This document shows positions 1-64,000 of a stretch of DNA of 64,000 nt, in pieces. The stretch is from contig NZ_JAGHKP010000004.1 in the NCBI RefSeq assembly GCF_017742215.1, forward strand, positions 186,001 to 250,000, in the 5' to 3' direction. Every line of letters starts with the position of its first letter. The stretch's first letter is position 1. Under the pieces are notes generated by a model. That model did not search any database and was not told the DNA's origin. It saw only the letters and a list, made by a program, of their open reading frames with translations. Source of the DNA: Chitinophaga chungangae. GTDB lineage: Bacteria; Bacteroidota; Bacteroidia; Chitinophagales; Chitinophagaceae. The position numbers and the translations under genes were made by a program.

Positions 1-164
1 AGCTGGAAACCAGCCGCAATGTAAAGGCATTTCTCAACAAACTCCGTGAAACCTGGCAATTCCTGCCAGCCAATTACGTAACGTCCACCGTTAAAAAGAC
101 GGGCCGCGACAAGATCCTGGAGTTCATCGATGAAATGAACGGGCGTTTTCAGCGCATCGCCTAG
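1..164 (+). CDS. engB: Ribosome biogenesis GTP-binding protein EngB/YsxC, C-terminal end (partial)
   Basis: Only the last 53 codons are in the window, read from base 3 to the TAG at 162-164. The translation ends with a segment resembling the C-terminus of EngB/YihA GTPases: an NVKAFLNKL helix, then FLPANYVTSTVKKTGRDKIL, where the TS-x-KKTGRDxIL part is the end of the G domain. EngB proteins assist assembly of the large ribosomal subunit. The stop codon overlaps the stop of the convergent gene by two bases within CTAG at 161-164, so the two genes share their termination site. The G1-G4 motifs lie outside the window, so the identification rests on the tail alone. Confidence 0.75.
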   Translation, partial: LETSRNVKAFLNKLRETWQFLPANYVTSTVKKTGRDKILEFIDEMNGRFQRIA

Positions 165-634
165 TTCACGATCTTGTTCGCGCAGGAGCTGCTGGCAAAG
201 GCCTCAGGCTTCGCTTTGAACGCAAACCCCATCCCGAGGATGTAACCCATCGCTTCCCTGAGCGCCAGGTTGCTTTTGAACTGGGGATTGGTGTTGATGT
301 CCGCATGCACTTCCATGTCCACGTCGTATTCGGTGAACAGGTCGCACAGCTCGTAAGCGATCTCGATGCTTTTGGCTACTTCCACCAGCATTCTTTCTTT
401 GATGGAATAAACGTCGCGGGTCTTTTCGTTGTGAATGAACATAAAACCGCCGTGGCCTTCGCGCAGGAACACGATAACGGTGGCAAACTCGGTTTCAAGC
501 CCTTTCACCTGGGAATCGGTGCCGATACAGACCTTTAAACGGTGGCCAAGGCCGGTTTCCCGGACGATGGCATGCCGCACCTCCTCCATGATGGGCAAGT
601 GAATAGGTTCGCCGTTGAATCTTCTCCATTTCAT
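161..634 (-). CDS. YkuK-like (DUF458) RNase H-fold protein
   Basis: 157 aa from the ATG at 634. A longer open frame to 712 exists, but the family N-terminus (MKWRRFNGEP) begins here. The acidic pattern with IGTDSQ near residue 40 and a later VHADIN is typical of the DUF458/YkuK family, which has an RNase H-like fold and is known from Bacillus and Bacteroidota. The molecular function is not established; a nuclease role is only inferred from the fold. It is convergent with engB, and the two stop codons overlap. Confidence 0.8.
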   Translation of the reverse strand: MKWRRFNGEPIHLPIMEEVRHAIVRETGLGHRLKVCIGTDSQVKGLETEFATVIVFLREGHGGFMFIHNEKTRDVYSIKERMLVEVAKSIEIAYELCDLFTEYDVDMEVHADINTNPQFKSNLALREAMGYILGMGFAFKAKPEAFASSSCANKIVN

Positions 635-797
635 GGGTTGTAAGTTTTGAACGGTAAAGCGTATACGAATGCCAGTCTGATGGGTCTTTGGCCGTGGGCT
701 AACACGATGCATGAAGTATTAACCGAATATACGACTTTTTACTGCAGTGAATGTTACTGCAATATGAAAGGGGGGAGGAATGGGGAAATTGTGTGGA

Positions 798-1169
798 TTA
801 GTACTGGCCGGTGCTCAGCAGCACGAGGGTACAGGCCGGCTGCGCCTTGATGCCGTTGGCTTCCGCCAGCTGGATGAGCTCTGGGTTTTCCGTGCCCGGG
901 TTAAAAATGATCCGTTTGGGTTTCAGGCTGAGGATGTAATCGTAGTATTGCTGCTGCCGCAAAGGGTTAAGGTATAACGTGACCGTATCAACGCCTTCCG
1001 TTTGCGGATGTTCTTCCATAATGGGCGTATCGCCGATGGCGCCCGTCCGCTGGCCGATGGCGATCACCGGGTGACCATGCGCCCGCAGCCTGGTAACGGC
1101 CAGGTAGCTGTAGCGGTCGGGATGCGGCGAAGCGCCGATAACAACGGTCAGTTTAGGTGTGTTTGCCAT
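798..1169 (-). CDS. CoA-binding (YccU-type) Rossmann protein
   Basis: 123 aa from the ATG at 1169; an in-frame ATG at 1190 would add seven residues. The protein begins with KLTVVIGASPHPDRYSY, the glycine-rich strand-loop of the CoA_binding_2 family. It continues with a DTVTLYLNP strand and a conserved FNPGTENPEL motif. This single-domain family is related to the CoA-binding domain of succinyl-CoA synthetase. Its substrate is unknown. It is a stand-alone minus-strand gene upstream of ykuK with an 163-bp gap. Confidence 0.8.
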   Translation of the reverse strand: MANTPKLTVVIGASPHPDRYSYLAVTRLRAHGHPVIAIGQRTGAIGDTPIMEEHPQTEGVDTVTLYLNPLRQQQYYDYILSLKPKRIIFNPGTENPELIQLAEANGIKAQPACTLVLLSTGQY

Positions 1170-1275
1170 GATCTGAAAGAATGTTTCCATGTTAAAGGGC
1201 GCAAAAGTTGTACCACTGCCGGAATCATGACATTGTTGCATTTCCCCGGGCGCAGGTGGCATATTGGCCGCTTTA

Positions 1276-2220
1276 TCAGAACAAATGATACGCTTTCCGG
1301 GGCAAACGCCCCACGATCTGTTGAAACGCTTCCTGCAAATGCGGGTATTTAAAAGTAAACCCCGCCTGCGTGATACGCGTGGGCAATACCCACCTGCTTT
1401 TGAGCAGCAGCTCGGTTTCCGTGCCGATCAGCGCCGCGCCTATCTTCAGCATCCATTCTTCCGCCGGCAGACCGAAATAATGCCCGCAGGTTTTGCGCAG
1501 CGTGGCCATAAATTCGTTGTTGGTAACAGGATTGGGCGCAACGCAGTTATACGTGCCTTCACATTCCGTATGCGTGTACAGCCACTCCATCATCCGCGCA
1601 ACGTCTTCGATGTGCACCCAGCTGTAACGCTGCCTGCCGCTGCCCTGGCGGCCACCCAGCCCGAATTTCAGGAGGTTGAGGTAAGGCGTCATCACCCCGC
1701 CGGCGCCCAGCGTTACCGCGATGCGGAGAAATACTTTGCGCGTGCGCGGAAGATCGGTTTCGGAAAAGGTCTTTTCCCACAACTTGCATACCTGCACGGA
1801 AAAATCGTTTTCGATCTCGCCGGTGAATTCGTCCATCGGCCGGTCTTCCGCATGCCGGTAAATGGTGGCGGAGCCTGCGTTGATCCAGAGCGCGGGCGGG
1901 TTTTGCAGGCTTTTAACGGCCTCGCCGAGAATGCGGGTGCTGTCTGTGCGACTGGCGAATATTTCGGCTTTATTGGCTTTGTTATAACGACAATTCACGC
2001 TTTTGCCGGCGAGATTGATGAGCAGGTCCGCATCTTCCAGCGTGGCGACCCAGGGGCCGGTGGTGCGGCCGTCCCACTTTACATGGGTCACATTGGGATG
2101 CGTGCTGTTTTGCGGGTGGCGGCTGAGGATCACGATGCGGTTGTACTCCCCGAAATATTCCACGAGGCCGTTGCCGATAAAACCGGTGCCGCCGGCGATC
2201 ACGATCTTTTTGTTTTTCAT
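1276..2220 (-). CDS. TIGR01777 family epimerase-like protein (YfcH-type SDR)
   Basis: 314 aa. An NAD(P)-binding Rossmann motif (GGTGFIG, residues 10-16) opens the protein. It is followed by the INLAGKSV and KAEIFASRTDSTR segments characteristic of the TIGR01777/YfcH extended short-chain dehydrogenase family, and by a C-terminal DUF1731-like part. The catalytic Tyr-x-x-x-Lys of classical SDRs is not obvious, which is usual in this family, so an oxidoreductase or epimerase activity is only presumed. An 18-bp operator-like sequence lies directly upstream (2229-2246). It is identical to one upstream of the adjacent GbsR-type regulator, so the two genes are probably co-regulated. Confidence 0.85.
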   Translation of the reverse strand: MKNKKIVIAGGTGFIGNGLVEYFGEYNRIVILSRHPQNSTHPNVTHVKWDGRTTGPWVATLEDADLLINLAGKSVNCRYNKANKAEIFASRTDSTRILGEAVKSLQNPPALWINAGSATIYRHAEDRPMDEFTGEIENDFSVQVCKLWEKTFSETDLPRTRKVFLRIAVTLGAGGVMTPYLNLLKFGLGGRQGSGRQRYSWVHIEDVARMMEWLYTHTECEGTYNCVAPNPVTNNEFMATLRKTCGHYFGLPAEEWMLKIGAALIGTETELLLKSRWVLPTRITQAGFTFKYPHLQEAFQQIVGRLPRKAYHLF

Positions 2221-2228
2221 TGTCAGGG

Positions 2229-2246
2229 ATGTTTTTGAACTTTCAA
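2229..2246 (-). promoter_or_regulatory. Operator-like site upstream of the TIGR01777 gene
   Basis: The plus strand reads ATGTTTTTGAACTTTCAA. It contains the inverted repeat TTGAA-CT-TTCAA (2235-2246). The same 18 bases occur at 2826-2843, in front of the regulator gene. The site lies 9 bp upstream of the start codon, where a bound repressor would block transcription. That the GbsR/MarR protein binds it is an inference. Confidence 0.6.
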
Positions 2247-2302
2247 TAAAAAATGAAACATTTAGGTATAGGGATAAGAAGGACGGTCCGGGAAGCGCGG
2301 GC

Positions 2303-2809
2303 TTAGCGGATGACCTTCAGCAGGGTGCTGTAAAACCAGTGTTCTTCCGACTTGATGAAGGCGTTGAGCGCGGCATCGGTCTGGTGGGCGAACTTCTGAA
2401 TGTTTTGCATGGTTTCGCGGAAAGCCTTTACGTGTTTATCTTTCTGGTCGCCTTCCACTTTATTGAGCTGAACGAGCACTTTAAGGATGGGGTCCAGCTC
2501 GCGTTTCTTCCTTTCGCGGGCGATGGCGGTGCCTGCTTTCCAGATATCTTTTTCCGCGATAAAAAATTCCTTTCTTTCGCCAGGCACGAGTACTTTTTCG
2601 ACGATGCCCCAGTTCATCAGCTCGCGTACGTTCATGTTGGCATTGCCGCGGGAGATGTCCAGCGCTTCCATGATCTCTTCGGCGCTCATAGGGTCGGGCG
2701 CGATCAGGAGCAGGGCGTGGATCTGGGCCATGGTGCGGTTAACGCCCCATTGCGCGCCCAGCAAGCCCCATGCCTGTATGAATTGTGCTTTGGCTTCTGG
2801 CAATTTCAT
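2303..2809 (-). CDS. GbsR/MarR family transcriptional regulator
   Basis: 168 aa. The N-terminal half (about residues 20-90) is a winged helix-turn-helix. It contains MSAEEIMEALDISRGNANMNVRELMNWG, a pattern found in GbsR-type MarR relatives, and the C-terminal half is helical and charged. GbsR of Bacillus represses osmoprotectant genes, but the ligand here is unknown. The gene sits 82 bp upstream of the TIGR01777 gene on the same strand. Both have an identical palindromic site just before the start codon, which suggests autoregulation and control of the neighbour. Confidence 0.85.
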   Translation of the reverse strand: MKLPEAKAQFIQAWGLLGAQWGVNRTMAQIHALLLIAPDPMSAEEIMEALDISRGNANMNVRELMNWGIVEKVLVPGERKEFFIAEKDIWKAGTAIARERKKRELDPILKVLVQLNKVEGDQKDKHVKAFRETMQNIQKFAHQTDAALNAFIKSEEHWFYSTLLKVIR

Positions 2810-2825
2810 ACCTCAAAGCTATAGA

Positions 2826-2843
2826 ATGTTTTTGAACTTTCAA
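2826..2843 (-). promoter_or_regulatory. Operator-like site upstream of the GbsR/MarR gene
   Basis: Identical over 18 bp to 2229-2246, with the same inverted repeat TTGAA-CT-TTCAA at 2832-2843. It ends 17 bp upstream of the regulator start codon. A further TTGAAAA occurs a few bases upstream (2850-2856) and may be a half-site. Confidence 0.6.
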
Positions 2844-2897
2844 AACTTATTGAAAATTATTTATAGTGACGGAAAGGAGTTGGCGGTTATCGGAGGT

Positions 2898-3287
2898 TCA
2901 GCCCTCCGACTGCAACCCGATGCGGTTGCCTTCGGTGTCTGTAAAAACAGCCTGGTAACCCATTTCGTTTTCGGGGGAAACGGGCGTTTTGTCGTGTACA
3001 ATGCGGCCGCCCGCGCCGGGCACGCGTTCCAGCACTTCGCTGAGGTCTGCCCCGCAATAAAAATATACCGTGCAGCCACGCTGGCTGGGCACTGCGTCCG
3101 GCCCTTCCACGATAGCTCCGCTTACGCCTTCGTAGCCGTTCTCGTTAGGGAACAATCCCATGCGGTTACCACGCACGCGGGTTTCCAGCAGTTCGAAATT
3201 GAATACAGTGTTGTAAAATTTTCTGGCCCGTTCAAAATTGCTGACAGGTATTTCAAACCATTTGAGGGCATTTTTGGGAACCTGCAT
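2898..3287 (-). CDS. VOC (glyoxalase/bleomycin-resistance fold) family protein
   Basis: 129 aa. It has the beta-alpha-beta-beta-beta layout of a single VOC module: KWFEIPVSNFERARKFYNTVF at the N-terminus and a TEGNRIGLQS strand at the end, where the family normally places a metal ligand. Such proteins include lyases, dioxygenases and resistance proteins, so the substrate cannot be read from the sequence. The ATG at 3287 is the only good start. The 233-bp gap beyond it (3288-3520) holds only the terminator of the E2 gene and AT-rich sequence. Confidence 0.85.
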   Translation of the reverse strand: MQVPKNALKWFEIPVSNFERARKFYNTVFNFELLETRVRGNRMGLFPNENGYEGVSGAIVEGPDAVPSQRGCTVYFYCGADLSEVLERVPGAGGRIVHDKTPVSPENEMGYQAVFTDTEGNRIGLQSEG

Positions 3288-3468
3288 TGCGTATCATTTG
3301 GGGGAATGAATATGAATTTAATAAAATATGGGGATATTATTAGATTTTTTTCAAACGCAAAACAGCCGTAGCCGTTAGAATTGATATTATTTTGACAAGC
3401 CCCTTCTCCTCGTTATTCACCTTTCATGCATGGATAATATAATATTGATTTGGGGAAACGTTTTCACA

Positions 3469-3502
3469 TAAAAAAGCCGCCCCGGGAAGGAGCGGCTTTC
3501 GG
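3469..3502 (-). terminator. Rho-independent terminator after the E2 gene
   Basis: On the minus strand the stem AAAGCCGC/GCGGCTTT encloses a GC-rich loop and is followed by a T-run. It lies about 20 bp past the stop codon of the dihydrolipoamide acetyltransferase gene. Confidence 0.8.
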
Positions 3503-3520
3503 AATATCTCGGGAATGTTT

Positions 3521-5188
3521 TTATACGAACATCGTCACCGGGTTTTCCAGGAAACCTTTCAGGGTTACCAGGAAACGTGAGCCCACAGCGCCGTCTACCG
3601 TACGGTGGTCGCAGCTCATGGTCACTTTCATCACGTTGGTGGCTTTGAACTGGCCGTTTTCCACCATCACGGTTTCCTTGATGGCGCCTACCGCGAGGAT
3701 GGCGGAATCGGGAGGGTTGATGATGGCGGTGAACTGCTCGATGCCCATCATGCCGAGGTTAGACACGGTGAAGGTGTTGCCGGAATAATCCTGCGGCTGC
3801 AGTTTTTTGTTCTTCGCTTTATCGTTCAGCACTTTGGTTTCGGCCGCGATCTGGGAGAAGCTCTTCTGGTCCGCAAAACGGATCACGGGAACGATCAGCC
3901 CTTCGTCTACCGCCACGGCAGAGCCGATGTGGATGTGATGATTGTGACGGATGGTGTCTCCCAGCCAGCTGCTGTTCACGTCAGGGTGCTGGCGCAGCGC
4001 CATGGCGCAGGCTTTGATCACCATGTCGTTGAAAGAAACTTTAACGGGGGAAACTTTATTGATGGCTTCGCGGGCTTCCATGGCCTTGTCCATGTTGATT
4101 TCCATGGTAAGGTAGAAGTGCGGCGCCTGGAATTTGCTTTCTCCGAGACGGCGTGCGATGGCTTTGCGCATCTGCGATACGGGAGTATCGGTGTGGCTTT
4201 CCTGTCCTGCGGGGGCGAACGCGGCCACCTGGGGAGCGGGTTTGCCTGCAGCGGGCGCCGCGGCAGGAGCGGCTTTGGAAGGCACGAAGCTGTCCACGTC
4301 TTTTTTCACGATACGGCCGCCGTCGCCGGAGCCGGGTACCTGGCTGATATCGATGCCTTTTTCTTCCGCCAGTTTTTTAGCGAGGGGAGAGGCTTTCACC
4401 CTTCCGTCGCCGTTGGCGGCAGGAACTGCGGCTTCCGCTGCCGGGGCGGCGGATGCTGCGGGCGCAGCTGCGGAGGTTTCAGCGGGGGCGGCAGCTTTGG
4501 GGGCCGCGCCGCCGGATTGCTCGGCTGCGAGTATGGCGTCTACGTTTGTTCCTTTTTTACCTACGATGGCGATAATGCCGTTCACCTTGGCCACTTCGCC
4601 TTCGGGAACGCCGATGTGCAGCAGCGTACCGTCTGCATAACCGATCACTTCCATGGTGGCTTTGTCGGTTTCCACTTCGGCCAGCACGTCGTCAGATTTC
4701 ACGGTGTCGCCTACTTTTTTATTCCAGGCCACGATCTTGCCTTCGGTCATGGTGTCGCTCAGCAGCGGCATACGGATCACGGTCGCGTCTTTCAGCGCTG
4801 CGTCCAGCGCGCCTTTGTCTGCCTGGGGAGCTGCGGCGGGAGCGGCTTCTGCTTTTGCTTCCGCTTTGGGGGCAGGGGCGGCGGCATCTGCTTTCGGAGC
4901 GGCGGCTTTGGCGCCTCCGTTCCCTTCCAGCAATCCTTTGTAATCCTCGCCGGGCTTGCCTACAATGGCAATGATCTCATTCACCTTCGCCGCTTTTCCT
5001 TTCTCCACGCCAATATATAACAACGTACCGTCCACATAACCCATTACTTCCATGGTGGCCTTATCGGTTTCCACTTCGGCAATAATGTCGTCGGACTTTA
5101 CGGTATCGCCTACCTTCTTATGCCATTCCGCAATCACCCCTTCCGTCATCGTATCGCTTAAAAGGGGCATTCTGATAACTTCTGCCAT
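3521..5188 (-). CDS. pdhC: Pyruvate dehydrogenase complex E2, dihydrolipoamide acetyltransferase
   Basis: 555 aa. Two N-terminal lipoyl domains carry the sequence VETDKATMEV, with lipoylated lysines near K43 and K176. They are joined by Ala/Pro/Lys-rich flexible linkers. A peripheral E1/E3-binding domain (VKASPLAKKLAEEKGID, near residue 265) follows. The C-terminal catalytic acetyltransferase domain has the HRTVDG active-site motif with H528 and D532. The enzyme transfers the acetyl group from lipoyl to CoA to feed the TCA cycle. Two lipoyl domains and the MPLLSDTMTEG start are typical of Bacteroidota pyruvate E2. E1 and E3 genes are not in the window. Confidence 0.92.
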   Translation of the reverse strand: MAEVIRMPLLSDTMTEGVIAEWHKKVGDTVKSDDIIAEVETDKATMEVMGYVDGTLLYIGVEKGKAAKVNEIIAIVGKPGEDYKGLLEGNGGAKAAAPKADAAAPAPKAEAKAEAAPAAAPQADKGALDAALKDATVIRMPLLSDTMTEGKIVAWNKKVGDTVKSDDVLAEVETDKATMEVIGYADGTLLHIGVPEGEVAKVNGIIAIVGKKGTNVDAILAAEQSGGAAPKAAAPAETSAAAPAASAAPAAEAAVPAANGDGRVKASPLAKKLAEEKGIDISQVPGSGDGGRIVKKDVDSFVPSKAAPAAAPAAGKPAPQVAAFAPAGQESHTDTPVSQMRKAIARRLGESKFQAPHFYLTMEINMDKAMEAREAINKVSPVKVSFNDMVIKACAMALRQHPDVNSSWLGDTIRHNHHIHIGSAVAVDEGLIVPVIRFADQKSFSQIAAETKVLNDKAKNKKLQPQDYSGNTFTVSNLGMMGIEQFTAIINPPDSAILAVGAIKETVMVENGQFKATNVMKVTMSCDHRTVDGAVGSRFLVTLKGFLENPVTMFV

Positions 5189-5295
5189 AGTATTTCTTCG
5201 AAATTTTGCCCAAACCTACATGTTTTTGCGCAAAAACGCAACGCATGCGGGGGGCCGGTGTTTAAAAAATAACCATTCCCGTGCCGGGTAACGGT

Positions 5296-7179
5296 TTAAA
5301 AATCAAGTTCCATGTTCAACCGGTCTTTCAATTCTTTCACGAGCGGGTACTTTTCGACCATCCGCGTGAACTGCTCCCGGCTGGAGAGCGGCGCGGGGCC
5401 GGAATCCGCCGTTTGCTGCTGGCTTTCGTCCAGCTGGAGGGTAAGAATGAGGGCGTTGTTGCGGAATTTTTGCTTGAAGAATTCGGATATTTCGAGCTTT
5501 TCTTCTTCCATAAACCGGTACTGCACGATGTTCCGGCTCACGATGCAGATCTCTTCGGGCCCCAGCATGGCGGTTTGGGCCAGCTGGAGGTTGCTTACGA
5601 CGGTCATTTTGTTGGCCTGCCTGAACCGGTCGATAAATTCGTCCCAGTACACGGCGATGGCCCCGGCGGTGAGCGGTATGCTGTTGTTCACCGTGGCGGT
5701 GACCTGCTGTTGTTTGGCTGCCATGGCCTCTTTCATTGCGGCGAGGCCGGTCAGTTTGGGCCTGGCGGCGCCGTTGCCCGTTGAAGCTGCCGGTGAGGCG
5801 GGCTGTGCGGGGGCGGTATAGTTTTGTACCGGCGTGCCCTGCTGCGAAGGCGCGGGGGGCGCGGTTCTTGTTTCGGGGGAAGGAGTGACCGGCGCTTTTT
5901 GCTGCGGGGCGCCTTTTTCCACTTCGATGGTCAGCTTCGGTTCCTGCGGCGCGATGGTTTTGCTGGTGGCGGGTTTGCCATAGATCGGCTGCGGAAGCGG
6001 GGCTCTCAGGCGCTGGGGGGCTCCTTCAGGGACCAGGTTTTTTTTTACCACTTCGCCCGTCTGATCGTTGCTTACGAGGGTTACCGCCTGCTGCAGGTAA
6101 CACAGCCTGATAAGGGCCATTTCCACATGCAGCCTTTTGTTGCGGGCCATCCGGTAGCCGATCTCGGTTTCGTTGAGCAGGTGCAGGGCCGTAACGAGGT
6201 AAGCGGAGCTGACGCGGCCGCTCATCTGTTTGTAACGGTCTTTCAGGTTGGCGCTTACTTCCATGAGGTGCAGCACTTTTTCGTCCTTACACACCAGCAG
6301 GTTCCGCAGGAACTCCGCCCATCCGCCGAGGAAGTTGTCTCCCTCGAAACCTTTCTGCAAAATTTCGTCGAAGATCAGCAGCGATCCCGCAATATCCTGC
6401 GTGAGCACGGATTCCATGACGCGGAAAAAATAATCGTAGTCGAGGATGTTGAGATGCTCGAGCGTATTCTGGTAAGTAAGTTTGCCGCCGGTGAAGCTCA
6501 CGATCTTGTCCAGCGTGCTGAGGGAATCCCTCATGCAGCCGTCCGTTTTCTGGGCGATCAGGTGAAGGGCGTCGCCTTCGGCGGTCATATGTTCTTTGGT
6601 AACGATCTCCTGGAGATGGTCTACCGTATCCTGTATGGTAATGCGTTTGAAGTCGAAGATCTGGCACCGGCTGAGGATGGTGGGCAGGATCTTGTGTTTT
6701 TCCGTGGTGGCGAGAATGAAGATCGCGTAGGAGGGCGGTTCTTCCAGCGTTTTCAGAAAAGCGTTGAAGGCCGAGGAGCTGAGCATGTGCACCTCATCGA
6801 TGATATAGATCTTGTATTTGCCAGCCTGGGGAGCGAAGCGCACCTGGTCTACCAGCGTGCGGATATCGTCTACCGAGTTGTTGGAAGCCGCGTCCAGCTC
6901 GTGGATGTTAAAGGAGCTGCCTTCGTTGAAGGTGCGGCAGGAACTGCACTCGTTGCAGGCTTCGCCATCGGGCTGGAGGTTCTCGCAGTTGATGGTTTTC
7001 GCCAGGATGCGCGCGCAGGTGGTTTTGCCCACGCCGCGCGGGCCGCAGAACAGGAAGGCATGGGCCAGCTGGTTGTTGCGGATGGCATTTTTGAGTGTGG
7101 TGGTGATATGGGCTTGCCCTACTACCGTGGAGAAATTCTGCGGACGGTATTTACGGGCGGATACTATAAAATTTTCCAT
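5296..7179 (-). CDS. dnaX: DNA polymerase III subunit gamma/tau
   Basis: 627 aa from the ATG at 7179. A 24-residue upstream extension is open, but the conserved N-terminus MENFIVSARKYRPQ starts here. The AAA+ clamp-loader domain has Walker A GPRGVGKT (46-53), a zinc-binding cysteine set (C65, C75, C78, C81), a DEVH Walker B (131-134) and an SRC sensor motif after TIL. A Pro/Gln/Ala-rich linker separates this from a C-terminal tau-like domain. The protein is the clamp-loader motor that links the replicative polymerases. No obvious frameshift signal for gamma was searched for in detail. Confidence 0.95.
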   Translation of the reverse strand: MENFIVSARKYRPQNFSTVVGQAHITTTLKNAIRNNQLAHAFLFCGPRGVGKTTCARILAKTINCENLQPDGEACNECSSCRTFNEGSSFNIHELDAASNNSVDDIRTLVDQVRFAPQAGKYKIYIIDEVHMLSSSAFNAFLKTLEEPPSYAIFILATTEKHKILPTILSRCQIFDFKRITIQDTVDHLQEIVTKEHMTAEGDALHLIAQKTDGCMRDSLSTLDKIVSFTGGKLTYQNTLEHLNILDYDYFFRVMESVLTQDIAGSLLIFDEILQKGFEGDNFLGGWAEFLRNLLVCKDEKVLHLMEVSANLKDRYKQMSGRVSSAYLVTALHLLNETEIGYRMARNKRLHVEMALIRLCYLQQAVTLVSNDQTGEVVKKNLVPEGAPQRLRAPLPQPIYGKPATSKTIAPQEPKLTIEVEKGAPQQKAPVTPSPETRTAPPAPSQQGTPVQNYTAPAQPASPAASTGNGAARPKLTGLAAMKEAMAAKQQQVTATVNNSIPLTAGAIAVYWDEFIDRFRQANKMTVVSNLQLAQTAMLGPEEICIVSRNIVQYRFMEEEKLEISEFFKQKFRNNALILTLQLDESQQQTADSGPAPLSSREQFTRMVEKYPLVKELKDRLNMELDF

Positions 7180-7273
7180 GATGGGAGACGCTCCTTTCCA
7201 AAAGCCGAAAGTAACGCAAAAATCAAAAAGTAAAAAACGAAAAAGCTGCAATCGGCCACCATGGCTGATGTAG

Positions 7274-8440
7274 CTATTTCAGGATGGGATGGCGCTTAAA
7301 TTCCTGTGTACGGTCGAACAGGTAACGGAAAGTGATCAGCTCGCGGGTGTGAAAAGTGCCGAGGCTTTCGGCCACATTCATCATTTTAGGGTTGAAGTCG
7401 CCGATCCACTGCATTTCGTATTCGTCGTACAAATGCTGCGCCTGTATCACTTTCGCCCCGCCTTCCACGATAAGGTACGCGTCTACGCCCTTGCCCTGGA
7501 ACTCAGGCACCACGCCGAACACGATGCCGGTGAACTTGCGGCAGGCGCCGGTCATTTTCAGCCACAGGAACTGCAGCTTCTGCAACAGCCCGAATTTGCC
7601 GCCCATGTGTTTGAAATACTGGTTCAGCTCAGGCAGGTTCACCCACAGCGCGATGGGCTCGTCGTTATGATAAGCGAACCACACGATCCTTTCGTCCAGC
7701 ACGGGTTTCATTTTTTTGAACAGCATCAGGGCCTGTTCTTTGGAGATTTCTTTTAAACCGCCATGCTGCGCCCAGGCTTTATTGTACACGGTGGTAAAGT
7801 CCTGCGCGTATTTCTCGAGCTCTTTTTTCCGGATGTGCCGGGCTGAAAAGGCGGGATCTTTGGCGATGGCGGCATGCCGTTCGTAGAATTTGTCCTGGAT
7901 GCGGTTTTTCACGTCCAGCCCGAAGCAGACCTGGGTGAAAAAAGGCCGGAAGCCGTAATTCTCGAATAATCCGCGGTAATAGGGCGGATTGTAGTTCATG
8001 CCGAAAGGCGGGTTCACGAAACCTTTCACCTGCAGGCCCCACCAGCGGTCGCGGTCGCCGAAGTTGATCGGGCCATCCATCGCGCCCATGCCTCTTTCGG
8101 TGAGCCATTGTTTGGCCGTATCGAAAAGCAGGTTCGCGGCCTGCTGGTCGTTCACGCAGTCGAAAAAACCGACGCCGCCCACGGGCTGCTCGTCGCCAAT
8201 GGTCTTATATTTTTTGTTGACGAACGCGGCGATGCGGCCGGCCAGGTTTCCTTTCTCATCCTTCATCACCCACCTCACGCATTCGCCGAAACGGAACGTT
8301 TTGTTTTTTTCCGGATCGAAAACCTCTTGTATATCCTTGTCCAGCGGCTGGTTCCAGCCTTCGTAACCTTTGTTGAGCGAAACGTGTACGTCCAGGAATT
8401 CCCGGGCCGTGCGGGCGTCTTTAACCACAAATAATTTCAT
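7274..8440 (-). CDS. YghO-like GNAT-superfamily acyltransferase
   Basis: 388 aa from the ATG at 8440; upstream residues of the open frame lie in non-coding sequence. It contains GPINFGDRDRWWGL and FGMNYNPPYY segments resembling the poorly characterised YghO family. A late GNAT-like block follows (FGVVPEFQGKGVDAYL, with Q-G-K-G acetyl-CoA loop character). Members are tandem GNAT-fold proteins of unknown substrate that are widespread in Bacteroidota. It is divergent from the efflux gene set, with a 279-bp gap between them in which I see no gene. Confidence 0.75.
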   Translation of the reverse strand: MKLFVVKDARTAREFLDVHVSLNKGYEGWNQPLDKDIQEVFDPEKNKTFRFGECVRWVMKDEKGNLAGRIAAFVNKKYKTIGDEQPVGGVGFFDCVNDQQAANLLFDTAKQWLTERGMGAMDGPINFGDRDRWWGLQVKGFVNPPFGMNYNPPYYRGLFENYGFRPFFTQVCFGLDVKNRIQDKFYERHAAIAKDPAFSARHIRKKELEKYAQDFTTVYNKAWAQHGGLKEISKEQALMLFKKMKPVLDERIVWFAYHNDEPIALWVNLPELNQYFKHMGGKFGLLQKLQFLWLKMTGACRKFTGIVFGVVPEFQGKGVDAYLIVEGGAKVIQAQHLYDEYEMQWIGDFNPKMMNVAESLGTFHTRELITFRYLFDRTQEFKRHPILK

Positions 8441-8719
8441 CTGGGAAATTTGGGCAAAAATAAAAGTAATTGTGAGACCGTTATCAGGGAAATGCAATTT
8501 GTTGGCACTGAATGCCGAACAAGCCTGTCCCTTTTAAATCGTCGTTTATAATGAAAATCCGTCATTCCGTCACAATTAACGTTTCGTTTAGTATTCCCCG
8601 TATATTTTTATGGAATAAAGGAACCCGTGCGTCTTGATGATTCCATGCAGCGCTGAATCCGTGCGGCCGATAACAGTAGTAGCTATTTCACCCTTGTAAA
8701 TACCACACACTATTAACCT

Positions 8720-9967
8720 ATGTTTAAGAAAAAATGGTGGCTCATTGCCGTGTTACTCCTCGTTTGTACGATCACCGCTTACCTGGTTTTCGGTAAAAAG
8801 GCCGCTGGCCCCAGCGCCGTGGCCAAAGTGAAAAAGGAAAACTTCCGCGACGTGGTGGTCAGCCCCGGCGAACTGATGGCCGAAAATACCGTCTACATCC
8901 AGGCCCCGCCCCTCCAAACCCACCAGATCTACGAAGAGATCAAGATCCAGGACATGGTTACGGAAGGCATTACCGTGAAGGAAGGCGATTACATCGCCAC
9001 CCTCGACCCTGCCGTGGTGAACAAAAAGATCGGCGACGTGCAGCTGGAACTGGACCGTTCCATCACCACCCTTTCGCAAACTTCTTTGGATACTACTTTG
9101 CAGATGCGCGAATCGCGGGACAATATGACGAACCTCAAATTCCAGATGGAACAGAAAAAGCTCGCGCTGGAACTGAGCAAATTCGAACCGCCCGCCACCA
9201 TCCGCCAGGCCGAGCTCGATCTCGAAAAAGCGGAGCGCGACCTGAAGCAGCTCGGCGAAAAATACAAGATCCAGCAACGGCAGGCCACCGCCAAAATGGA
9301 ACAGGCCGCCCGTGAGGTGAAACGCAGGCAGGAACAGCTTTCCGCGCTGGAAGACCTCCGCAGCAAATTCCGCATCACCGCCCCTAAAAAAGGGCTGCTG
9401 GTATACATCCCCGATTACGCCACCGGCGGCAAAAAGAAAGCCGGCTCCGCCATCCGTTCGTGGGACCCGCGCATCTGCATGCTGCCGGACCTGAGCACGA
9501 TGCTCAGCAAAACCTACATCAACGAGGTAGACATCAGCAAGATCAAAAAAGAACAGAAAGTAGCCATGGGCCTCGATGCATTCCCGGAAGTGAAACTCAC
9601 CGGCATCGTCACTTCCGTGGCCAACATCGGCGAAAACCGCCCCGGTTCCAACGCCAAGGTGTTTGAAGTGCTCATCAAGCTGGACAAAGTGGATTCCATT
9701 CTCAAACCGGGCATGACCACCTCCAACAACATCCTTATCAACCAGATCCCCGACAAGCTCACCATTCCGCTGGAATCCGTGTTCAGCGAGAAATCGAAGA
9801 GCTTTGTATACATGCGCAGGGGCAATTCCATCGAAAAACGCGAAGTGAAGCTGGGCAAAAGCAACGACGAAGTGGTGATCGTTGAAAAAGGGCTGGAAGC
9901 GGGCGATGAAGTGTACATGTCCGAGCCTGAATCCGCCAAGAACCATACGCTCGTCGTTTTAAAATAA
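8720..9967 (+). CDS. HlyD/MacA-type periplasmic adaptor of an efflux system
   Basis: 415 aa with an N-terminal membrane anchor (about residues 6-26). A lipoyl-like half motif precedes a long alpha-helical hairpin (about 105-215, heptad-rich with many Glu/Lys/Arg/Gln). A beta-barrel and a membrane-proximal domain (SKSFVYMRRGNSIEKREVKLG) close the protein. This is the membrane fusion architecture that bridges an inner-membrane transporter to TolC. It is the first gene of a three-gene set with an FtsX/MacB-type permease 18 bp downstream and a TolC homologue after that. The substrate is unknown. Confidence 0.88.
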   Translation: MFKKKWWLIAVLLLVCTITAYLVFGKKAAGPSAVAKVKKENFRDVVVSPGELMAENTVYIQAPPLQTHQIYEEIKIQDMVTEGITVKEGDYIATLDPAVVNKKIGDVQLELDRSITTLSQTSLDTTLQMRESRDNMTNLKFQMEQKKLALELSKFEPPATIRQAELDLEKAERDLKQLGEKYKIQQRQATAKMEQAAREVKRRQEQLSALEDLRSKFRITAPKKGLLVYIPDYATGGKKKAGSAIRSWDPRICMLPDLSTMLSKTYINEVDISKIKKEQKVAMGLDAFPEVKLTGIVTSVANIGENRPGSNAKVFEVLIKLDKVDSILKPGMTTSNNILINQIPDKLTIPLESVFSEKSKSFVYMRRGNSIEKREVKLGKSNDEVVIVEKGLEAGDEVYMSEPESAKNHTLVVLK

Positions 9968-9985
9968 CCTCATAAAACCATCCTT

Positions 9986-11332
9986 ATGCTAAAATTATGG
10001 GGTGCCCGTAACATGAACAATCTCGGCATCGCGGTGGATTCGCTCGTGGCCAACCGGCTGCGGTCGTTCCTGACCGCCCTTGGCATCATCTTCGGCGTGG
10101 GCGCGGTGATCGCCATGCTTGCCATCGGCAAGGGCGCGAAAGAAGAGATCATGAACCAGATGAAACTGGTGGGCGTCAACAATATCGTGATCAAACCCGT
10201 GGCGGAAGAGAAAAAAGACGAAGAAGAAAAGGAGCCCGCGGAGGGTGGCGCGCAGGAAAAAGACAAAAAGAAATTCTCGAAAGGTCTCAGCCTGGAAGAC
10301 GCGCACAGCATCATCCGCATGGTGCCCACGGTGGAGTCCATCAGTCCTGAAATGATCCTCGACCAGGACGTGATCTACAACGGCAAAAGCAAAAAACTGA
10401 AAATGGTGGGCGTGGAGCCTTCTTTTTTCGAATTGAACAATATCGGCATCGCCGAAGGCAAGATGTTCAACCACGAACAGCTGACTATCGGTGAAGGCGT
10501 ATGCATTATCGGCGCGGGCGTGAAAAGAAAATTCTTTTTGTCGGAAGACCCGATGGGCAAAACCATCAAATGTGGCCAGCAGTGGCTGAAAGTAGTGGGC
10601 GTAACGGACGAAAAGCTGATCAGCTCCGCCACGAAAGAAAACCTCGGCATCCGCGACTACAACATGGACGTGTATGTGCCGATCCAAACCACGCTCACGC
10701 GTTACCGCAATCCCGCCATCCGCATCCGTGAAACGCGGGGCTGGGACGAAGAAGGCCCGCAGAACGTACCCAACGTGCCGGTGCACCAGCTGGACCAGCT
10801 GATCGTAAAAGTGCGGCAGCCCGAGCAGCTCACCGAATCGGCGGGCATCATCAGCCGGATGCTCAAACGACGGCATTCGGACGTGATGGACTTTGAAGTG
10901 ACGATCCCGGAGCAGATGCTGCAGCAGCAACAGAAAACAAAAGACGTATTTAATATCGTACTGAGCGCCATCGCGGGCATATCGCTGCTGGTGGGCGGCA
11001 TCGGCATCATGAACATCATGCTGGCGAGCGTGCTGGAGCGCACCAAGGAGATCGGCATCAGGATGGCGTTGGGCGCGCAGAAAAAAGACATCGTGATGCA
11101 GTTCCTTTTTGAAGCCGTGCTGATCAGCCTCAGCGGCGGTTTTATCGGCATCGTGCTCGGCGTGGCCGGGGCGTATACGGTAGACAAGGTGGCAGACATC
11201 CGTACGATCATCTCCGCGATCTCCATTCTTTTATCCTTTGTGCTGGCTTCTTCCGTCGGCCTCATCTTCGGCATCTCTCCCGCGCGCAAGGCGGCAAACC
11301 AGAACCCAATCGAATGTTTACGACATGCTTAA
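9986..11332 (+). CDS. MacB/FtsX-type ABC transporter permease without ATPase domain
   Basis: 448 aa. The start MLKLWGARNMNNLGIAVDSL leads into a first membrane helix (FLTALGIIFGVGAVIAMLAIG). A large periplasmic domain (about 50-310) carries a highly charged Glu/Lys insert near residues 75-97. Three C-terminal helices include the FtsX signature VGGIGIMNIMLASVLERTKE. Classical MacB carries an N-terminal ATPase, but none is fused here and no ATPase gene lies in this set. The gene overlaps the start of the tolC homologue by 8 bp, indicating translational coupling. The partner ATPase must be encoded elsewhere if the pump is functional. Confidence 0.88.
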   Translation: MLKLWGARNMNNLGIAVDSLVANRLRSFLTALGIIFGVGAVIAMLAIGKGAKEEIMNQMKLVGVNNIVIKPVAEEKKDEEEKEPAEGGAQEKDKKKFSKGLSLEDAHSIIRMVPTVESISPEMILDQDVIYNGKSKKLKMVGVEPSFFELNNIGIAEGKMFNHEQLTIGEGVCIIGAGVKRKFFLSEDPMGKTIKCGQQWLKVVGVTDEKLISSATKENLGIRDYNMDVYVPIQTTLTRYRNPAIRIRETRGWDEEGPQNVPNVPVHQLDQLIVKVRQPEQLTESAGIISRMLKRRHSDVMDFEVTIPEQMLQQQQKTKDVFNIVLSAIAGISLLVGGIGIMNIMLASVLERTKEIGIRMALGAQKKDIVMQFLFEAVLISLSGGFIGIVLGVAGAYTVDKVADIRTIISAISILLSFVLASSVGLIFGISPARKAANQNPIECLRHA

Positions 11333-12794
11333 ATTCAGGATTACAATAGCCTGCCTGCTGGGCGGCACAGGACTTTCGCAGGCGCAGGAGCAGCAGTTGG
11401 TGCTGCAGGACGTGGTGGGGCTGGCGCAACGCAATTCTCCCAGCTACTACCGCGCGCAAAGCCGCGCGCTCAACTCGCTGTACGCGTACCGTTATTTCAG
11501 GGCGGGGCAGCTGCCGCAGCTGGTGCTGGGGCTGAACAACAGCAGCAGTCCTTTCGGCGAAACCGTGGAAGTGCTGCAGCCAGACGGCAAGGTGGAATAC
11601 GTTCGCCGCTCCACCTCCAACACGGCGGTGAACCTCGGTCTGCGCCAGAACGTGCCATGGACGGGCGGTACCTTCTCCGTACAGTCTAACCTCAACCGCT
11701 TCGACGAGTTCACCGGCACTACCAAAACCAATTATCTCGCCACACCGTTCTCCATCAACTACAACCAGCCCAGTATCATGTACAATCCATTTTACTGGGA
11801 GCGCAAAATAGCGCCCATCGCGTACGACGAAAGCAAACGCCAGTACGTCGAAGACCTGGAGATCGTTGCGCTAGACGGCACGTCGCTGTTCTTCGACGCG
11901 CTTTCCGCCCAAACCCAGGAGCGCATTTACCAGCAGAACGTAGCCAACCAGGACACGCTGTTCAAAATATCCAAAGGCCGCTTCGACCTGGGCAAGATCG
12001 CGGAGAACGAGCTGCTGCAGATCGAACTGAGCCTGCTCAACGCCCGCAATACGCTTGAACAGGCCACTTTGCAGAAAGAAATGGCGTACCAGGAACTAAA
12101 ACGGTTCCTGAACATGCCCAAGGATGCGGACATCCGGCTGAAAGCACCGGCTACCGTGCCGCTGTTCAACGTACCGCTGGACAAGGCCGTGGCCGAGGCG
12201 GGCAGCAACCGGCAATCCGTGCTCGAGTTCAGGCGCAGGCGGCTGGAAGCCAACGAGGCCGTGGCCGAAGCCCGCGCTTACAGCGGTTACGAATTCAACC
12301 TGCGGGCGCAGCTGGGGCAGACCAACAACGGGCAAACGCTGGGCAGGGTGTATTCCGGCGGGGAGATCCAGCAGAACTTTTCCATCGGCGTGGGCATCCC
12401 GATCATGGACTGGGGCCGCGCCCGTTACCGCGTGCGCCAGGCCAAGGCCAACCGCGACCTGATCGAAATAGACGTGCAGCAGGCCGAACGCCAGTTCGAG
12501 CAGGAAGTGTACCTGCAGACCCAGCAGTTCAACATCCAGAAAAACCTGCTGGCCAGCGCCACCAAAGCCGATACCATCGCGCGGCTGCGGTACGAGATCA
12601 CCAAGCAGCGGTACCTGATCGGGAAGATCAGCATCACCGACCTCAACCTCGCGCAAAGCGAAAAAGACCAGGCCGCGCAGAACTACGTGTACGCCCTCCG
12701 CAACTTCTGGAGAGCTTACTACACCGTGCGCCGGCTGACGTTGTACGATTTCGAGAAAGACGAGAAGATCCGTTACGAATTCCAGGAAAAATAA
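11325..12794 (+). CDS. TolC family outer-membrane efflux protein
   Basis: 489 aa from the ATG at 11325. A signal peptide (MLKFRITIACLLGGTGLSQAQ) directs it to the periplasm. The mature part has the duplicated long helices and beta segments of OEP domains, for example LLQIELSLLNARNTLEQA and the later LRYEITKQRYLIGKISITDLNLAQ. TolC-type trimers form the outer-membrane duct for adaptor-permease pumps. The start overlaps the permease stop by 8 bp, and a terminator follows at 12825-12858, so the efflux operon ends here. Confidence 0.9.
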   Translation: MLKFRITIACLLGGTGLSQAQEQQLVLQDVVGLAQRNSPSYYRAQSRALNSLYAYRYFRAGQLPQLVLGLNNSSSPFGETVEVLQPDGKVEYVRRSTSNTAVNLGLRQNVPWTGGTFSVQSNLNRFDEFTGTTKTNYLATPFSINYNQPSIMYNPFYWERKIAPIAYDESKRQYVEDLEIVALDGTSLFFDALSAQTQERIYQQNVANQDTLFKISKGRFDLGKIAENELLQIELSLLNARNTLEQATLQKEMAYQELKRFLNMPKDADIRLKAPATVPLFNVPLDKAVAEAGSNRQSVLEFRRRRLEANEAVAEARAYSGYEFNLRAQLGQTNNGQTLGRVYSGGEIQQNFSIGVGIPIMDWGRARYRVRQAKANRDLIEIDVQQAERQFEQEVYLQTQQFNIQKNLLASATKADTIARLRYEITKQRYLIGKISITDLNLAQSEKDQAAQNYVYALRNFWRAYYTVRRLTLYDFEKDEKIRYEFQEK

Positions 12795-12824
12795 GATCCG
12801 TATAAAGGCAAGCAGAGAACGGGC

Positions 12825-12858
12825 GCCGGGTTTCGAAAGAAATCCGGCATTATTTTTT
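12825..12858 (+). terminator. Rho-independent terminator of the efflux operon
   Basis: The stem GCCGGGTTTC/GAAATCCGGC (12825-12834 with 12839-12848) closes over a tetraloop. ATTATTTTTT follows. Confidence 0.75.
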
Positions 12859-12871
12859 CTGTAACAGCCGC

Positions 12872-13492
12872 ATGAGTCAAAGATGGATCATTCCAATCGT
12901 CCTGCTTTCCCTTATTGCAATCCTCGCCGTGAAATCGTGCGCCGACCAGAAAAAGGCCAAAGACCTGCTGCGGGTGAACGAGCAGCTGATCAGGGAAAAC
13001 CGGGAATTGAAGAACAGTCTTACCCTTAGCAACCGCACCGCCGAGCAGATCGCGGGGCGGAAAGACATGCAGGCGCAGGCACAGGCTACGTTCGTAGACC
13101 GCCGCGAATATTTCCGCAAGAACTGGAAACAATACATTTCGCTGAATACGGGGGATTACAAGACCGGCTTCCTGGGCGGCATCCGCAACCTGCAGATCAC
13201 ATTGCGAAACCAGACGGAATACCCGCTGGACAATGCCGTGGTGATGGTGGAATACCTGCGGGGCAACGGCAGCGTGTTCAAAAGCGAGCCGTACACCATT
13301 CACAACATACCCGCCAAAGGCGTGCAGACGGTGCAGGCGTCTAACAGCCGCAAAGGCACCAAGGTCAATATCCGCCTGATGAGCGTGACCAGCCAGGCGA
13401 TGAATTTTTGCTGGAGCCACGACAAAAAAGCGCTTCCCGGCGACCCCGACCCCTGGGCCTGCGTAGCCGCGGCAAAGCCGCTTCCGCAATAA
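12872..13492 (+). CDS. Membrane-anchored protein of unknown function
   Basis: 206 aa. One N-terminal membrane helix (about residues 5-22, ending ...VKSCADQ) precedes a short coiled-coil stretch rich in Glu/Arg/Asn/Leu (30-60). A predicted beta-rich domain (110-180) contains GGIRNLQITLRNQTEYPLDNAVV, which resembles the immunoglobulin-like DUF modules that describe protein-binding domains in Bacteroidota lipoproteins. I do not recognise the family. The start codon follows the tolC terminator closely. The gene converges on the phosphoesterase gene, and the two share a bidirectional terminator. Confidence 0.7.
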   Translation: MSQRWIIPIVLLSLIAILAVKSCADQKKAKDLLRVNEQLIRENRELKNSLTLSNRTAEQIAGRKDMQAQAQATFVDRREYFRKNWKQYISLNTGDYKTGFLGGIRNLQITLRNQTEYPLDNAVVMVEYLRGNGSVFKSEPYTIHNIPAKGVQTVQASNSRKGTKVNIRLMSVTSQAMNFCWSHDKKALPGDPDPWACVAAAKPLPQ

Positions 13493-13513
13493 GATTCCAC
13501 TTCCTCATAATTA

Positions 13514-13550
13514 AAATACCGGGCCTTCTTCCGAAAGCCCGGTATTTTTT
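13514..13550. terminator. Bidirectional terminator between convergent genes
   Basis: The stem AATACCGGGCCTT with its complement AAAGCCCGGTATT closes over a short loop. It has A-runs on one side and T-runs on the other, so it can end transcription from both the 12872 gene and the 13569 gene. Confidence 0.8.
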
Positions 13551-13568
13551 ATGTCGGGGCGTTTCCGC

Positions 13569-14819
13569 TTATCCTCTTTTCGATTTCAGGTCTACCCTGC
13601 CCAGTTCGGAGCCGTCGTCTTTGATCATCACCAGGTTCAGGTCTTTTTCAGTGGCCTTTACTTTGATGATGGTGCGGTTGCCGTCTTTCGGGCCGCCGCC
13701 GATCACGATCGGGTAGGAGTGCTGCCCGGCCACCGGTTGGTGAATGCCCGGGCGGTGGGTATGCCCGGCGATGAAAAGGTCCACCTTCGCCTGTTCGAAA
13801 ACAGGCGCGAAAAGTTTGCGGCATTCCATGGTGCCGTGCCAGTCCCCGGAATAATAATGTGGGATATGCATCATCACCACGCGGAATTTCGCTTTTTTGA
13901 ACGCGGGGGACTGCACGATCTGCTTCAGGTCTTCGGCCTGCTGGCGGCGGTATTCGTCGAAATCCACGATGCCGGCGTATACGGGGTGCGTGTCTTCTTT
14001 GTCTTCCCCGGTATCGAGCACGGTGAAATGCACGGGACCCCACTGTTTGGTGAAAATGTACGGCCCGTCGAAATAACTGGCCAGTTCGCGGCGGTATTTA
14101 CCACGGGTTTCGTGGTTGCCGCGGGTGAACAGGAAAGGTTTTTCGGAGGCGAAGGTTTTGCCCAGCGGTGTAAGCAGGTGGTCGAGGATCTGCTGCTCGT
14201 CTTCCTGGTAGTCGAACATATCGCCGTTGAGGAACACAAAGTCGTATGGGTCTTTGTTCAATGCCATCAGATGCGGGAAGCTGAGCGCGCCGCGGTCATG
14301 TATGTCGTTGAAAACCAGCCAGCTTACTTCCTTCGGGTTTTTAGCGGGCGTGGTGAAGGTAAAGGTGCCCGAACTGATGGTTTCGCCGTAAGTGAGCTTG
14401 TAGGGCCTGAACTCGGTGATTTCTTTGGAAAAGACCTTGTAATGGTACGTGGTGCCGGGCTTCAGGTTGCCGAGGCGGATGCGGTGCAGCCTGTCGTACG
14501 AATCCACGATACCGCCCTGCACATTGTGGACGGTTTTGCCGAGGGCCGCGGTTTCGCCGTACTCCACCCAGCTGTAGGTGGGCCTGTTGCTCATCCACAT
14601 CACGGTCATGCCCGTGGGCTCGGGGCTCTGAAGATAGGGCGGGCAAAGGAAGGTGTGTTCTCCTTCGGTAAAGGCCTTTTCGACGGCGAGCGCTTCTTCT
14701 TCGGTGGCGGCGGCTGCGAGGCGGGCTGCCGGCGTAAGGCCGATGGCGCCCAGGATGCCCGCTTTGGTGAGATTGCCGAGGAATCCCCGGCGATCTAATG
14801 ATGGCTTATCTTGTTGCAT
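13569..14819 (-). CDS. Tat-exported metallophosphoesterase (purple acid phosphatase-like)
   Basis: 416 aa. The N-terminus holds a twin-arginine signal (DRRGFLGNLTKAGILGAIG, R10-R11), implying folded export with metals. A fibronectin-like N-terminal domain (about 55-150) precedes a calcineurin-type phosphoesterase domain. Its metal motifs are FNDIHDRG, LNGDMFDY, RGNHETRG, MMHIPHYYSGDWHG and AGHTHRPG. This is the layout of purple acid phosphatase and alkaline phosphodiesterase families, and the substrate is probably an organophosphate in the periplasm. A 136-218 bp intergenic region separates it from atpD, whose promoter it contains. Confidence 0.9.
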   Translation of the reverse strand: MQQDKPSLDRRGFLGNLTKAGILGAIGLTPAARLAAAATEEEALAVEKAFTEGEHTFLCPPYLQSPEPTGMTVMWMSNRPTYSWVEYGETAALGKTVHNVQGGIVDSYDRLHRIRLGNLKPGTTYHYKVFSKEITEFRPYKLTYGETISSGTFTFTTPAKNPKEVSWLVFNDIHDRGALSFPHLMALNKDPYDFVFLNGDMFDYQEDEQQILDHLLTPLGKTFASEKPFLFTRGNHETRGKYRRELASYFDGPYIFTKQWGPVHFTVLDTGEDKEDTHPVYAGIVDFDEYRRQQAEDLKQIVQSPAFKKAKFRVVMMHIPHYYSGDWHGTMECRKLFAPVFEQAKVDLFIAGHTHRPGIHQPVAGQHSYPIVIGGGPKDGNRTIIKVKATEKDLNLVMIKDDGSELGRVDLKSKRG

Positions 14820-14890
14820 ATGATAAAGAGTATTGAACTATAAAAATAACAGGCGGCTTTTAGAAATCATATCTTATTGCTAAATCTTAA

Positions 14891-16537
<1,647 letters not shown>

Positions 16538-16564
16538 GGCTTCTTCTAAACAAAACCGATTAAC

Positions 16565-16816
16565 ATGTTATTGGAAATATTAACACCGGAAAGAAAGCTG
16601 TACACAGGCGAAGTATACGGCATCCAGCTGCCGGGCACAGACGGTTCCTTTGAAGTACTGGACCGCCACGCCCCGCTGATCGCCGCCCTGGGTAAAGGCA
16701 AAATGAAGGTGCTGAAAGATAAGACGCATACGGAGCAGTTCACCATCGAAGGGGGCTTCGTAGAAGTGCTGAATAACAAGGCGACGGTGCTGGTAGAAGG
16801 CGCAACGGCCCTGTAA
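16565..16816 (+). CDS. atpC: F0F1 ATP synthase subunit epsilon (short form)
   Basis: 83 aa, starting MLLEILTPERKLYTGEVYGIQLPG and continuing with DGSFEVLDRHAPLIAALGKG, which is the N-terminal beta-sandwich of AtpC. Proteobacterial epsilon subunits have about 135 residues with a C-terminal helical hairpin that inhibits rotation. That domain is absent here, as is common in Bacteroidota. It is the central stalk subunit of the ATP synthase and lies 27 bp after atpD. Confidence 0.92.
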   Translation: MLLEILTPERKLYTGEVYGIQLPGTDGSFEVLDRHAPLIAALGKGKMKVLKDKTHTEQFTIEGGFVEVLNNKATVLVEGATAL

Positions 16817-16840
16817 TTCTCACGAAAGGCATACATCATG

Positions 16841-16868
16841 AAGGCCGGGCATTACGCCCGGCCTTTTG
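16841..16868 (+). terminator. Terminator of atpD-atpC
   Basis: The perfect stem AAGGCCGGGC/GCCCGGCCTT closes over ATTAC and is followed by TTTT. It may also serve the convergent yqgE gene. Confidence 0.8.
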
Positions 16869-16889
16869 TATTACAAGTTTGCGGAAATA

Positions 16890-17441
16890 TCAGTTCAGTG
16901 AAGGGTCTATCGGGAAATTGGCCATCATCGCGAAGTTGTTGCCCATATTCTGCAGGCTTTGTTTCCAGATCTCCTGCTCGTCTCCCGAAAACAGCAGCGG
17001 CGGGTTGATGCGGCTCAGTATCCAGCTTTTTTCCGTCAGTTCCCCTTCCAGCTGCCCGCTGCTCCAGCCGGAATAACCGATGAAGAATTTGATCTTCGCC
17101 AGGTCCAGCTCGCCCCTGTTCAACAATTCCACGACTGTGGCGAAATCGCCACCCCAAAAAATACCCGGGAACACTTCAAAGCCGCCTTCTATCAGCTCAG
17201 GCACCTGGTGAATAAAATGGATCGTGTCCATCTGAACGGGGCCGCCAAAATAAACGGGGATGTTGGGGGTAACCACTGCGGGGATCAGTTCGTCGAGCCG
17301 CTGATCGAACTGCCGGTTTACGACGAAGCCGAAGCTGCCTTCGTCCTGATGTTCGCACAGCAGCACAACGGTGCGGGCGAAATTCGGGTCTTTCAGAAAA
17401 GGGTCCGCAATCAGCAATATTCCAGGCGCAAGTGTTTCCAT
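16890..17441 (-). CDS. YqgE/AlgH family protein
   Basis: 183 aa. The N-terminus (METLAPGILLIADPFLKDPNF) and the block GSFGFVVNRQ are hallmarks of the UPF0301 family. PVYFGGPVQ and FIGYSGWSSGQLEGEL are the other conserved parts. The fold is known, but the biochemical role is not settled; AlgH was linked to alginate regulation in Pseudomonas. It ends 22 bp after the atpC terminator, in a convergent arrangement. Confidence 0.9.
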   Translation of the reverse strand: METLAPGILLIADPFLKDPNFARTVVLLCEHQDEGSFGFVVNRQFDQRLDELIPAVVTPNIPVYFGGPVQMDTIHFIHQVPELIEGGFEVFPGIFWGGDFATVVELLNRGELDLAKIKFFIGYSGWSSGQLEGELTEKSWILSRINPPLLFSGDEQEIWKQSLQNMGNNFAMMANFPIDPSLN

Positions 17442-17881
17442 GACTTACCTTTTTTCCTTAAGCTCTTGATCAAATTTAACCAACAAATGCCAAACGGGGC
17501 GTTTATTTTTTCGGTAATATGCGCACAATCAGAAAGATGGGAAATAAAAAAAGGGACCTAGAAAGATCCCTTACCATTTTATCAACCAAAATCTAAATCG
17601 CTTATGGAACGAATCCACGTCGATGTATGTAGAAAGTTTATTCGCTTTTTTGTATCTGTTATCAAGTAGCAAATTTGGTACCAGATAACAATGCAAAGAT
17701 AAGGGGCTTGCCTATAATAACAGCATAATTTCTGCGTTAAAATTACGTTAAAGTGATGTTTTTTAACATATATCTCTACAGATACGGCTTTTCACGGTTT
17801 AATTTTGTATCATAGTTGCTATAGCAAACAGTTCCCCGCCGTGGGAAATTCGCTATATTTAGCGTTTTATAGATCCGTAAC
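17442..17881. other. 440-bp intergenic region between yqgE and the histidine kinase gene
   Basis: No protein gene is visible here. On the minus strand it holds a -7 box, a 5' hairpin and a terminator that together suggest a small RNA (reported separately). On the plus strand a TAATTTTG (17800-17807) about 80 bp before the kinase start could be a -7 box, but no convincing -33 box accompanies it. Confidence 0.6.
17544..17687 (-). ncRNA. Candidate small RNA
   Basis: On the minus strand a TATCTTTG -7 box occupies 17694-17701, giving a start near 17687. The predicted transcript begins with a stem TGTTATC/GATAACA (17657-17690) extended by four further pairs. It ends with a rho-independent terminator (stem AAGGGA/TCCCTT at 17551-17572, then a T-run, 17544-17550). 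The only ATG inside lies in the terminator region and opens no plausible frame, so a non-coding RNA of about 144 nt is the best reading. No clear -33 box is seen, and I do not recognise an RNA family. Confidence 0.45.
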
Positions 17882-19225
17882 ATGCTGCCGTTAAAGAAGA
17901 TATTTCCTGTCATTATCGCCCTGATCACCTTGTCCCTGCTCGGGATCATTTACATCCAGTACAGCTGGATCATCAATGCCGCCCATATCAAGAAGGAAGA
18001 AAAGGAACAAAAGATGGTGGACGCCGTTGAAGCTGTCCGCAACGAACTGATCAGCCGCTCGCTGGCGCCCATCGCGCGTATCAAGATCGACCGTTTTAAG
18101 CAGGAGGGCGCATCGAACCGGCTTACGCTGGAGCCCGTTACAGACGGCATCATCAAACCTTTTATCCCCGTCAGCGCCCAGTTTGAAGGCGCGGAAGTAA
18201 TGGGGATGCTGAAAAAGGCGATGAAAGACCGCAAGCTCGACACCGTTTTCGAATTCGGCATCGTGAGCAATGCGCAGATCCAAATGTATTCACCCGCTTT
18301 CATCGAGCGGCTCAACAAACGCGAGACGGATTCCGCGCTGTACCAGGAGATCATCGTGCCGCTGGCGGAAAGCATCAATGCGAATTCTTTTGAAGTGTTG
18401 CATGTGTTTGTGCCGCAAAGCAGTCTTACCGTATTCAAATCCCTTGGCTGGATGATCTTTGGCGGCATCCTGTTCACCGCCATTATCGTAACGGCTTTTG
18501 CCCTCACGATACGAACGATGCTGGGGCAGAAAAAACTCTCGGAGATCAAAAGCGATTTCATCAACAACATGACGCACGAGCTGAAAACGCCGCTGGCCAC
18601 GATCTCGCTGGCCATCGATGCCATCGGCAACGAACGCGTGATGGACAATAAAGACAAGATCCGGTACTTCTCAGGCATCATCAAGGAGGAAAATAAACGC
18701 ATGAACAAACAGGTGGAATCGATCCTCAATTCCGCATTGATGGAAAAAGAGGAACTGACGCTCAACCTGCAGCCGATAGACGTGCACCAGCTCATTCACA
18801 GCACCGTGGAGAACCTGCAGCTGCAGCTGGAAGGGAAGAACGGTACGGTAGACCTGCAGCTGAACGCCATCCAGCCGATCATCAAAGCGGACGAGGTGCA
18901 TTTTTCCAACCTCATTTTCAACCTGCTCGACAACGCGATCAAATATTCCAGGGAAAACCTCGAAGTGCGTATCACAACAACGAATACACGGAAATATCTC
19001 GTGATCTCCATTTCCGACAACGGCATTGGCATGAGCCGGGACACGGTGTCGCGCATCTTTGAAAAGTTCTACCGCGCGCATACCGGCAACGTGCACAACG
19101 TAAAAGGTTTCGGGCTGGGGCTGAGTTATGTGAAAGCCATCGTGGACGCGCACAAGGGCCGTATCAGGGTGGAAAGTATTTTGGGGAAGGGAAGCCGCTT
19201 CACGCTTGAGTTTCCCCAGGAGTAG
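17882..19225 (+). CDS. Sensor histidine kinase (orphan)
   Basis: 447 aa. Membrane helices at about 8-28 and 188-210 flank a periplasmic sensor region without recognised domains. The cytoplasmic part has a HisKA box (INNMTHELKTPLATISLAIDAI, phospho-acceptor H232) and a HATPase domain. The latter shows an N box (LIFNLLDNAIKYS), a G1 box (SDNGIGMS) and a G2 box (GFGLGLSYVKAI). It autophosphorylates and would pass the phosphate to a response regulator, but none lies adjacent. The next gene has its own promoter inside the end of this one. Confidence 0.92.
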   Translation: MLPLKKIFPVIIALITLSLLGIIYIQYSWIINAAHIKKEEKEQKMVDAVEAVRNELISRSLAPIARIKIDRFKQEGASNRLTLEPVTDGIIKPFIPVSAQFEGAEVMGMLKKAMKDRKLDTVFEFGIVSNAQIQMYSPAFIERLNKRETDSALYQEIIVPLAESINANSFEVLHVFVPQSSLTVFKSLGWMIFGGILFTAIIVTAFALTIRTMLGQKKLSEIKSDFINNMTHELKTPLATISLAIDAIGNERVMDNKDKIRYFSGIIKEENKRMNKQVESILNSALMEKEELTLNLQPIDVHQLIHSTVENLQLQLEGKNGTVDLQLNAIQPIIKADEVHFSNLIFNLLDNAIKYSRENLEVRITTTNTRKYLVISISDNGIGMSRDTVSRIFEKFYRAHTGNVHNVKGFGLGLSYVKAIVDAHKGRIRVESILGKGSRFTLEFPQE

Positions 19226-19235
19226 GCTATCTTTG
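19206..19235 (+). promoter_or_regulatory. Promoter for the ThiF-like gene
   Basis: A TTG -33 box (19206-19208) and a TATCTTTG -7 box (19228-19235) are spaced by 19 bp. It overlaps the end of the kinase gene and lies about 20 bp upstream of the ThiF-like start codon. Confidence 0.65.
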
Positions 19236-19255
19236 TACCAGTAATCGAAAGAAGG

Positions 19256-20062
19256 ATGTTGACAGAAAAAGAACTGGCAAGATATCGGCACCCCATTGCG
19301 GTGCCAGGGATGGGAGTAGGGCTGCAGGAAAAACTAAAGCAAAGCCGCATACTCGTGATCGGCGCGGGCGGCCTCGGCAGCCCGGTGATACAGTATCTCA
19401 GCGCGGCGGGCGTAGGGGTGATCGGTATTGCGGATTACGGGGTAATACTCGAGGAAGACCTTCACCGCCAGCCGCTCTACAACATGCAGGACGTGCGCAA
19501 ACACAAAGCCAAGATGGCCGCCAGCCGGCTGTTTTCGCTCAATCCCTGGAACAAACATTACCCTTTTCTCATACAGGTGCGGCCAGACAATGTGCAACAG
19601 GTGTTCAGCGGTTTCGACCTGGTCGTGGACTGCTCCCAGCACCGTGCCACGCACCTGGTGGTGAACGACGGCTGCATTTTGCTGGACAAACCTTTTGTGA
19701 CCGGCGAAGTACATAACTGGACGGCCTGGTGGGGCGGGTTCAACATGAAATCCGACAACAGCCCGCTGCGGGCTTCCTACCGCTGCAACGAATACCTGCT
19801 GGACGAGTTCCGCAATTTCGACGCGGGGGCCATGGGCGCCACGCACGGCGCTACCGCGCTGCTGATGGTGAACGAGATCATCAAATACCTGGCGGACGTG
19901 CCGGGCCTCGCGGGCAAGCTGCATACGTTCAATTATCTTCACCAGCAATTCACCGTCGCCGATCTTGTTTCCGATGCGGAGAAGATTGCCGCGGTAAAGG
20001 CCACGGGCCTGCTTACGCCGGAGGAATACGGCCTGCAGCTGGTGCCCGACGTGGAAGACTAA
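19256..20062 (+). CDS. ThiF/MoeB/HesA-type adenylyltransferase-like protein
   Basis: 268 aa. The Rossmann motif GAGGLGSPVIQYLSAAGVG (about 37-55) and the segment DLHRQPLYNMQDVRKHKAKMAA identify the E1-like ThiF fold. This fold adenylates the C-terminus of ubiquitin-like sulfur carriers such as MoaD or ThiS. MoeB and ThiF normally bind structural zinc through two CxxC pairs, and these are missing. Only three isolated cysteines are present, and the usual DGSDN motif reads VDCSQH. It may therefore be a specialised or degraded member. No moaD or thiS gene is adjacent. Confidence 0.8.
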   Translation: MLTEKELARYRHPIAVPGMGVGLQEKLKQSRILVIGAGGLGSPVIQYLSAAGVGVIGIADYGVILEEDLHRQPLYNMQDVRKHKAKMAASRLFSLNPWNKHYPFLIQVRPDNVQQVFSGFDLVVDCSQHRATHLVVNDGCILLDKPFVTGEVHNWTAWWGGFNMKSDNSPLRASYRCNEYLLDEFRNFDAGAMGATHGATALLMVNEIIKYLADVPGLAGKLHTFNYLHQQFTVADLVSDAEKIAAVKATGLLTPEEYGLQLVPDVED

Positions 20063-20081
20063 GCCAACAAACGCTCCTCAT

Positions 20082-20900
20082 ATGCCAATGCCGGACCTCC
20101 GGAAAAATTTAAAAAAGATCGCGCTGTGGGCCATCGGCATTTACCTGGTCGCCGGGCTGGCGCTGTATTTCGTGCAGGACAAACTGATCTTTCACCCGGA
20201 GGTGCTGCCCGCCAATTACCAGTACAAGTTCGACGTTCCCTTCCAGGAGCTGCTGATACCCGTCAATAAAAAAGTGAAGCTGAGCGCGGTGCTGTTCAAG
20301 GCGGAGCGTCCGCGCGGCATGGTTCTGTACTTTCATGGCAATTCGCATAACATCAACCGTTACGCGCAATACATGCCGGAGTTCACCCGCAACGGCTACG
20401 ATGTGCTGATCATGGATTACCGCGAGTTCGGCAAAAGCACCGGCCGGTTAACGGAAGCCGTGCTGTATGAAGACGCGATGCTGATGTATAAAGTGGCCCG
20501 CACGCGGTTTGCGCCCTGGCAGATCGTGATCTACGGCCGTTCGCTGGGCACGGGCATTGCCGCGCAACTGGCTGCGGTGCGCGATTGCAGGCGATTGATA
20601 CTCGAAGCGCCGTATTACAGCCTGCAGGACGTAGCCGAATCCGCCATTCCCATTTACCCGCACAGCCTGCTGCTGCAGTATAAACTGCCCACCAACGAAT
20701 ACCTGCCCAAGGTAACCGCGCCGGTAGCGGCGTTTCACGGCACGAAAGACCAAACGGTGCCGTACGCTTCGGGGAAAAAGCTGTCTGAAGAATGTTTCAA
20801 ACCGGGAGATACCTTATTTACCCTCAAAGGCGCGGGGCACAATAACCTGCACGAATACCCGCTGTTCCAGACGAAGCTCGATTCACTGCTGAAATTGTAG
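20082..20900 (+). CDS. Membrane-anchored alpha/beta hydrolase (BEM46-like)
   Basis: 272 aa. One N-terminal membrane helix (about 13-30, IALWAIGIYLVAGLALYFVQD) precedes a serine hydrolase domain. It shows an oxyanion segment YFHGNSHN, the nucleophile elbow GRSLGTG, an acid-bearing HGTKDQTVP and the catalytic-His segment GAGHNNLHEYP. BEM46-like hydrolases are widespread and of unknown substrate. It follows the ThiF-like gene after 19 bp and may be co-transcribed with it. Confidence 0.88.
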   Translation: MPMPDLRKNLKKIALWAIGIYLVAGLALYFVQDKLIFHPEVLPANYQYKFDVPFQELLIPVNKKVKLSAVLFKAERPRGMVLYFHGNSHNINRYAQYMPEFTRNGYDVLIMDYREFGKSTGRLTEAVLYEDAMLMYKVARTRFAPWQIVIYGRSLGTGIAAQLAAVRDCRRLILEAPYYSLQDVAESAIPIYPHSLLLQYKLPTNEYLPKVTAPVAAFHGTKDQTVPYASGKKLSEECFKPGDTLFTLKGAGHNNLHEYPLFQTKLDSLLKL

Positions 20901-20935
20901 CCGCTCATGTCTGCCTGTATGTTTCCCGCGGCGCG

Positions 20936-21847
20936 TTATTTCAGCTCGCGCAGGCTGACGCCTTTTGCCGTCACCTTCAGTTCGTGCGGTACGCCCATTT
21001 TGAGCGCATAATTTGCTTCCTGGTGGCCGACAGGGAAGTTGTAGCACACCGGGTAACCGTACTCCTGCACCATGTTCCGGATGATCTCGTATTCCGTTTG
21101 CCCGAAAGGCGTTTCCGTTTCCCGTTCTTCCGTAAACGAGCCTACCACCAGCCCCGCCAGTTTGCCGAGCCAGCCGGCGCGTTTGAGGTTGTACATCATA
21201 CGGTCGATGTTGTAGCGGTATTCGCCGACATCTTCCAGCACCAATATTTTCCCTTTGGTATCGGGCTGCGACACGGAGCCGGACAGGTTGGCCAGCAGCG
21301 TGAGATTGCCGCCCACCAGCTGGCCGGAAGCTTTGCCGGTGCGGTTCATCTCGTGCGGGTGCGTTTCGTACCTGCTGCGTTTGCCCCGCAGGGCTTCGCG
21401 GAGGCTGCCTACGTAAATATTGTCTTTCGTGGGCGCCGCAATGCCGCTGCACATCAGGGAGTGGATGGACGCAATGTTGTACCGCTGCTGCAGATGGGCG
21501 TGAAGGGTAGTGATGTCGCTGTAACCGCAGAGCCACTTCGGTTTTTTGCGGAAACGGCTGAAATTAAGCCTGTCCAGGATAGACACCATGCCGTACCCGC
21601 CGCGGCCGAACACGATGGCTTTGATCTCCGGGTCGTCCATCATATCCTGCAGCTCTTCCAGCCGCAGCTCGTCCGGCGCCGAAAAATTATGGAAACTGGT
21701 GCCTACGGTAATGCCGAGATGCACCCGGTAACCCCAGGATCTGATCACTTCAGCCGCATATTCTGCGGCGGGAAGCTCCATTTTACTGCTGGGGCAGGTG
21801 ATGCCTATGAGATCGCCTTTTTTAAGATAGGGCGGAATTTTTACCAT
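20936..21847 (-). CDS. LD-carboxypeptidase (S66 family, LdcA-like)
   Basis: 303 aa. GRGGYGMVSILDRL and CGYSDITTLHAHL surround the nucleophile serine of S66 peptidases. A Glu in VLEDVGEYRYNIDRMM and a His in FPVGHQEANYALKMG complete the triad. The enzyme cuts the terminal D-Ala from L-D tetrapeptides in murein recycling. No signal peptide is seen, which fits a cytoplasmic recycling enzyme. It is convergent with the hydrolase gene and divergent from metG. Confidence 0.9.
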   Translation of the reverse strand: MVKIPPYLKKGDLIGITCPSSKMELPAAEYAAEVIRSWGYRVHLGITVGTSFHNFSAPDELRLEELQDMMDDPEIKAIVFGRGGYGMVSILDRLNFSRFRKKPKWLCGYSDITTLHAHLQQRYNIASIHSLMCSGIAAPTKDNIYVGSLREALRGKRSRYETHPHEMNRTGKASGQLVGGNLTLLANLSGSVSQPDTKGKILVLEDVGEYRYNIDRMMYNLKRAGWLGKLAGLVVGSFTEERETETPFGQTEYEIIRNMVQEYGYPVCYNFPVGHQEANYALKMGVPHELKVTAKGVSLRELK

Positions 21848-22003
21848 TCTGAAGTCTTTAGTTTACCTTTGCTGATTAAATGAGGAAGAAGGAATCCCGT
21901 TCCCCCATTCTACGGCCAAAGTAGTCGTTATTGGGTTAACTGCAAATCCATTTCCCTATTTTTCCGGATAATTTTACATTTTTTTCAACAGAGGAAGTAT
22001 TCA

Positions 22004-24094
22004 ATGAAACAATTTAACAGGTACCTCGTTACGGCAGCGCTGCCCTATGCCAACGGCCCGGTGCATATCGGCCACCTCGCCGGTTGTTACCTGCCGTCCG
22101 ACATTTACGTCAGGTATCTCAGGGCCAGGAAAGCGGACGTAAAATTCGTTTGCGGGACGGACGAGCACGGCGTGCCCATCACCATCAAGGCCATGCAGGA
22201 AAACGTGACCCCGCAGGACATTGTGGACAAATACCACGCGATCATCAAAGATTCCTTTGCCTCCATGGGCATCTCTTTCGATATATTTTCCCGTACTTCC
22301 CGCCAGGTGCATCACGAAACGGCCGCGGAATTTTTTAAGAACATGTACGACAAGGGCCTTTTCGAAGAGAAGGAATCCGAACAATATTTCGACGAGATCA
22401 AACAGGTATTCCTGGCAGACCGTTACATTATCGGCACCTGTCCCAACTGCGGCAACGACAAGGCTTACGGCGACCAGTGCGAGCGCTGCGGCAGTTCCCT
22501 CAGCCCCGACGACCTGATCAATCCCCGTTCAGCCCTCAGCGAGGCCGTGCCGGTGAAGAAAAAGACCAAACACTGGTACATGCCGCTCCAAAATTATGAG
22601 CCATGGCTGAAACAATACGTCATCGAAGACCATAAAGAATGGAAAGCTAACGTGTACGGCCAATGCAAAAGCTGGCTGGACAACGGGCTGCAGCCCCGCG
22701 CCATGACGCGCGACAGCAACTGGGGCATTAAAGTGCCGCTGCCCGATGCAGAAGGCAAAGTGCTGTACGTTTGGTTCGACGCGCCGATCGGCTACATTTC
22801 CGCCACCAAGGAGCTGACCGGGAACTGGGCCGATTACTGGTGCAAGGAAGATACCCGCCTGATCCATTTCATCGGGAAAGACAACATCGTGTTCCACTGC
22901 ATCATTTTCCCGGCCATGCTGAAGGCGCACGGCGGCTTTATTGTGCCGGACAATGTGCCCGCCAACGAGTTCCTCAACATCGAAGGCGAAAAAGTAAGCA
23001 CTTCCCGCAACTGGGCGGTGTGGGTGCACGATTACGTGAAAGATTTCCCGGACCAGCAGGACGTGCTGCGGTACGTGCTTTGCGCCACCGCACCAGAAAC
23101 GAAAGACAACGATTTTACCTGGAAAGATTTCCAGGACCGCAATAACAACGAACTCGTAGCGAACCTCGGCAACTTCGTGAACCGCACGATGGTGCTGATG
23201 CACAAGCTCTGCGGCGGCAAAGTGCCGCCCATGCACGCCGAAGTGAAAAATGCGGCGGACGACGCGATCTTCACCATGCTGCAGGACGCGAAGATGAAAA
23301 TTTCCGAATCGCTGGAAACTTTCCGCTTCCGCGACGCGCTCAACGAAGTGATGAACGTGGCCCGCGAAGGCAACCGCTACCTCCAGGAAAAACAACCCTG
23401 GATACTCGCCAAAACGCCCGAACTGCAGGCGCAGAACCAGCAGCTGATCGACAACTGCCTGCACGTATGCCTGCAGCTCACGGCCAATCTCGCGGTGTTC
23501 ATCAACCCCTTCCTGCCGTTTACCGCGCAGAAGATCTGCCATATGCTGAAAGTGGTGGACCGTATGCTGGAATGGGAGAACGCAGGCAGCATGAAACTGG
23601 TAAGCGTTGGCTACACGCTGCGCGCGCCGGAACTGCTGTTCAAAAAGATCGAGGACGAGCAGGTGAAGGCGCAGGTGGATAAACTGCACGCCGGGCTGAA
23701 GCAGTCCGCCGCAGCACAAACTGCCGCACCCGCTGCGGAGCCCGTGAAAGAAGCCGCTCCCGCGAAAGCGGAGATCCAGTACGACGATTTCGCGAAACTG
23801 GAACTCAAAGTGGGCACCATTACGCACGCGGAAAAAGTGGCGAAGGCGGACAAACTGCTGAAACTCACGATAGACCTGGGCACGGAGCAACGTACCGTTG
23901 TATCCGGCATTGCGCTGCATTACGCGCCCGAATCGATCATCGGCAAACAGGTTACGCTGGTGGCCAATCTCGCGCCGCGTAAAATGAAAGGCATTGAAAG
24001 CCAGGGCATGATACTGATGGCCGAAGACAAAGACGGCAAACTCGTGTTCGTAAATCCCGACCAGGCCGTGGCGCCCGGCAGCGGGGTGAGCTGA
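22004..24094 (+). CDS. metG: Methionyl-tRNA synthetase
   Basis: 696 aa. The class I signature HIGH lies at 21-24. A zinc-knuckle insert with CPNC and CERC follows in the connective domain. The KMSKS loop reads KVSTS near residue 332, a usual variant in MetG. After the anticodon-binding helices and an Ala/Pro-rich linker, a C-terminal tRNA-binding OB domain (about 588-696, starting [12 protein letters not shown]) promotes dimerisation. The protein charges initiator and elongator tRNA-Met. It ends at a strong terminator. Confidence 0.96.
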
Positions 24095-24113
24095 TCATGA
24101 AAACATAAGATGA

Positions 24114-24142
24114 AAAGCCCCGGCATGCGCCGGGGCTTTTTT
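24114..24142 (+). terminator. Terminator of metG
   Basis: The stem AAAAGCCCCGGC/GCCGGGGCTTTT closes over ATGC and ends in a T-run. Confidence 0.85.
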
Positions 24143-24204
24143 CGTTACGCTGCGCCGTTCAACCAAGAAAAATGCTAAATTCATTATTCTAAAGCGGAAA
24201 TATT

Positions 24205-26604
24205 ATGCAAAGAAGGATCAACAAAGTAGCAGTGCTGGGTTCCGGCGTAATGGGCTCAAGGATCGCCTGCCATTTCGCAGGCGTTGGCGTGAAGGTGTTA
24301 TTGCTGGACATTGTGCCCAAAGAACCCAATGACGCGGAAAAGGCCAAAGGATTAACGACGGAGCATCCCGCAGTGCGGAACAGGATCGTGAACGAGGCCC
24401 TGCAGGCCGCGATCAAATCCAATCCCTCGCCGCTTTATTTCAAAGAGGCCGCCAAACATATCAAAACCGGCAATTTCACCGACGATATGAAATCCATCGC
24501 AGACTGCGATTGGGTGATAGAAGTGGTGGTGGAAAACCTCGACATCAAGAAAAAAGTTTTCGAACAGGTGGAGCAGTTCCGCAAACCCGGCACGCTCATC
24601 ACTTCCAATACTTCCGGCATTCCCATTCACCTGATGGCGGAAGGCCGCAGCGAAGATTTTCAAAAACATTTCCTCGGCACGCACTTCTTCAACCCGCCGC
24701 GTTACCTGCGGCTGCTGGAGATCATTCCCACCCCGCATACCGATCCCGCGGTAACGGACTTCCTGATGCATTACGGCGATCTTTATCTCGGTAAAACCAC
24801 CGTGCTCTGCAAAGACACGCCGGCCTTTATCGCCAACCGCGTGGGCGTGTTTTCCATCATGGCCATTTTCCACATCATGCAGGAAATGAAACTGGGCATC
24901 GACGAAGTGGACGCGCTCACCGGCCCTGTGATCGGCCGCCCGAAATCGGCCACCTTCCGCACCGCGGACGTGGTAGGCATCGACACGCTCGTGAAAGTGG
25001 CGAAAGGCGTGGCGGATAATTGCCCGGACGACGAAGCGCGCGATATCATGCAGATACCGCCGTTCCTGCAGAAAGTAGTGGAGAACAACTGGCTGGGCGA
25101 CAAAACCGGGCAGGGTTTTTATAAAAAGACCAAAGGCGCGGGCGGAAAGGAAATCCTCACCCTCGACCTCAATACGATGGAATACGGGCCGAAGGTGAAA
25201 GCGAAATTCGCCGGCATCGAAGCGGCCAAACCCGTTGAAGACCTCAAACAACGGATCAAAATGCTGGCGGCTTCCCCCGACAAGGCGGGCCAGTTCTACC
25301 AGGCATTCCATGCCAGGCTGTTTTCGTATATCTCTCACCGTATCCCCGAGATCGCAGACGACCTGTACAAAGTGGACGATGCCATGAAAGCGGGTTTCGG
25401 CTGGGAGATCGGCGCGTTCGAGACTTGGGATCTATTGGGTGTGGAAGCCGGCATCAAAACCATCACCGATAAAGGACTTACCGTTGCCGGTTGGGTAAAA
25501 GACATGCTGGCGGCGGGCGTGAAGCAGTTTTACAAGATCGAGAACGGCAAAAAATATTATTACGATCTCGCCACTAAGGCATACAAACCTGTGCCGGGCG
25601 AAGACGCGTTCATTATCCTCGAGAACCATTCCAATAGCATTGTCTGGAAAAACAGCGCCTGCAACCTGTACGATTTGGGCGACGGCATTGTGTCGCTGGA
25701 ATGGAAAACAAAAATGAACACCATCGGCGGCGAGGTGCTGGAAGGCGTGCATAAAGCGATAGACCGCGCGGAGAAAGATTTCCGCGGCCTCATTCTCGCC
25801 AACGACGCGGCGAATTTCTCCGCCGGCGCAAACGTGGGCATGATCTTTATGCTGGCGGCGGAGCAGGAGTACGACGAGCTGGACATGGCGGTGCGCCTGT
25901 TCCAGAAAACGACCATGCGCCTGCGGTATTCTTCCATTCCCGTAGTGGTGGCCCCGCATGGGCTGACGCTGGGCGGCGGCTGTGAAATGAGCCTGCATGC
26001 AGACCATGTGCAGGCGGCGGCGGAAACGTATATCGGGCTGGTGGAACTGGGCGTGGGGCTGATCCCCGGCGGCGGGGGCACCAAGGAGCTGACGCTGCGC
26101 GCATCCGATCTTTACAAAGAAGGGCAGATCGAAAACCCGGTTTTGCAGGAAAAATACCTGACCATCGCGCAGGCGAAAGTGGCCACATCAGCGCATGAAG
26201 CGTTTGAGCTGGGCCTGCTGCGTGAAGGCGTCGACGCGATCAGCCTCAACCAGAGCCGCGTGATCGCGGATGCGAAAGAAAAGGCTATCGAGCTGGCGAA
26301 CGCGGGGTATGTGAAACCCATTGAACGGACAGACATTCGCGTGCTGGGGCGTTCCGCGCTCGGCGCGATCCTCACCGGCATCAACGCCACGCATTTCGGC
26401 AACTACATCTCCGAGCACGATGCGAAGATCGCGCGGAAGTTGGGATACGTGATGTGCGGCGGCGACCTTTCAGAACCAACGCTGGTAAGCGAACAATACC
26501 TGCTCGACCTCGAAAGGGAAGCCTTTTTGAGCCTGAGCGGCGAAAGAAAAACCCTGGAAAGGCTGCAAAGCGTGCTGAAAACAGGAAAACCCGTGCGTAA
26601 TTAG
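24205..26604 (+). CDS. 3-hydroxyacyl-CoA dehydrogenase/enoyl-CoA hydratase fusion (FadN/FadB-like)
   Basis: 799 aa. The N-terminal NAD-binding half (VAVLGSGVMGSRIACHF, 8-24) and the 3HCDH helical domain come first. A C-terminal crotonase domain (about 490-680) carries GLTLGGGCEMSLHADHV and GVGLIPGGGGTKEL. Dehydrogenase-then-hydratase order is that of FadN of Bacillus, not E. coli FadB, where the hydratase comes first. It performs two steps of fatty-acid beta-oxidation. No thiolase or acyl-CoA dehydrogenase gene follows. The next gene starts 33 bp later and belongs to an unrelated ABC exporter. Confidence 0.9.
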   Translation: MQRRINKVAVLGSGVMGSRIACHFAGVGVKVLLLDIVPKEPNDAEKAKGLTTEHPAVRNRIVNEALQAAIKSNPSPLYFKEAAKHIKTGNFTDDMKSIADCDWVIEVVVENLDIKKKVFEQVEQFRKPGTLITSNTSGIPIHLMAEGRSEDFQKHFLGTHFFNPPRYLRLLEIIPTPHTDPAVTDFLMHYGDLYLGKTTVLCKDTPAFIANRVGVFSIMAIFHIMQEMKLGIDEVDALTGPVIGRPKSATFRTADVVGIDTLVKVAKGVADNCPDDEARDIMQIPPFLQKVVENNWLGDKTGQGFYKKTKGAGGKEILTLDLNTMEYGPKVKAKFAGIEAAKPVEDLKQRIKMLAASPDKAGQFYQAFHARLFSYISHRIPEIADDLYKVDDAMKAGFGWEIGAFETWDLLGVEAGIKTITDKGLTVAGWVKDMLAAGVKQFYKIENGKKYYYDLATKAYKPVPGEDAFIILENHSNSIVWKNSACNLYDLGDGIVSLEWKTKMNTIGGEVLEGVHKAIDRAEKDFRGLILANDAANFSAGANVGMIFMLAAEQEYDELDMAVRLFQKTTMRLRYSSIPVVVAPHGLTLGGGCEMSLHADHVQAAAETYIGLVELGVGLIPGGGGTKELTLRASDLYKEGQIENPVLQEKYLTIAQAKVATSAHEAFELGLLREGVDAISLNQSRVIADAKEKAIELANAGYVKPIERTDIRVLGRSALGAILTGINATHFGNYISEHDAKIARKLGYVMCGGDLSEPTLVSEQYLLDLEREAFLSLSGERKTLERLQSVLKTGKPVRN

Positions 26605-26637
26605 TCATATATTGCAAAAAACCTAACATAACCGACT

Positions 26638-27531
26638 TTGGAACACAAACAAATCCTGTCCCTTCACAAGGTGTCCAAGCGCTACGGCCCCATACAGGCG
26701 CTTAAATCCGTATCCTTCAACGTACCCGAAGGCAGCGTGTTTGGCGTGCTGGGCCCCAACGGCAGCGGAAAGACCACTCTTCTCGGCATTATCATGGACG
26801 TGCTGAAACCCAACGCGGGAACGTATAAATGGTTCGGCCTGGAACCGCATGCGGACCTCCGCAAGCGCATCGGCACATTGCTGGAGACGCCCAACTTCTA
26901 CCATTATTATTCCGCCGTCCGTAATCTCCAGATCAACGCCGCCATCAAGGGCCGCGGGCACGACGATATCGAGCGCGTATTGAAGATCACCGAGCTTTGG
27001 GAAAGGAAAGATTCCAAATTCAGCACTTTTTCACTGGGCATGAAACAACGCCTGGCCATTGCCAACGCGCTGCTGGGCCGGCCGGAAGTGCTGCTGCTGG
27101 ACGAACCGACCAACGGCCTCGACCCCGCCGGCATCGCCGAGATCAGGGAATTGATCCGCAACCTCGGCCAAGAAGGTACCACGGTGATCATGGCCAGTCA
27201 TTTGCTGGACGAAGTGGAGAAAGTCTGCACGCATGTCGCTATTCTCAAAAAAGGCGATCTCGTTGCGGCGGGGCATGTGGACGAAGTGCTGGCGAACGAG
27301 GATATGCTGGAAGTGAGCGCCGCCAACCTGGAACTGCTGGAAACCGTACTGAACGCCATGCCGGGGCTGAAAAGCCTGCGCAGGCACAACGGCGGCATAC
27401 AGGTGATATTTGAGAACGGGCAAACGGCCGAACAGCTGAACCGTTCCTGCTTCGAAAAAGGCATCACGCTGAATTACCTGGCCGTAAAACGGAAGAGCCT
27501 CGAAGCGAGGTTCATCGAGCTCACCAATTGA
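26638..27531 (+). CDS. ABC-2 type transporter ATP-binding protein
   Basis: 297 aa beginning with a TTG codon; no earlier ATG is available. Walker A GPNGSGKT (39-46), the signature FSLGMKQRL and Walker B LLLLDEPTNGLDP match drug/natamycin-type exporter ATPases, with a typical C-terminal extension. It drives the permease encoded 23 bp downstream. The substrate is unknown. Confidence 0.93.
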   Translation: MEHKQILSLHKVSKRYGPIQALKSVSFNVPEGSVFGVLGPNGSGKTTLLGIIMDVLKPNAGTYKWFGLEPHADLRKRIGTLLETPNFYHYYSAVRNLQINAAIKGRGHDDIERVLKITELWERKDSKFSTFSLGMKQRLAIANALLGRPEVLLLDEPTNGLDPAGIAEIRELIRNLGQEGTTVIMASHLLDEVEKVCTHVAILKKGDLVAAGHVDEVLANEDMLEVSAANLELLETVLNAMPGLKSLRRHNGGIQVIFENGQTAEQLNRSCFEKGITLNYLAVKRKSLEARFIELTN

Positions 27532-27554
27532 TCCCCTTTAACCTGCACCAACAC

Positions 27555-28337
27555 ATGATACAACTTCTTAAAATAGAATGGCTCAAAGTAAAGGCCTACC
27601 GTACTTTCTGGATATTGTCCGGTTTGTTCCTGATAACCGTGCCGCTGCTTACCTGGGCGTTTGAAAGCATCCTGAACTCCTCCAACGAAATGGTCGCGCG
27701 GTTCCTGAATGCGTTTACGTTTCCCAGGGTCTGGGATACCACCGCCTGGTTCGGGAGCCTGGCAACGCCCGTTATGGGCATTATGCTGATGATCTTCCTC
27801 ACCAATGAAAATAATTTCCGCACTATCCGCCAGAACATCATCGACGGGTGGAGCAGGAACCAGTACGTAAACGCCAAATTCGGCGTGCTGATCACCGCGT
27901 CGCTTTTTATCACGCTGGTAATTTCCGTTACGGCGATCGTTTTTGGTTTGAAGAATGGCGGCGGGGATGTGACGGACGGGAGCATCTTTATCTGGTATAC
28001 TTTCACGCAAAGCCTCACCTACCTGTCCATGGCCTTTTTTCTCGGCGTATACATGAAAAGGGCCGGCATCGCGATCGGTATCTACATCATGTACGTGTAC
28101 GTGGGAGAGTTTGCCATTGCGGGTTTGCTTGATTTTAAAGTGAAATACCACCTCGGCGGTTTTTTACCGCTGGAATGTACAGACAGGCTGGTGCCGGGCG
28201 TATTCGACAGGCTGCGCGACCTGATCAACAAGGGCGGTTCAGGTCCCTCGAAGACCCAGTATACGTTGATCGCGTGGTTTTATATCGCGGTGTTCACCTA
28301 CTTCTCCTGGTACAAAATGAAAAAATCCGATCTATAA
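27555..28337 (+). CDS. ABC-2 type transporter permease
   Basis: 260 aa from the ATG at 27555; an upstream TTG at 27528 would overlap the ATPase stop. Six hydrophobic segments can be counted, including ILSGLFLITVPLLTWAF near the N-terminus, a FITLVISVTAIVFGL helix and the C-terminal AWFYIAVFTYFSW. The pattern of a soluble ATPase followed by one permease of this size defines a two-gene exporter of the NodJ/Nos type. The export substrate cannot be inferred. Confidence 0.88.
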   Translation: MIQLLKIEWLKVKAYRTFWILSGLFLITVPLLTWAFESILNSSNEMVARFLNAFTFPRVWDTTAWFGSLATPVMGIMLMIFLTNENNFRTIRQNIIDGWSRNQYVNAKFGVLITASLFITLVISVTAIVFGLKNGGGDVTDGSIFIWYTFTQSLTYLSMAFFLGVYMKRAGIAIGIYIMYVYVGEFAIAGLLDFKVKYHLGGFLPLECTDRLVPGVFDRLRDLINKGGSGPSKTQYTLIAWFYIAVFTYFSWYKMKKSDL

Positions 28338-28390
28338 ATAACAGGGATTTGTAAATCCTGGCATGTAAATTTGTTGACAAAAGCACAATC

Positions 28391-29164
28391 GTGAAGAAGG
28401 AAAACCTGATACTGGTGACGAACGACGACGGCATTACCGCCCCGGGCATCCGCAATCTCATCGAAGCCGTAAGGCCGTTGGGAAAAGTAGTGGTGGTAGC
28501 GCCAGACAGCCCGCAATCCGGTAAAGGGCACGCCATTACGCTCGGCTCGCCGCTGCGGCTGAACCAGGTGGACATTTTCGACGGCATCGAAGCATGGACC
28601 TGCTCCGGCACGCCGGTAGACTGTGTGAAACTGGCGCGGGACAAAATACTCGGCGGCCGGCCTGACATCTGTGTGAGCGGCATCAATCACGGCGCCAACC
28701 ATTCCATCAACATTATTTACTCCGGCACCATGTCTGCCGCCATGGAAGCGGCGATAGAAGGCATTCCCTCCGTCGGTTTTTCTTTTCTCAATTTCGATTA
28801 CGACGCGGATTTCAGCATTCCGCGGCAGGTGGCCCGCGAAGTCACGCAAAAAATGCTCGAAACAACCTTGCCGCCGCATTCGTTGTTCAACGTGAACATC
28901 CCCGACCTGCCAGCGGCAGAATACAAAGGCATCAGGCTGGCACGGCAGGCCAATGCGAAATGGAAAGAAGAGTTCGACGAAAGGAGAGACCCTAACGGCA
29001 AAAAATATTACTGGCTCACCGGCGAGTTCTCGAACCAGGATTTCGGGAGCGACACCGATGTGTGGGCGCTGGAAAACGGCTATACATCCCTGGTGCCTGT
29101 TCAGTTCGACCTTACAGACTACCGTTTGAAGGAAAAACTGCAAAACGAATGGCAGTTCCAATAA
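28391..29164 (+). CDS. surE: 5'/3'-nucleotidase SurE
   Basis: 257 aa from a GTG start. The metal-binding N-terminus NDDGITAPGI with N11, D12 and D13, the SPQSGKGHAIT loop and SGINHGANHSINIIYSGTMSAAMEA are diagnostic of SurE. The enzyme dephosphorylates nucleoside monophosphates in stress and survival conditions. It is followed after 4 bp by a small membrane gene and then lpxB, forming a probable operon. Confidence 0.95.
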   Translation: MKKENLILVTNDDGITAPGIRNLIEAVRPLGKVVVVAPDSPQSGKGHAITLGSPLRLNQVDIFDGIEAWTCSGTPVDCVKLARDKILGGRPDICVSGINHGANHSINIIYSGTMSAAMEAAIEGIPSVGFSFLNFDYDADFSIPRQVAREVTQKMLETTLPPHSLFNVNIPDLPAAEYKGIRLARQANAKWKEEFDERRDPNGKKYYWLTGEFSNQDFGSDTDVWALENGYTSLVPVQFDLTDYRLKEKLQNEWQFQ

Positions 29165-29168
29165 TCCT

Positions 29169-29474
29169 ATGATCATGTTGAAACAAGACAAATTATCACT
29201 CGGCGTACTGGTGGGTTTTCTCACCCCGATAGCGGCCTTCCTGCTGTATTGGCTGCTGGCCGTGTACCTGAGCAAACACATCAACCTGGCGGACTTTCTC
29301 ATTTACCTCAAAAACGCCCGCCAGCAGATACCCAAAGTGATCAGCATCTGCCTGCTCGCCAACGGCATCGTCTTTTACTTTTACACCCGCGCCCGCCTGG
29401 ACATTACGGCCAAAGGCATTTTGCTGATCACATTGTTGTACGCAATCGTTATCTTGCTGCTTAAAATTATCTGA
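29169..29474 (+). CDS. Small integral membrane protein between surE and lpxB
   Basis: 101 aa with three hydrophobic segments: 11-32 (GVLVGFLTPIAAFLLYWLLA), 55-72 and 82-101. The reading frame starts 4 bp after surE and ends 25 bp before lpxB, so it is almost certainly co-transcribed with both. I do not recognise a named family. The conserved position hints at an envelope-related role, which is an inference. Confidence 0.75.
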   Translation: MIMLKQDKLSLGVLVGFLTPIAAFLLYWLLAVYLSKHINLADFLIYLKNARQQIPKVISICLLANGIVFYFYTRARLDITAKGILLITLLYAIVILLLKII

Positions 29475-29499
29475 TCAGCAACAGCGAAATCGTTTAGGG

Positions 29500-30600
29500 A
29501 TGAAGTATTATCTAATTGCCGGGGAAGCCTCCGGCGACCTGCATGGAAGCAATCTCATCAAACAGCTTAAACTGCAGGACCCGCAGGCAGACGTCCGCTG
29601 CTGGGGCGGCGACCTGATGGAACAGGCCGGCGCCACCGTGGTGAAACACTACCGCGAGCTCGCCTTCATGGGCTTCGTGGAAGTAGTGATGAACCTGCGC
29701 ACCATCTTCAAAAACCTGGATTTCTGCAAAAAAGATATCGAAGCCTGGAAACCCGATGTGCTTGTACTGATCGACTATCCCGGGTTTAACCTCCGCATCG
29801 CCGAATGGGCCAAACAGCAGGGCCTGAAAGTGATCTATTACATCAGCCCGCAGGTATGGGCCTGGAAAGAAGGCCGGGTGAAAAAGATCCGTGAGACGGT
29901 GGACAAAATGCTCGTTATCCTTCCTTTTGAAAAGGATTTTTATAAAAAATGGGACTTTGAAGTGGAATATGTCGGCCATCCGCTGATCGAAGCGGTCAAA
30001 GCCGCCAGGGAAGCACCCGCCCCACCGCCGTTCTCAGACAAGCCCATCATCGCCCTGCTGCCGGGCAGCCGCAAGCAGGAAGTGGAAAAAAAACTGCCGG
30101 TGATGCTTTCCGTAGCCAAATATTTCCCGGAATACCAGTTCGTCATGGCGCAGGCCCCAAGCCTGGAAGACAGCTTCATCAACCATTTCACGGCGGCCTA
30201 CCCGAACGTGTCCGTCGTAAAGGGAAAAACCTACCCGCTGCTGCTGCAGGCCACCGCCGCGCTCGTCACTTCCGGCACCGCCACCCTCGAAACCGCGTTG
30301 TTCGGCGTGCCCGAAGTAGTGTGTTATAAAGGAAGCCCCGTGTCTTATTTCTTCGCCAAACGCCTCATCAAGGTGAAATACATTTCCCTGGTGAATCTCA
30401 TCATGGATAAACCCGTCGTAAAAGAGCTGATCCAGCACGACCTCACGGAAGAAAATCTCCTCAAGGAACTGACCTTAATTTTAAAGGATACCGCCCGCCA
30501 CCAGCAGATGAAAGCCGATTACGCCACGTTGTGGACGCTGCTGGGCGACGGCACCGCTTCGCGCAAAGCAGCGGAAGCGATCGTTTCGACGGTGAAATAA
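29500..30600 (+). CDS. lpxB: Lipid-A-disaccharide synthase
   Basis: 366 aa. The start KYYLIAGEASGDLHGSNLI, the segment YISPQVWAWKEGR and the donor-binding loop LLPGSRKQEVEKKLP, with TSGTATLETALFG later, are LpxB signatures. This GT19 enzyme joins UDP-diacylglucosamine and lipid X to make lipid A disaccharide at the inner membrane. Third gene of the surE cluster; the small minus-strand gene ends 3 bp after it, and no terminator separates them. Confidence 0.95.
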   Translation: MKYYLIAGEASGDLHGSNLIKQLKLQDPQADVRCWGGDLMEQAGATVVKHYRELAFMGFVEVVMNLRTIFKNLDFCKKDIEAWKPDVLVLIDYPGFNLRIAEWAKQQGLKVIYYISPQVWAWKEGRVKKIRETVDKMLVILPFEKDFYKKWDFEVEYVGHPLIEAVKAAREAPAPPPFSDKPIIALLPGSRKQEVEKKLPVMLSVAKYFPEYQFVMAQAPSLEDSFINHFTAAYPNVSVVKGKTYPLLLQATAALVTSGTATLETALFGVPEVVCYKGSPVSYFFAKRLIKVKYISLVNLIMDKPVVKELIQHDLTEENLLKELTLILKDTARHQQMKADYATLWTLLGDGTASRKAAEAIVSTVK

Positions 30601-30603
30601 AAA

Positions 30604-30780
30604 CTATTGCATCAAATGCCTGATCAGTCTGATCAGGAGAATGATAATGGCCACGAGGAACACGATGATGGAGATCCGGTTCATGCCGTGCATCAGCTTC
30701 GTATTGGTGTTCAGCGGCTCGGACTTGTCGCGTTTTTTAATGAACAGGTATTGCAGTATTTGGCGCCAGATGCTTTTCAT
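30604..30780 (-). CDS. Small membrane protein (DUF6728-like)
   Basis: 58 aa from the ATG at 30780. A basic N-terminus (MKSIWRQILQYLFIKKRDKSE) precedes one membrane helix (about 37-55, ISIIVFLVAIIILLIRLI). It resembles the short Bacteroidota family I recall as DUF6728; the number should be checked. The 67-bp gap to the divergent mannosidase gene must hold promoters for both. Confidence 0.65.
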   Translation of the reverse strand: MKSIWRQILQYLFIKKRDKSEPLNTNTKLMHGMNRISIIVFLVAIIILLIRLIRHLMQ

Positions 30781-30847
30781 AACCCAAATATCCGCAATTT
30801 TCGATTTTGCCAATAACTGTTATTTTTATCCCGCATAAACAGTGAAC

Positions 30848-33406
30848 ATGAGATTATTACTATTGGGGCTTTTATTGACAATTGCCTTCCTGCCCGCTTT
30901 CGCGCAACAACCGTTGCGGGCGGCCATAGACAGCGCGTGGGAATTCAGGAGAACAGATGAGAACGTCTGGCGGAAAGCCACCGTGCCGGGCACCGTGCAC
31001 ACAGACCTGCTGGCCCACCAGCTTATCCCCGACCCTTTTGCCGGCGCCAACGAAAAAGGCCTGCAATGGATCGATAAAAAAGACTGGGAATACCGCACTT
31101 CCATGCTGGTCCCACCCGCAACATTTGACCAGTACGACGAGCTGGCGCTGGACTTTTCAGGGCTCGATACCTACGCGGACGTATATCTGAACGATCAGCT
31201 GATCTTACAAACAGGGAATATGTTCGTGGGCAGACAGGTGCCGGTGAAATCCGCGCTCAAGCCCGGCCTCAATCACCTCCGTATTTATTTTCACAGTCCG
31301 ATCGCGCACGACATGCCGAAGTTCATGAAAGACCGGCTGGTATATCCCGCGGGCAACGATGCGGACGACATCCCGCTGAGCGTATACGCGCGCAAAGCGC
31401 CCTATCATTACGGCTGGGACTGGGGCCCGCGTTACGTGACCAGCGGCATCTGGCGGCCGGTGTATTTTGTGGCCTGGAACAAAGCGCAGCTGAAAGACGT
31501 ATGGATCAAACAACAAACGCTGACCGACGCTGCCGCGCAAATGGAAGCGCGGCTGAAGCTGGACGTAAAACAAGCGGGCGTTTATAAATTCGTTGTGCAG
31601 GGCGCGGATAAGTCTTTCAACACCAAAACCATTACGGCAACACTGTCTGCCGGCGCAAACGAAACCGCCATCTCCTTCACTATCCCCAAACCCAAACGCT
31701 GGTGGCCAAACGGGCTGGGCACGCAACACCTTTATCCTGTCACCGTTTCGGTAGTGTATGGGAAGGATACCGTGCAGCAGATGCGGCGCAAAATAGGATT
31801 GAGAACGGTGGAAGTGGTGAATGAAAAAGATGACATGGGCACCAGCTTTTATGTGAAAGTGAACGGTCACCCCGTATTTATGAAAGGCGCGAACTACATT
31901 CCTTCAGACAACTTCCTGCCGCGCACCAGCCGCGGCAAATACAGGAAAATGTTTGAAGACATGCAGGCATCGCACTTCAACATGATACGCGTTTGGGGCG
32001 GCGGCATTTATGAAAACGACCAGTTCTACGAACTTGCGGACGAAAAAGGCATCCTCGTCTGGCAGGATTTTATGTTCGCCTGCACGTTGTATCCTTCCGA
32101 TAAAGATTTCCTTGAACAGGTGAAGGAGGAAACGGCATACAACATCACGCGCCTGCGCAATCATCCTTCGCTGGCGTTGTGGTGCGGCAATAACGAAATT
32201 GCCGTGGCGATCAAAAACTGGGGCTGGAAAGAAGGTTACGCCTACACCGATGAACAATGGCAGCAAATGCTGAAAGGATACGACACGCTGTTTCTGGATA
32301 TTCTCAAAAACGAAGTACAGCGGCACGATCCGGGGAGGTTTTATTTCCCGTCGTCCCCCATCAGCAACTGGGGCAAAGCCGAAGACTTCCGCCACGGCGA
32401 CAATCACTACTGGGGCGTATGGCACGGCATGGAATGGTTTGAAGCGCTGAACACGCACGTGCCGCGTTTCATGAGCGAATACGGCTTTCAGTCGTTCCCA
32501 GAGCTGAACACCGTGCGCACGTATGCAGACAGTTCGCAGTGGAACATCAATTCCTTCGTGATGCAGGCGCACCAGAAAAGTTTTACCCGCGGCAACGCAG
32601 CCATCAAAACCTACATGGACCATTATTACCGGGAACCGCGCAATTTTCCCGCATTTCTTTACCTCAGCCAGGTGCTGCAGGCCGAAGGCATGAAAGTGGG
32701 CATGGAAGCGCACCGCAGGAACATGCCGTTTTGCATGGGCACGCTGTACTGGCAGTTCAACGACTGCTGGCCCGGCGCATCCTGGAGCGGCATCGATTAT
32801 TTCGGAAGGTGGAAGGCGCTGCAATATTTTGTGAAGGAAGCCTACAAGCCCATACTGGTCAGCAATACGATGGAGAACGGGGAGCTGAAGACCTTTGTGA
32901 TAAACGACCTGCTGAGCGATGAAAAACTGGAGCTGGTCACGCAGCTGATAGACACGGAAGGGAAAGTACTGCACGAAAACACGCTTCCCCTCACCGCAAA
33001 AGCCAATACCAGCAAAGTGGTACTCAGCATCCGGAAAGAAACGCTGCTGAACGGCACGGCGCCGGAAAAGGTAATTTTGTACACCAAACTGGTAAAGAAC
33101 AACCAGCCGGTGTCGGAGAATGTATTTTATTTTGTCGCGCCCCGGGACCTGCAGCTGCCCGAGCCGGTGATTACCACGCATGTGATGGAAACGGAGGGGA
33201 AAATTTCCGTGCGTGTGAGCACGGACAAACTTGCCAAAAACGTGTGCCTCCTGCTGGAAGACGATAACGGCGTATCGGCGTTCTCAGATAATTATTTCGA
33301 CCTGCTGCCCGGCGTTTCCCGGACGCTGACGCTGGACACCAGACTGTCCGCGCAGGAAGTGAACAAACAATTACGCATCCTGCATATCGCGAATGCGTGC
33401 AAATAA
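30848..33406 (+). CDS. Secreted beta-mannosidase (GH2)
   Basis: 852 aa from the ATG at 30848; an in-frame GTG six bases earlier is possible. A signal peptide (MRLLLLGLLLTIAFLPAFAQ) is followed by the GH2 sugar-binding domain (DFSGLDTYADVYLN), an immunoglobulin-like domain and a TIM barrel. The acid/base sits in WCGNNE (E450) and the nucleophile in SEYGFQSFPE (E544). WDWGPRYVTSGIW and the C-terminal extension are typical of beta-mannosidase rather than beta-galactosidase. It removes terminal mannose from mannans or N-glycans in the periplasm. The fucosidase start follows within 14 bp. Confidence 0.9.
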   Translation: MRLLLLGLLLTIAFLPAFAQQPLRAAIDSAWEFRRTDENVWRKATVPGTVHTDLLAHQLIPDPFAGANEKGLQWIDKKDWEYRTSMLVPPATFDQYDELALDFSGLDTYADVYLNDQLILQTGNMFVGRQVPVKSALKPGLNHLRIYFHSPIAHDMPKFMKDRLVYPAGNDADDIPLSVYARKAPYHYGWDWGPRYVTSGIWRPVYFVAWNKAQLKDVWIKQQTLTDAAAQMEARLKLDVKQAGVYKFVVQGADKSFNTKTITATLSAGANETAISFTIPKPKRWWPNGLGTQHLYPVTVSVVYGKDTVQQMRRKIGLRTVEVVNEKDDMGTSFYVKVNGHPVFMKGANYIPSDNFLPRTSRGKYRKMFEDMQASHFNMIRVWGGGIYENDQFYELADEKGILVWQDFMFACTLYPSDKDFLEQVKEETAYNITRLRNHPSLALWCGNNEIAVAIKNWGWKEGYAYTDEQWQQMLKGYDTLFLDILKNEVQRHDPGRFYFPSSPISNWGKAEDFRHGDNHYWGVWHGMEWFEALNTHVPRFMSEYGFQSFPELNTVRTYADSSQWNINSFVMQAHQKSFTRGNAAIKTYMDHYYREPRNFPAFLYLSQVLQAEGMKVGMEAHRRNMPFCMGTLYWQFNDCWPGASWSGIDYFGRWKALQYFVKEAYKPILVSNTMENGELKTFVINDLLSDEKLELVTQLIDTEGKVLHENTLPLTAKANTSKVVLSIRKETLLNGTAPEKVILYTKLVKNNQPVSENVFYFVAPRDLQLPEPVITTHVMETEGKISVRVSTDKLAKNVCLLLEDDNGVSAFSDNYFDLLPGVSRTLTLDTRLSAQEVNKQLRILHIANACK

Positions 33407-33419
33407 AACAGTGAACCAA

Positions 33420-34835
33420 ATGAAGAAAATTATTTTATCCGCATTCATGCTGGCCGCTTTTGGCGCACAGGCGCAGCACGAGCCCTACGTGAAAGAAACC
33501 GACCCGCTTGTATTGCAGAAGCTGGACGAATGGCAGGACTGGAAGTTCGGCCTGATGATGCACTGGGGCACCTATTCCCAGTGGGGCGTAGTGGAATCGT
33601 GGAGCATTTGCCCGGAAGATGAAGGGTGGACGCAGCGCAAACCCGCCGGCATACCCTATTACGAATACGTGCGGAAATACGAAGCTTTGGCGAACACCTT
33701 CAACCCCGTGAACTTCGACCCCGCCAAATGGGCCGCGGCTGCAAAAAAAGCCGGCATGAAATACATGGTGTTCACCACCAAACACCACGACGGCTTCAAC
33801 ATGTTCGACACCAAACAGTCCGACTACAAAATAACCGCGCCCAACGTGCCTTTCAGCAAAGACCCGCGGGCGGACGTGACCAAAGAGACCTTCAACGCCT
33901 TCCGCAAAGAAGGTATTCATATCGGTGCCTATTTCTCCAAACCGGATTGGCATGCGGAATCTTACTGGTGGAGCTATTTTCCGCCGAAAGACCGCAACCC
34001 CAGCTACGAGATCGCCAAATATCCCGAGCGCTGGAAATCGTTCCAGAACTTCACTTACAAACAGATCGAAGAGTTGATGACGGGTTATGGAAAGGTGGAC
34101 ATTCTTTGGCTGGACGGCGGCTGGGTGCGCCCGCTGAGCATGCAAACCGCGGAATCGCGCAGCTGGAGCAAAACGCCCCCGCAGGACCAGGACATCAACA
34201 TGCCCGCCATCACGGCTATGGCCCGGAAAAACCAGCCCGGCCTGATCGTGGTGGACAGAAGCGTGCACGGCCCTTTCGAAAATTACCGCACGCCCGAGCA
34301 GCAGATCCCGGACAAACCGCTGGATTACCCCTGGGAAACCTGCATGACCATGGGCGGCTCCTGGAGTTACGTGGCGGACGACCGTTACAAATCGGTGAAC
34401 AGGCTGGTGCATAACCTGGTAGACATCGTGGCGAAAGGCGGCAACTACCTGCTCAACATCGGCCCCGGGCCGGACGGCGCCTGGCACGACGAAGCGTATC
34501 GCAAGCTGGACAGCATTGGCGCATGGATGAACGTAAACGGCGAAGCCATCTACGGCACGCGTTACATTGCGCCGTATAAAAACGGCAACGTTTGTTTCAC
34601 GCAGAAAAAAGACGGCAGCGCCGTGTATGCCATCTACCTGATGGAAACAGGAGCGCAGCTGCCGGAAGTGATCCGTTTCGCCGGCATTTCGCCTAAAAAG
34701 GGCGCTAAAATGGAATTGCTGGGCTACAAAGGGAAGCTGAAGTGGAAACAGGACGGCGACGCCATCGCGGTAACGGTGCCTGCTGCGGCCCGCAAACGCG
34801 GCTGGACAGACGCTGTTGCGATCAGGATACAGTAA
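33420..34835 (+). CDS. Secreted alpha-L-fucosidase (GH29)
   Basis: 471 aa from the ATG at 33420; the open frame extends into the mannosidase end. A signal peptide (MKKIILSAFMLAAFGAQAQ) leads into KFGLMMHWGTYSQWG, FTTKHHDGFNMFDT and DILWLDGGW, the GH29 barrel motifs. The nucleophile is D232 in the last one. It releases fucose from glycans. It overlaps functionally with the mannosidase, and together they suggest degradation of a fucosylated N-glycan or plant glycan. No SusC/SusD pair is adjacent. A terminator follows. Confidence 0.92.
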   Translation: MKKIILSAFMLAAFGAQAQHEPYVKETDPLVLQKLDEWQDWKFGLMMHWGTYSQWGVVESWSICPEDEGWTQRKPAGIPYYEYVRKYEALANTFNPVNFDPAKWAAAAKKAGMKYMVFTTKHHDGFNMFDTKQSDYKITAPNVPFSKDPRADVTKETFNAFRKEGIHIGAYFSKPDWHAESYWWSYFPPKDRNPSYEIAKYPERWKSFQNFTYKQIEELMTGYGKVDILWLDGGWVRPLSMQTAESRSWSKTPPQDQDINMPAITAMARKNQPGLIVVDRSVHGPFENYRTPEQQIPDKPLDYPWETCMTMGGSWSYVADDRYKSVNRLVHNLVDIVAKGGNYLLNIGPGPDGAWHDEAYRKLDSIGAWMNVNGEAIYGTRYIAPYKNGNVCFTQKKDGSAVYAIYLMETGAQLPEVIRFAGISPKKGAKMELLGYKGKLKWKQDGDAIAVTVPAAARKRGWTDAVAIRIQ

Positions 34836-34855
34836 ATCTTACGTAGCATAAATAC

Positions 34856-34889
34856 AAAGGCCGTCCCGGGTGTTTCGGGACGGCCTTTT
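34856..34889. terminator. Bidirectional terminator after the fucosidase gene
   Basis: The stem AAAGGCCGTCCCG/CGGGACGGCCTTT ends in TTTT followed by further T-runs. It lies between convergent genes and can serve both. Confidence 0.82.
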
Positions 34890-34909
34890 AGTTTTTTTCA
34901 GATTGGCGG

Positions 34910-35728
34910 TTATTTCCCCGCGTCTCTCACCCATTGCCCGAAGTTGATGGACACGCCCATGGTGAGCGACACCGGCTGGAAGTATTCGTTCACTTCGTAG
35001 CCGCTGTAGGTTTCGTCGTTCATCGGTACGGAGAACATCAGCTGGCCGAACCATTTCACGTAGCGGTAACCCGCTTTGATGGTGAACGCCGGTTCGAAGA
35101 AGGGCCTTACTTTTTCGCTGATCTGCATGAAGTTGAGGCGGCGATTCTCGTCGCTTTCAAACACGTTCACGCCCATGCTCTGGTTGTAAAATTTCACGAG
35201 CGAAAAGCGGGAGGTGAAAGAAGCTTCCACCACTTTGTGCGAAAAACCGATGGCGGGCTGCACGAAGAACTTGTTGAATTGCGTGCGCAGCGTGTAATTG
35301 CCGGCCGGGGTGCCGGGCTCGGCGGAGTTAAAATTGCCGTCGAGGGTTTTGAAAGCGCCGTTGCCGTAACCCGCGTACACGTCGAAGATCATGCGTTTGC
35401 GGGCGTCCAGCGGTTTGAAGAAACCTACTGCGCCTTCGATAATGCCGCCGCGGGTGTTTTTGTCGATGAAAAGGTCGTCGTTATCGGTGTCGTTGTCGTC
35501 GTCAAAAAAGATACCGCGAGACACATACTGACCGTTCACCATTACGGCGATGTTGTCGGTAATGGCATAGGCGGCCTGCCAGTTGGAAAGGGAAAGGTTC
35601 GCTTTGAACTCGTTCTTTTCCTTTAACAGCGGGGCGTTCACCTGGTTGGGAACGTAGATGTCGCGGCTGCAGGAGGCAAGGCCCAGCACAGCCAGCACCG
35701 GTAATAAAATGCGGATGATCTGTTTCAT
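34910..35728 (-). CDS. Outer-membrane lipoprotein/beta-barrel protein of unknown function
   Basis: 272 aa. A lipoprotein signal ends with the lipobox LASC (C20). The mature part has alternating amphipathic strands ending in aromatic residues, such as AGYRYVKWFGQLMFSVP and the C-terminal LTMGVSINFGQWVRDAGK. It also has an Asp/Asn-rich loop (FDDDNDTDNDDLF). This looks like a small outer-membrane barrel or a surface lipoprotein common in Bacteroidota. No specific function is visible. It lies directly downstream of the LacI gene on the same strand and may be its target. Confidence 0.72.
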   Translation of the reverse strand: MKQIIRILLPVLAVLGLASCSRDIYVPNQVNAPLLKEKNEFKANLSLSNWQAAYAITDNIAVMVNGQYVSRGIFFDDDNDTDNDDLFIDKNTRGGIIEGAVGFFKPLDARKRMIFDVYAGYGNGAFKTLDGNFNSAEPGTPAGNYTLRTQFNKFFVQPAIGFSHKVVEASFTSRFSLVKFYNQSMGVNVFESDENRRLNFMQISEKVRPFFEPAFTIKAGYRYVKWFGQLMFSVPMNDETYSGYEVNEYFQPVSLTMGVSINFGQWVRDAGK

Positions 35729-35755
35729 AAAGTTGTTGTAGGTTTTTTATTAGAA

Positions 35756-36787
35756 CTAACGCTGAGACGATTCCCGTGGAATAAGCTCTACTTCAAATAC
35801 GTAATTTTTGGTGACTTTGATCTTTTCCTCTTTGTTGATCAGCTGCACCAGCGTTTCCACCGCCTTTTCGCCCATGCGGTACCCGCTTTGTTCGATGGTG
35901 GTGAGGGAAGGGCTGATAATGCGGCTGGAGAGATCGTTGGAGTATCCCACCACTTTCACCTGTTCGGGTACTTTAATGCCTTTGCGGCGCGCTTCCTGGA
36001 TAAAAGCCACGGCGGAACTGTCGTTGGCGGCAAAAAGGCCGTCCGGCAGCTCGTCCAGCGCAAAGATCTGCCGGGCGGCTTCGGCGCCGGCGTCGAGGGT
36101 GAGGTTGTGTACGTAAATAAGGGATTCGTCGAAAGGGACCTTGTATTTGGCTAATGCCGCTTTGTAGCCTGCGAGGCGCTGCTGGTACAGGTTGCAGGTA
36201 AGCTGGCCGGAGAAATGCGCGATGCGTTTGCAGCCTTGTTTGATAAGGTGCTCGGTGGCGAGGAACCCGCCTTTGAAATCGTCTCCCGTAATGCTGTAGC
36301 CCGGGAAATCGATGGGCACGCGGTCGTAAAATACGAGCGGTATGTTGTTGCGGATAAAGGGCGAAAAATGGTCGAAGTTGGTGGTGAACATAGATGAAAC
36401 CGCCAGCAGCCCGTCTACCCTGAGCGAAAAGAAGGTATGCACCAACTCTTTTTCCATGGCCACCGTTTCGTCTGACTGCCCGATCACGATACTGAAACCG
36501 TATTTGTGGGCTTCGTGCTGGATGCCGCTGATGGCGGTGCTTTGAAAGTACATGCTGGTTCTCGGCACGATCAGCCCGAGGATATTGGAACGTTTTTTAC
36601 GCAGGCTCGACGCGATCCAGTTCGGCACATAGCCCATTTCGGCGGCAGTGTCCTGCACCTTTAAACGGGTTTCCTCGTTGATCAGGGGATTGTTCTGCAA
36701 TGCGCGGCTAACGGTGGATGCGCTGAGCCCCAATGCCTGTGCTATGTCGTAGATCGTTATCTTGTTGGTGTTAGGACGTTCTTTCAC
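35756..36787 (-). CDS. LacI family transcriptional regulator
   Basis: 343 aa. The N-terminal HTH (KITIYDIAQALGLSASTVSRALQNN, 8-32) and the hinge precede a periplasmic-binding-protein-like sensor domain with FYDRVPIDFPGYSI and DGLFAANDSSAVAFIQEARRKG. LacI members repress sugar genes until a ligand binds. The position near the mannosidase and fucosidase genes suggests a glycan signal, but the two glycosidase genes lie on the other strand, beyond an unrelated gene, so the regulon is an inference. Confidence 0.92.
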   Translation of the reverse strand: MKERPNTNKITIYDIAQALGLSASTVSRALQNNPLINEETRLKVQDTAAEMGYVPNWIASSLRKKRSNILGLIVPRTSMYFQSTAISGIQHEAHKYGFSIVIGQSDETVAMEKELVHTFFSLRVDGLLAVSSMFTTNFDHFSPFIRNNIPLVFYDRVPIDFPGYSITGDDFKGGFLATEHLIKQGCKRIAHFSGQLTCNLYQQRLAGYKAALAKYKVPFDESLIYVHNLTLDAGAEAARQIFALDELPDGLFAANDSSAVAFIQEARRKGIKVPEQVKVVGYSNDLSSRIISPSLTTIEQSGYRMGEKAVETLVQLINKEEKIKVTKNYVFEVELIPRESSQR

Positions 36788-36851
36788 GTTGAGGCATGTA
36801 GATTTAGGGCGATATTAAGAAAATTTATTGATAGGTGTATTTTTGCACCCC

Positions 36852-37415
36852 ATGAAGCATCACATAAAACGGACTTACAGGATAGCCAGGTATGTAATAT
36901 ATCGTGAAACGCTGGTCGATAAAAAGGATATAGCCTGGTCTTTCCTGGGCGCTTTGCTAGGGGTAGGGCTCATCGGCGCGCTGAACCAGTTTTACCTTCC
37001 CGCCCGGGACAATCTCTTCGTGCTGGGCTCTTTCGGCGCATCGGCGGTACTCATTTACGGGCATACCCAAAGCCCGCTGGCCCAGCCCCGCAACGTGATC
37101 GGCGGGCACATCCTGAGCGCCGTTACCGGGGTTACGGCCTGTATGCTGATGCCTTCCCCCGAGTGGGAATGGCTGGCCGGCGCCCTGGCGGTGGCTTTTT
37201 CCATTGTGGTGATGCAGGTGACCAAAACGGTGCACCCGCCCGGCGGCGCCACGGCTTTGCTGGCGGTGGCGGGCAGCGAGAAGATCAGGGCGCTGGGGTA
37301 CCTGTACGTGCTGAGCCCGGTGGCCTCCGGCGTTTTTATGCTGATACTGGTGGCTTTTATCGTCAATAACATTCCCGGCAACCGCAGTTATCCCGCCCAT
37401 GGAAGGTGGTGGTAA
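36852..37415 (+). CDS. HPP family integral membrane protein
   Basis: 187 aa from the ATG at 36852. Four hydrophobic segments are seen, with the name-giving motif KTVHPPGGATALLAV in the third. HPP proteins include plant plastid and cyanobacterial nitrite transporters, so a role in nitrite or other small-anion transport is possible but unproven. The gene is divergent from the LacI gene. A TATTTTTG lies only 5 bp before the start, too close for a normal leader. Confidence 0.85.
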   Translation: MKHHIKRTYRIARYVIYRETLVDKKDIAWSFLGALLGVGLIGALNQFYLPARDNLFVLGSFGASAVLIYGHTQSPLAQPRNVIGGHILSAVTGVTACMLMPSPEWEWLAGALAVAFSIVVMQVTKTVHPPGGATALLAVAGSEKIRALGYLYVLSPVASGVFMLILVAFIVNNIPGNRSYPAHGRWW

Positions 37416-37489
37416 TACTGCGCAGATAGTATGCATAGCCAGTCCATAATATTGCCCTGTACTTTTATTTTAGTATAGGGTAAATAACA

Positions 37490-37521
37490 GGCCCGCCCGA
37501 TACCGGGCGGGCCTTCTTTTT
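37490..37521 (+). terminator. Terminator after the HPP gene
   Basis: The stem GGCCCGCCCG/CGGGCGGGCC closes over ATAC and is followed by TTCTTTTT. Confidence 0.85.
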
Positions 37522-37530
37522 GCCGTAAAC

Positions 37531-37566
37531 AAAAACCGCCCCGGAACGTGCCGGGGCGGTTTTTTG
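37531..37566. terminator. Second terminator, probably for the metalloprotease gene
   Basis: The stem AAAAACCGCCCCGG/CCGGGGCGGTTTTT can function in both directions. It sits 27 bp after the stop of the minus-strand metalloprotease gene and 10 bp after the HPP terminator, so the two convergent genes are doubly insulated. Confidence 0.8.
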
Positions 37567-37592
37567 TTATGCCGTATGGTTGACGGTGTGTA

Positions 37593-40154
37593 TTAAGATT
37601 TGGGCTCGAGCGCACTGCTGATGCGGTCTGCCAGGTCCTGCAGGTGATAGCGGGTCATCGCGTCTCCGGAACCTGCAGCAGCGCTGCGGGCTTCAGAACG
37701 GATGGAACTGAGCTGCGCGCGGGCAAGGCTGGATGCGTCGCTGCGGGTCGGGTTGGGGAACATGGCTGCAAACTGCGGGGGAACGCCGGTTGTATTGGGC
37801 TTCTCGAGCAGGTTGGCAAGCGCGTTCACGTAAGCCTTCTGCAGGTTCCTCCTGTAAATATCGATCGGCTTGCGGGCGGCCAGTTCCGAGAACACGCCTT
37901 TTTTCAGGTCGCTCAGGTACTCAGACGCTTTGTAGGCGCCGGGCTCCAGGGTTTCCGCGTTGAGCATCTTGTTGAGGGTGGAAGTGCTCAGCAGGCGGCC
38001 GAGGATGGCTTCCTGGCGGCTGAGGATCAGCGAGGGCGCATCGGCCTTCACTCTCGTCAGGATGTCTTTATTGATCAGCCAGTCAGGCGTGGTGAACAGC
38101 TGCGCCTGGAGAAAGCTCACGGCTTCTTTTTGTTTTGTTTTCGGTACGATCTCGTAGATGGCGCCGGATTGCTCAACGGTTTTAGGCGTTTCGTAAATGC
38201 CGCCCACGTTTTTGGCCACGTGGCCCATGTAGCGGGTATACTGGCCCAGCACTTCATTGTACAGTTCGCCCAGGTTGGCGTAACCTTCGTTTTCGGTGCG
38301 GGTCCAGGCCATGAGGTTAGGCATGATGCGCTGAAGGTTCTTCAGGCCATAGCCGCTCGCTTTCATGGCATCGTCTCCGAGGTCTTCGTTCTGGCTGCGC
38401 GGATCGTCCGGGTTGGTTTCGGTGCCGAACCAGTACTTTTTATCCTGCAGTTTATTTACTACCCATTTGTTGAGGGTGCTTTTTTCGGAGTTTTCGTCTG
38501 TGCCGGGAATGGCCTTGTAACCCCATTCGATCGCCCATTTATCGTAATGGTTGATGCGGGGATAAAGATCAGCGCCGGAAATGCCGTCTCCCGGCTGCGC
38601 TACGTAGTTAAAACGGGCGTAGTCCATGATGGAAGCGGCATGGCCGTTCTCTTTAACCCAGTTCTTATCGCGCAGCTTCTCCACCGGGTAAGTGGAGCTG
38701 GAGCCGAAGTTGTGGCGCAGGCCGAGGGTGTGGCCCACTTCGTGGGAAGACACGAAACGGATCAGCTCGCCCATCAGCTCGTCGTCGAAGCTCATTTTGC
38801 GCGCGCGCTCGTCGTTAGGCGAAGCCTGGATGAAATACCAGTTGCGCAGCAGGCGCATTACGTTGTGATACCAGTTGATGTGGCTTTCGAGGATCTCGCC
38901 GGAGCGGGGATCGTGCACGTGCGGGCCGGAGGCGTTGGGCACTTCGGAAGGTTTGTACACGATGGCGGAATAACGCGCGTCTTCCAGGCTCCAGGTGGAA
39001 TCTTCCTGTTTGGTGGGCGCCATTTTAGCATAGATGGCGTTTTTGAAACCGGCCTGTTCGAAAGCGCCCTGCCAGTCGTTCACACCCTGGATGAGGTATT
39101 TGCGCCATTTGGCCGGGGTAGCGGGATCGATATAAAATACGATGGGTTTTTTGGGTTCCACGAGGTCGCCTTTTTTCCATTTCTCCACGTCTTCGGGTTT
39201 GGGCTCCAGGCGCCAGCGGGTGATCATGGTGAGCCTTTTAACGCCCTGGGGGTCTGCATCGAAGTCGGTAACGCTGGTGGCGAAGAAACCCACGCGCGGA
39301 TCGAAGTAACGCGGCTGCATGGGCACTTCGGGCAGCAGAACGAGGGAGCTGTTCAGCTCCAGGGTGGCAAAGCCGCCGCCAACGGGAGGCATGCCGGGGG
39401 CGGGAGAGGAGCCGCTTTTGGTGTAGGTCTTAACGGTCTGGATCTCCACGTTGCCCGGGTAGGAGCGCACGTCCTGGATATAGGATTTATCCGCCTGGGG
39501 AGCGCCCAGCTTGATAGAGCCTTTCAGGCCGGAATCGAAGAACAGGATGTCGTTATCGCCGTTGATATAATCGGTAAGGTCCAGCACTACGCCGTTGTTG
39601 TCTTTCGAAAAAGCTTTGATGTCGAAGGAAGCAACGATGGGCTGGATGTTGGAATTAAGCACGGACAAATACATGGGCTGCGTGGAATCTTTGGAACGCT
39701 CCGAAAAGGAAATGTTCTTGAGGAAAACACGGTTGTTGGGCCCTTTGTCGAAGCGGATCACGTTTTCGTTGATCTGGTCGCCGCCGAAGCCGAACATGCC
39801 TACACGGAGGCCTGCGGGGGCTTTGGACATGCGGCTCACCACGAGGACGTCTCTCCCGAGCAGGTTGTCCGGGATCTCTACGAAGAACTTATCGTCCTGT
39901 TTGTAGATGTTGAACATCCCTGAATCGGCTTTGGCACTGGCGTTGATCACTTCCGCGAACTTTTTGGGAGCGGGCTTCGGGGGGCCGGGAGGCCGGCCGG
40001 CAGGTTTGGTGGTGTCTTTGGCTGGTGCGGTTGCTGCAGGCGTGGATTTGTCGTTTTTTTTCTTTCTCTGTGCCCCGGCGGTATAGGGGGAGAACATGAC
40101 GGCAGCGCAGATCAGGCCTGTCACCGCCGCAGTCAGTTTGCTCTGTGAATGCAT
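37593..40154 (-). CDS. Secreted zinc metalloprotease (DUF5117/DUF5118 family)
   Basis: 853 aa from the ATG at 40154. A signal peptide ends near AGAQRKKK. A Pro/Lys-rich linker precedes the DUF5118/DUF5117 region (MFNIYKQDDKFFVEIPDNLLGRDVLVVSRM). The metzincin-like zinc motif HEVGHTLGLRH has ligands H471, H475 and H481 with E472 as the catalytic base, and a MDYARFNY Met-turn follows. Such large periplasmic or secreted proteases are common in Bacteroidota; the substrate is unknown. The gene stands alone behind two terminators. Confidence 0.9.
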   Translation of the reverse strand: MHSQSKLTAAVTGLICAAVMFSPYTAGAQRKKKNDKSTPAATAPAKDTTKPAGRPPGPPKPAPKKFAEVINASAKADSGMFNIYKQDDKFFVEIPDNLLGRDVLVVSRMSKAPAGLRVGMFGFGGDQINENVIRFDKGPNNRVFLKNISFSERSKDSTQPMYLSVLNSNIQPIVASFDIKAFSKDNNGVVLDLTDYINGDNDILFFDSGLKGSIKLGAPQADKSYIQDVRSYPGNVEIQTVKTYTKSGSSPAPGMPPVGGGFATLELNSSLVLLPEVPMQPRYFDPRVGFFATSVTDFDADPQGVKRLTMITRWRLEPKPEDVEKWKKGDLVEPKKPIVFYIDPATPAKWRKYLIQGVNDWQGAFEQAGFKNAIYAKMAPTKQEDSTWSLEDARYSAIVYKPSEVPNASGPHVHDPRSGEILESHINWYHNVMRLLRNWYFIQASPNDERARKMSFDDELMGELIRFVSSHEVGHTLGLRHNFGSSSTYPVEKLRDKNWVKENGHAASIMDYARFNYVAQPGDGISGADLYPRINHYDKWAIEWGYKAIPGTDENSEKSTLNKWVVNKLQDKKYWFGTETNPDDPRSQNEDLGDDAMKASGYGLKNLQRIMPNLMAWTRTENEGYANLGELYNEVLGQYTRYMGHVAKNVGGIYETPKTVEQSGAIYEIVPKTKQKEAVSFLQAQLFTTPDWLINKDILTRVKADAPSLILSRQEAILGRLLSTSTLNKMLNAETLEPGAYKASEYLSDLKKGVFSELAARKPIDIYRRNLQKAYVNALANLLEKPNTTGVPPQFAAMFPNPTRSDASSLARAQLSSIRSEARSAAAGSGDAMTRYHLQDLADRISSALEPKS

Positions 40155-40736
40155 TGGTTTGTTGGTGGTTTTATTGATTTGTAAAGGAATTAATATGGAC
40201 AAAGAAAGGGATAAGTGTTAAATTAACAGATAAAAATCCATAAATGTGCGAAACAAGGGTAGGAACGGAAAGAAAAAGCCGTAAATTGCCGGAAACGGAT
40301 GTGAGAACATAAATTGCCATGCCAACGACTGAAACTCCACGCTAGTGAAGGTAGCCCGCGGTTAAACAATGAATTAAATTTTTGTTGGAACATTTGAAAA
40401 TTTTCTTAAATTGTGCGTCCAACTTTGAAAAAAAATCAATCGATTTCCCTTAACAGTGAGGGCGGAGTTGTGAGAGGACGGTACGGTTTATATTATTTGT
40501 TTTACGTATTTAAGTGTTTGCTCAATAAATGTGAAAGGTGGAAATGCTCTATTCACGGGGCTTTGTGCGGTATGGTTAAATTTCTTGGGTGACACTTGTT
40601 TTTTTGAGTAAGGCTTATAACTTTGCGAATCACTGGTTATAAGCCGGTTATCTTTGTGGGTTTGAGAAAAATGCGATCTAAATCTTAATTACTAACAAAC
40701 AAACAGTTTAATTTTTAACACTAAAATTCAATCAAC
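40155..40736. other. 582-bp intergenic region upstream of exbB
   Basis: No protein gene is visible. It contains the divergent promoters for the metalloprotease and for the ExbB operon. The best exbB candidates lie at 40596-40656. The remainder is AT-rich, and I see no repeat or hairpin in it. Confidence 0.6.
40596..40625 (+). promoter_or_regulatory. Promoter of the exbB-exbD-exbD-tonB operon
   Basis: TTG (40596-40598) and TAACTTTG (40618-40625) are spaced by 19 bp. A second -7 box, TATCTTTG at 40649-40656, has a TTG 23 bp upstream and may be an alternative start. The untranslated leader would be about 80-105 nt. Confidence 0.55.
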
Positions 40737-41591
40737 ATGGCTGAGACTAAAACAACTGTGACTGCAGCTGCTGCCAAAACATCCTCTCATCAGGCCAAGA
40801 AGTCTTCTAACTTATTTGCGATCCTGGCTGTGCCCATTTGTATTGCTATCGGGTACATCTTTTACATTTTCATTTTGGGCAACCCGGCGAACTTCCAGGG
40901 CGGCAATCCTGAGAACCACCCGGTTGAAGCAGGTATCGGCAAATGGTTTGGTACTGTACACAAAGGCGGCGCGATCGTGCCTATCCTGATCTCAACCCTG
41001 TTGATCTGCCTTACTTTCGTGATCGAGCGCTTCCTGTACCTGGCTAAAGCCAAAGGTAAATTCAGCGGTTCCGAACTGGTGCGCAAAGTGCAGTATCACC
41101 TGGCTAACAAAAACGTTGACGCAGCCCTGGCTGAGTGTGACAAACAGAAAGGCTCCGTAGGCAACGTGCTGAAAGCCGGCCTGAAAAAGTACAAGGAAAT
41201 GATCGGCAACACCGAGCTGGACACCGAGCAGAAGATCCTGACCATCAAAAACGAGATCGAAGAAACCACCGCGCTGGAACTGCCGATGATGGAAAAGAAC
41301 CTGGTGTTCCTGTCCACCATCGCTTCCGTAGCCACCCTGCTGGGCCTGTTCGGTACGGTACTCGGGATGATCAAGGCGTTCTCCGCGATGTCTTCCAGCG
41401 GCGCTCCCGATTCTGCAGCACTGGCGCTTGGTATCTCTGAGGCCTTGATTAACACGGCTTTAGGTATCGGTACTTCCGCTATCGCGATCATCATGTACAA
41501 CTACTTCACTACCAATATCGACAGCATCACTTACGCTATCGACGAATCTGGCTTTACTTTGACACAGTCTTTCGCAGCCAACCACAAATAA
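40737..41591 (+). CDS. exbB: MotA/TolQ/ExbB proton channel protein
   Basis: 284 aa. An N-terminal helix (about 29-49) precedes the ExbB core. This has a helix at about 82-100, a cytoplasmic domain with Lys/Glu-rich helices, and two late helices with LSTIASVATLLGLFGTVLGMIKAF and LINTALGIGTSAIAIIMYNYF. The GLFGTVLGM motif is typical of the family. It forms the inner-membrane pentamer that uses proton motive force to energise TonB. It is the first gene of a four-gene operon with two exbD genes and tonB. Confidence 0.9.
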   Translation: MAETKTTVTAAAAKTSSHQAKKSSNLFAILAVPICIAIGYIFYIFILGNPANFQGGNPENHPVEAGIGKWFGTVHKGGAIVPILISTLLICLTFVIERFLYLAKAKGKFSGSELVRKVQYHLANKNVDAALAECDKQKGSVGNVLKAGLKKYKEMIGNTELDTEQKILTIKNEIEETTALELPMMEKNLVFLSTIASVATLLGLFGTVLGMIKAFSAMSSSGAPDSAALALGISEALINTALGIGTSAIAIIMYNYFTTNIDSITYAIDESGFTLTQSFAANHK

Positions 41592-41659
41592 TTCGTAAAT
41601 TATAGTGTGGAATCTGCGGAGAATTGAATCTAATTAAGTGAACCAAAAAAAGGAGTAAG

Positions 41660-42325
41660 ATGCCAAAGGTAAAAATGCCCAGGAAAAGCACCCTCATCGA
41701 CATGACTGCGATGTGCGACGTTGCGTTCCTGCTGCTGACCTTCTTCATGCTGGCAACCAAGTTCAAACCGGACGAACCGGTGGCTGTGGTTACTCCGTCT
41801 TCTATCAACACGCAGTTGCTGCCGGATTCCCATGTGATCCTGCTGACGGTGGATAAAGACGGAAGGGTTTTCTTCAGCATGGACGACCAGCCGAAAAGAC
41901 AACAACTCATCGAGGACCTGAATACCAACTTCAAGCTGAACCTTACCCCTACCGAGATCCGGAATTTCAAGGTGGGCTCCAGCATTGGTACGGATTTCAA
42001 GAACCTCGGGAAAGTTCTTTCCATGACCGCGGACCAGCGTAAGAATTCCAAGATCGAAACCGGTATACCGATGGACTCGACCAACAACGAGCTCGCGATC
42101 TGGATCGAATACGCCCGTGCCGTACAGGGAAATAACAACAAGCTGAAATATTGCATCAAAGCAGACAATGAAACGCCTTACCCGGTGATCAAACGGGTGC
42201 TGGATACCTTCAAAGAGAAGAAGATCCAGAAGCTGAACCTGGTGACCAACCTGGAAGCCAAGCCGGCGGGCTCCGCTGCTGCGATCTATGAAGCCGAGCA
42301 TCAGAACGATCCTGCGGCCGAATAA
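41660..42325 (+). CDS. exbD: Biopolymer transporter ExbD (first copy)
   Basis: 221 aa. The single N-terminal membrane helix (MTAMCDVAFLLLTFFMLAT, about 15-33) has the conserved Asp of the ExbD/TolR proton path, here D20. The periplasmic domain is long for ExbD. It is coupled with ExbB and lies 68 bp after it. Confidence 0.9.
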   Translation: MPKVKMPRKSTLIDMTAMCDVAFLLLTFFMLATKFKPDEPVAVVTPSSINTQLLPDSHVILLTVDKDGRVFFSMDDQPKRQQLIEDLNTNFKLNLTPTEIRNFKVGSSIGTDFKNLGKVLSMTADQRKNSKIETGIPMDSTNNELAIWIEYARAVQGNNNKLKYCIKADNETPYPVIKRVLDTFKEKKIQKLNLVTNLEAKPAGSAAAIYEAEHQNDPAAE

Positions 42326-42364
42326 GAGTAAACAACATTAACAGACCAAAAAAAAATTGCTACC

Positions 42365-42952
42365 ATGGCTGAAATGGATACCAGTAGTAAGGGCGGTGGC
42401 GGTAAACACGGTGGAACGAAAGGCAAAAAACTTTCTACCCGTGTAGACATGACTCCGATGGTGGATCTCGGGTTTCTGCTGATCACCTTCTTCATGTTGA
42501 CCACCACCATGTCTAAGCCCAAGACCATGGATCTGATCATGCCGAAGGATACTGAGAAGCAGGAAGAGCAGAACAAGGTGAAGGAAAGCACCGCTCTCAC
42601 GATCCTCCTTGGCAAGAAGAACCAGGTTTACTACTACGAGGGATTGGCGCAAGACCCCAATGCCTCCAGCAACCCGGACTTCTTTAAAGCAACTTCGTTT
42701 GCCAATACCGGCGGCATCCGCGACGTGATCATCAAGAAGCGCGATGAAGTAGCCAGGCTGCGGAACTTTAAAGGCGAGCCCGAAGACGTAGTGGTGATCA
42801 TCAAAGCAGATGACGGCGCCACTTACCAGAACTTTGTAGATTTATTGGATGAAATGGCAATCAACCGTATCCAGCGTTATGCAACAGTGGATATCAGCGA
42901 CCAGGACAAGCAATGGATCAAATCTACTGAAGCCACCAACGGCATCCAGTAA
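42365..42952 (+). CDS. exbD: Biopolymer transporter ExbD (second copy)
   Basis: 195 aa with a Gly/Lys-rich N-terminus, a membrane helix with MTPMVDLGFLLITFFMLTT (proton-path Asp in MVDLGF) and a periplasmic domain. It is clearly related to, but distinct from, the first ExbD. Two ExbD genes next to one exbB are typical of Bacteroidota, where heteromeric ExbD pairs have been proposed. It lies 39 bp after the first copy. Confidence 0.9.
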   Translation: MAEMDTSSKGGGGKHGGTKGKKLSTRVDMTPMVDLGFLLITFFMLTTTMSKPKTMDLIMPKDTEKQEEQNKVKESTALTILLGKKNQVYYYEGLAQDPNASSNPDFFKATSFANTGGIRDVIIKKRDEVARLRNFKGEPEDVVVIIKADDGATYQNFVDLLDEMAINRIQRYATVDISDQDKQWIKSTEATNGIQ

Positions 42953-43000
42953 GATTATGGAAAAACTAATTTTTTTGCATCCATCAATAAACATGTAACA

Positions 43001-43837
43001 ATGGATTCAGCTAAAATCCTTAAGTCCGACTTTCTTGACATCCTGTTTGAAGACAGGAACAAGAACTACGGCGCTTATGAACTTCGCAAGAAGTACGACA
43101 GGCGCGTGCGGAACTCTATTCTGGGTACAGCTGCATTGGCCTTGCTGATCGTCGGAAGCTATTTCATTTATCTCAATCTGAAAGGCAGCGACGCAGATAA
43201 GAACACCAAACCTGTAATCGAGGATATTAAACTGGAGGACGTGAAGTTACCGGACGACCCGAAAACTCCGCCGCCCCCTCCGCCTCCGCCCGCACCACCG
43301 CCGCCCGTGAAGCCTTCCGTGCAGTTCACGCCGCCGGTGATCAAAAAAGATGAAGAAGTAAAAGCCGAGGAAGAGCTGGTGAAACTCGACGAGATCAAGG
43401 ATAAAGCCGTATCCACCAAAACAGTGGAAGGCGATCCTAACGGTATCGACCCGGGCCTGATCAACGATTCCAAAGGTACCGGCGTTGTAGACGCTCCGCC
43501 GCCTCCCCCGAAAGAAGAGATCTTCACGTTCGTGGAGCAACCTCCGACCTTCCCGGGTGGTGATGAAGCCCTCAACAAGTTCCTGAGCAATAACATCCGT
43601 TATCCGCATCTGGCAACTGAAAACGGTATCTCCGGTACAGTGTTCGTATCCTTCGTTGTTGATTCTGAAGGCAACATCAAAGACGTAAAAACTGTAGGCG
43701 CACCCAAAGGCGGCGGTCTTGAAGACGAAGCCATCCGCGTGGTGAAAAAAATGCCCAAATGGAAACCGGGCAGACAGAACGGACGCCAGGTATCTGTGCA
43801 GTTCAACCTGCCGATCCGCTTTACCCTTCAGGAGTAG
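43001..43837 (+). CDS. tonB: TonB family energy-transducing protein
   Basis: 278 aa. A membrane helix (about 36-56) is preceded by a basic cytoplasmic part. The periplasmic linker is proline-rich (TPPPPPPPPAPPPPVKPS) with acidic/Lys stretches. The C-terminal TonB domain (about 195-278) contains NIRYPHLATENGISGTVFVSF and ends with QFNLPIRFTLQE. It transmits energy from ExbB-ExbD to outer-membrane receptors. It is the last gene of the operon, closed by a terminator. Confidence 0.92.
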   Translation: MDSAKILKSDFLDILFEDRNKNYGAYELRKKYDRRVRNSILGTAALALLIVGSYFIYLNLKGSDADKNTKPVIEDIKLEDVKLPDDPKTPPPPPPPPAPPPPVKPSVQFTPPVIKKDEEVKAEEELVKLDEIKDKAVSTKTVEGDPNGIDPGLINDSKGTGVVDAPPPPPKEEIFTFVEQPPTFPGGDEALNKFLSNNIRYPHLATENGISGTVFVSFVVDSEGNIKDVKTVGAPKGGGLEDEAIRVVKKMPKWKPGRQNGRQVSVQFNLPIRFTLQE

Positions 43838-43868
43838 TATTTAGTCTCAAGCTAGTATGAAATATAAG

Positions 43869-43902
43869 TTCCCCCGGCTTTCCTGCCGGGGGAATTTTTT
43901 TT
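43869..43902 (+). terminator. Terminator of the tonB operon
   Basis: The stem TTCCCCCGGC/GCCGGGGGAA closes over TTTCCT and is followed by TTTTTTTT. It ends 16 bp before mnmE. Confidence 0.85.
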
Positions 43903-43917
43903 GGTTAATTTTGGCCC

Positions 43918-45300
43918 ATGATAGGAAAGTTAGGCGGTCATGACGATACCATTGTTGCCATTGCCACAGCACCCGGGGTGGGCGCCATTGCCGTGATACG
44001 GCTTAGCGGCGCCGCGGCCGTTTCGATCACGGATACGCTTTTCCCCTCCAAAGACCTTACCGCGCAGCCTACGCACACTTTGCATTTCGGCGGCCTGCAT
44101 TTCCAGGGCCGGGTGATAGACGAAGTGGTGGTGAGCCTTTACCGCGCCCCGCGGTCTTATACGGGCGAAGAGGTGGTGGAGATCTCCTGTCATGGTTCGC
44201 CCTATATCCAGCAGCAGATCGTAGAAGCCTGCATCGCATCGGGCGCGCGCCTGGCAAAACCCGGCGAGTTCACCCAGCGCGCCTTTCTCAACGGCAAGCT
44301 CGACCTCACACAGGCCGAATCCGTTGCCGACCTGATCGCCAGCAATACAGCCGCCAGTCATCAAACTGCCCTGCAGCAAATGCGCGGCGGTTTTTCCCGT
44401 GAACTGCAGGCGCTGCGCGAGCAGCTTATCAAATTTTCCGCCCTCATCGAACTGGAGCTGGATTTCAGCCAGGAAGACGTGGAGTTCGCCGACCGTACCG
44501 CTTTGTACGCCCTGGTGAACGAGGCGCTACTGGAGGTGGAGAAACTGGTTACTTCCTTCAAAGTCGGCAACGTCATCAAAAACGGCGTAAACACCGCTAT
44601 CATCGGCCGCCCCAACGCCGGGAAGTCTACCCTCCTCAACACCCTTCTGAACGAAAACAGGGCCATCGTCAGCGACATCGCCGGCACCACGCGCGACACG
44701 ATCGAGGAAGTGCTCAACATCGGCGGTATTCTTTTCCGCCTGATAGACACCGCGGGCATCCGCGAAAGCACCGATACCATCGAAAGCATCGGCGTGCAGA
44801 AGTCGCTCGAAAAAATGCGCGAAGCCGGCATCGTGATCTATCTTTTCGATGTGGCCGAGCTCACGGTAGACGATCTGCTCGCACAGGTACATGCTTTTGA
44901 TAACGAAGGAATTTCTTACCTGCTGGTCGGTAACAAAACCGACGTGCTAGGCGCCGAAGAAACCCGCGCAAAGTTCGCGCTTATCCCCAACATCATTTTT
45001 ATTTCCGCCCGCGACCACGCGCAGATCGGAATGCTTAAAGACCAGCTGATGCACCAGGTAATGGGCGGCGCCGTCAACACCGAAAACACGATCATCACCA
45101 ACGTTCGCCATTATTCCGCGCTGCAGGAAGTGCTCACTTCTTTACGCGACGTAAAAGGCGGCATGGACGCGGGTTTGCCGGGAGATTTGCTGGCGCTTGA
45201 TATTCGCAGGTGTTTGCATTACCTGGCGGATATCGCCGGCGAGGTGACAAATGAGGATAGGTTGGATTATATTTTTTCGAAGTTTTGTATCGGGAAGTAG
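43918..45300 (+). CDS. mnmE: tRNA uridine-5-carboxymethylaminomethyl modification GTPase MnmE
   Basis: 460 aa. The tetrahydrofolate-binding N-terminal domain (DDTIVAIATAPGVGAIAVIRLSG) is followed by a helical domain. A G domain contains GRPNAGKSTLL, the DIAGTTRDTI loop, DTAGIRES and GNKTD. It ends in the invariant C-terminus FCIGK. The protein modifies U34 of tRNAs together with MnmG. It appears intact. Its last 18 bp form the left boundary of a probable mobile element: the same codons recur at 61429-61446. Confidence 0.95.
   Translation: MIGKLGGHDDTIVAIATAPGVGAIAVIRLSGAAAVSITDTLFPSKDLTAQPTHTLHFGGLHFQGRVIDEVVVSLYRAPRSYTGEEVVEISCHGSPYIQQQIVEACIASGARLAKPGEFTQRAFLNGKLDLTQAESVADLIASNTAASHQTALQQMRGGFSRELQALREQLIKFSALIELELDFSQEDVEFADRTALYALVNEALLEVEKLVTSFKVGNVIKNGVNTAIIGRPNAGKSTLLNTLLNENRAIVSDIAGTTRDTIEEVLNIGGILFRLIDTAGIRESTDTIESIGVQKSLEKMREAGIVIYLFDVAELTVDDLLAQVHAFDNEGISYLLVGNKTDVLGAEETRAKFALIPNIIFISARDHAQIGMLKDQLMHQVMGGAVNTENTIITNVRHYSALQEVLTSLRDVKGGMDAGLPGDLLALDIRRCLHYLADIAGEVTNEDRLDYIFSKFCIGK
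45283..45300 (+). other. attL: mnmE 3'-end attachment site
   Basis: TTTTGTATCGGGAAGTAG encodes F-C-I-G-K-stop of mnmE. The right-hand partner at 61429-61446 reads TTCTGTATTGGGAAATAA, with 14 of 18 identical bases and all four differences at third codon positions. The same mnmE/trmE end is the known target of SGI1-type islands. The boundary position is inferred from the repeat. Confidence 0.75.
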
Positions 45301-45359
45301 CGGCTTGTTTTTAATTGCTTTAAATTTTCTTTGTTTATCTAACGTAATGTATACCAGTA

Positions 45360-45386
45360 GGGCAATCCAGCGGATTGCCCTTTTTT
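45360..45386 (+). terminator. Rho-independent terminator at the left end of the element
   Basis: The perfect stem GGGCAATCC/GGATTGCCC closes over AGC and is followed by TTTTTT. It lies 60 bp inside the element and would stop transcripts coming from mnmE. Confidence 0.85.
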
Positions 45387-45566
45387 GTTCCTGTTTTATT
45401 TTGCTCGTGTTTTGAAAAGGCTTAGTATTGTTTTGAGATGAAACAGTACAAAACATGATGGGGAGATAAGGAGAAATTGTCAGTATCAGGCAGTAATTGG
45501 CGGTTATTGACACTTCGCGTCTTTCAGGGTCAGTTTTGGGCATTTCGAACACTTAACTTTTTGTCC

Positions 45567-45962
45567 ATGAGCAGCAACCAACGGATCAAGAAAGTCTGCG
45601 AGCATTGCAACGAGATCTTCATCGCACAGAAAGCGACGACGAAGTATTGTTCGTTGATCTGCGCGCAACGGAATTACAAGTTGCGGGAGAAGCGGGAGCG
45701 GTTGAAGAAGGCGGAGGCCCCGGCAGTTGTAGACAGTTTGCCGCCGGTTGAAAAAGTCGGCGCGGTGAAGGCCGAAGCTCCGGCGGGTATGGGCGATCTG
45801 ATCACCATCCAGCAACTGGCCCAGGTCACGAACCTCAGTGAGCGGACGCTCTTCCGGCTGATCAAAGACCCGGAGTTCCCGAAGATCAGGATCGGGCGGA
45901 ACCTCCTGTTTCACCGGGAAACGGTTATTCAATTCATCGTTCGTAAATACAGTACGGTATGA
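45567..45962 (+). CDS. Excisionase-like protein with zinc finger and HTH_17 domain
   Basis: 131 aa from the ATG at 45567; an earlier in-frame start (45477) has no support. A small N-terminal zinc finger of CxxC...CSLIC form (CEHC near residue 10, YCSLIC near 27) precedes a Lys/Glu linker. A MerR/Xis-type helix-turn-helix (ITIQQLAQVTNLSERTLFRLIKD, about 81-103) is followed by the wing IRIGRNLLFHRETV. It may act as an excision/direction factor or regulate the integrase. Its stop overlaps the integrase start by 4 bp (ATGA). Confidence 0.75.
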   Translation: MSSNQRIKKVCEHCNEIFIAQKATTKYCSLICAQRNYKLREKRERLKKAEAPAVVDSLPPVEKVGAVKAEAPAGMGDLITIQQLAQVTNLSERTLFRLIKDPEFPKIRIGRNLLFHRETVIQFIVRKYSTV

Positions 45963-47122
45963 GAGGAAAACTGAGATCGACGGAACTGAAGAGCGGGCGG
46001 CTCAGCCTGTATATCGATTACTTTCCGGCCGTGTGGAACCCGCAGAAGAAAGCGTATACGCGACGCGAGAAGCTGGGCCTGTACCTGTACAAGAACCCGG
46101 TGACTTCCTTGCAGAAAAAGGAGAACAGTCTTTGCATGGAGATCGCGGAAAAGATCTATCTCAAACGGATGAACGCGCTGATGCTGGAGGCTAACGGGCT
46201 TTTCAACCAGGACGCGCTGGAGGCGGACTTCTACACGTATGCCCTCAATTTCATCCGTGCGAAACAGCGCGAGAAGGTAGACACCATGCATTACGAAACG
46301 GCGATCAAATACCTGAAGAAATTTGTGGGCGATCACTTCCGTTTCCGGCACCTCGACGAAGAATTTCTCAAGAAGTTCAAAGCCTTTCTCCTTTTAACGA
46401 CTTCGCTGAAATCGGAGAAGGTCAAGCTCAATCAGAACTCCGCTGCGTCGTACTATGATAAATTCGCGCTGATCGTGCAGACGGCGTTTCGTGATAAGTA
46501 TTTGCAGGAAGATTACACGCTACGGGTGCCACGTATCAGCAACGTCGATTCGCCGCGCGAGATCATCGACGACGAGGAATTGCAACTCCTGCTGGATAAC
46601 CCCTGCGAGGACGAGCTCGTTTATCGTTCGTCGCTGTTCGCGTTGATGACAGGTTTTCGGTTCAGTGCGCTGCGGATTCTCAAATGGGGCGACCTCCATT
46701 ATTCCAATGGGCAAGAAGCCTGGTACTTCCATATCATCGATCCCAAGCCGGAGCGGTCGTTCAAACATTACGTCAGCCAGCAGGCCGTCGATCTGTTGGG
46801 GCCGCGCGGGGAGAAGGAGGCGCTCGTCTTTCCCGACCTGAACTATAGCCGCACCCGCACGAAGCTGAAGGAGTGGTTCTCGAGCGTGGGGATGAAGGAC
46901 AAGGCCAAGTTTCACAACTGGCGGCATAAGTACGCCACCAGCCTGATCGAGAAGGGCGAGGATATTTACGTCGTAAGCAAGATGCTCAACCATAAGCACG
47001 TCAAGACCACGCAGATCTACGCGCAGGTGCCCGACTCCAACCGGGTGAAGGCGGCGATGAAGCTCAACTATAACCTTAAACCGAAACCGAATGATGACGG
47101 AGGAATTGGAACAGCGGATTGA
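45959..47122 (+). CDS. int: Tyrosine recombinase/integrase
   Basis: 387 aa. An N-terminal arm-binding part and a SAM-like core-binding domain (about 90-185) precede the catalytic domain. Catalytic residues fit the R-K-H-R-H-Y pattern: R234 in TGFRFSALR, H319-R322 in FHNWRHKYAT, H345 in MLNHKHVKTT and Y354 in TQIYAQV; K264 or K270 may be the lysine. It most likely recombines the mnmE 3'-end sites. The C-terminus overlaps the next gene by 32 bp in another frame. Confidence 0.92.
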   Translation: MRGKLRSTELKSGRLSLYIDYFPAVWNPQKKAYTRREKLGLYLYKNPVTSLQKKENSLCMEIAEKIYLKRMNALMLEANGLFNQDALEADFYTYALNFIRAKQREKVDTMHYETAIKYLKKFVGDHFRFRHLDEEFLKKFKAFLLLTTSLKSEKVKLNQNSAASYYDKFALIVQTAFRDKYLQEDYTLRVPRISNVDSPREIIDDEELQLLLDNPCEDELVYRSSLFALMTGFRFSALRILKWGDLHYSNGQEAWYFHIIDPKPERSFKHYVSQQAVDLLGPRGEKEALVFPDLNYSRTRTKLKEWFSSVGMKDKAKFHNWRHKYATSLIEKGEDIYVVSKMLNHKHVKTTQIYAQVPDSNRVKAAMKLNYNLKPKPNDDGGIGTAD

Positions 47123-47438
47123 AAACATGGAGGCGGACATCCAGCAGATGAAGTCCATGCTGGCCGAACTGGTGGAAGTGGCGCGCGGTACGGGACAGCC
47201 TCCGCAGGAGGAACATATCATGTCGGCCCGAGAGGTTGCGGATTTCCTCCGGATCGATGTGAGCCTCGTGTATAGCAAATGTTCCCGCGGAGAGCTGCCG
47301 TACTCCAAGCTGGGGAAGCATTACAAGTTCCGTAAGTCCGACATCTTGCAATGCATGAAGCAGTACGACAAGGGGAGCGGCATTTCCGTTGATGATTACG
47401 TGACCCGCTACCTCCAGGACAACCAGCTCCGCGGTTAA
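47091..47438 (+). CDS. Second excisionase-like HTH protein
   Basis: 115 aa. An N-terminal coiled-coil (ENMEADIQQMKSMLAELVEV) is followed by an HTH_17 domain (MSAREVADFLRIDVSLVYSKCSRGELP) and a wing YSKLGKHYKFRKSDI. Such helix-turn-helix proteins are accessory factors of Bacteroidota mobile elements. It overlaps the integrase end by 32 bp, indicating coupled translation. Two HTH genes flanking one integrase is unusual. Confidence 0.78.
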   Translation: MMTEELEQRIENMEADIQQMKSMLAELVEVARGTGQPPQEEHIMSAREVADFLRIDVSLVYSKCSRGELPYSKLGKHYKFRKSDILQCMKQYDKGSGISVDDYVTRYLQDNQLRG

Positions 47439-47449
47439 CCCGATGGCCG

Positions 47450-47481
47450 TTTGCCCCTGACGGCCGATTTTCGTATATTCA
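47450..47481 (+). promoter_or_regulatory. Candidate promoter for the 47512-51649 gene cluster
   Basis: TTTG (47450-47453) is followed after 20 bp by TATATTCA (47474-47481). This deviates from TAnnTTTG at the last two bases. A TATATTCA also occurs upstream of the PIN-GNAT gene (54242-54249). It gives a leader of about 30 nt to the 47512 gene. Confidence 0.4.
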
Positions 47482-47511
47482 TACATCATATCCCCCGAAA
47501 AACCTTACACC

Positions 47512-48504
47512 ATGACCCACCTCGATGATGTAAAGGATGTGCCGTTCTATGTGCGTATGAAGGAAACCAATGCGTTTATCAGGGACGTGCCTTACGATGA
47601 CCAGAAGAAGCAGGCTTTCACGATCGGCCGTGATTTCGATAAGTTGGCGAAGTTCGCTTTGCACAATCACTATTGTCTTTCCTTTCTCAAATGCCCTTAT
47701 AAATTCCACCTCGAAACCTTCCTGTTGCATTTTCATTGGTTCAACCGGTATTTGTATTTCAATCTCCAGGATTCGATTTGGATCATCCAGATATTCCCGG
47801 CGTTGGAAAAGTTGCAGACCTATCAGCTCCATTTCCTCGAGCAGGAGTTAAAGGAGTTTCCCCACGCCTATCAATACGACCTGAAATCCGCCGACTATTA
47901 TCAGCAATGGGCATTGCTGAAGAAAACCAACTTCCTGAAATGCGACGATTTCCGAAAGATCATGGAGATCGACGGGGCGCAACGGGCGAGAATGCTTGCC
48001 CATGTCCAAACCCTTTTGTCCGACCGTGGAACCATGCCGGAACCCATTATTCCAGAACCCAAGCCCGCGAAGCGGCAACGGGAAGCCAGCCAATATACCT
48101 ACTTGAAGTTGTCCGACGACCTGACCGCCAGCCAGCAAAACGAAGTGATCCGGGGGCTTTATGAATTATTTACACCGCATTTCCGGGAAGCAAAGGAGTT
48201 TGAGGATTTCCGGAAAGCCTTCCGGGAAGATGGGTCGCCGGTGATAGAACTGCTACGGAACGAGCTGGCGGATCAGCAATATTATTGGGTCATTTTCCGG
48301 GAACTCAAGCAGAAAGGGTTGGCGGTTTCATGGGAAGTTATCGACCGGATGGTGCATATTTATGATAGTGCAGGAAAGAAACTTGCTGGTTTTTCCCGGA
48401 TCAATACCTCCATCGAGCGGCAGAAAGAGCGGAAAGCCCGCAGAGCGGTGGAGCCTGTTATCAATCTGATAGACAGTTATTTAGCGAAAAGGAAGGGCAA
48501 GTGA
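47512..48504 (+). CDS. Protein of unknown function in the element's core
   Basis: 330 aa. I do not recognise the family. The N-terminal part (residues 1-170) is aromatic-rich (FHLETFLLHFHWFNRYLYFNLQ). A Pro/Glu linker near 185-195 leads into a C-terminal domain with a FEDFRKAFRED helix and a basic tail (ERKARRAVEPVINLIDSYL). No membrane segment or metal motif is apparent. It stands between the integrase module and the replication/mobilization genes, and similar genes are expected in relatives of this element. Confidence 0.6.
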   Translation: MTHLDDVKDVPFYVRMKETNAFIRDVPYDDQKKQAFTIGRDFDKLAKFALHNHYCLSFLKCPYKFHLETFLLHFHWFNRYLYFNLQDSIWIIQIFPALEKLQTYQLHFLEQELKEFPHAYQYDLKSADYYQQWALLKKTNFLKCDDFRKIMEIDGAQRARMLAHVQTLLSDRGTMPEPIIPEPKPAKRQREASQYTYLKLSDDLTASQQNEVIRGLYELFTPHFREAKEFEDFRKAFREDGSPVIELLRNELADQQYYWVIFRELKQKGLAVSWEVIDRMVHIYDSAGKKLAGFSRINTSIERQKERKARRAVEPVINLIDSYLAKRKGK

Positions 48505-48612
48505 ATCACGTCCAGTTTCAAATCATTTGCTGGTTTTTCTGTTCGTTGCTGCTATTTGCCTTATTCCAGCGCGCCCCGGGTGCAATTTGCCCATGAAACA
48601 AAAAAATGGATT

Positions 48613-48933
48613 ATGAGTCAATTGCATTTTGTGGGATTGAGCCTGGACGAGGCCCGGCTTTTCATCGAGTCCATCGTGATCGCATGTTTGAAGAACTGTT
48701 TCCCCGCCCCGAAAGTCTCGGAAACGCCGTTGTCCATTCGCGATGCGTGCAAGTTCCTGGGCGTGTCCAAACCGACGCTTAGGAAGTATGTGGAAGCTGC
48801 GGTCGTCCGCCGGCATGACCTCGGGCCACGGAAGAAAGTCTTCTACCGGTCGGAACTGGAGGAAGATATCAAGCGGCTGCGTTCCCACGGCAGCGAATCC
48901 CCTTTACTTGAATCAGAAAAACAACGGTTATGA
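48613..48933 (+). CDS. HTH DNA-binding protein upstream of the primase gene
   Basis: 106 aa from the ATG at 48613; an upstream in-frame start at 48556 is weaker. It has a helix-turn-helix of the HTH_17 type (LSIRDACKFLGVSKPTLRKYVEAAVV). Its position is that of the small DNA-binding protein found upstream of primase genes in Bacteroidota mobilizable elements. It overlaps the next start by 4 bp (ATGA). Confidence 0.7.
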   Translation: MSQLHFVGLSLDEARLFIESIVIACLKNCFPAPKVSETPLSIRDACKFLGVSKPTLRKYVEAAVVRRHDLGPRKKVFYRSELEEDIKRLRSHGSESPLLESEKQRL

Positions 48934-49892
48934 GTGTGAACATTGAAGACGTGAAGAAGATCGACCTGGTGGAGTTCCTCGCTTCGCTTGGATTTACGCC
49001 AGAGCGGAAGAACGAGCGGGAAGCCTGGTATCTGTCGCCGTTGCGGTCGGAGAAGACGGCCTCCTTAAAAGTGGACCGGCAGAAGAATTTGTGGTATGAT
49101 TTCGGGGAAGCCGTTGGCGGGACGATCATCGATTTCGGGATGGCATATTATAAATGCGATATCCCCACCTTTCTTTCCAAATTCGACCACGAACTTTCTT
49201 TTCATGGGCAGCTCGGCCAGCACCATGCCACCCCGGCGCAGGCTTCCCATGAAGAACCAAAGATCCACATCCGGGCCGAGAGGCCGATCACGGCCCCGGC
49301 GTTGATCGATTACCTCGACCGTCGCCGGATTCCGCTGGAACTGGCGAACAGGTATTGCCGGGAAGTTGTCTACCGGTTGGGTAAAAAGGACTATTACGCT
49401 ATCGGGTTCAAGAATGACAAAGGCGGCTTCGAGTTGCGGAACGCCCTGATCAAGTTGAGCAATTCCCCGAAGGGGATCACGCTCTTCCAGGAGGGTTCGC
49501 GGGAACTGAGGGTATTTGAAGGTTGTTTCGACTTCCTTTCTTTCAAGGTATTGGAGGAACAATTCGGGCTTTCGCCTTCCAGTTGTCTTATCCTGAACTC
49601 CGTTGCATTTCTCCGGGAGAGCCTGCCGGTCATCCGGCAATACCCATCCGTGACGCTGTACCTCGATCACGATCCCGCAGGTCGACGGGCAACGGAACAG
49701 GTGATCCAGGATCATTCGGCCGCGCGGGATGGGAGTGACTTTTACAAAGGTGCGAAGGATCTGAACGAATGGTTCGTCTCGGTCTATCCCAAACTTTCGG
49801 ATGCGCAACAACTGGCCCGGGAACTCCAGCGGAAGTTTCCCGGTGACGACAACTCCAACCAGCTCCGGAATCCCGGCCGGAGAATCCGCTGA
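48930..49892 (+). CDS. CHC2/Toprim primase-like protein
   Basis: 320 aa. The N-terminus has DLVEFLASLGF and YLSPLRSEKTASLKVDRQKNLWYDFGE, the shape of the DnaG zinc-binding domain but without its cysteines. The Toprim part has E197 and D201 in FEGCFDFLSF and D246 and D248 in YLDHDPAGRRA. Such single proteins are the mobilizable-element primases, used for replication or for lagging-strand synthesis after transfer. It is coupled by overlap to the preceding gene. Confidence 0.82.
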   Translation: MSVNIEDVKKIDLVEFLASLGFTPERKNEREAWYLSPLRSEKTASLKVDRQKNLWYDFGEAVGGTIIDFGMAYYKCDIPTFLSKFDHELSFHGQLGQHHATPAQASHEEPKIHIRAERPITAPALIDYLDRRRIPLELANRYCREVVYRLGKKDYYAIGFKNDKGGFELRNALIKLSNSPKGITLFQEGSRELRVFEGCFDFLSFKVLEEQFGLSPSSCLILNSVAFLRESLPVIRQYPSVTLYLDHDPAGRRATEQVIQDHSAARDGSDFYKGAKDLNEWFVSVYPKLSDAQQLARELQRKFPGDDNSNQLRNPGRRIR

Positions 49893-49922
49893 TCTATTCT
49901 CTTATCTTAAAAATCTATTGAA

Positions 49923-50231
49923 ATGGCAGAACTGCGTAAGAAGCTGCTGTCGCTCGCAAGCGGCAGGCAGGTGCGATTGTATGGCAGTAGTATCGCGATT
50001 TCCAAAGGACTGGAGATCGGGGAAGGCTGCGCCCCGAATATTTTTTCCTTCTCCGGGACTGAAGGGCCCAACGATCCCGACGGGAAAGTGATAAACGTTC
50101 ACAACCTTTCCGCCAACGATCTGGAGGAGATCGCGGATTATAACATCCAGTTGTGGATGAACCTGAAGGCCAATCTGCGCCGCCATGGCGTCGCGAATCC
50201 AAAGGTTTTCAACCACGATGCCATCCGGTAG
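49923..50231 (+). CDS. Small protein of unknown function between primase and oriT
   Basis: 102 aa. It starts MAELRKKLLSLASGRQVRL and has a mixed middle with no recognised motif (GCAPNIFSFSGTEGPNDPDG) and a basic C-terminus. It follows the primase gene by 30 bp. The position suggests a mobilization accessory, but no family is recognised. Confidence 0.5.
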   Translation: MAELRKKLLSLASGRQVRLYGSSIAISKGLEIGEGCAPNIFSFSGTEGPNDPDGKVINVHNLSANDLEEIADYNIQLWMNLKANLRRHGVANPKVFNHDAIR

Positions 50232-50275
50232 GGACGGTGGGCTGTTTTGGCCTCATCGGGGCGGATATTGGAATT

Positions 50276-50336
50276 GCAAGCGGTGTTTTCGGATGCCGAA
50301 AACCGCTTGCCCCTTGCTCCCGTTGGTCGCAAGGGG
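50276..50336. other. Candidate oriT: two adjacent hairpins
   Basis: The first inverted repeat (50276-50310) pairs GCAAGCGG and the TTTTCGG arm with CCGAAAAC and CCGCTTGC, with a 2-nt bulge. The second (50310-50336) is a perfect stem CCCCTTGC/GCAAGGGG with an 11-nt loop. They share base 50310 and lie 29 bp upstream of mobC, in the spot where nick sites of Bacteroidota mobilizable elements usually occur. The nick position cannot be read from the sequence. Confidence 0.55.
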
Positions 50337-50364
50337 GGATTTTTGAATCGAAAAATTGTGCAGA

Positions 50365-50712
50365 ATGGGCGATAGTGAAAAAGGCGGACGGCCGCGATTA
50401 CCGGTGAAAAAAGAAAAAAGGGTCAGCATCCGGCTCACCGATGCGGAGTTTTACATTTTGATGCGAAGATCCCGGGAAGCAGGTATGAACCTCGCGCAGT
50501 TTATCCGGGACGCTGCGATAAAAGCAAAGATAATCGCACGGCCGCAGCTAAAAGACCACACCTTTTTCCGGGAAGTGATCGGCATTTCGACGAACCTGAA
50601 CCAGGTTGCCAAAGCCGTCAATCGGCAGGGAATCCTTCCGCTGTACACCAAGCTGTCGGAAATTATCACCTTCTTCGACGGGCAAATAAAACGGCTGCGG
50701 GATGATCAGTAA
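50365..50712 (+). CDS. mobC: MobC-like relaxosome accessory protein
   Basis: 115 aa from the ATG at 50365. A ribbon-helix-helix DNA-binding part (KRVSIRLTDAEFYILMRRSREAGMNLAQFIRDAA) precedes the MobC block FFREVIGISTNLNQVAKAVNRQG. It helps the relaxase open oriT. It overlaps the relaxase start by 11 bp. Confidence 0.88.
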   Translation: MGDSEKGGRPRLPVKKEKRVSIRLTDAEFYILMRRSREAGMNLAQFIRDAAIKAKIIARPQLKDHTFFREVIGISTNLNQVAKAVNRQGILPLYTKLSEIITFFDGQIKRLRDDQ

Positions 50713-51649
50713 GGTAATCAGCAGCGCCAGTTTCCGGCGGATCTGCCAGTACGTGTTGGGGAAAGACGGGGCGTATGTCCTGGCCGCTGATGGAATCCGC
50801 GACCATTGCCCGCGATTGATGGCGGACGATTTCGAGGCACAGGCCGAGCTTCGCCGGACGATTTCCCGGCCCTGCTTTCATGCCGTCCTTAGTTTTCCCC
50901 CGGGCGAAAAGGTGACGGATGAATTGATGGAAGAGCTGGCCGGGAAGTACCTGGAAAAGATCGGGATGGTCGATACCCAATTCGCTGTCATCTGCCACAC
51001 CGACACCGAACATCCGCATGTCCACATCATCGCCAACCGTGTGAACTTCCAGGGCAAGGCGATTTCCGACAGCATGATCGGCAGGCGGGCGAAAGCTGCC
51101 GCCCAGGAACTGACCCGGGATTTCGGGTTACGGCCAGCAGAAAAAAAAGATATCTCCCGTATACAGATCAAGGCCATGAGTGAGCCGGAGCAGATCCGGT
51201 ACCGGATTTATTCCGCCATCACCAGCAGCCTGAAGGGGTGCCCCGACCTCGATGAATTGACGCGGCGGCTGAAGGTGAGAGGTGTTGAGACAGTGGTCAA
51301 GTTCCGCAGCGGGACGCGCGAGCCGCAGGGGATCAGTTTTAAGGTCAGGGATTTCTGTTTTAAGGGGAGTGCTGTTGACCGGAGGTTTTCCCTCGCCAAC
51401 CTCCAAAGGGCTATGGCATCGAAGCAGCGTATTTCTCAGGATTCCGGAAATAGCCCCCGGCTGATTCCCCTTCAGCAATCTTCCTCCGGGTTTTCTTTTG
51501 TTAAGGAAGTGCCTATGAAGGAGGTGGCGTCGGTCATGACAGGCATACTGGAGGAGTTGTTCAAACCGGAATATGTCAATAATCAAATCCCGTATGAACT
51601 GTTGCAGGAGGCCAGGAAGAAAAAGAGACGTAGTGGTTTAAGTCGTTAA
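50702..51649 (+). CDS. mobB: Relaxase/mobilization nuclease
   Basis: 315 aa. A relaxase domain contains an N-terminal tyrosine (Y17 in ICQYVLGKDGA) that may be the nicking residue. The histidine motif HTDTEHPHVHIIAN (H99, H104, H106 and H108) matches the metal-binding 3H motif. The order oriT candidate, mobC, relaxase is that of a Bacteroidota mobilizable element. Without transfer genes it depends on a conjugative helper. Confidence 0.9.
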   Translation: MISKVISSASFRRICQYVLGKDGAYVLAADGIRDHCPRLMADDFEAQAELRRTISRPCFHAVLSFPPGEKVTDELMEELAGKYLEKIGMVDTQFAVICHTDTEHPHVHIIANRVNFQGKAISDSMIGRRAKAAAQELTRDFGLRPAEKKDISRIQIKAMSEPEQIRYRIYSAITSSLKGCPDLDELTRRLKVRGVETVVKFRSGTREPQGISFKVRDFCFKGSAVDRRFSLANLQRAMASKQRISQDSGNSPRLIPLQQSSSGFSFVKEVPMKEVASVMTGILEELFKPEYVNNQIPYELLQEARKKKRRSGLSR

Positions 51650-51660
51650 AACAATAAGTC

Positions 51661-52230
51661 ATGGATGAGGTATTTGTAAATATTATGTCGAAGGATCTGC
51701 ATGAGATCCGCGAGGATATGGGACGACAGTCGGGAGTGCTTGCGGATATCAAAGCAGCTTTGATAAAGGTGGATGCCCTGGACCGTACCGCCAATTCGTT
51801 GTTGAAAAGCCTGGAAACTTCGTCCCGTGATGTGGGGCAGTTATCGCAGGACATTAGAGGAGTGCGGGGACTTGTGGCGCAGCTCCGGCATGATTTGGCG
51901 AAGCCGTTGCAGCAAGAGCATCACCACCATTTTCCCAAAATCTTGTGGGCGACTGTTGCTTTGTTGATCGGATTTTCATTAGCGGTGGGCGGTTGGTTTC
52001 AATCTTCTCGAGCGGGGAAGGAGTATAGGGATGCAGATACGAAAATCCGGATGTTACAATTGATGACAGGGGAGTTTGACGGTAAAGCATTGAGGAAAGT
52101 CGACAGCCTGGTGCGACTGGATCCTGCCGGGTTGCGGGATAGCATCGTGCAGGTGGAGCAGGCCCGTGAAGCATATTGGCGGACGCTGGAAGAAGCCCAT
52201 CGATTAAAGCGCAAGGGTTTTGGCCGGTGA
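51661..52230 (+). CDS. Single-pass membrane protein with coiled coil
   Basis: 189 aa. A helical, charged N-terminal half (about 1-95) is followed by one membrane helix (ILWATVALLIGFSLAVGGWF, about 100-120) and a charged helical tail. It has the location and layout of small mobilization accessory proteins that follow the relaxase in such elements, but no family is recognised. It starts 11 bp after the relaxase gene and converges on the RES gene with no gap. Confidence 0.65.
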   Translation: MDEVFVNIMSKDLHEIREDMGRQSGVLADIKAALIKVDALDRTANSLLKSLETSSRDVGQLSQDIRGVRGLVAQLRHDLAKPLQQEHHHHFPKILWATVALLIGFSLAVGGWFQSSRAGKEYRDADTKIRMLQLMTGEFDGKALRKVDSLVRLDPAGLRDSIVQVEQAREAYWRTLEEAHRLKRKGFGR

Positions 52231-52653
52231 TCAAACGCATGGGGAAACCATCGTTACCGTGAGTTCTTTAAAATCGGGATTTCGGGGATTGATCAGGAAA
52301 ATGGTTTGGTCACGCCAATAATTGGACATAAAGGATGCAACGAGGCTAATCCCTCCCTCAAGAAATTGGTGGGCAGACTCCCCTAATTCCAAATCAGAGA
52401 TAGAGGCGGTAGCGGGTCGCAATCGGCATCGCTTTTCAATAATCCGGCAGTCGTCGGGGAGATTGTATTCTACCACCCGCATTGAGGCTGGCAGAACGTG
52501 ACATTCCCGGTAGATATGGCTTTCGAGAATGGCTGCGGCCACAGAATCGAAAGCCGAGAAATAGGGTCCGGCCTTGGATAGCATGAATCCAGCTTCCGGC
52601 TGGTCCCGGAGACGGTAGGCGATATTGTGGTGAGCCAGGCGGTAGAGTTTCAT
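52231..52653 (-). CDS. RES-domain toxin (NAD+ phosphorylase type)
   Basis: 140 aa. It begins MKLYRLAHHNIAYRL and has an LESHIYRE segment. The C-terminal half ends with the RES family pattern ...IFLINPRNPDFKELTV. RES toxins of the Xre-RES (MbcT/ParT) class cleave NAD+ or modify proteins. The start codon lies 11 bp downstream of the antitoxin gene on the same strand. Confidence 0.8.
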   Translation of the reverse strand: MKLYRLAHHNIAYRLRDQPEAGFMLSKAGPYFSAFDSVAAAILESHIYRECHVLPASMRVVEYNLPDDCRIIEKRCRLRPATASISDLELGESAHQFLEGGISLVASFMSNYWRDQTIFLINPRNPDFKELTVTMVSPCV

Positions 52654-52664
52654 GTTGCAGCGGT

Positions 52665-53141
52665 TTAGTATTGACCAAGGCGCATCCGGTGCATGAGGTC
52701 ACGGACTTTGAGCAATCCCGGATGCGTCTTTATCAGGTCGAAGGGGCGGCGGTTGTTGAGGGACTCGCTGGGGCTGGAGAGCCAGCCCTTCAATTGCTTG
52801 GGGTCGTTAAAGACATCCAGCCCGTAGCAGTAAAGCTCCAGTAGCGAAGCGATTTTATCGCTGATCAACCGGCTAAAGGGTTCGTTGTCCTTTCGCAAAT
52901 GAAGGACGCGGTCTGTAACGCCTAACAGATCCGCAAGCGTATCATAGTCAATGCTTAGTGCCTCTTTTATACAGACAAGGTGCTTTTTTGTCAATCGCGT
53001 CCTGACTACTTTCTCCCTTTCGATGAAGGAAAGGTTACGGTAAAAGGGTATAAAATCTGCCGGGTATTCCGGGATGTAGTTTTCATTGAGTTTTGGTCTC
53101 CCGCGGCCACGGCGGGCAGACTGATCGGGTTTGTGTTCCAT
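52665..53141 (-). CDS. Xre/MbcA/ParS-type antitoxin of the RES toxin
   Basis: 158 aa. The basic N-terminus (RRGRGRPKLNEN) resembles an operator-binding tail, and a degenerate HTH follows (SIDYDTLADLLGVTDRVLHLRK). The C-terminal toxin-binding domain carries FNDPKQLKGWLSSPSESLNN and PFDLIKTHPGLLKVRDLMHRM, the DUF2384 signature of Xre-RES antitoxins. It probably represses its own operon and blocks the toxin active site. Confidence 0.85.
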   Translation of the reverse strand: MEHKPDQSARRGRGRPKLNENYIPEYPADFIPFYRNLSFIEREKVVRTRLTKKHLVCIKEALSIDYDTLADLLGVTDRVLHLRKDNEPFSRLISDKIASLLELYCYGLDVFNDPKQLKGWLSSPSESLNNRRPFDLIKTHPGLLKVRDLMHRMRLGQY

Positions 53142-53147
53142 GAGCGT

Positions 53148-53366
53148 TTATTTTGCGATTTTCCGGCGGAGTTCGTCGGCCAGTTCCCAGCCGATGCCTT
53201 TAATGGTTTCTACTTCTATCTGGCTAAAGCTGGCGGCGTTCTTCTGTTTCTTGTGGAAAGTCGCCTTCCGCCAAGCCAGTTCTTTGCAGACCCGTTTCCG
53301 GAACTTGTCCTCCAGGTCTTTGAAATGCTGCGATACCGCTTTCAGTTCGTTTGTCTTTCTGTTCAT
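53148..53366 (-). CDS. Small basic protein in the Xre-RES operon
   Basis: 72 aa. Highly charged and helical (KTNELKAVSQHFKDLEDKFRKRVCKEL); no family recognised. It ends 6 bp upstream of the antitoxin start, so translation is coupled. Its role, regulatory or structural, is unknown. Confidence 0.55.
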   Translation of the reverse strand: MNRKTNELKAVSQHFKDLEDKFRKRVCKELAWRKATFHKKQKNAASFSQIEVETIKGIGWELADELRRKIAK

Positions 53367-53399
53367 AGCGATTTGGATTAATGAACGATGGATCTAATT

Positions 53400-53627
53400 T
53401 CAGATGGAATTGGCCTTAAAAATGACAGTTATCGGGATCTCCCAATTATTTTTCATCTCCTGGAATAGAAGCTCGCTGCCGTTGAACTGGAGACGGGAGA
53501 TCGGAAGGGCGGGCGAGAACAGATCCCGACTGCCGGTGATGTAGATGGTGATGTGGGAGATTCCCAGTGGGAGGAGCAGCCTGGCTAACTCCTCTACCTT
53601 TTCCTTGATGTAGGTGGATTTCTGCAT
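53400..53627 (-). CDS. Small protein heading the Xre-RES operon
   Basis: 75 aa from the ATG at 53627; an in-frame start at 53681 lies in the leader hairpin region and is less likely. A helix (QKSTYIKEKVEELARLLLP) precedes beta-strand-like stretches (SHITIYITGSR, IPITVIFKANS). No family recognised. It precedes the 72-aa gene by 33 bp and follows the folded leader. Confidence 0.5.
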   Translation of the reverse strand: MQKSTYIKEKVEELARLLLPLGISHITIYITGSRDLFSPALPISRLQFNGSELLFQEMKNNWEIPITVIFKANSI

Positions 53628-53651
53628 AAGGCCGGTTTTTTTATGGGTGGG

Positions 53652-53781
53652 GTACCGGCATAAAAAAAGCGCGGTACTCAACCTGCCGCCCAGACCCGCG
53701 AGGATTGGAACACGGACAAGAAGAGCCCGCGCACGAACGCGGGCAAGCCTTCCTCTCGTGTTCCTTCTTTCGCGGGTCTGG
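53652..53781 (-). ncRNA. Strongly folded leader RNA upstream of the Xre-RES operon
   Basis: Two long arms, 53690-53714 and 53757-53781, pair at 20 of 25 positions. They enclose a perfect inner hairpin, GCCCGCG/CGCGGGC (53725-53744). A third stem GTACCG/CGGTAC (53652-53677) follows on the minus strand. A -7 box TAGCTTTG sits at 53821-53828 on the minus strand. It may be an attenuator, an sRNA or an antisense regulator; I know no family that fits. Confidence 0.5.
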
Positions 53782-53967
53782 AACGAGAATACGGGCTATG
53801 CGCTTAATATCTTAAAGCTGCAAAGCTAATATTTTCCCCAGGCATTTTTTGAGGATGCCATTTAGGGTAATTGTAACTCGAATATACGAATTATTTCCAT
53901 TCCCTAGTCTATAGACGTGTAAATTTATTCTTTGGGTGCCGTTGATTCGCCCCAAATCCTTTTACAC

Positions 53968-54198
53968 ATGGAATTGGCACCAATTGAACAATATGTAATC
54001 GATGCGGTTAGGGAGCGGAGAAAGAAACTGGGGATATCGCAAGAGCAACTTGCGCATTTGCTAGGTTATAGCGAAGGCTTTATTGCCAATATTGAAACAA
54101 CCAAAAGAAGTTCAAAATATAACCTAAGGCACATAAACGAGATTGCAAAAGTTCTAAAGTGTTCACCAAGGGACTTTTTGCCTAAGGATGCATTCTAG
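53968..54198 (+). CDS. XRE family transcriptional regulator
   Basis: 76 aa from the ATG at 53968; an in-frame TTG at 53932 lies upstream. The whole protein is one HTH_3 domain: IDAVRERRKKLGISQEQLAHLLGYSEGFIANIETTKRSSKYNLRHINEIAKVLKC. It lies directly upstream of the PIN-GNAT operon in an AT-rich stretch and is a natural candidate to control it, which is an inference. A 192-bp gap with one promoter-like site separates them. Confidence 0.8.
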   Translation: MELAPIEQYVIDAVRERRKKLGISQEQLAHLLGYSEGFIANIETTKRSSKYNLRHINEIAKVLKCSPRDFLPKDAF

Positions 54199-54220
54199 TT
54201 TGACATTGCGGTATTATTTT

Positions 54221-54249
54221 TTTGACTTTAGATAAATTCCTTATATTCA
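54221..54249 (+). promoter_or_regulatory. Candidate promoter of the PIN-GNAT operon
   Basis: TTTG at 54221-54224 and TATATTCA at 54242-54249 are spaced by 17 bp. The -7 variant is the same as that proposed upstream of the 47512 gene. The leader would be about 135 nt. Confidence 0.35.
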
Positions 54250-54390
54250 TAGGAAATATTTACCCCTATCTTTATTAGTTAACCACCTAAGTTACCTCAA
54301 TAGTACTTCATTTATTAAATAGATAAGATTGAATCCAATTTTGCTTGATAGATAAAGCAACATTAAAATATTAAACAAATTCTACGACAA

Positions 54391-55890
54391 ATGAGAATCC
54401 TGCTCGACACTAATATTATTATACATAGGGAGGCGTCAAGAGTAATAAACCAAGATATCGGAATACTGTTTTATTGGATTGACAGGCTGAAGTATTCAAA
54501 AATTATTCATCCGGTAACTGTTGAAGAACTAAGAAAACATCAGAATTCAAGTGTTGTTGAAACTATGTCAATTAAACTTGATAATTATACATTGATTAAG
54601 AATGTTGCTCCTCAAAATGAGTTGGTTGCACAGATAAGCAGCAAAATTGACGTTAATGCCAATGACAGGAACGATACGATGATTTTAAATGAACTATACA
54701 GTGATAGAGTTGATTTGTTGATTTCAGAAGATAAAAAAATTCACACAAAGGCTGGTTTGTTGGGAGTGTCTGAAAGAGTGTTTAATATCGATGGATTTCT
54801 TGAAAAGGTAAACGCAGAAAATCCAAGTTTAGTAGATTATAAGGTGTTAGCGGTTAAGAAAGTCGACTTTGCGCACGTTCAGTTAAGTGATCCTTTTTTC
54901 GATAGCTTTAGAGAAGATTATGTAGGATTTGACAGATGGTTTAATAAAAAGGCTGATGAGGTGGCTTATGTATGTTATACGGAAAATTCACTTGCAGCTT
55001 TTTTATATATTAAGGTAGAAGGAACTGATGAAAACTATTCAGATATATCACCGGGATTTACAAGGAAAAAGCGACTGAAAATTGGTACATTCAAGGTAAC
55101 TGGAAACGGATTTAAAATTGGAGAAAGATTTCTTAAGATCATTTTTGATAATGCGCTTTTATATAAAGTCGACGAGATATATGTTACTATTTTTGATAAG
55201 CGGCCCGAACAAGTTAGACTAATAAATTTACTTGAAGACTGGGGGTTTGTATTACATGGGAAAAAAGTAACCAGCAATGGTGAAGAGAAAGTATTAGTTA
55301 AAAACTTCGAAAAGACACAGCCGATCGATTGTAAATATCCCAAAAAGACCTTTCCCTTTATCTCTGAGAAAAGCAGAATATTCTTAGTTCCAATTTACCC
55401 GCAGTATCACACGGAACTTTTTCCCGATTCTATTCTAAGGACGGAATCCCCATTAAATTTCACGGAGAACGAACCTCATCGGAACGCACTTAGCAAAGTG
55501 TATGTTTCCAGGTCAATTGAAAGAGATTTACAAGCGGGTGACATTATAGTTTTTTACAGAACCGGAGGTATTTATAAAAGTGTAGTAAGCACCTATGGAA
55601 TAGTAGAATCATTAATAGACAAAATACCTGATGAACGAACTTTTATTGAGTTGTGTAGAAAACGAAGCGTTTATACAGAGGAAGAATTGTCCGGCCAATG
55701 GAATTACAGCAAATACAATAGACCTTTTATTGTGAATTTCATATATGCCTATTCATTTCGAAAACGTCCGACTCTAGCCTGGTTAATAGAGAATGGAATT
55801 ATTAGTGATGTGGGGAATGCTCCTAGAGGATTTAGGGAAATATCAAGAGATGATTTTTTGAAAATTGCAAATTATTCTATAGGTAAATGA
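54391..55890 (+). CDS. PIN-GNAT-ASCH/EVE-like fusion protein
   Basis: 499 aa. Residues 1-130 form a PIN RNase domain: ILLDTNIII with D6, E45-E46 in TVEELRK, D92/D95 and LISEDKK with E113 and D114. Residues 185-300 look like a GNAT acetyltransferase, with GNGFKIGERFLKIIFDNALL in the acetyl-CoA loop position and LINLLEDWGF later. Residues 365-499 resemble an ASCH/EVE-type RNA-binding fold (AGDIIVFYRTGGIYKSVVSTYGIVES). The sequence is AT-rich and overlaps the next gene by 4 bp (ATGA). PIN-GNAT combinations occur in toxin-like proteins; this particular fusion in an element is not one I can name. A function in RNA cleavage is inferred from the domains. Confidence 0.75.
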   Translation: MRILLDTNIIIHREASRVINQDIGILFYWIDRLKYSKIIHPVTVEELRKHQNSSVVETMSIKLDNYTLIKNVAPQNELVAQISSKIDVNANDRNDTMILNELYSDRVDLLISEDKKIHTKAGLLGVSERVFNIDGFLEKVNAENPSLVDYKVLAVKKVDFAHVQLSDPFFDSFREDYVGFDRWFNKKADEVAYVCYTENSLAAFLYIKVEGTDENYSDISPGFTRKKRLKIGTFKVTGNGFKIGERFLKIIFDNALLYKVDEIYVTIFDKRPEQVRLINLLEDWGFVLHGKKVTSNGEEKVLVKNFEKTQPIDCKYPKKTFPFISEKSRIFLVPIYPQYHTELFPDSILRTESPLNFTENEPHRNALSKVYVSRSIERDLQAGDIIVFYRTGGIYKSVVSTYGIVESLIDKIPDERTFIELCRKRSVYTEEELSGQWNYSKYNRPFIVNFIYAYSFRKRPTLAWLIENGIISDVGNAPRGFREISRDDFLKIANYSIGK

Positions 55891-56822
55891 AAAGCATAGC
55901 AATCTGGAGCACACCACTCCCTAATACCACTAAGTCAGTTGAGAACCTAGAATTGCATTTCAACCTATGGAAAATTCCAAATGGGGAATCGGGTCCAAGC
56001 AAATTTATTGATATTGGGATCAAAGTCGAGTCTGAAAGAAATATCGATTCGTTGAATCTTTATTTTCCAAAGAGGATTGAAAAAGACGATTTTGAGGATA
56101 TAGTTTCTAAGTTTATTGACAAGCCAGATTTGGTTAGCGCAATATTTAACGAAGACTATGATGTTGTATCGAATGCGAGCACAAAGTTTTATGAGATACG
56201 AAAGGCTAAGGAAACCGTTTTTTACATTTATAGGACTAGCGACACTGATTTGCAATTTACAAATTGCTATGGAGGAACAATTGTGTCATTTAAAATCCCA
56301 CCAAGAAGAGAAAAGATCTATTTCCGGTTTAGAATTAAAGGCGAGTTTGTTAACTCGTTATCTTCTGTCAGCCGTCCAACAAATGCCATATTTCAAAGTG
56401 CCTTTTCTATAATTGAAATGATCGACTTCAGAGTGAACGAGATTAGAGATCTGAATCTCGATCTCCTTGAAAAGATAAGAAGTGACGGTGAAGTTAGAAT
56501 TTCAAAACTTCATTTTTTCTTCATATGTTCAAATAAGGAGGAAGTCGTAGGTAACCACTTGCCTTATGGAAATTGTAGGAATTTGGAAAATTACAGATGG
56601 GATAATTATGTAGATTTGAGGGAAAATAGGGGAAATGTATATTTAGCCTATCATTGGAAAGAAACTAATAAGGAGAATGTAGCAGTTTTGATAAAAACCA
56701 GGTACGAAAAGAATAATTGGTCTACAATTTTTAAGTATCTTTTAATTGGAGCTGCAATTGCTCTTTTAATTGAACTGGTTAGTAATTATGTTTATGATAT
56801 AATCAAAGAAAACTTGAGATGA
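55887..56822 (+). CDS. Membrane-tailed protein of unknown function, partner of the PIN-GNAT fusion
   Basis: 311 aa. The first 280 residues are soluble and beta-rich, with IYFRFRIKGEFVNSLSSVSRPTNA in the middle and many Asn/Glu residues. One membrane helix (IFKYLLIGAAIALLIELVSNYVY, about 283-305) ends the protein. There is no signal peptide, so it is probably a tail-anchored inner-membrane protein. It overlaps the genes on both sides by 4 bp, which ties it to the PIN-GNAT and ASCH proteins. No family recognised. Confidence 0.6.
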   Translation: MKSIAIWSTPLPNTTKSVENLELHFNLWKIPNGESGPSKFIDIGIKVESERNIDSLNLYFPKRIEKDDFEDIVSKFIDKPDLVSAIFNEDYDVVSNASTKFYEIRKAKETVFYIYRTSDTDLQFTNCYGGTIVSFKIPPRREKIYFRFRIKGEFVNSLSSVSRPTNAIFQSAFSIIEMIDFRVNEIRDLNLDLLEKIRSDGEVRISKLHFFFICSNKEEVVGNHLPYGNCRNLENYRWDNYVDLRENRGNVYLAYHWKETNKENVAVLIKTRYEKNNWSTIFKYLLIGAAIALLIELVSNYVYDIIKENLR

Positions 56823-57187
56823 AAGTTGTATTATCGATAAAACCAGAGTTTGCAGAAAAAATATTCAACGGAACGAAAAAATACGAGTTCCGAAAGAGCA
56901 TTTTTAAAAATCAAGAAATAAAAACAGTAATTGTCTATGCATCATCCCCGGTTCAACGTGTAATAGGTGAGTTTGAAATTGATGAGATTATAAACTGTGG
57001 TCTAGATGATTTGTGGAATACTACCCATCAGTTTTCAGGAATTAGTAAGCAATTTTTTGATAAGTATTTTGCGCAAAAAGAGCAAGGCTACGCAATTAAG
57101 ATAAAAAAAGTAAAGAGATATAAACATCCAAAGTGCCTTAAGTCAGAATTTAATCTTCTGCCGCCCCAATCATTTGCGTATTGTTAA
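56819..57187 (+). CDS. ASCH domain protein
   Basis: 122 aa and entirely one ASCH domain. It starts MKVVLSIKPEFAEKIFNGTKKYEFRKS, with the family signature GxKxxExR (GTKKYEFR), and continues with VIVYASSPVQRVIGEFEI. ASCH folds relate to PUA/EVE domains and bind RNA or modified nucleotides. It overlaps the membrane-tailed gene by 4 bp and ends 12 bp before the HNH gene. The whole set forms one operon. Confidence 0.85.
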   Translation: MKVVLSIKPEFAEKIFNGTKKYEFRKSIFKNQEIKTVIVYASSPVQRVIGEFEIDEIINCGLDDLWNTTHQFSGISKQFFDKYFAQKEQGYAIKIKKVKRYKHPKCLKSEFNLLPPQSFAYC

Positions 57188-57199
57188 AATTTTTCTTGA

Positions 57200-58012
57200 A
57201 TGATATGCTTGTTTTGCAACTCCAAAAAAGACTTCAATACGGTAGAGCATATTATACCCGAATCATTAGGTAACAAGGAGCTAGTACTGAAGGGTGAAGT
57301 TTGTGATAAATGTCAAAAACACCTAAGCAAAATAGAGAGATATGTATTGTCGAATACTCCTATGGGTTTTTGGCGTACAATACTTGGGATAAAAACTAAG
57401 AAGGGGAAGTTTGCATCAGTTGATTTTAATAAGAGCACGGAAGATAGAGGTATATTGCCTGATGCACATAAGCACCACGATAATATCAGTTTTATTGCAA
57501 GGGATTATGATTTAACTGAGCTAATTGTTCATAATTCCAGTCAGGATCAGTTTGAAGGCGGAATGCCAACCCAAGTTAAATATGTAATAACACCCAAGGT
57601 AGTATTTGAGATTGGAAGGTTCTTAGGTAAAATCGGACTGGAATTACTATGCCTAGAGAATAGCCAAAATGCACGGAAATCGGAATTTGATCAAATTCGC
57701 AGATATATAAGAAGCGGCCTTGCACGGGATATTTGGCCAATTTTTTACCAAGCAAATGGGGACATTTCGGATCTTGTAAAGTATAAATATCAAGCTGGAT
57801 GTGTGACTGAGGAAGTCTTTTGCTATGACTATTCTATTTTTGAATCAGATGGATATGTAGTATTTAATTTTACAGTGGGTATTGATAATTGGGCTATTTG
57901 TTTAAATGAAATGTTCCCTGATCCTCGTATTATTCAGAAGTTAGAAGAGCGCGGTGTCAAAGTCCTTTGGTATTCTAGAACAAGTTGGGAGAAATCTAAA
58001 AGCAAGGCATAG
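57200..58012 (+). CDS. HNH endonuclease (HNH_5-type)
   Basis: 270 aa. The N-terminus holds a zinc-binding HNH_5 module: CLFC (C3, C6), EHIIPESLGN (E16-H17) and CDKC (C35, C38). The remaining 200 residues are of unknown fold. These proteins are found in defence islands and may cut DNA. It starts 12 bp after the ASCH gene, probably in the same transcript, and shares its AT-rich composition. Confidence 0.8.
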   Translation: MICLFCNSKKDFNTVEHIIPESLGNKELVLKGEVCDKCQKHLSKIERYVLSNTPMGFWRTILGIKTKKGKFASVDFNKSTEDRGILPDAHKHHDNISFIARDYDLTELIVHNSSQDQFEGGMPTQVKYVITPKVVFEIGRFLGKIGLELLCLENSQNARKSEFDQIRRYIRSGLARDIWPIFYQANGDISDLVKYKYQAGCVTEEVFCYDYSIFESDGYVVFNFTVGIDNWAICLNEMFPDPRIIQKLEERGVKVLWYSRTSWEKSKSKA

Positions 58013-58099
58013 CCTACTTGTCGGGTATACATCAGTGGATTAAATATAATCCCTTGGTTTTGAACTAATCCTTCATGAAATTAATAGGAAATTTTAATC

Positions 58100-59884
58100 A
58101 TGAGCCAACATGATAGCATATTAAAGTTACTTACTGAGTTTGATGATAACCAGCTAAGACCAATAAAAGATGATTTGGAAATTGCCAGAATGATCAGAGG
58201 CGCATTGCCGGAAGATGAAGATTTTGAGCCATTAGTTTTGGCGGAGTTATATGCATTTTCGTTATTGGAGGATAATGAATATGGCAAGGCTAATTGGCAG
58301 ACGTATTTCGGTCCAGCATTGAGAAATTCAGGCGGCGGTGAGGTATTCGAGGCAATTCCTTTAACTAAAATTAGCAAAGAGCTTTTGGATTATTGGGAAA
58401 GCAGAATAAATCAATGTTCTAATCCCATTCTTAAGAGTAGGTATGCGGGTTTGGTATGGGAGTTTTCCAAAAAAATAAGAAATACGAAACCGGATTTTGA
58501 TAAGGTTGGATTAGTTTATGTCAATAGTTTACTTCAAGCTGGCCAAGCAGGTCGTTACGTATTTTCACAAACCGTTTTCAAGAAGCTATCACGAGCGCTT
58601 ACTTTAGCGTTAAGTTTTAGGAATAAGGCGTTAACAGGCGAAGCAATCGAGAAAATTAGGAAATATGCAAAGGAACATGAGGATAGTAAGAAGCCTGGTA
58701 TCTGGCGGCACAATTATGACTTAATTGTTAAAGACAAACTTAAGGAAATTGATGAGTCAATTATCGCGGAAATTGTAGATGATTTGGAAGGGAAATTTTC
58801 CTTAGGTCTTACCCCGAAACCTAATGGTCGGCCAGAGTTAAATAGTGCTCATGTCGCCTTGGATAGGCTTTTGGATTATTACAAGAAAATAAATGATAAA
58901 GAGAGTATTAAACGACTACTAGGATTGTTAGCTACAGCGTACGAAGCTGAAGTATTATCAATTCAACCAGTTCAAGCTATTCATCTTTTAGGAAGATTAA
59001 ATGAATATTATAAAACACACAATTTATTCACAGAAGCCATAGAAGTATACAAACGAATACAAGCGCTAAGTCCTGCTGTACTTGAGGCTATGGTTCCGAT
59101 AGCTACGGAGTTTAAAGTATCCAAAGATACTATTGACGATTTTGTCGCAAAATGCATGTTAGGCGATGCTCCTGAAGTTCTGTCGCGCCTAGCTACTGCA
59201 TTTATTCCTTCAAAGGATTCAAAACTTTCGGTGTTTGGTGGGGAGGGCATTTCGGCACTATTAACTAAAAGCCTGCATGATGGCTCAGGCAGGACAGTTG
59301 CCAAAGTGGGGCCTAAGAATGTAGATATTAATGGCAATGAAGTCATGGGTATATCTACAAATATGTCATATGGGTCCGTGTTACTTCATTTTTGTATAAC
59401 GGCAGGGAAAACACAATCCTTACTTACGGTAGGAAATATTATGGAATATTTAAAATGTTCCTGTTTAATAGCCCCTGACCGATATGGGTTGATTGAAGCT
59501 GGCATTTCGGCTTATCTAAAAGGTGACTTTGTGGTCTCCTTACATATATTAATACCACAATTTGAAGCTGCCTGTTTGAAATTGGTTGAATTGAATGGTG
59601 GAAGCATCTGGCGAGAAGGTAAGAATGGCGGAGACAATGTTAGAGTTTTAGATGATATTTTGCGGGATGAACTAATTGTTGATTCTTTTGGAGAAGACGA
59701 ATCTTTTTATTTAAGGGTCTTATTTACGGATCAGCGGGGATGGAACCTTCGGAATAAGGTCTGCCATGGCATGATGAAAACGAATGGTTTTGATTACCGC
59801 AAAGCAGATCGTGTTTTTGTTGCGTTTTTGCTTCTAGGACTTATCAAATTCCAGGAATTTGAGCCTTCGCTGAGTGAAAATTAG
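58100..59884 (+). CDS. DUF4209 (DUF7380-like) protein with HEPN-type RNxxxHG motif
   Basis: 594 aa. The N-terminal and middle parts are helical with repeat-like units. The C-terminal domain ends with LRNKVCHGM, where R551, N552 and H556 fit the RNxxxHG signature of DUF4209 and the Rx4H motif of HEPN ribonucleases. I recall the N-terminal part as DUF7380, but this should be checked. HEPN domains are usually RNA-cutting toxins in defence systems. It starts 88 bp after the HNH gene and is the longest protein of the cargo. Confidence 0.75.
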   Translation: MSQHDSILKLLTEFDDNQLRPIKDDLEIARMIRGALPEDEDFEPLVLAELYAFSLLEDNEYGKANWQTYFGPALRNSGGGEVFEAIPLTKISKELLDYWESRINQCSNPILKSRYAGLVWEFSKKIRNTKPDFDKVGLVYVNSLLQAGQAGRYVFSQTVFKKLSRALTLALSFRNKALTGEAIEKIRKYAKEHEDSKKPGIWRHNYDLIVKDKLKEIDESIIAEIVDDLEGKFSLGLTPKPNGRPELNSAHVALDRLLDYYKKINDKESIKRLLGLLATAYEAEVLSIQPVQAIHLLGRLNEYYKTHNLFTEAIEVYKRIQALSPAVLEAMVPIATEFKVSKDTIDDFVAKCMLGDAPEVLSRLATAFIPSKDSKLSVFGGEGISALLTKSLHDGSGRTVAKVGPKNVDINGNEVMGISTNMSYGSVLLHFCITAGKTQSLLTVGNIMEYLKCSCLIAPDRYGLIEAGISAYLKGDFVVSLHILIPQFEAACLKLVELNGGSIWREGKNGGDNVRVLDDILRDELIVDSFGEDESFYLRVLFTDQRGWNLRNKVCHGMMKTNGFDYRKADRVFVAFLLLGLIKFQEFEPSLSEN

Positions 59885-60015
59885 ACCGTATGGAAATTAC
59901 GTTTATTGAATTTAATAAAATTGAAACTAATTGATAAATAGCGGGTTGCACGTTCCTTAATTGCTTGTTAATGTATATCGGAAGAGGTATCGACGGAAAT
60001 AGGTAACTTAGAGAA

Positions 60016-60306
60016 GTGAGTAAAGCAACAAACATATCGTTAATTTTTCCAAAGCATCTCTTTTGGGATGTAAAGATAGAGCAGTTAGAACCAGAAAGAG
60101 ATCAGGATCTAATTATCCCGCGCGCTTTGTACATGACGAACGAAAAGTCCTTCGAAGACGATATTTCCAGGTTGGAGATGTTTTATTCAAGCGACGAAAT
60201 CGTCCGGAACCTCAAATCCACCAAAGAGAGAATCAGCAACCGCGTTTGTGAGATGGTGGCCCACCGTTACCATATTCCCCCCTTTCACCGATATTCCCAT
60301 CGATAA
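60016..60306 (+). CDS. DUF6922-like protein, presumed antitoxin of the AbiEii gene
   Basis: 96 aa from a GTG start. The sequence ISLIFPKHLFWDVKIEQLEPE followed by LIIPRALYM, and a Lys/Arg-rich end, resembles the DUF6922 family found next to AbiEii/AbiGii nucleotidyltransferases. It is 2 bp upstream of the nucleotidyltransferase gene and is predicted to antagonise it. AbiEi-type winged-helix antitoxins are not seen. The DUF number is from memory. Confidence 0.7.
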   Translation: MSKATNISLIFPKHLFWDVKIEQLEPERDQDLIIPRALYMTNEKSFEDDISRLEMFYSSDEIVRNLKSTKERISNRVCEMVAHRYHIPPFHRYSHR

Positions 60307-60308
60307 GA

Positions 60309-61094
60309 ATGTCCCACAATCAAATTGAAAAGGCTGTATCATTAGAACTTCTCGAGGCTATACGGGAAATCCAGGCGTTACCCTCTTTTGCTGATTTTGC
60401 GTTAGCAGGAGGTACTAACTTGGCGATCCGTTATAATCACAGGAGGTCAATTGATATCGATTTATTCTCGACCAGGATGGTAGGGCTTGCCGGTTTGGAG
60501 AGCATGAAGCAGGACTTGGAGCGGCGTTTCGGAAAAGGACTTTTATTTTGTGAGATTTTAGACCCCGAAAACGGCGAGCAATTTTGCTTTCTGCGGGCTC
60601 TTATTTCAAAAGGTGAAACGAAGATTAAGGTCGAAGCTATACAGAATATCCAGATCGTGGATCCGGTCGAGGAAAGGGATGGCGTCCGGATGCTGTCCGT
60701 GAAGGATATCGCACTATTGAAATTGATGAGCGCCAGTAACCGTAAAGCTAAAAAGGATATCTATGACCTGGACCTCCTCACGTCCGAGATGAGTCTGGAG
60801 GAATTGTTAGGATCATTGCGGGAAAAGTTGGAAAAGTATAGCGGAAGCGAGTATGAAGGACTGTTCGATCTTGATGACAGGAAGAGCCCTGTCGACGACC
60901 TTAACCTTCTATTGGAGTTCGATGATAATAACTATTCAGCACGACCCAATCGCCCGAACCACTCCAATGACAGTATTGACATATTGCCGCACAGCAAAGG
61001 CTGGATTTCCGCACGATCTTCATGGAAATCCAAAGTCAAGGAAGTGATGCGTAAGAGAGGTATAAATCCTCCACCTGCAAAACCCATAAATTAA
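60309..61094 (+). CDS. AbiEii/AbiGii-type nucleotidyltransferase toxin
   Basis: 261 aa. The core motif GGTNLAIRYNHRRSIDIDLFS (GGTxLAxxYxHRxSxDxDLF) is that of AbiEii-type nucleotidyltransferases, and the later LSVKDIALLKLMSASNRKAKKDIYDL agrees. AbiE toxins stop growth in phage-infected cells by pyrimidine addition to tRNA ends. The gene is coupled to the DUF6922-like gene. It is the last gene before the right end. Confidence 0.85.
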   Translation: MSHNQIEKAVSLELLEAIREIQALPSFADFALAGGTNLAIRYNHRRSIDIDLFSTRMVGLAGLESMKQDLERRFGKGLLFCEILDPENGEQFCFLRALISKGETKIKVEAIQNIQIVDPVEERDGVRMLSVKDIALLKLMSASNRKAKKDIYDLDLLTSEMSLEELLGSLREKLEKYSGSEYEGLFDLDDRKSPVDDLNLLLEFDDNNYSARPNRPNHSNDSIDILPHSKGWISARSSWKSKVKEVMRKRGINPPPAKPIN

Positions 61095-61483
61095 ACTAGT
61101 GGTTCCGGTCTTTCTTAAGCCCGGACAACATATCTGCATATCCATTCGCCCGTCAAGCAGAGCGCCGATTTCTCTGACGATTTCTTACTTAAAGATTTCT
61201 AAGTCAAACCTGACCTCCCAAAGCTCGAACTCCGTCACTTAGGTTAATTCACTATTTTTAGCCCTAATTTCCCTTGCCGGATAGGTGTTTTCGAGAGATG
61301 TTTTACGGTTTTGGGCGGTAAAAATCTTCCGAAAAGGTCAATTTCCGAAGATTGTATGAAGCGTCCGAAAAGCATGGGTTAAGCAACGGCTAAGCCTATA
61401 CTTCCATTGTATATCAATCAATTATGCATTCTGTATTGGGAAATAAGGGAAATTTTTCAACATCAAAAAAATGGGCGATATTT
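61095..61483. other. 389-bp intergenic stretch at the right end of the element
   Basis: No gene is seen. Three short direct repeats TCCGAA (61328, 61344 and 61364) lie within an inverted pair AATCTTC/GAAGATT (61324-61353). The mnmE-tail repeat at 61429-61446 is the last recognisable element part. The first 25 bases after it are the start of the flanking DNA. Confidence 0.5.
61429..61446 (+). other. attR: mnmE-tail repeat
   Basis: TTCTGTATTGGGAAATAA encodes F-C-I-G-K-stop in frame, without the preceding mnmE codons. It differs from 45283-45300 by four synonymous changes. It probably stems from the mnmE end of a previous host, carried by the element. Confidence 0.75.
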
Positions 61484-62317
61484 CTAATCCTCTTTTCTTC
61501 TAAAGTCCGTGATGGTCTTTCCATCATAACGATACACGCCACCAGCAGAACCAAACCAAATACTCCCATCGTTAGCTTCCAAAAGTCCCAAAAAAGCTGG
61601 CGGTCCTGACATAATTTCGGTTACAGTTGGCTTTTTACCGTACAAGGACTTTGCATCATAACGGGAAAGTGACCAGACCTGCCCAATGCGAGGAGGTTCA
61701 TCTGCACCGGTGGTCAAGATGTTTCCTGTTTTATCTTCGATTATAGCGTAAGCACCCTTCTGCGATACCTTGGTAAAGGTACTGCCGTCATAGCGCCAAA
61801 GGCCATCAACGTCACCGAACCAAATGTTTCCTTTTTTATCTTCGATTATCGACCAAACGTTTTTAAACGCTTTACCATCTTTGTTTCTTAATATGGTAAA
61901 TGTTTTTCCGTCATAAAAACAAGCCTCGCCCCTTGTGCCAAACCATAATTTCCCGGTTTTGTCTTCCATGATAGTAGTAAGATCATTATTGGAAAGTCCT
62001 TCTTTAGTTGTAAAATTCCGAAAAGACTTCCTATCGTAACGGCTTACTCCACCCCCGGTGCCGAACCAGATATTACCGGCTTTATCTTCATAAATTTTCA
62101 TAACCCGATTATTGGCAAGTCCCTCCCTGGTTGTAAAATGTTGAAAGGATTTCCTATTGTAATAATAAATGCCTGAATCAGTAGTAGCGAACCAAAGGTT
62201 TCCGTGTCGATCCTCCAGAACATCCCAGAATCTGTGCGAACCAATTTTACTAACAACGCATATACGTGTACGTATCTCATAATTTATCTGCTTAGCAACC
62301 GTCTTTGCGGGGGACAC
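61484..62317 (-). CDS. Two-component-regulator-type beta-propeller protein, possibly 5'-truncated
   Basis: 277 aa. Repeats of the form DVLEDRHGNLWFATTDSGIYYY, YEDKAGNIWFGTGGGVSRYD and EDKTGKLWFGTRGE are the Reg_prop blades. The start, a GTG at 62317, overlaps the upstream gene by 26 bp. The N-terminus has no signal peptide, while stand-alone relatives usually have one, so the first blade region may be truncated or decayed. Such proteins are sensors or surface proteins of unknown ligand. Confidence 0.6.
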   Translation of the reverse strand: MSPAKTVAKQINYEIRTRICVVSKIGSHRFWDVLEDRHGNLWFATTDSGIYYYNRKSFQHFTTREGLANNRVMKIYEDKAGNIWFGTGGGVSRYDRKSFRNFTTKEGLSNNDLTTIMEDKTGKLWFGTRGEACFYDGKTFTILRNKDGKAFKNVWSIIEDKKGNIWFGDVDGLWRYDGSTFTKVSQKGAYAIIEDKTGNILTTGADEPPRIGQVWSLSRYDAKSLYGKKPTVTEIMSGPPAFLGLLEANDGSIWFGSAGGVYRYDGKTITDFRRKED

Positions 62318-62828
62318 GTTGAAAAATTAATTTACCATCCCGTTCTACATATTCGCCCGTTATTATTGGGTATGAATACTTGGGCGCGTGCGATACGGTA
62401 TGGCTTCTTAGGATTATTTTGTCGTTAACTTTCAGGCTATGCAATTGCTCAAGTTGAGACTTTTCCGGCTCAAATCTTACAATATAATCATCACCATTGA
62501 TCCTGGCCATTACACCGAAACCTAATCTTGATCCCGGCGGAAGGGAAAGAGAGGTTACAACAGCCTCCATATTGGTATAATCATTAATGTTCTTCCTTAT
62601 TTTGGCGGCACCGGCAAACACTTTTTTGCCGGCGGGAGAAGCTACCCATTTTTTGTACTTTATACCTTCAGGGGTAGCTTCCCATTTTTTCAGTTCGGCA
62701 TTCCTTTCAGCAGCGGAGAGGGGTTTTGGGGTTGGCCTTTTAGAAGCTTCATTTTTAATTTCGCGATTGGCAAATACTAGTCCGCTTACCACCAGCGGTA
62801 AGATCAGCGCATAAATAATTTTTTTCAT
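62292..62828 (-). CDS. Small secreted protein of unknown function
   Basis: 178 aa from the ATG at 62828; the frame extends to 62897 upstream. A signal peptide (MKKIIYALILPLVVSGLVFA) leads into a Lys/Pro-rich region with two short internal repeats (KKWEATPEG and KKWVASPAG). A beta-rich C-terminal part (GVMARINGDDYIVRF) ends with RVPRKDGC. No family recognised. It lies directly upstream of the propeller gene. Confidence 0.6.
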   Translation of the reverse strand: MKKIIYALILPLVVSGLVFANREIKNEASKRPTPKPLSAAERNAELKKWEATPEGIKYKKWVASPAGKKVFAGAAKIRKNINDYTNMEAVVTSLSLPPGSRLGFGVMARINGDDYIVRFEPEKSQLEQLHSLKVNDKIILRSHTVSHAPKYSYPIITGEYVERDGKLIFQRVPRKDGC

Positions 62829-63326
62829 AATTTTTGTTGGTTTAAATGATATAAGATCCATAAAAGACATTCTTTGTTTGTTGCAACAAAAATACATTGA
62901 TATACTTCAGCCTGAGGAACTTGATTGTAAATAGAAATGTAACCTTTGTAAATAAATCGTAAAACGGACTGTTTTGTAGCCAAAATCTACTTTCCGGGAG
63001 TGAAGGATATCAATAACCTGAGTAATGAGGAACGCCGGTTGCTTGTTAAAAACTAACCCCGGCAATTTTCGCATTCCTATTCGTCGGTTGATAACAAAGA
63101 TTACAACCCCGCTTTCGCTTTGTCATATCTGCAATATCCTTACCTTTGTAGCTCATGACACGCTTATCTCCATATTATCTCCTTTCGATCATTGCCGCTT
63201 AACGCAGGCCGCAATGCATTTTTGCCTTTATACACTGCGCTTACCTGCGTCAGGAAGTCTTTAATGATACTATTGTAACCGCTTTGTCGTGCCTGCCCGC
63301 ACGTATAGGCAAGAACTGTTTATATT
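62829..63326. other. 498-bp intergenic region upstream of rsgA
   Basis: No convincing gene is present; a 79-codon frame at 63025-63264 lacks protein character. It holds the rsgA promoter and a leader of about 170 nt, with no strong hairpin. Confidence 0.55.
63119..63148 (+). promoter_or_regulatory. Promoter of rsgA
   Basis: TTTG (63119-63122), an 18-bp spacer and TACCTTTG (63141-63148) match the Bacteroidota consensus well. The transcript would start near 63155 and carry a leader of about 170 nt. Confidence 0.55.
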
Positions 63327-64000
63327 ATGACGACACTACAGTCGTACGGATGGAACGAGCATTTTATGCGTCATTTCCAAATAAACCCATTTCCCAACCT
63401 CGAAGCTGCAAGAGTGCTGTCGATTCAGGGATTCATACATCTGCTGATCACAGAAACGGGGCACATGGATGCTCAACTCGCAGGTACGCTCATCAACAGC
63501 CGGGAATCCGAAACCTGTCCCAAAGTAGGAGATTGGGTGCTGGTAAAACGTTATGAGGAAGAAGGGATGATCATTGATACTTTGCCGCGTTTGAACGAAC
63601 TCAGCCGTAAAGCACCAGGCTCTCAAAGCGCCAGGCAGGTACTGGCCGCCAACATCGATGGGGTGTTTATTGTACAGGGACTTGATCGTGATTTCAACCT
63701 TATGCGCCTGCAACGCTACCTGCACCAAATTGTGCAATGCAATATTCAACCTGTCGTTCTGCTGAATAAGAAAGACCTGGTGCCCGATCCTGAGACCTAC
63801 CGGCAACAAGTGCTGGACTTGGGATACAGCTGTCCCGTGGTGCTGACCAGTGCGCTGTACCCGATGCTGCAAAGCGAATGGACCAGCCAATACCTGCAGC
63901 CGCAGCAAACCTATATTTTGCTGGGCTCATCCGGGGCAGGTAAAAGTACATTGCTCAACAACCTGCTGGGGTATCAACTGCAGAAAGAAGGAACTACGAG
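63327..64000 (+). CDS. rsgA: Ribosome small-subunit GTPase RsgA (partial, 3' end outside the window)
   Basis: 224 codons of about 350 are present; the window edge cuts the gene. The frame starts MTTLQSYGWNEHFMRHF. An OB-fold region includes KVGDWVLVKRYEEEGMIIDTLPRLNELSRKA. The circularly permuted GTPase core follows, with NKKD first and the G1 motif GSSGAGKST near the end. RsgA assists late 30S maturation. Having NKxD before G1 is the YjeQ hallmark. A second rsgA elsewhere in the genome cannot be excluded. Confidence 0.88.
   Translation, partial: MTTLQSYGWNEHFMRHFQINPFPNLEAARVLSIQGFIHLLITETGHMDAQLAGTLINSRESETCPKVGDWVLVKRYEEEGMIIDTLPRLNELSRKAPGSQSARQVLAANIDGVFIVQGLDRDFNLMRLQRYLHQIVQCNIQPVVLLNKKDLVPDPETYRQQVLDLGYSCPVVLTSALYPMLQSEWTSQYLQPQQTYILLGSSGAGKSTLLNNLLGYQLQKEGTT

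Follow-up and report, generated by a model that had tools for sequence, protein, structure and literature searches.

A structured RNA element, which on this evidence belongs to a new and apparently undescribed RNA family of Bacteroidota-type bacteria, lies on the minus strand of a Chitinophaga chungangae mobile segment, beside a divergent Xre/HTH regulator gene. Its copies covary in two competing folds, and the RNA adjoins the junction at which HTH genes and cargo cassettes are swapped. The interpretation favoured here, which we rate at about an even chance, is that the element is a bistable leader RNA acting as a transcription attenuator under exchangeable Xre regulators.

The element in the window

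Unless a locus is named, coordinates are positions in the 64,000-nt stretch of C. chungangae DNA that was analysed, referred to as the window. The minus strand of 53625-53820 folds with an energy of -88.1 kcal/mol (z -6.5), and 0/200 shuffles were as low; the plus strand of the same stretch also folds well (z -7.4) because the element is a near-palindrome. An earlier note on this DNA had placed a 25-nt arm pair, a GC inner hairpin and a third hairpin between a -7 box and a small gene, and all of them were located as claimed. The outer arms (53770-53781 and 53690-53701) form 12 perfect bp, the middle arms pair 53754-53764 with 53707-53716, the inner hairpin is GCCCGCG/CGCGGGC, the third hairpin lies around the U-run at 53652-53677 and the ATG of the small gene is at 53627, downstream of the RNA. 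Fold I in the window consists of the nested helices B.B', C.C' and D.E, a hairpin of about 90 nt, and fold II of the helices A.C and E.F. The useful unit is approximately 53652-53828, promoter box and 5' hairpin included. Chitinophaga sp. E66 has the same mobile segment (a 5.5-kb alignment at 93% identity), with an identical hairpin. The parts of the unit are as follows.

53652..53793, minus strand: structured RNA element (match to covariance model R1, 115.1 bits)
53821..53828, minus strand: promoter box of -7 type, TAGCTTTG (TAnnTTTG)
53802..53818, minus strand: 5' hairpin P0 (GCTTTAAGATATTAAGC)
53780..53788, minus strand: strand A, partner of C in fold II
53770..53781, minus strand: strand B, 5' arm of the outer stem, partner of B' in fold I
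53754..53764, minus strand: strand C, partner of C' (fold I) or A (fold II)
53738..53753, minus strand: strand D, 5' arm of the inner stem, partner of E in fold I
53713..53732, minus strand: strand E with the conserved CGCGGGCTCTTCTTG, partner of D (fold I) or F (fold II)
53707..53716, minus strand: strand C', partner of C in fold I
53690..53701, minus strand: strand B', 3' arm of the outer stem, partner of B in fold I
53669..53690, minus strand: strand F (GGCGGCAGGTTGAGTACCGCGC), 3' arm of the terminator-like helix
53659..53668, minus strand: U-run (TTTTTTTATG), directly 3' of F

Discovery and distribution of the family

Blast searches with the element, run against both its own genome and the order, returned three diverged copies that have CGCGGGCTCTTCTTG and GTTGAGTnCCGCG before a T-run in common and in which the stems have changed. 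A pattern made from pieces of these two motifs occurred at 16 places in 13 of the 79 genomes of the genus (a reversed control gave 0), and the folds at the 16 places were similar by eye. The outer stem was misaligned in a four-copy MAFFT alignment, the consensus fold of which gave the first sign of E.F pairing. A covariance model built from 13 copies, with E-values that are rough, matched 61 of the 79 genomes of Chitinophaga, the window's genus, and 55 of 396 genomes in the order, spread over 31 of 164 genera (both at E<=0.01), as well as 21 of 296 genomes of the phylum at E<=0.001, families outside the order included. Two loci carry a second, weaker copy near the first (L084 750-896, 37.9 bits; L109 8852-8995, 30.1 bits).

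No Rfam family reached its gathering threshold in the window, other Rfam matches being at chance level, and a Blast search with the window piece found no match in plasmids or phages. A published description of the RNA family was not found among the matches listed in the open-licence literature. An integron attC site, considered by eye from a GTTGAGT motif, was rejected, there being no partner box to be seen and the motif being lost in the diverged copies.

Covariation in two competing folds

The alignment comprises 102 copies, 100 of them distinct, and was fitted to fold I; the helices of fold II are absent from the structure of the covariance model. Over the 100 distinct rows 88.1% of fold I cells are paired, with a covariation of 0.605 against 0.238 for shuffled and at most 0.110 for slid controls. 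The corresponding figures for fold II are 89.9%, 0.327, 0.237 and at most 0.093, and for E.F alone 94.1%, 0.290, 0.224 and 0.069. A column scan of the 82 copies of less than 85% identity placed fold I pairs at ranks 1-11, the E.F pair 146-199 at rank 12 and the A.C pair 7-48 at rank 17.

Pairs were also compared with null pairs by parsimony on a FastTree tree. All 15 fold I pairs tested lay above every null pair, as did 4 of 8 E.F pairs and 2 of 5 A.C pairs, so that 6 of the 13 fold II pairs have tree support (122-224, 146-199, 151-194, 153-193, 4-54 and 7-48). Tree support was weak for 129-217, 148-198, 5-53 and 8-47, and no pair-keeping change on the same branch was found in the tree for 115-228, 119-225 and 6-51, the pair 119-225 being a standard pair in 100/100 rows. 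The sharing of strands can be followed at single columns: column 48 has 151 and 7 as alternative partners, and column 119 has 86 and 225. A second, exclusive fold that ends in a helix before the U-run is supported, though not at every pair. The check suggested in the earlier note, covariation and conservation of the arms, therefore favours structure, for fold I and for part of the fold II pairs.

Mean energies over the copies were -58.5 kcal/mol for the best fold, -56.6 with fold I forced and -42.6 with E.F forced. The median gap between E.F forced and the best fold is 14.9 kcal/mol, and termination would therefore need help or fast folding.

Strand, promoter and U-run

Non-canonical cells were counted in 82 copies and compared with expectations from shuffled partners. 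E.F has 216 G-U and 13 A-C cells where 256 and 56 are expected, fold I has 230 and 54 (353 and 192 expected) and the A.C helix has 78 and 23 (93 and 43 expected). A-C is depleted more than G-U in every helix set, which points to selection on the RNA of the minus strand. In 77 of the 82 copies the 9 nt that follow F include at least 6 T. In 64 of 100 loci TAnnTTTG is found between -75 and -5 relative to the element. Without this restriction on position, the same 212 bases contain it in 71 loci on this strand and in 20 on the opposite strand, and a stretch about 2 kb away contains it in 9. The arms of the 5' hairpin fold on average at -9.4 kcal/mol with each other and at -6.7 kcal/mol when swapped (66 of 80 loci), and because this hairpin overlaps the promoter box the start of transcription can be placed only approximately. 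Covariation, G-U bias, U-run and box together uphold the earlier proposal of a structured RNA on the minus strand that has a promoter-like box and can fold in alternative ways of the attenuator type.

Genes on either side of the RNA

The neighbourhood of the element in the window is listed below.

53907..53916, no strand: palindrome GTCTATAGAC, a possible operator, between the HTH gene and the RNA promoter
53968..54198, plus strand: divergent Xre/HTH regulator gene, 76 aa (Pfam HTH_3, 2.3e-9)
54186..59989, plus strand: cargo segment, replaced in related loci (locus comparison)
54391..55890, plus strand: cargo gene, PADLOC candidate defence family PDC-M11A (E=5.1e-217)
53400..53627, minus strand: first gene 3' of the RNA, 75 aa, without a Pfam match
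53148..53366, minus strand: small gene, 72 aa, without a Pfam match
52665..53141, minus strand: Xre antitoxin gene (Xre_MbcA_ParS_C)
52231..52653, minus strand: RES-type gene, so named in the earlier note; Pfam gave no RES match
43918-45300: mnmE-like gene, by eye, with the window's mobile element at its 3' end
45959-47122: integrase-like gene, by eye

The stretch 43918-61446 is probably a mobilizable element, with the integrase-like gene, a primase-like gene at 48930, a NikA-like gene at 50356, a relaxase gene at 50702, the Xre-RES genes, the RNA and the cargo; no repeat of the mnmE end of at least 14 bases was found to the right of 53000. In 294 genomes of the family the 75-aa protein had no relative apart from the window's own copy, and a protein-first search for relatives of the Xre protein yielded one locus.

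Neighbours were counted with a simple ORF finder at 100 loci (99 fetched loci and the window), kinship being ignored. Upstream, the nearest ORF is divergent in 84 loci (within 304 bp in 81 of them) and not in 16; 57 of 81 upstream proteins match HTH_26 (Cro/CI-type HTH) and 54 of 81 match HTH_3. The downstream ORF is co-oriented in 89 loci and not in 11, at a distance that varies. It starts no more than 60 nt away in 43 of the 100 loci, 5 of which have it overlapping the end of the element, and this leaves little space for a separate downstream promoter. The 85 downstream proteins include 15 with a histidine-kinase ATPase, 7 with sigma region 4 and 5 with a TonB plug. With regard to riboswitch features, the E and F segments are conserved and the downstream genes are without a coherent function. 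In the TonB-receptor loci examined the downstream gene starts more than 200 nt from the RNA and may have its own promoter. A divergent ORF lies upstream in all 8 further loci from the phylum search (HTH judged by eye) and a TonB-receptor-like ORF, again by eye, downstream in 7 of them, and the model found the RNA in 12 of 20 loci fetched with one such TonB-type receptor. The earlier note had tied the leader to the Xre-RES operon, a specificity that was abandoned: copies of the same RNA precede many other genes, among them histidine-kinase, sigma-factor, TonB-receptor and small-protein genes. Small protein types recur downstream of the RNA (L085 5201-5425, L102 4698-4946, L107 5211-5459, L115 5436-5681 and L119 4566-4835), some with WSxPTFYRK or AMxSxHADxWD by eye, and no listed family describes them.

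Palindromes between the HTH gene and the RNA promoter reach a score of at least 8 in 15 of 60 loci versus 1.5% of shuffles, and these distinct palindromes would fit locus-specific Xre operators. The window palindrome is too short for this palindrome-excess test, and relatives have longer ones there.

Exchange of regulator and cargo at the junction

Four related loci from three genomes were set against the window: in three of them homology ended where the HTH gene ends (about 54185), and in the remaining one it ended within the RNA. It restarted at about 59990 in three of the four, the fourth showing no restart within the fetched stretch. The stretches 59990-60318 and 61011-61446 at the far end of the cargo are common to three related loci, in which the intervening DNA is either absent or different. 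The genomes G813 and G677 share one flank at 95.7% identity over 20.5 kb and, on the other side, a 3.2-kb stretch at 94% identity with a receptor gene; the HTH gene and cargo between the shared flanks differ, and the RNA differs too despite the kept receptor gene. Of 28 locus pairs selected because their downstream genes are similar, 10 have homology through the RNA that starts between -63 and -21 of the RNA; it starts no more than 17 nt from the HTH stop in 11, within the RNA itself in 3, and at other places or past the cargo in 4.

RNA identity averaged 0.64 for pairs sharing only the downstream gene (n=18, 8 of which come from one set of five loci) and 0.54, with a median of 0.50, for pairs sharing only the HTH gene (n=145, a few of which, at an identity close to 1, look like wrong calls of the downstream ORF). 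The values were 0.85 where both are shared (n=30) and 0.515 where neither is (n=2222). There is thus a lean, and only a lean, for RNA similarity to follow the downstream gene more than the HTH gene. The idea that the RNA travels with the HTH gene had been hinted at by G813 and G677 and by the window and L083, which have the downstream gene in common with an RNA identity of just 0.54; it was given up since the comparison of all pairs leans to the downstream gene.

Cargo elsewhere includes restriction, RT, SIR2, QatC and AAA proteins, and Phage_integrase matches 4 of 76 cargo proteins. PADLOC at E<=1e-20 matched 5 of 20 cargo proteins (drawn from 59) versus 3 of 20 control right-side proteins (drawn from 36); this sample of 20 versus 20 failed to show a defence enrichment of the cargo, which is not claimed. 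At one locus (L094 381-4591, the same locus as L030) the cargo lies on the strand opposite the HTH gene and is PIWI/pAgo-like by eye.

Proposed mechanism and alternatives

Terminator and antiterminator folds are the basis of trp-type attenuators and of riboswitch expression platforms. The RNA described here resembles attenuators in that one strand, E, is common to two mutually exclusive conserved helices (6/13 fold II pairs with tree support), one of which is directly followed by a U-run (77/82), and the RNA lies 5' of a co-oriented gene (89/100). It differs from the trp-type and riboswitch systems in that no leader peptide was seen by eye in the window copy, there is no known ligand and the downstream genes are unrelated. 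In the proposed mechanism transcription would begin close to the TAnnTTTG box, next to the divergent Xre gene. Were fold I to hold strand E, no terminator would form and the polymerase would continue into the next gene; in fold II, E would pair with F directly before the U-run and transcription would stop. The divergent Xre protein, probably bound at its own palindromic operator, would set how often the leader is started, and the choice between the folds would fall to some factor or to folding speed. A number of points count against the attenuator, namely the 7 of 13 fold II pairs without clear tree support, downstream genes without a common function, the energy cost of E.F, the gap of more than 200 nt in TonB-receptor loci, the fitting of the alignment to fold I and, in the window and L083 as in G813 and G677, a shared downstream gene with a different RNA.

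The main rival, clearly the less probable of the two although a substantial contender, is an autonomous sRNA with its own promoter, the 5' hairpin and an intrinsic terminator, which would act in trans, its targets being the cargo operon or other mRNAs, and to which the downstream gene would be a mere neighbour. The promoter box and the strong U-run suit such an RNA, as do downstream genes that are unrelated to one another and, in TonB-receptor loci, distant. The published Rfp small RNAs of Flavobacterium psychrophilum are independent structured RNAs that are similar in size, and some of them are also conserved outside that species (PMC9723704); they could include a relative. A downstream ORF within 60 nt in 43 of 100 loci, a competing long hairpin that would weaken the RNA's own terminator and the lean of RNA similarity to the downstream gene all speak against an autonomous sRNA. 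Of the functions offered in the earlier note, an attenuator and an sRNA are both plausible, and the attenuator is favoured.

It is unlikely that the RNA gene or its promoter is a landing pad, that is a point of recombination or integration which the structure serves, in the way that tRNA genes are integration points for integrative elements. The breakpoints of the 28 chosen pairs at -63 to -21, inside the RNA and close to the HTH stop do suggest it, but the second recurrent breakpoint is the HTH stop and not the RNA, the G-U bias reflects selection on RNA and the copies vary widely in sequence. Membership of the known Pedo-repair RNA family (RF01715) is slightly less probable still. Pedo-repair, listed for Pedobacter in a 2010 table (PMC2864571), is likewise a structured RNA of Bacteroidota with a nested outer stem and a 3' hairpin, and copy L003 aligns weakly over the whole of its model (27.4 bits, E 0.0064 or 0.0002). 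Nevertheless this single matching copy is far below the family's gathering score of 150, 0/149 genomes were matched (control genomes were silent too), and a larger scan matched neither the same locus (L033) nor any of 27 other loci. A DNA-level hairpin of the mobilizable element (an origin, transfer or cruciform site) is strongly disfavoured, for whilst the window element has relaxase and NikA-like genes and both strands fold well, G-U is kept and A-C avoided, and the RNA also lies between conserved flanks in two genomes (G813 and G677), where it may lie outside any mobilizable element.

Defence operons regulated by Xre or C proteins exist, as do defence hotspots. Here too a small HTH gene comes first, the cargo is varied and partly of defence type and exchange occurs at a fixed place; what differs is the conserved structured RNA divergently placed at the junction. 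An extension of the attenuator to the whole class, which we regard as a long shot, would make the RNA switch a standard regulatory socket into which exchangeable immunity cassettes fit. Each cassette would supply its own Xre protein and operator to the one RNA promoter, and the RNA would sense infection or cell state and signal to the neighbouring gene and, by way of common regulation, to the defence operon. The covariation in two competing folds and the wide spread of the RNA would make it a sizeable unlisted regulatory RNA family, and its constant position, flanked on one side by a divergent Xre gene with varied cargo and on the other by an unrelated gene downstream, offers a testable clue to the way in which exchanged defence-type cassettes become wired into the host.
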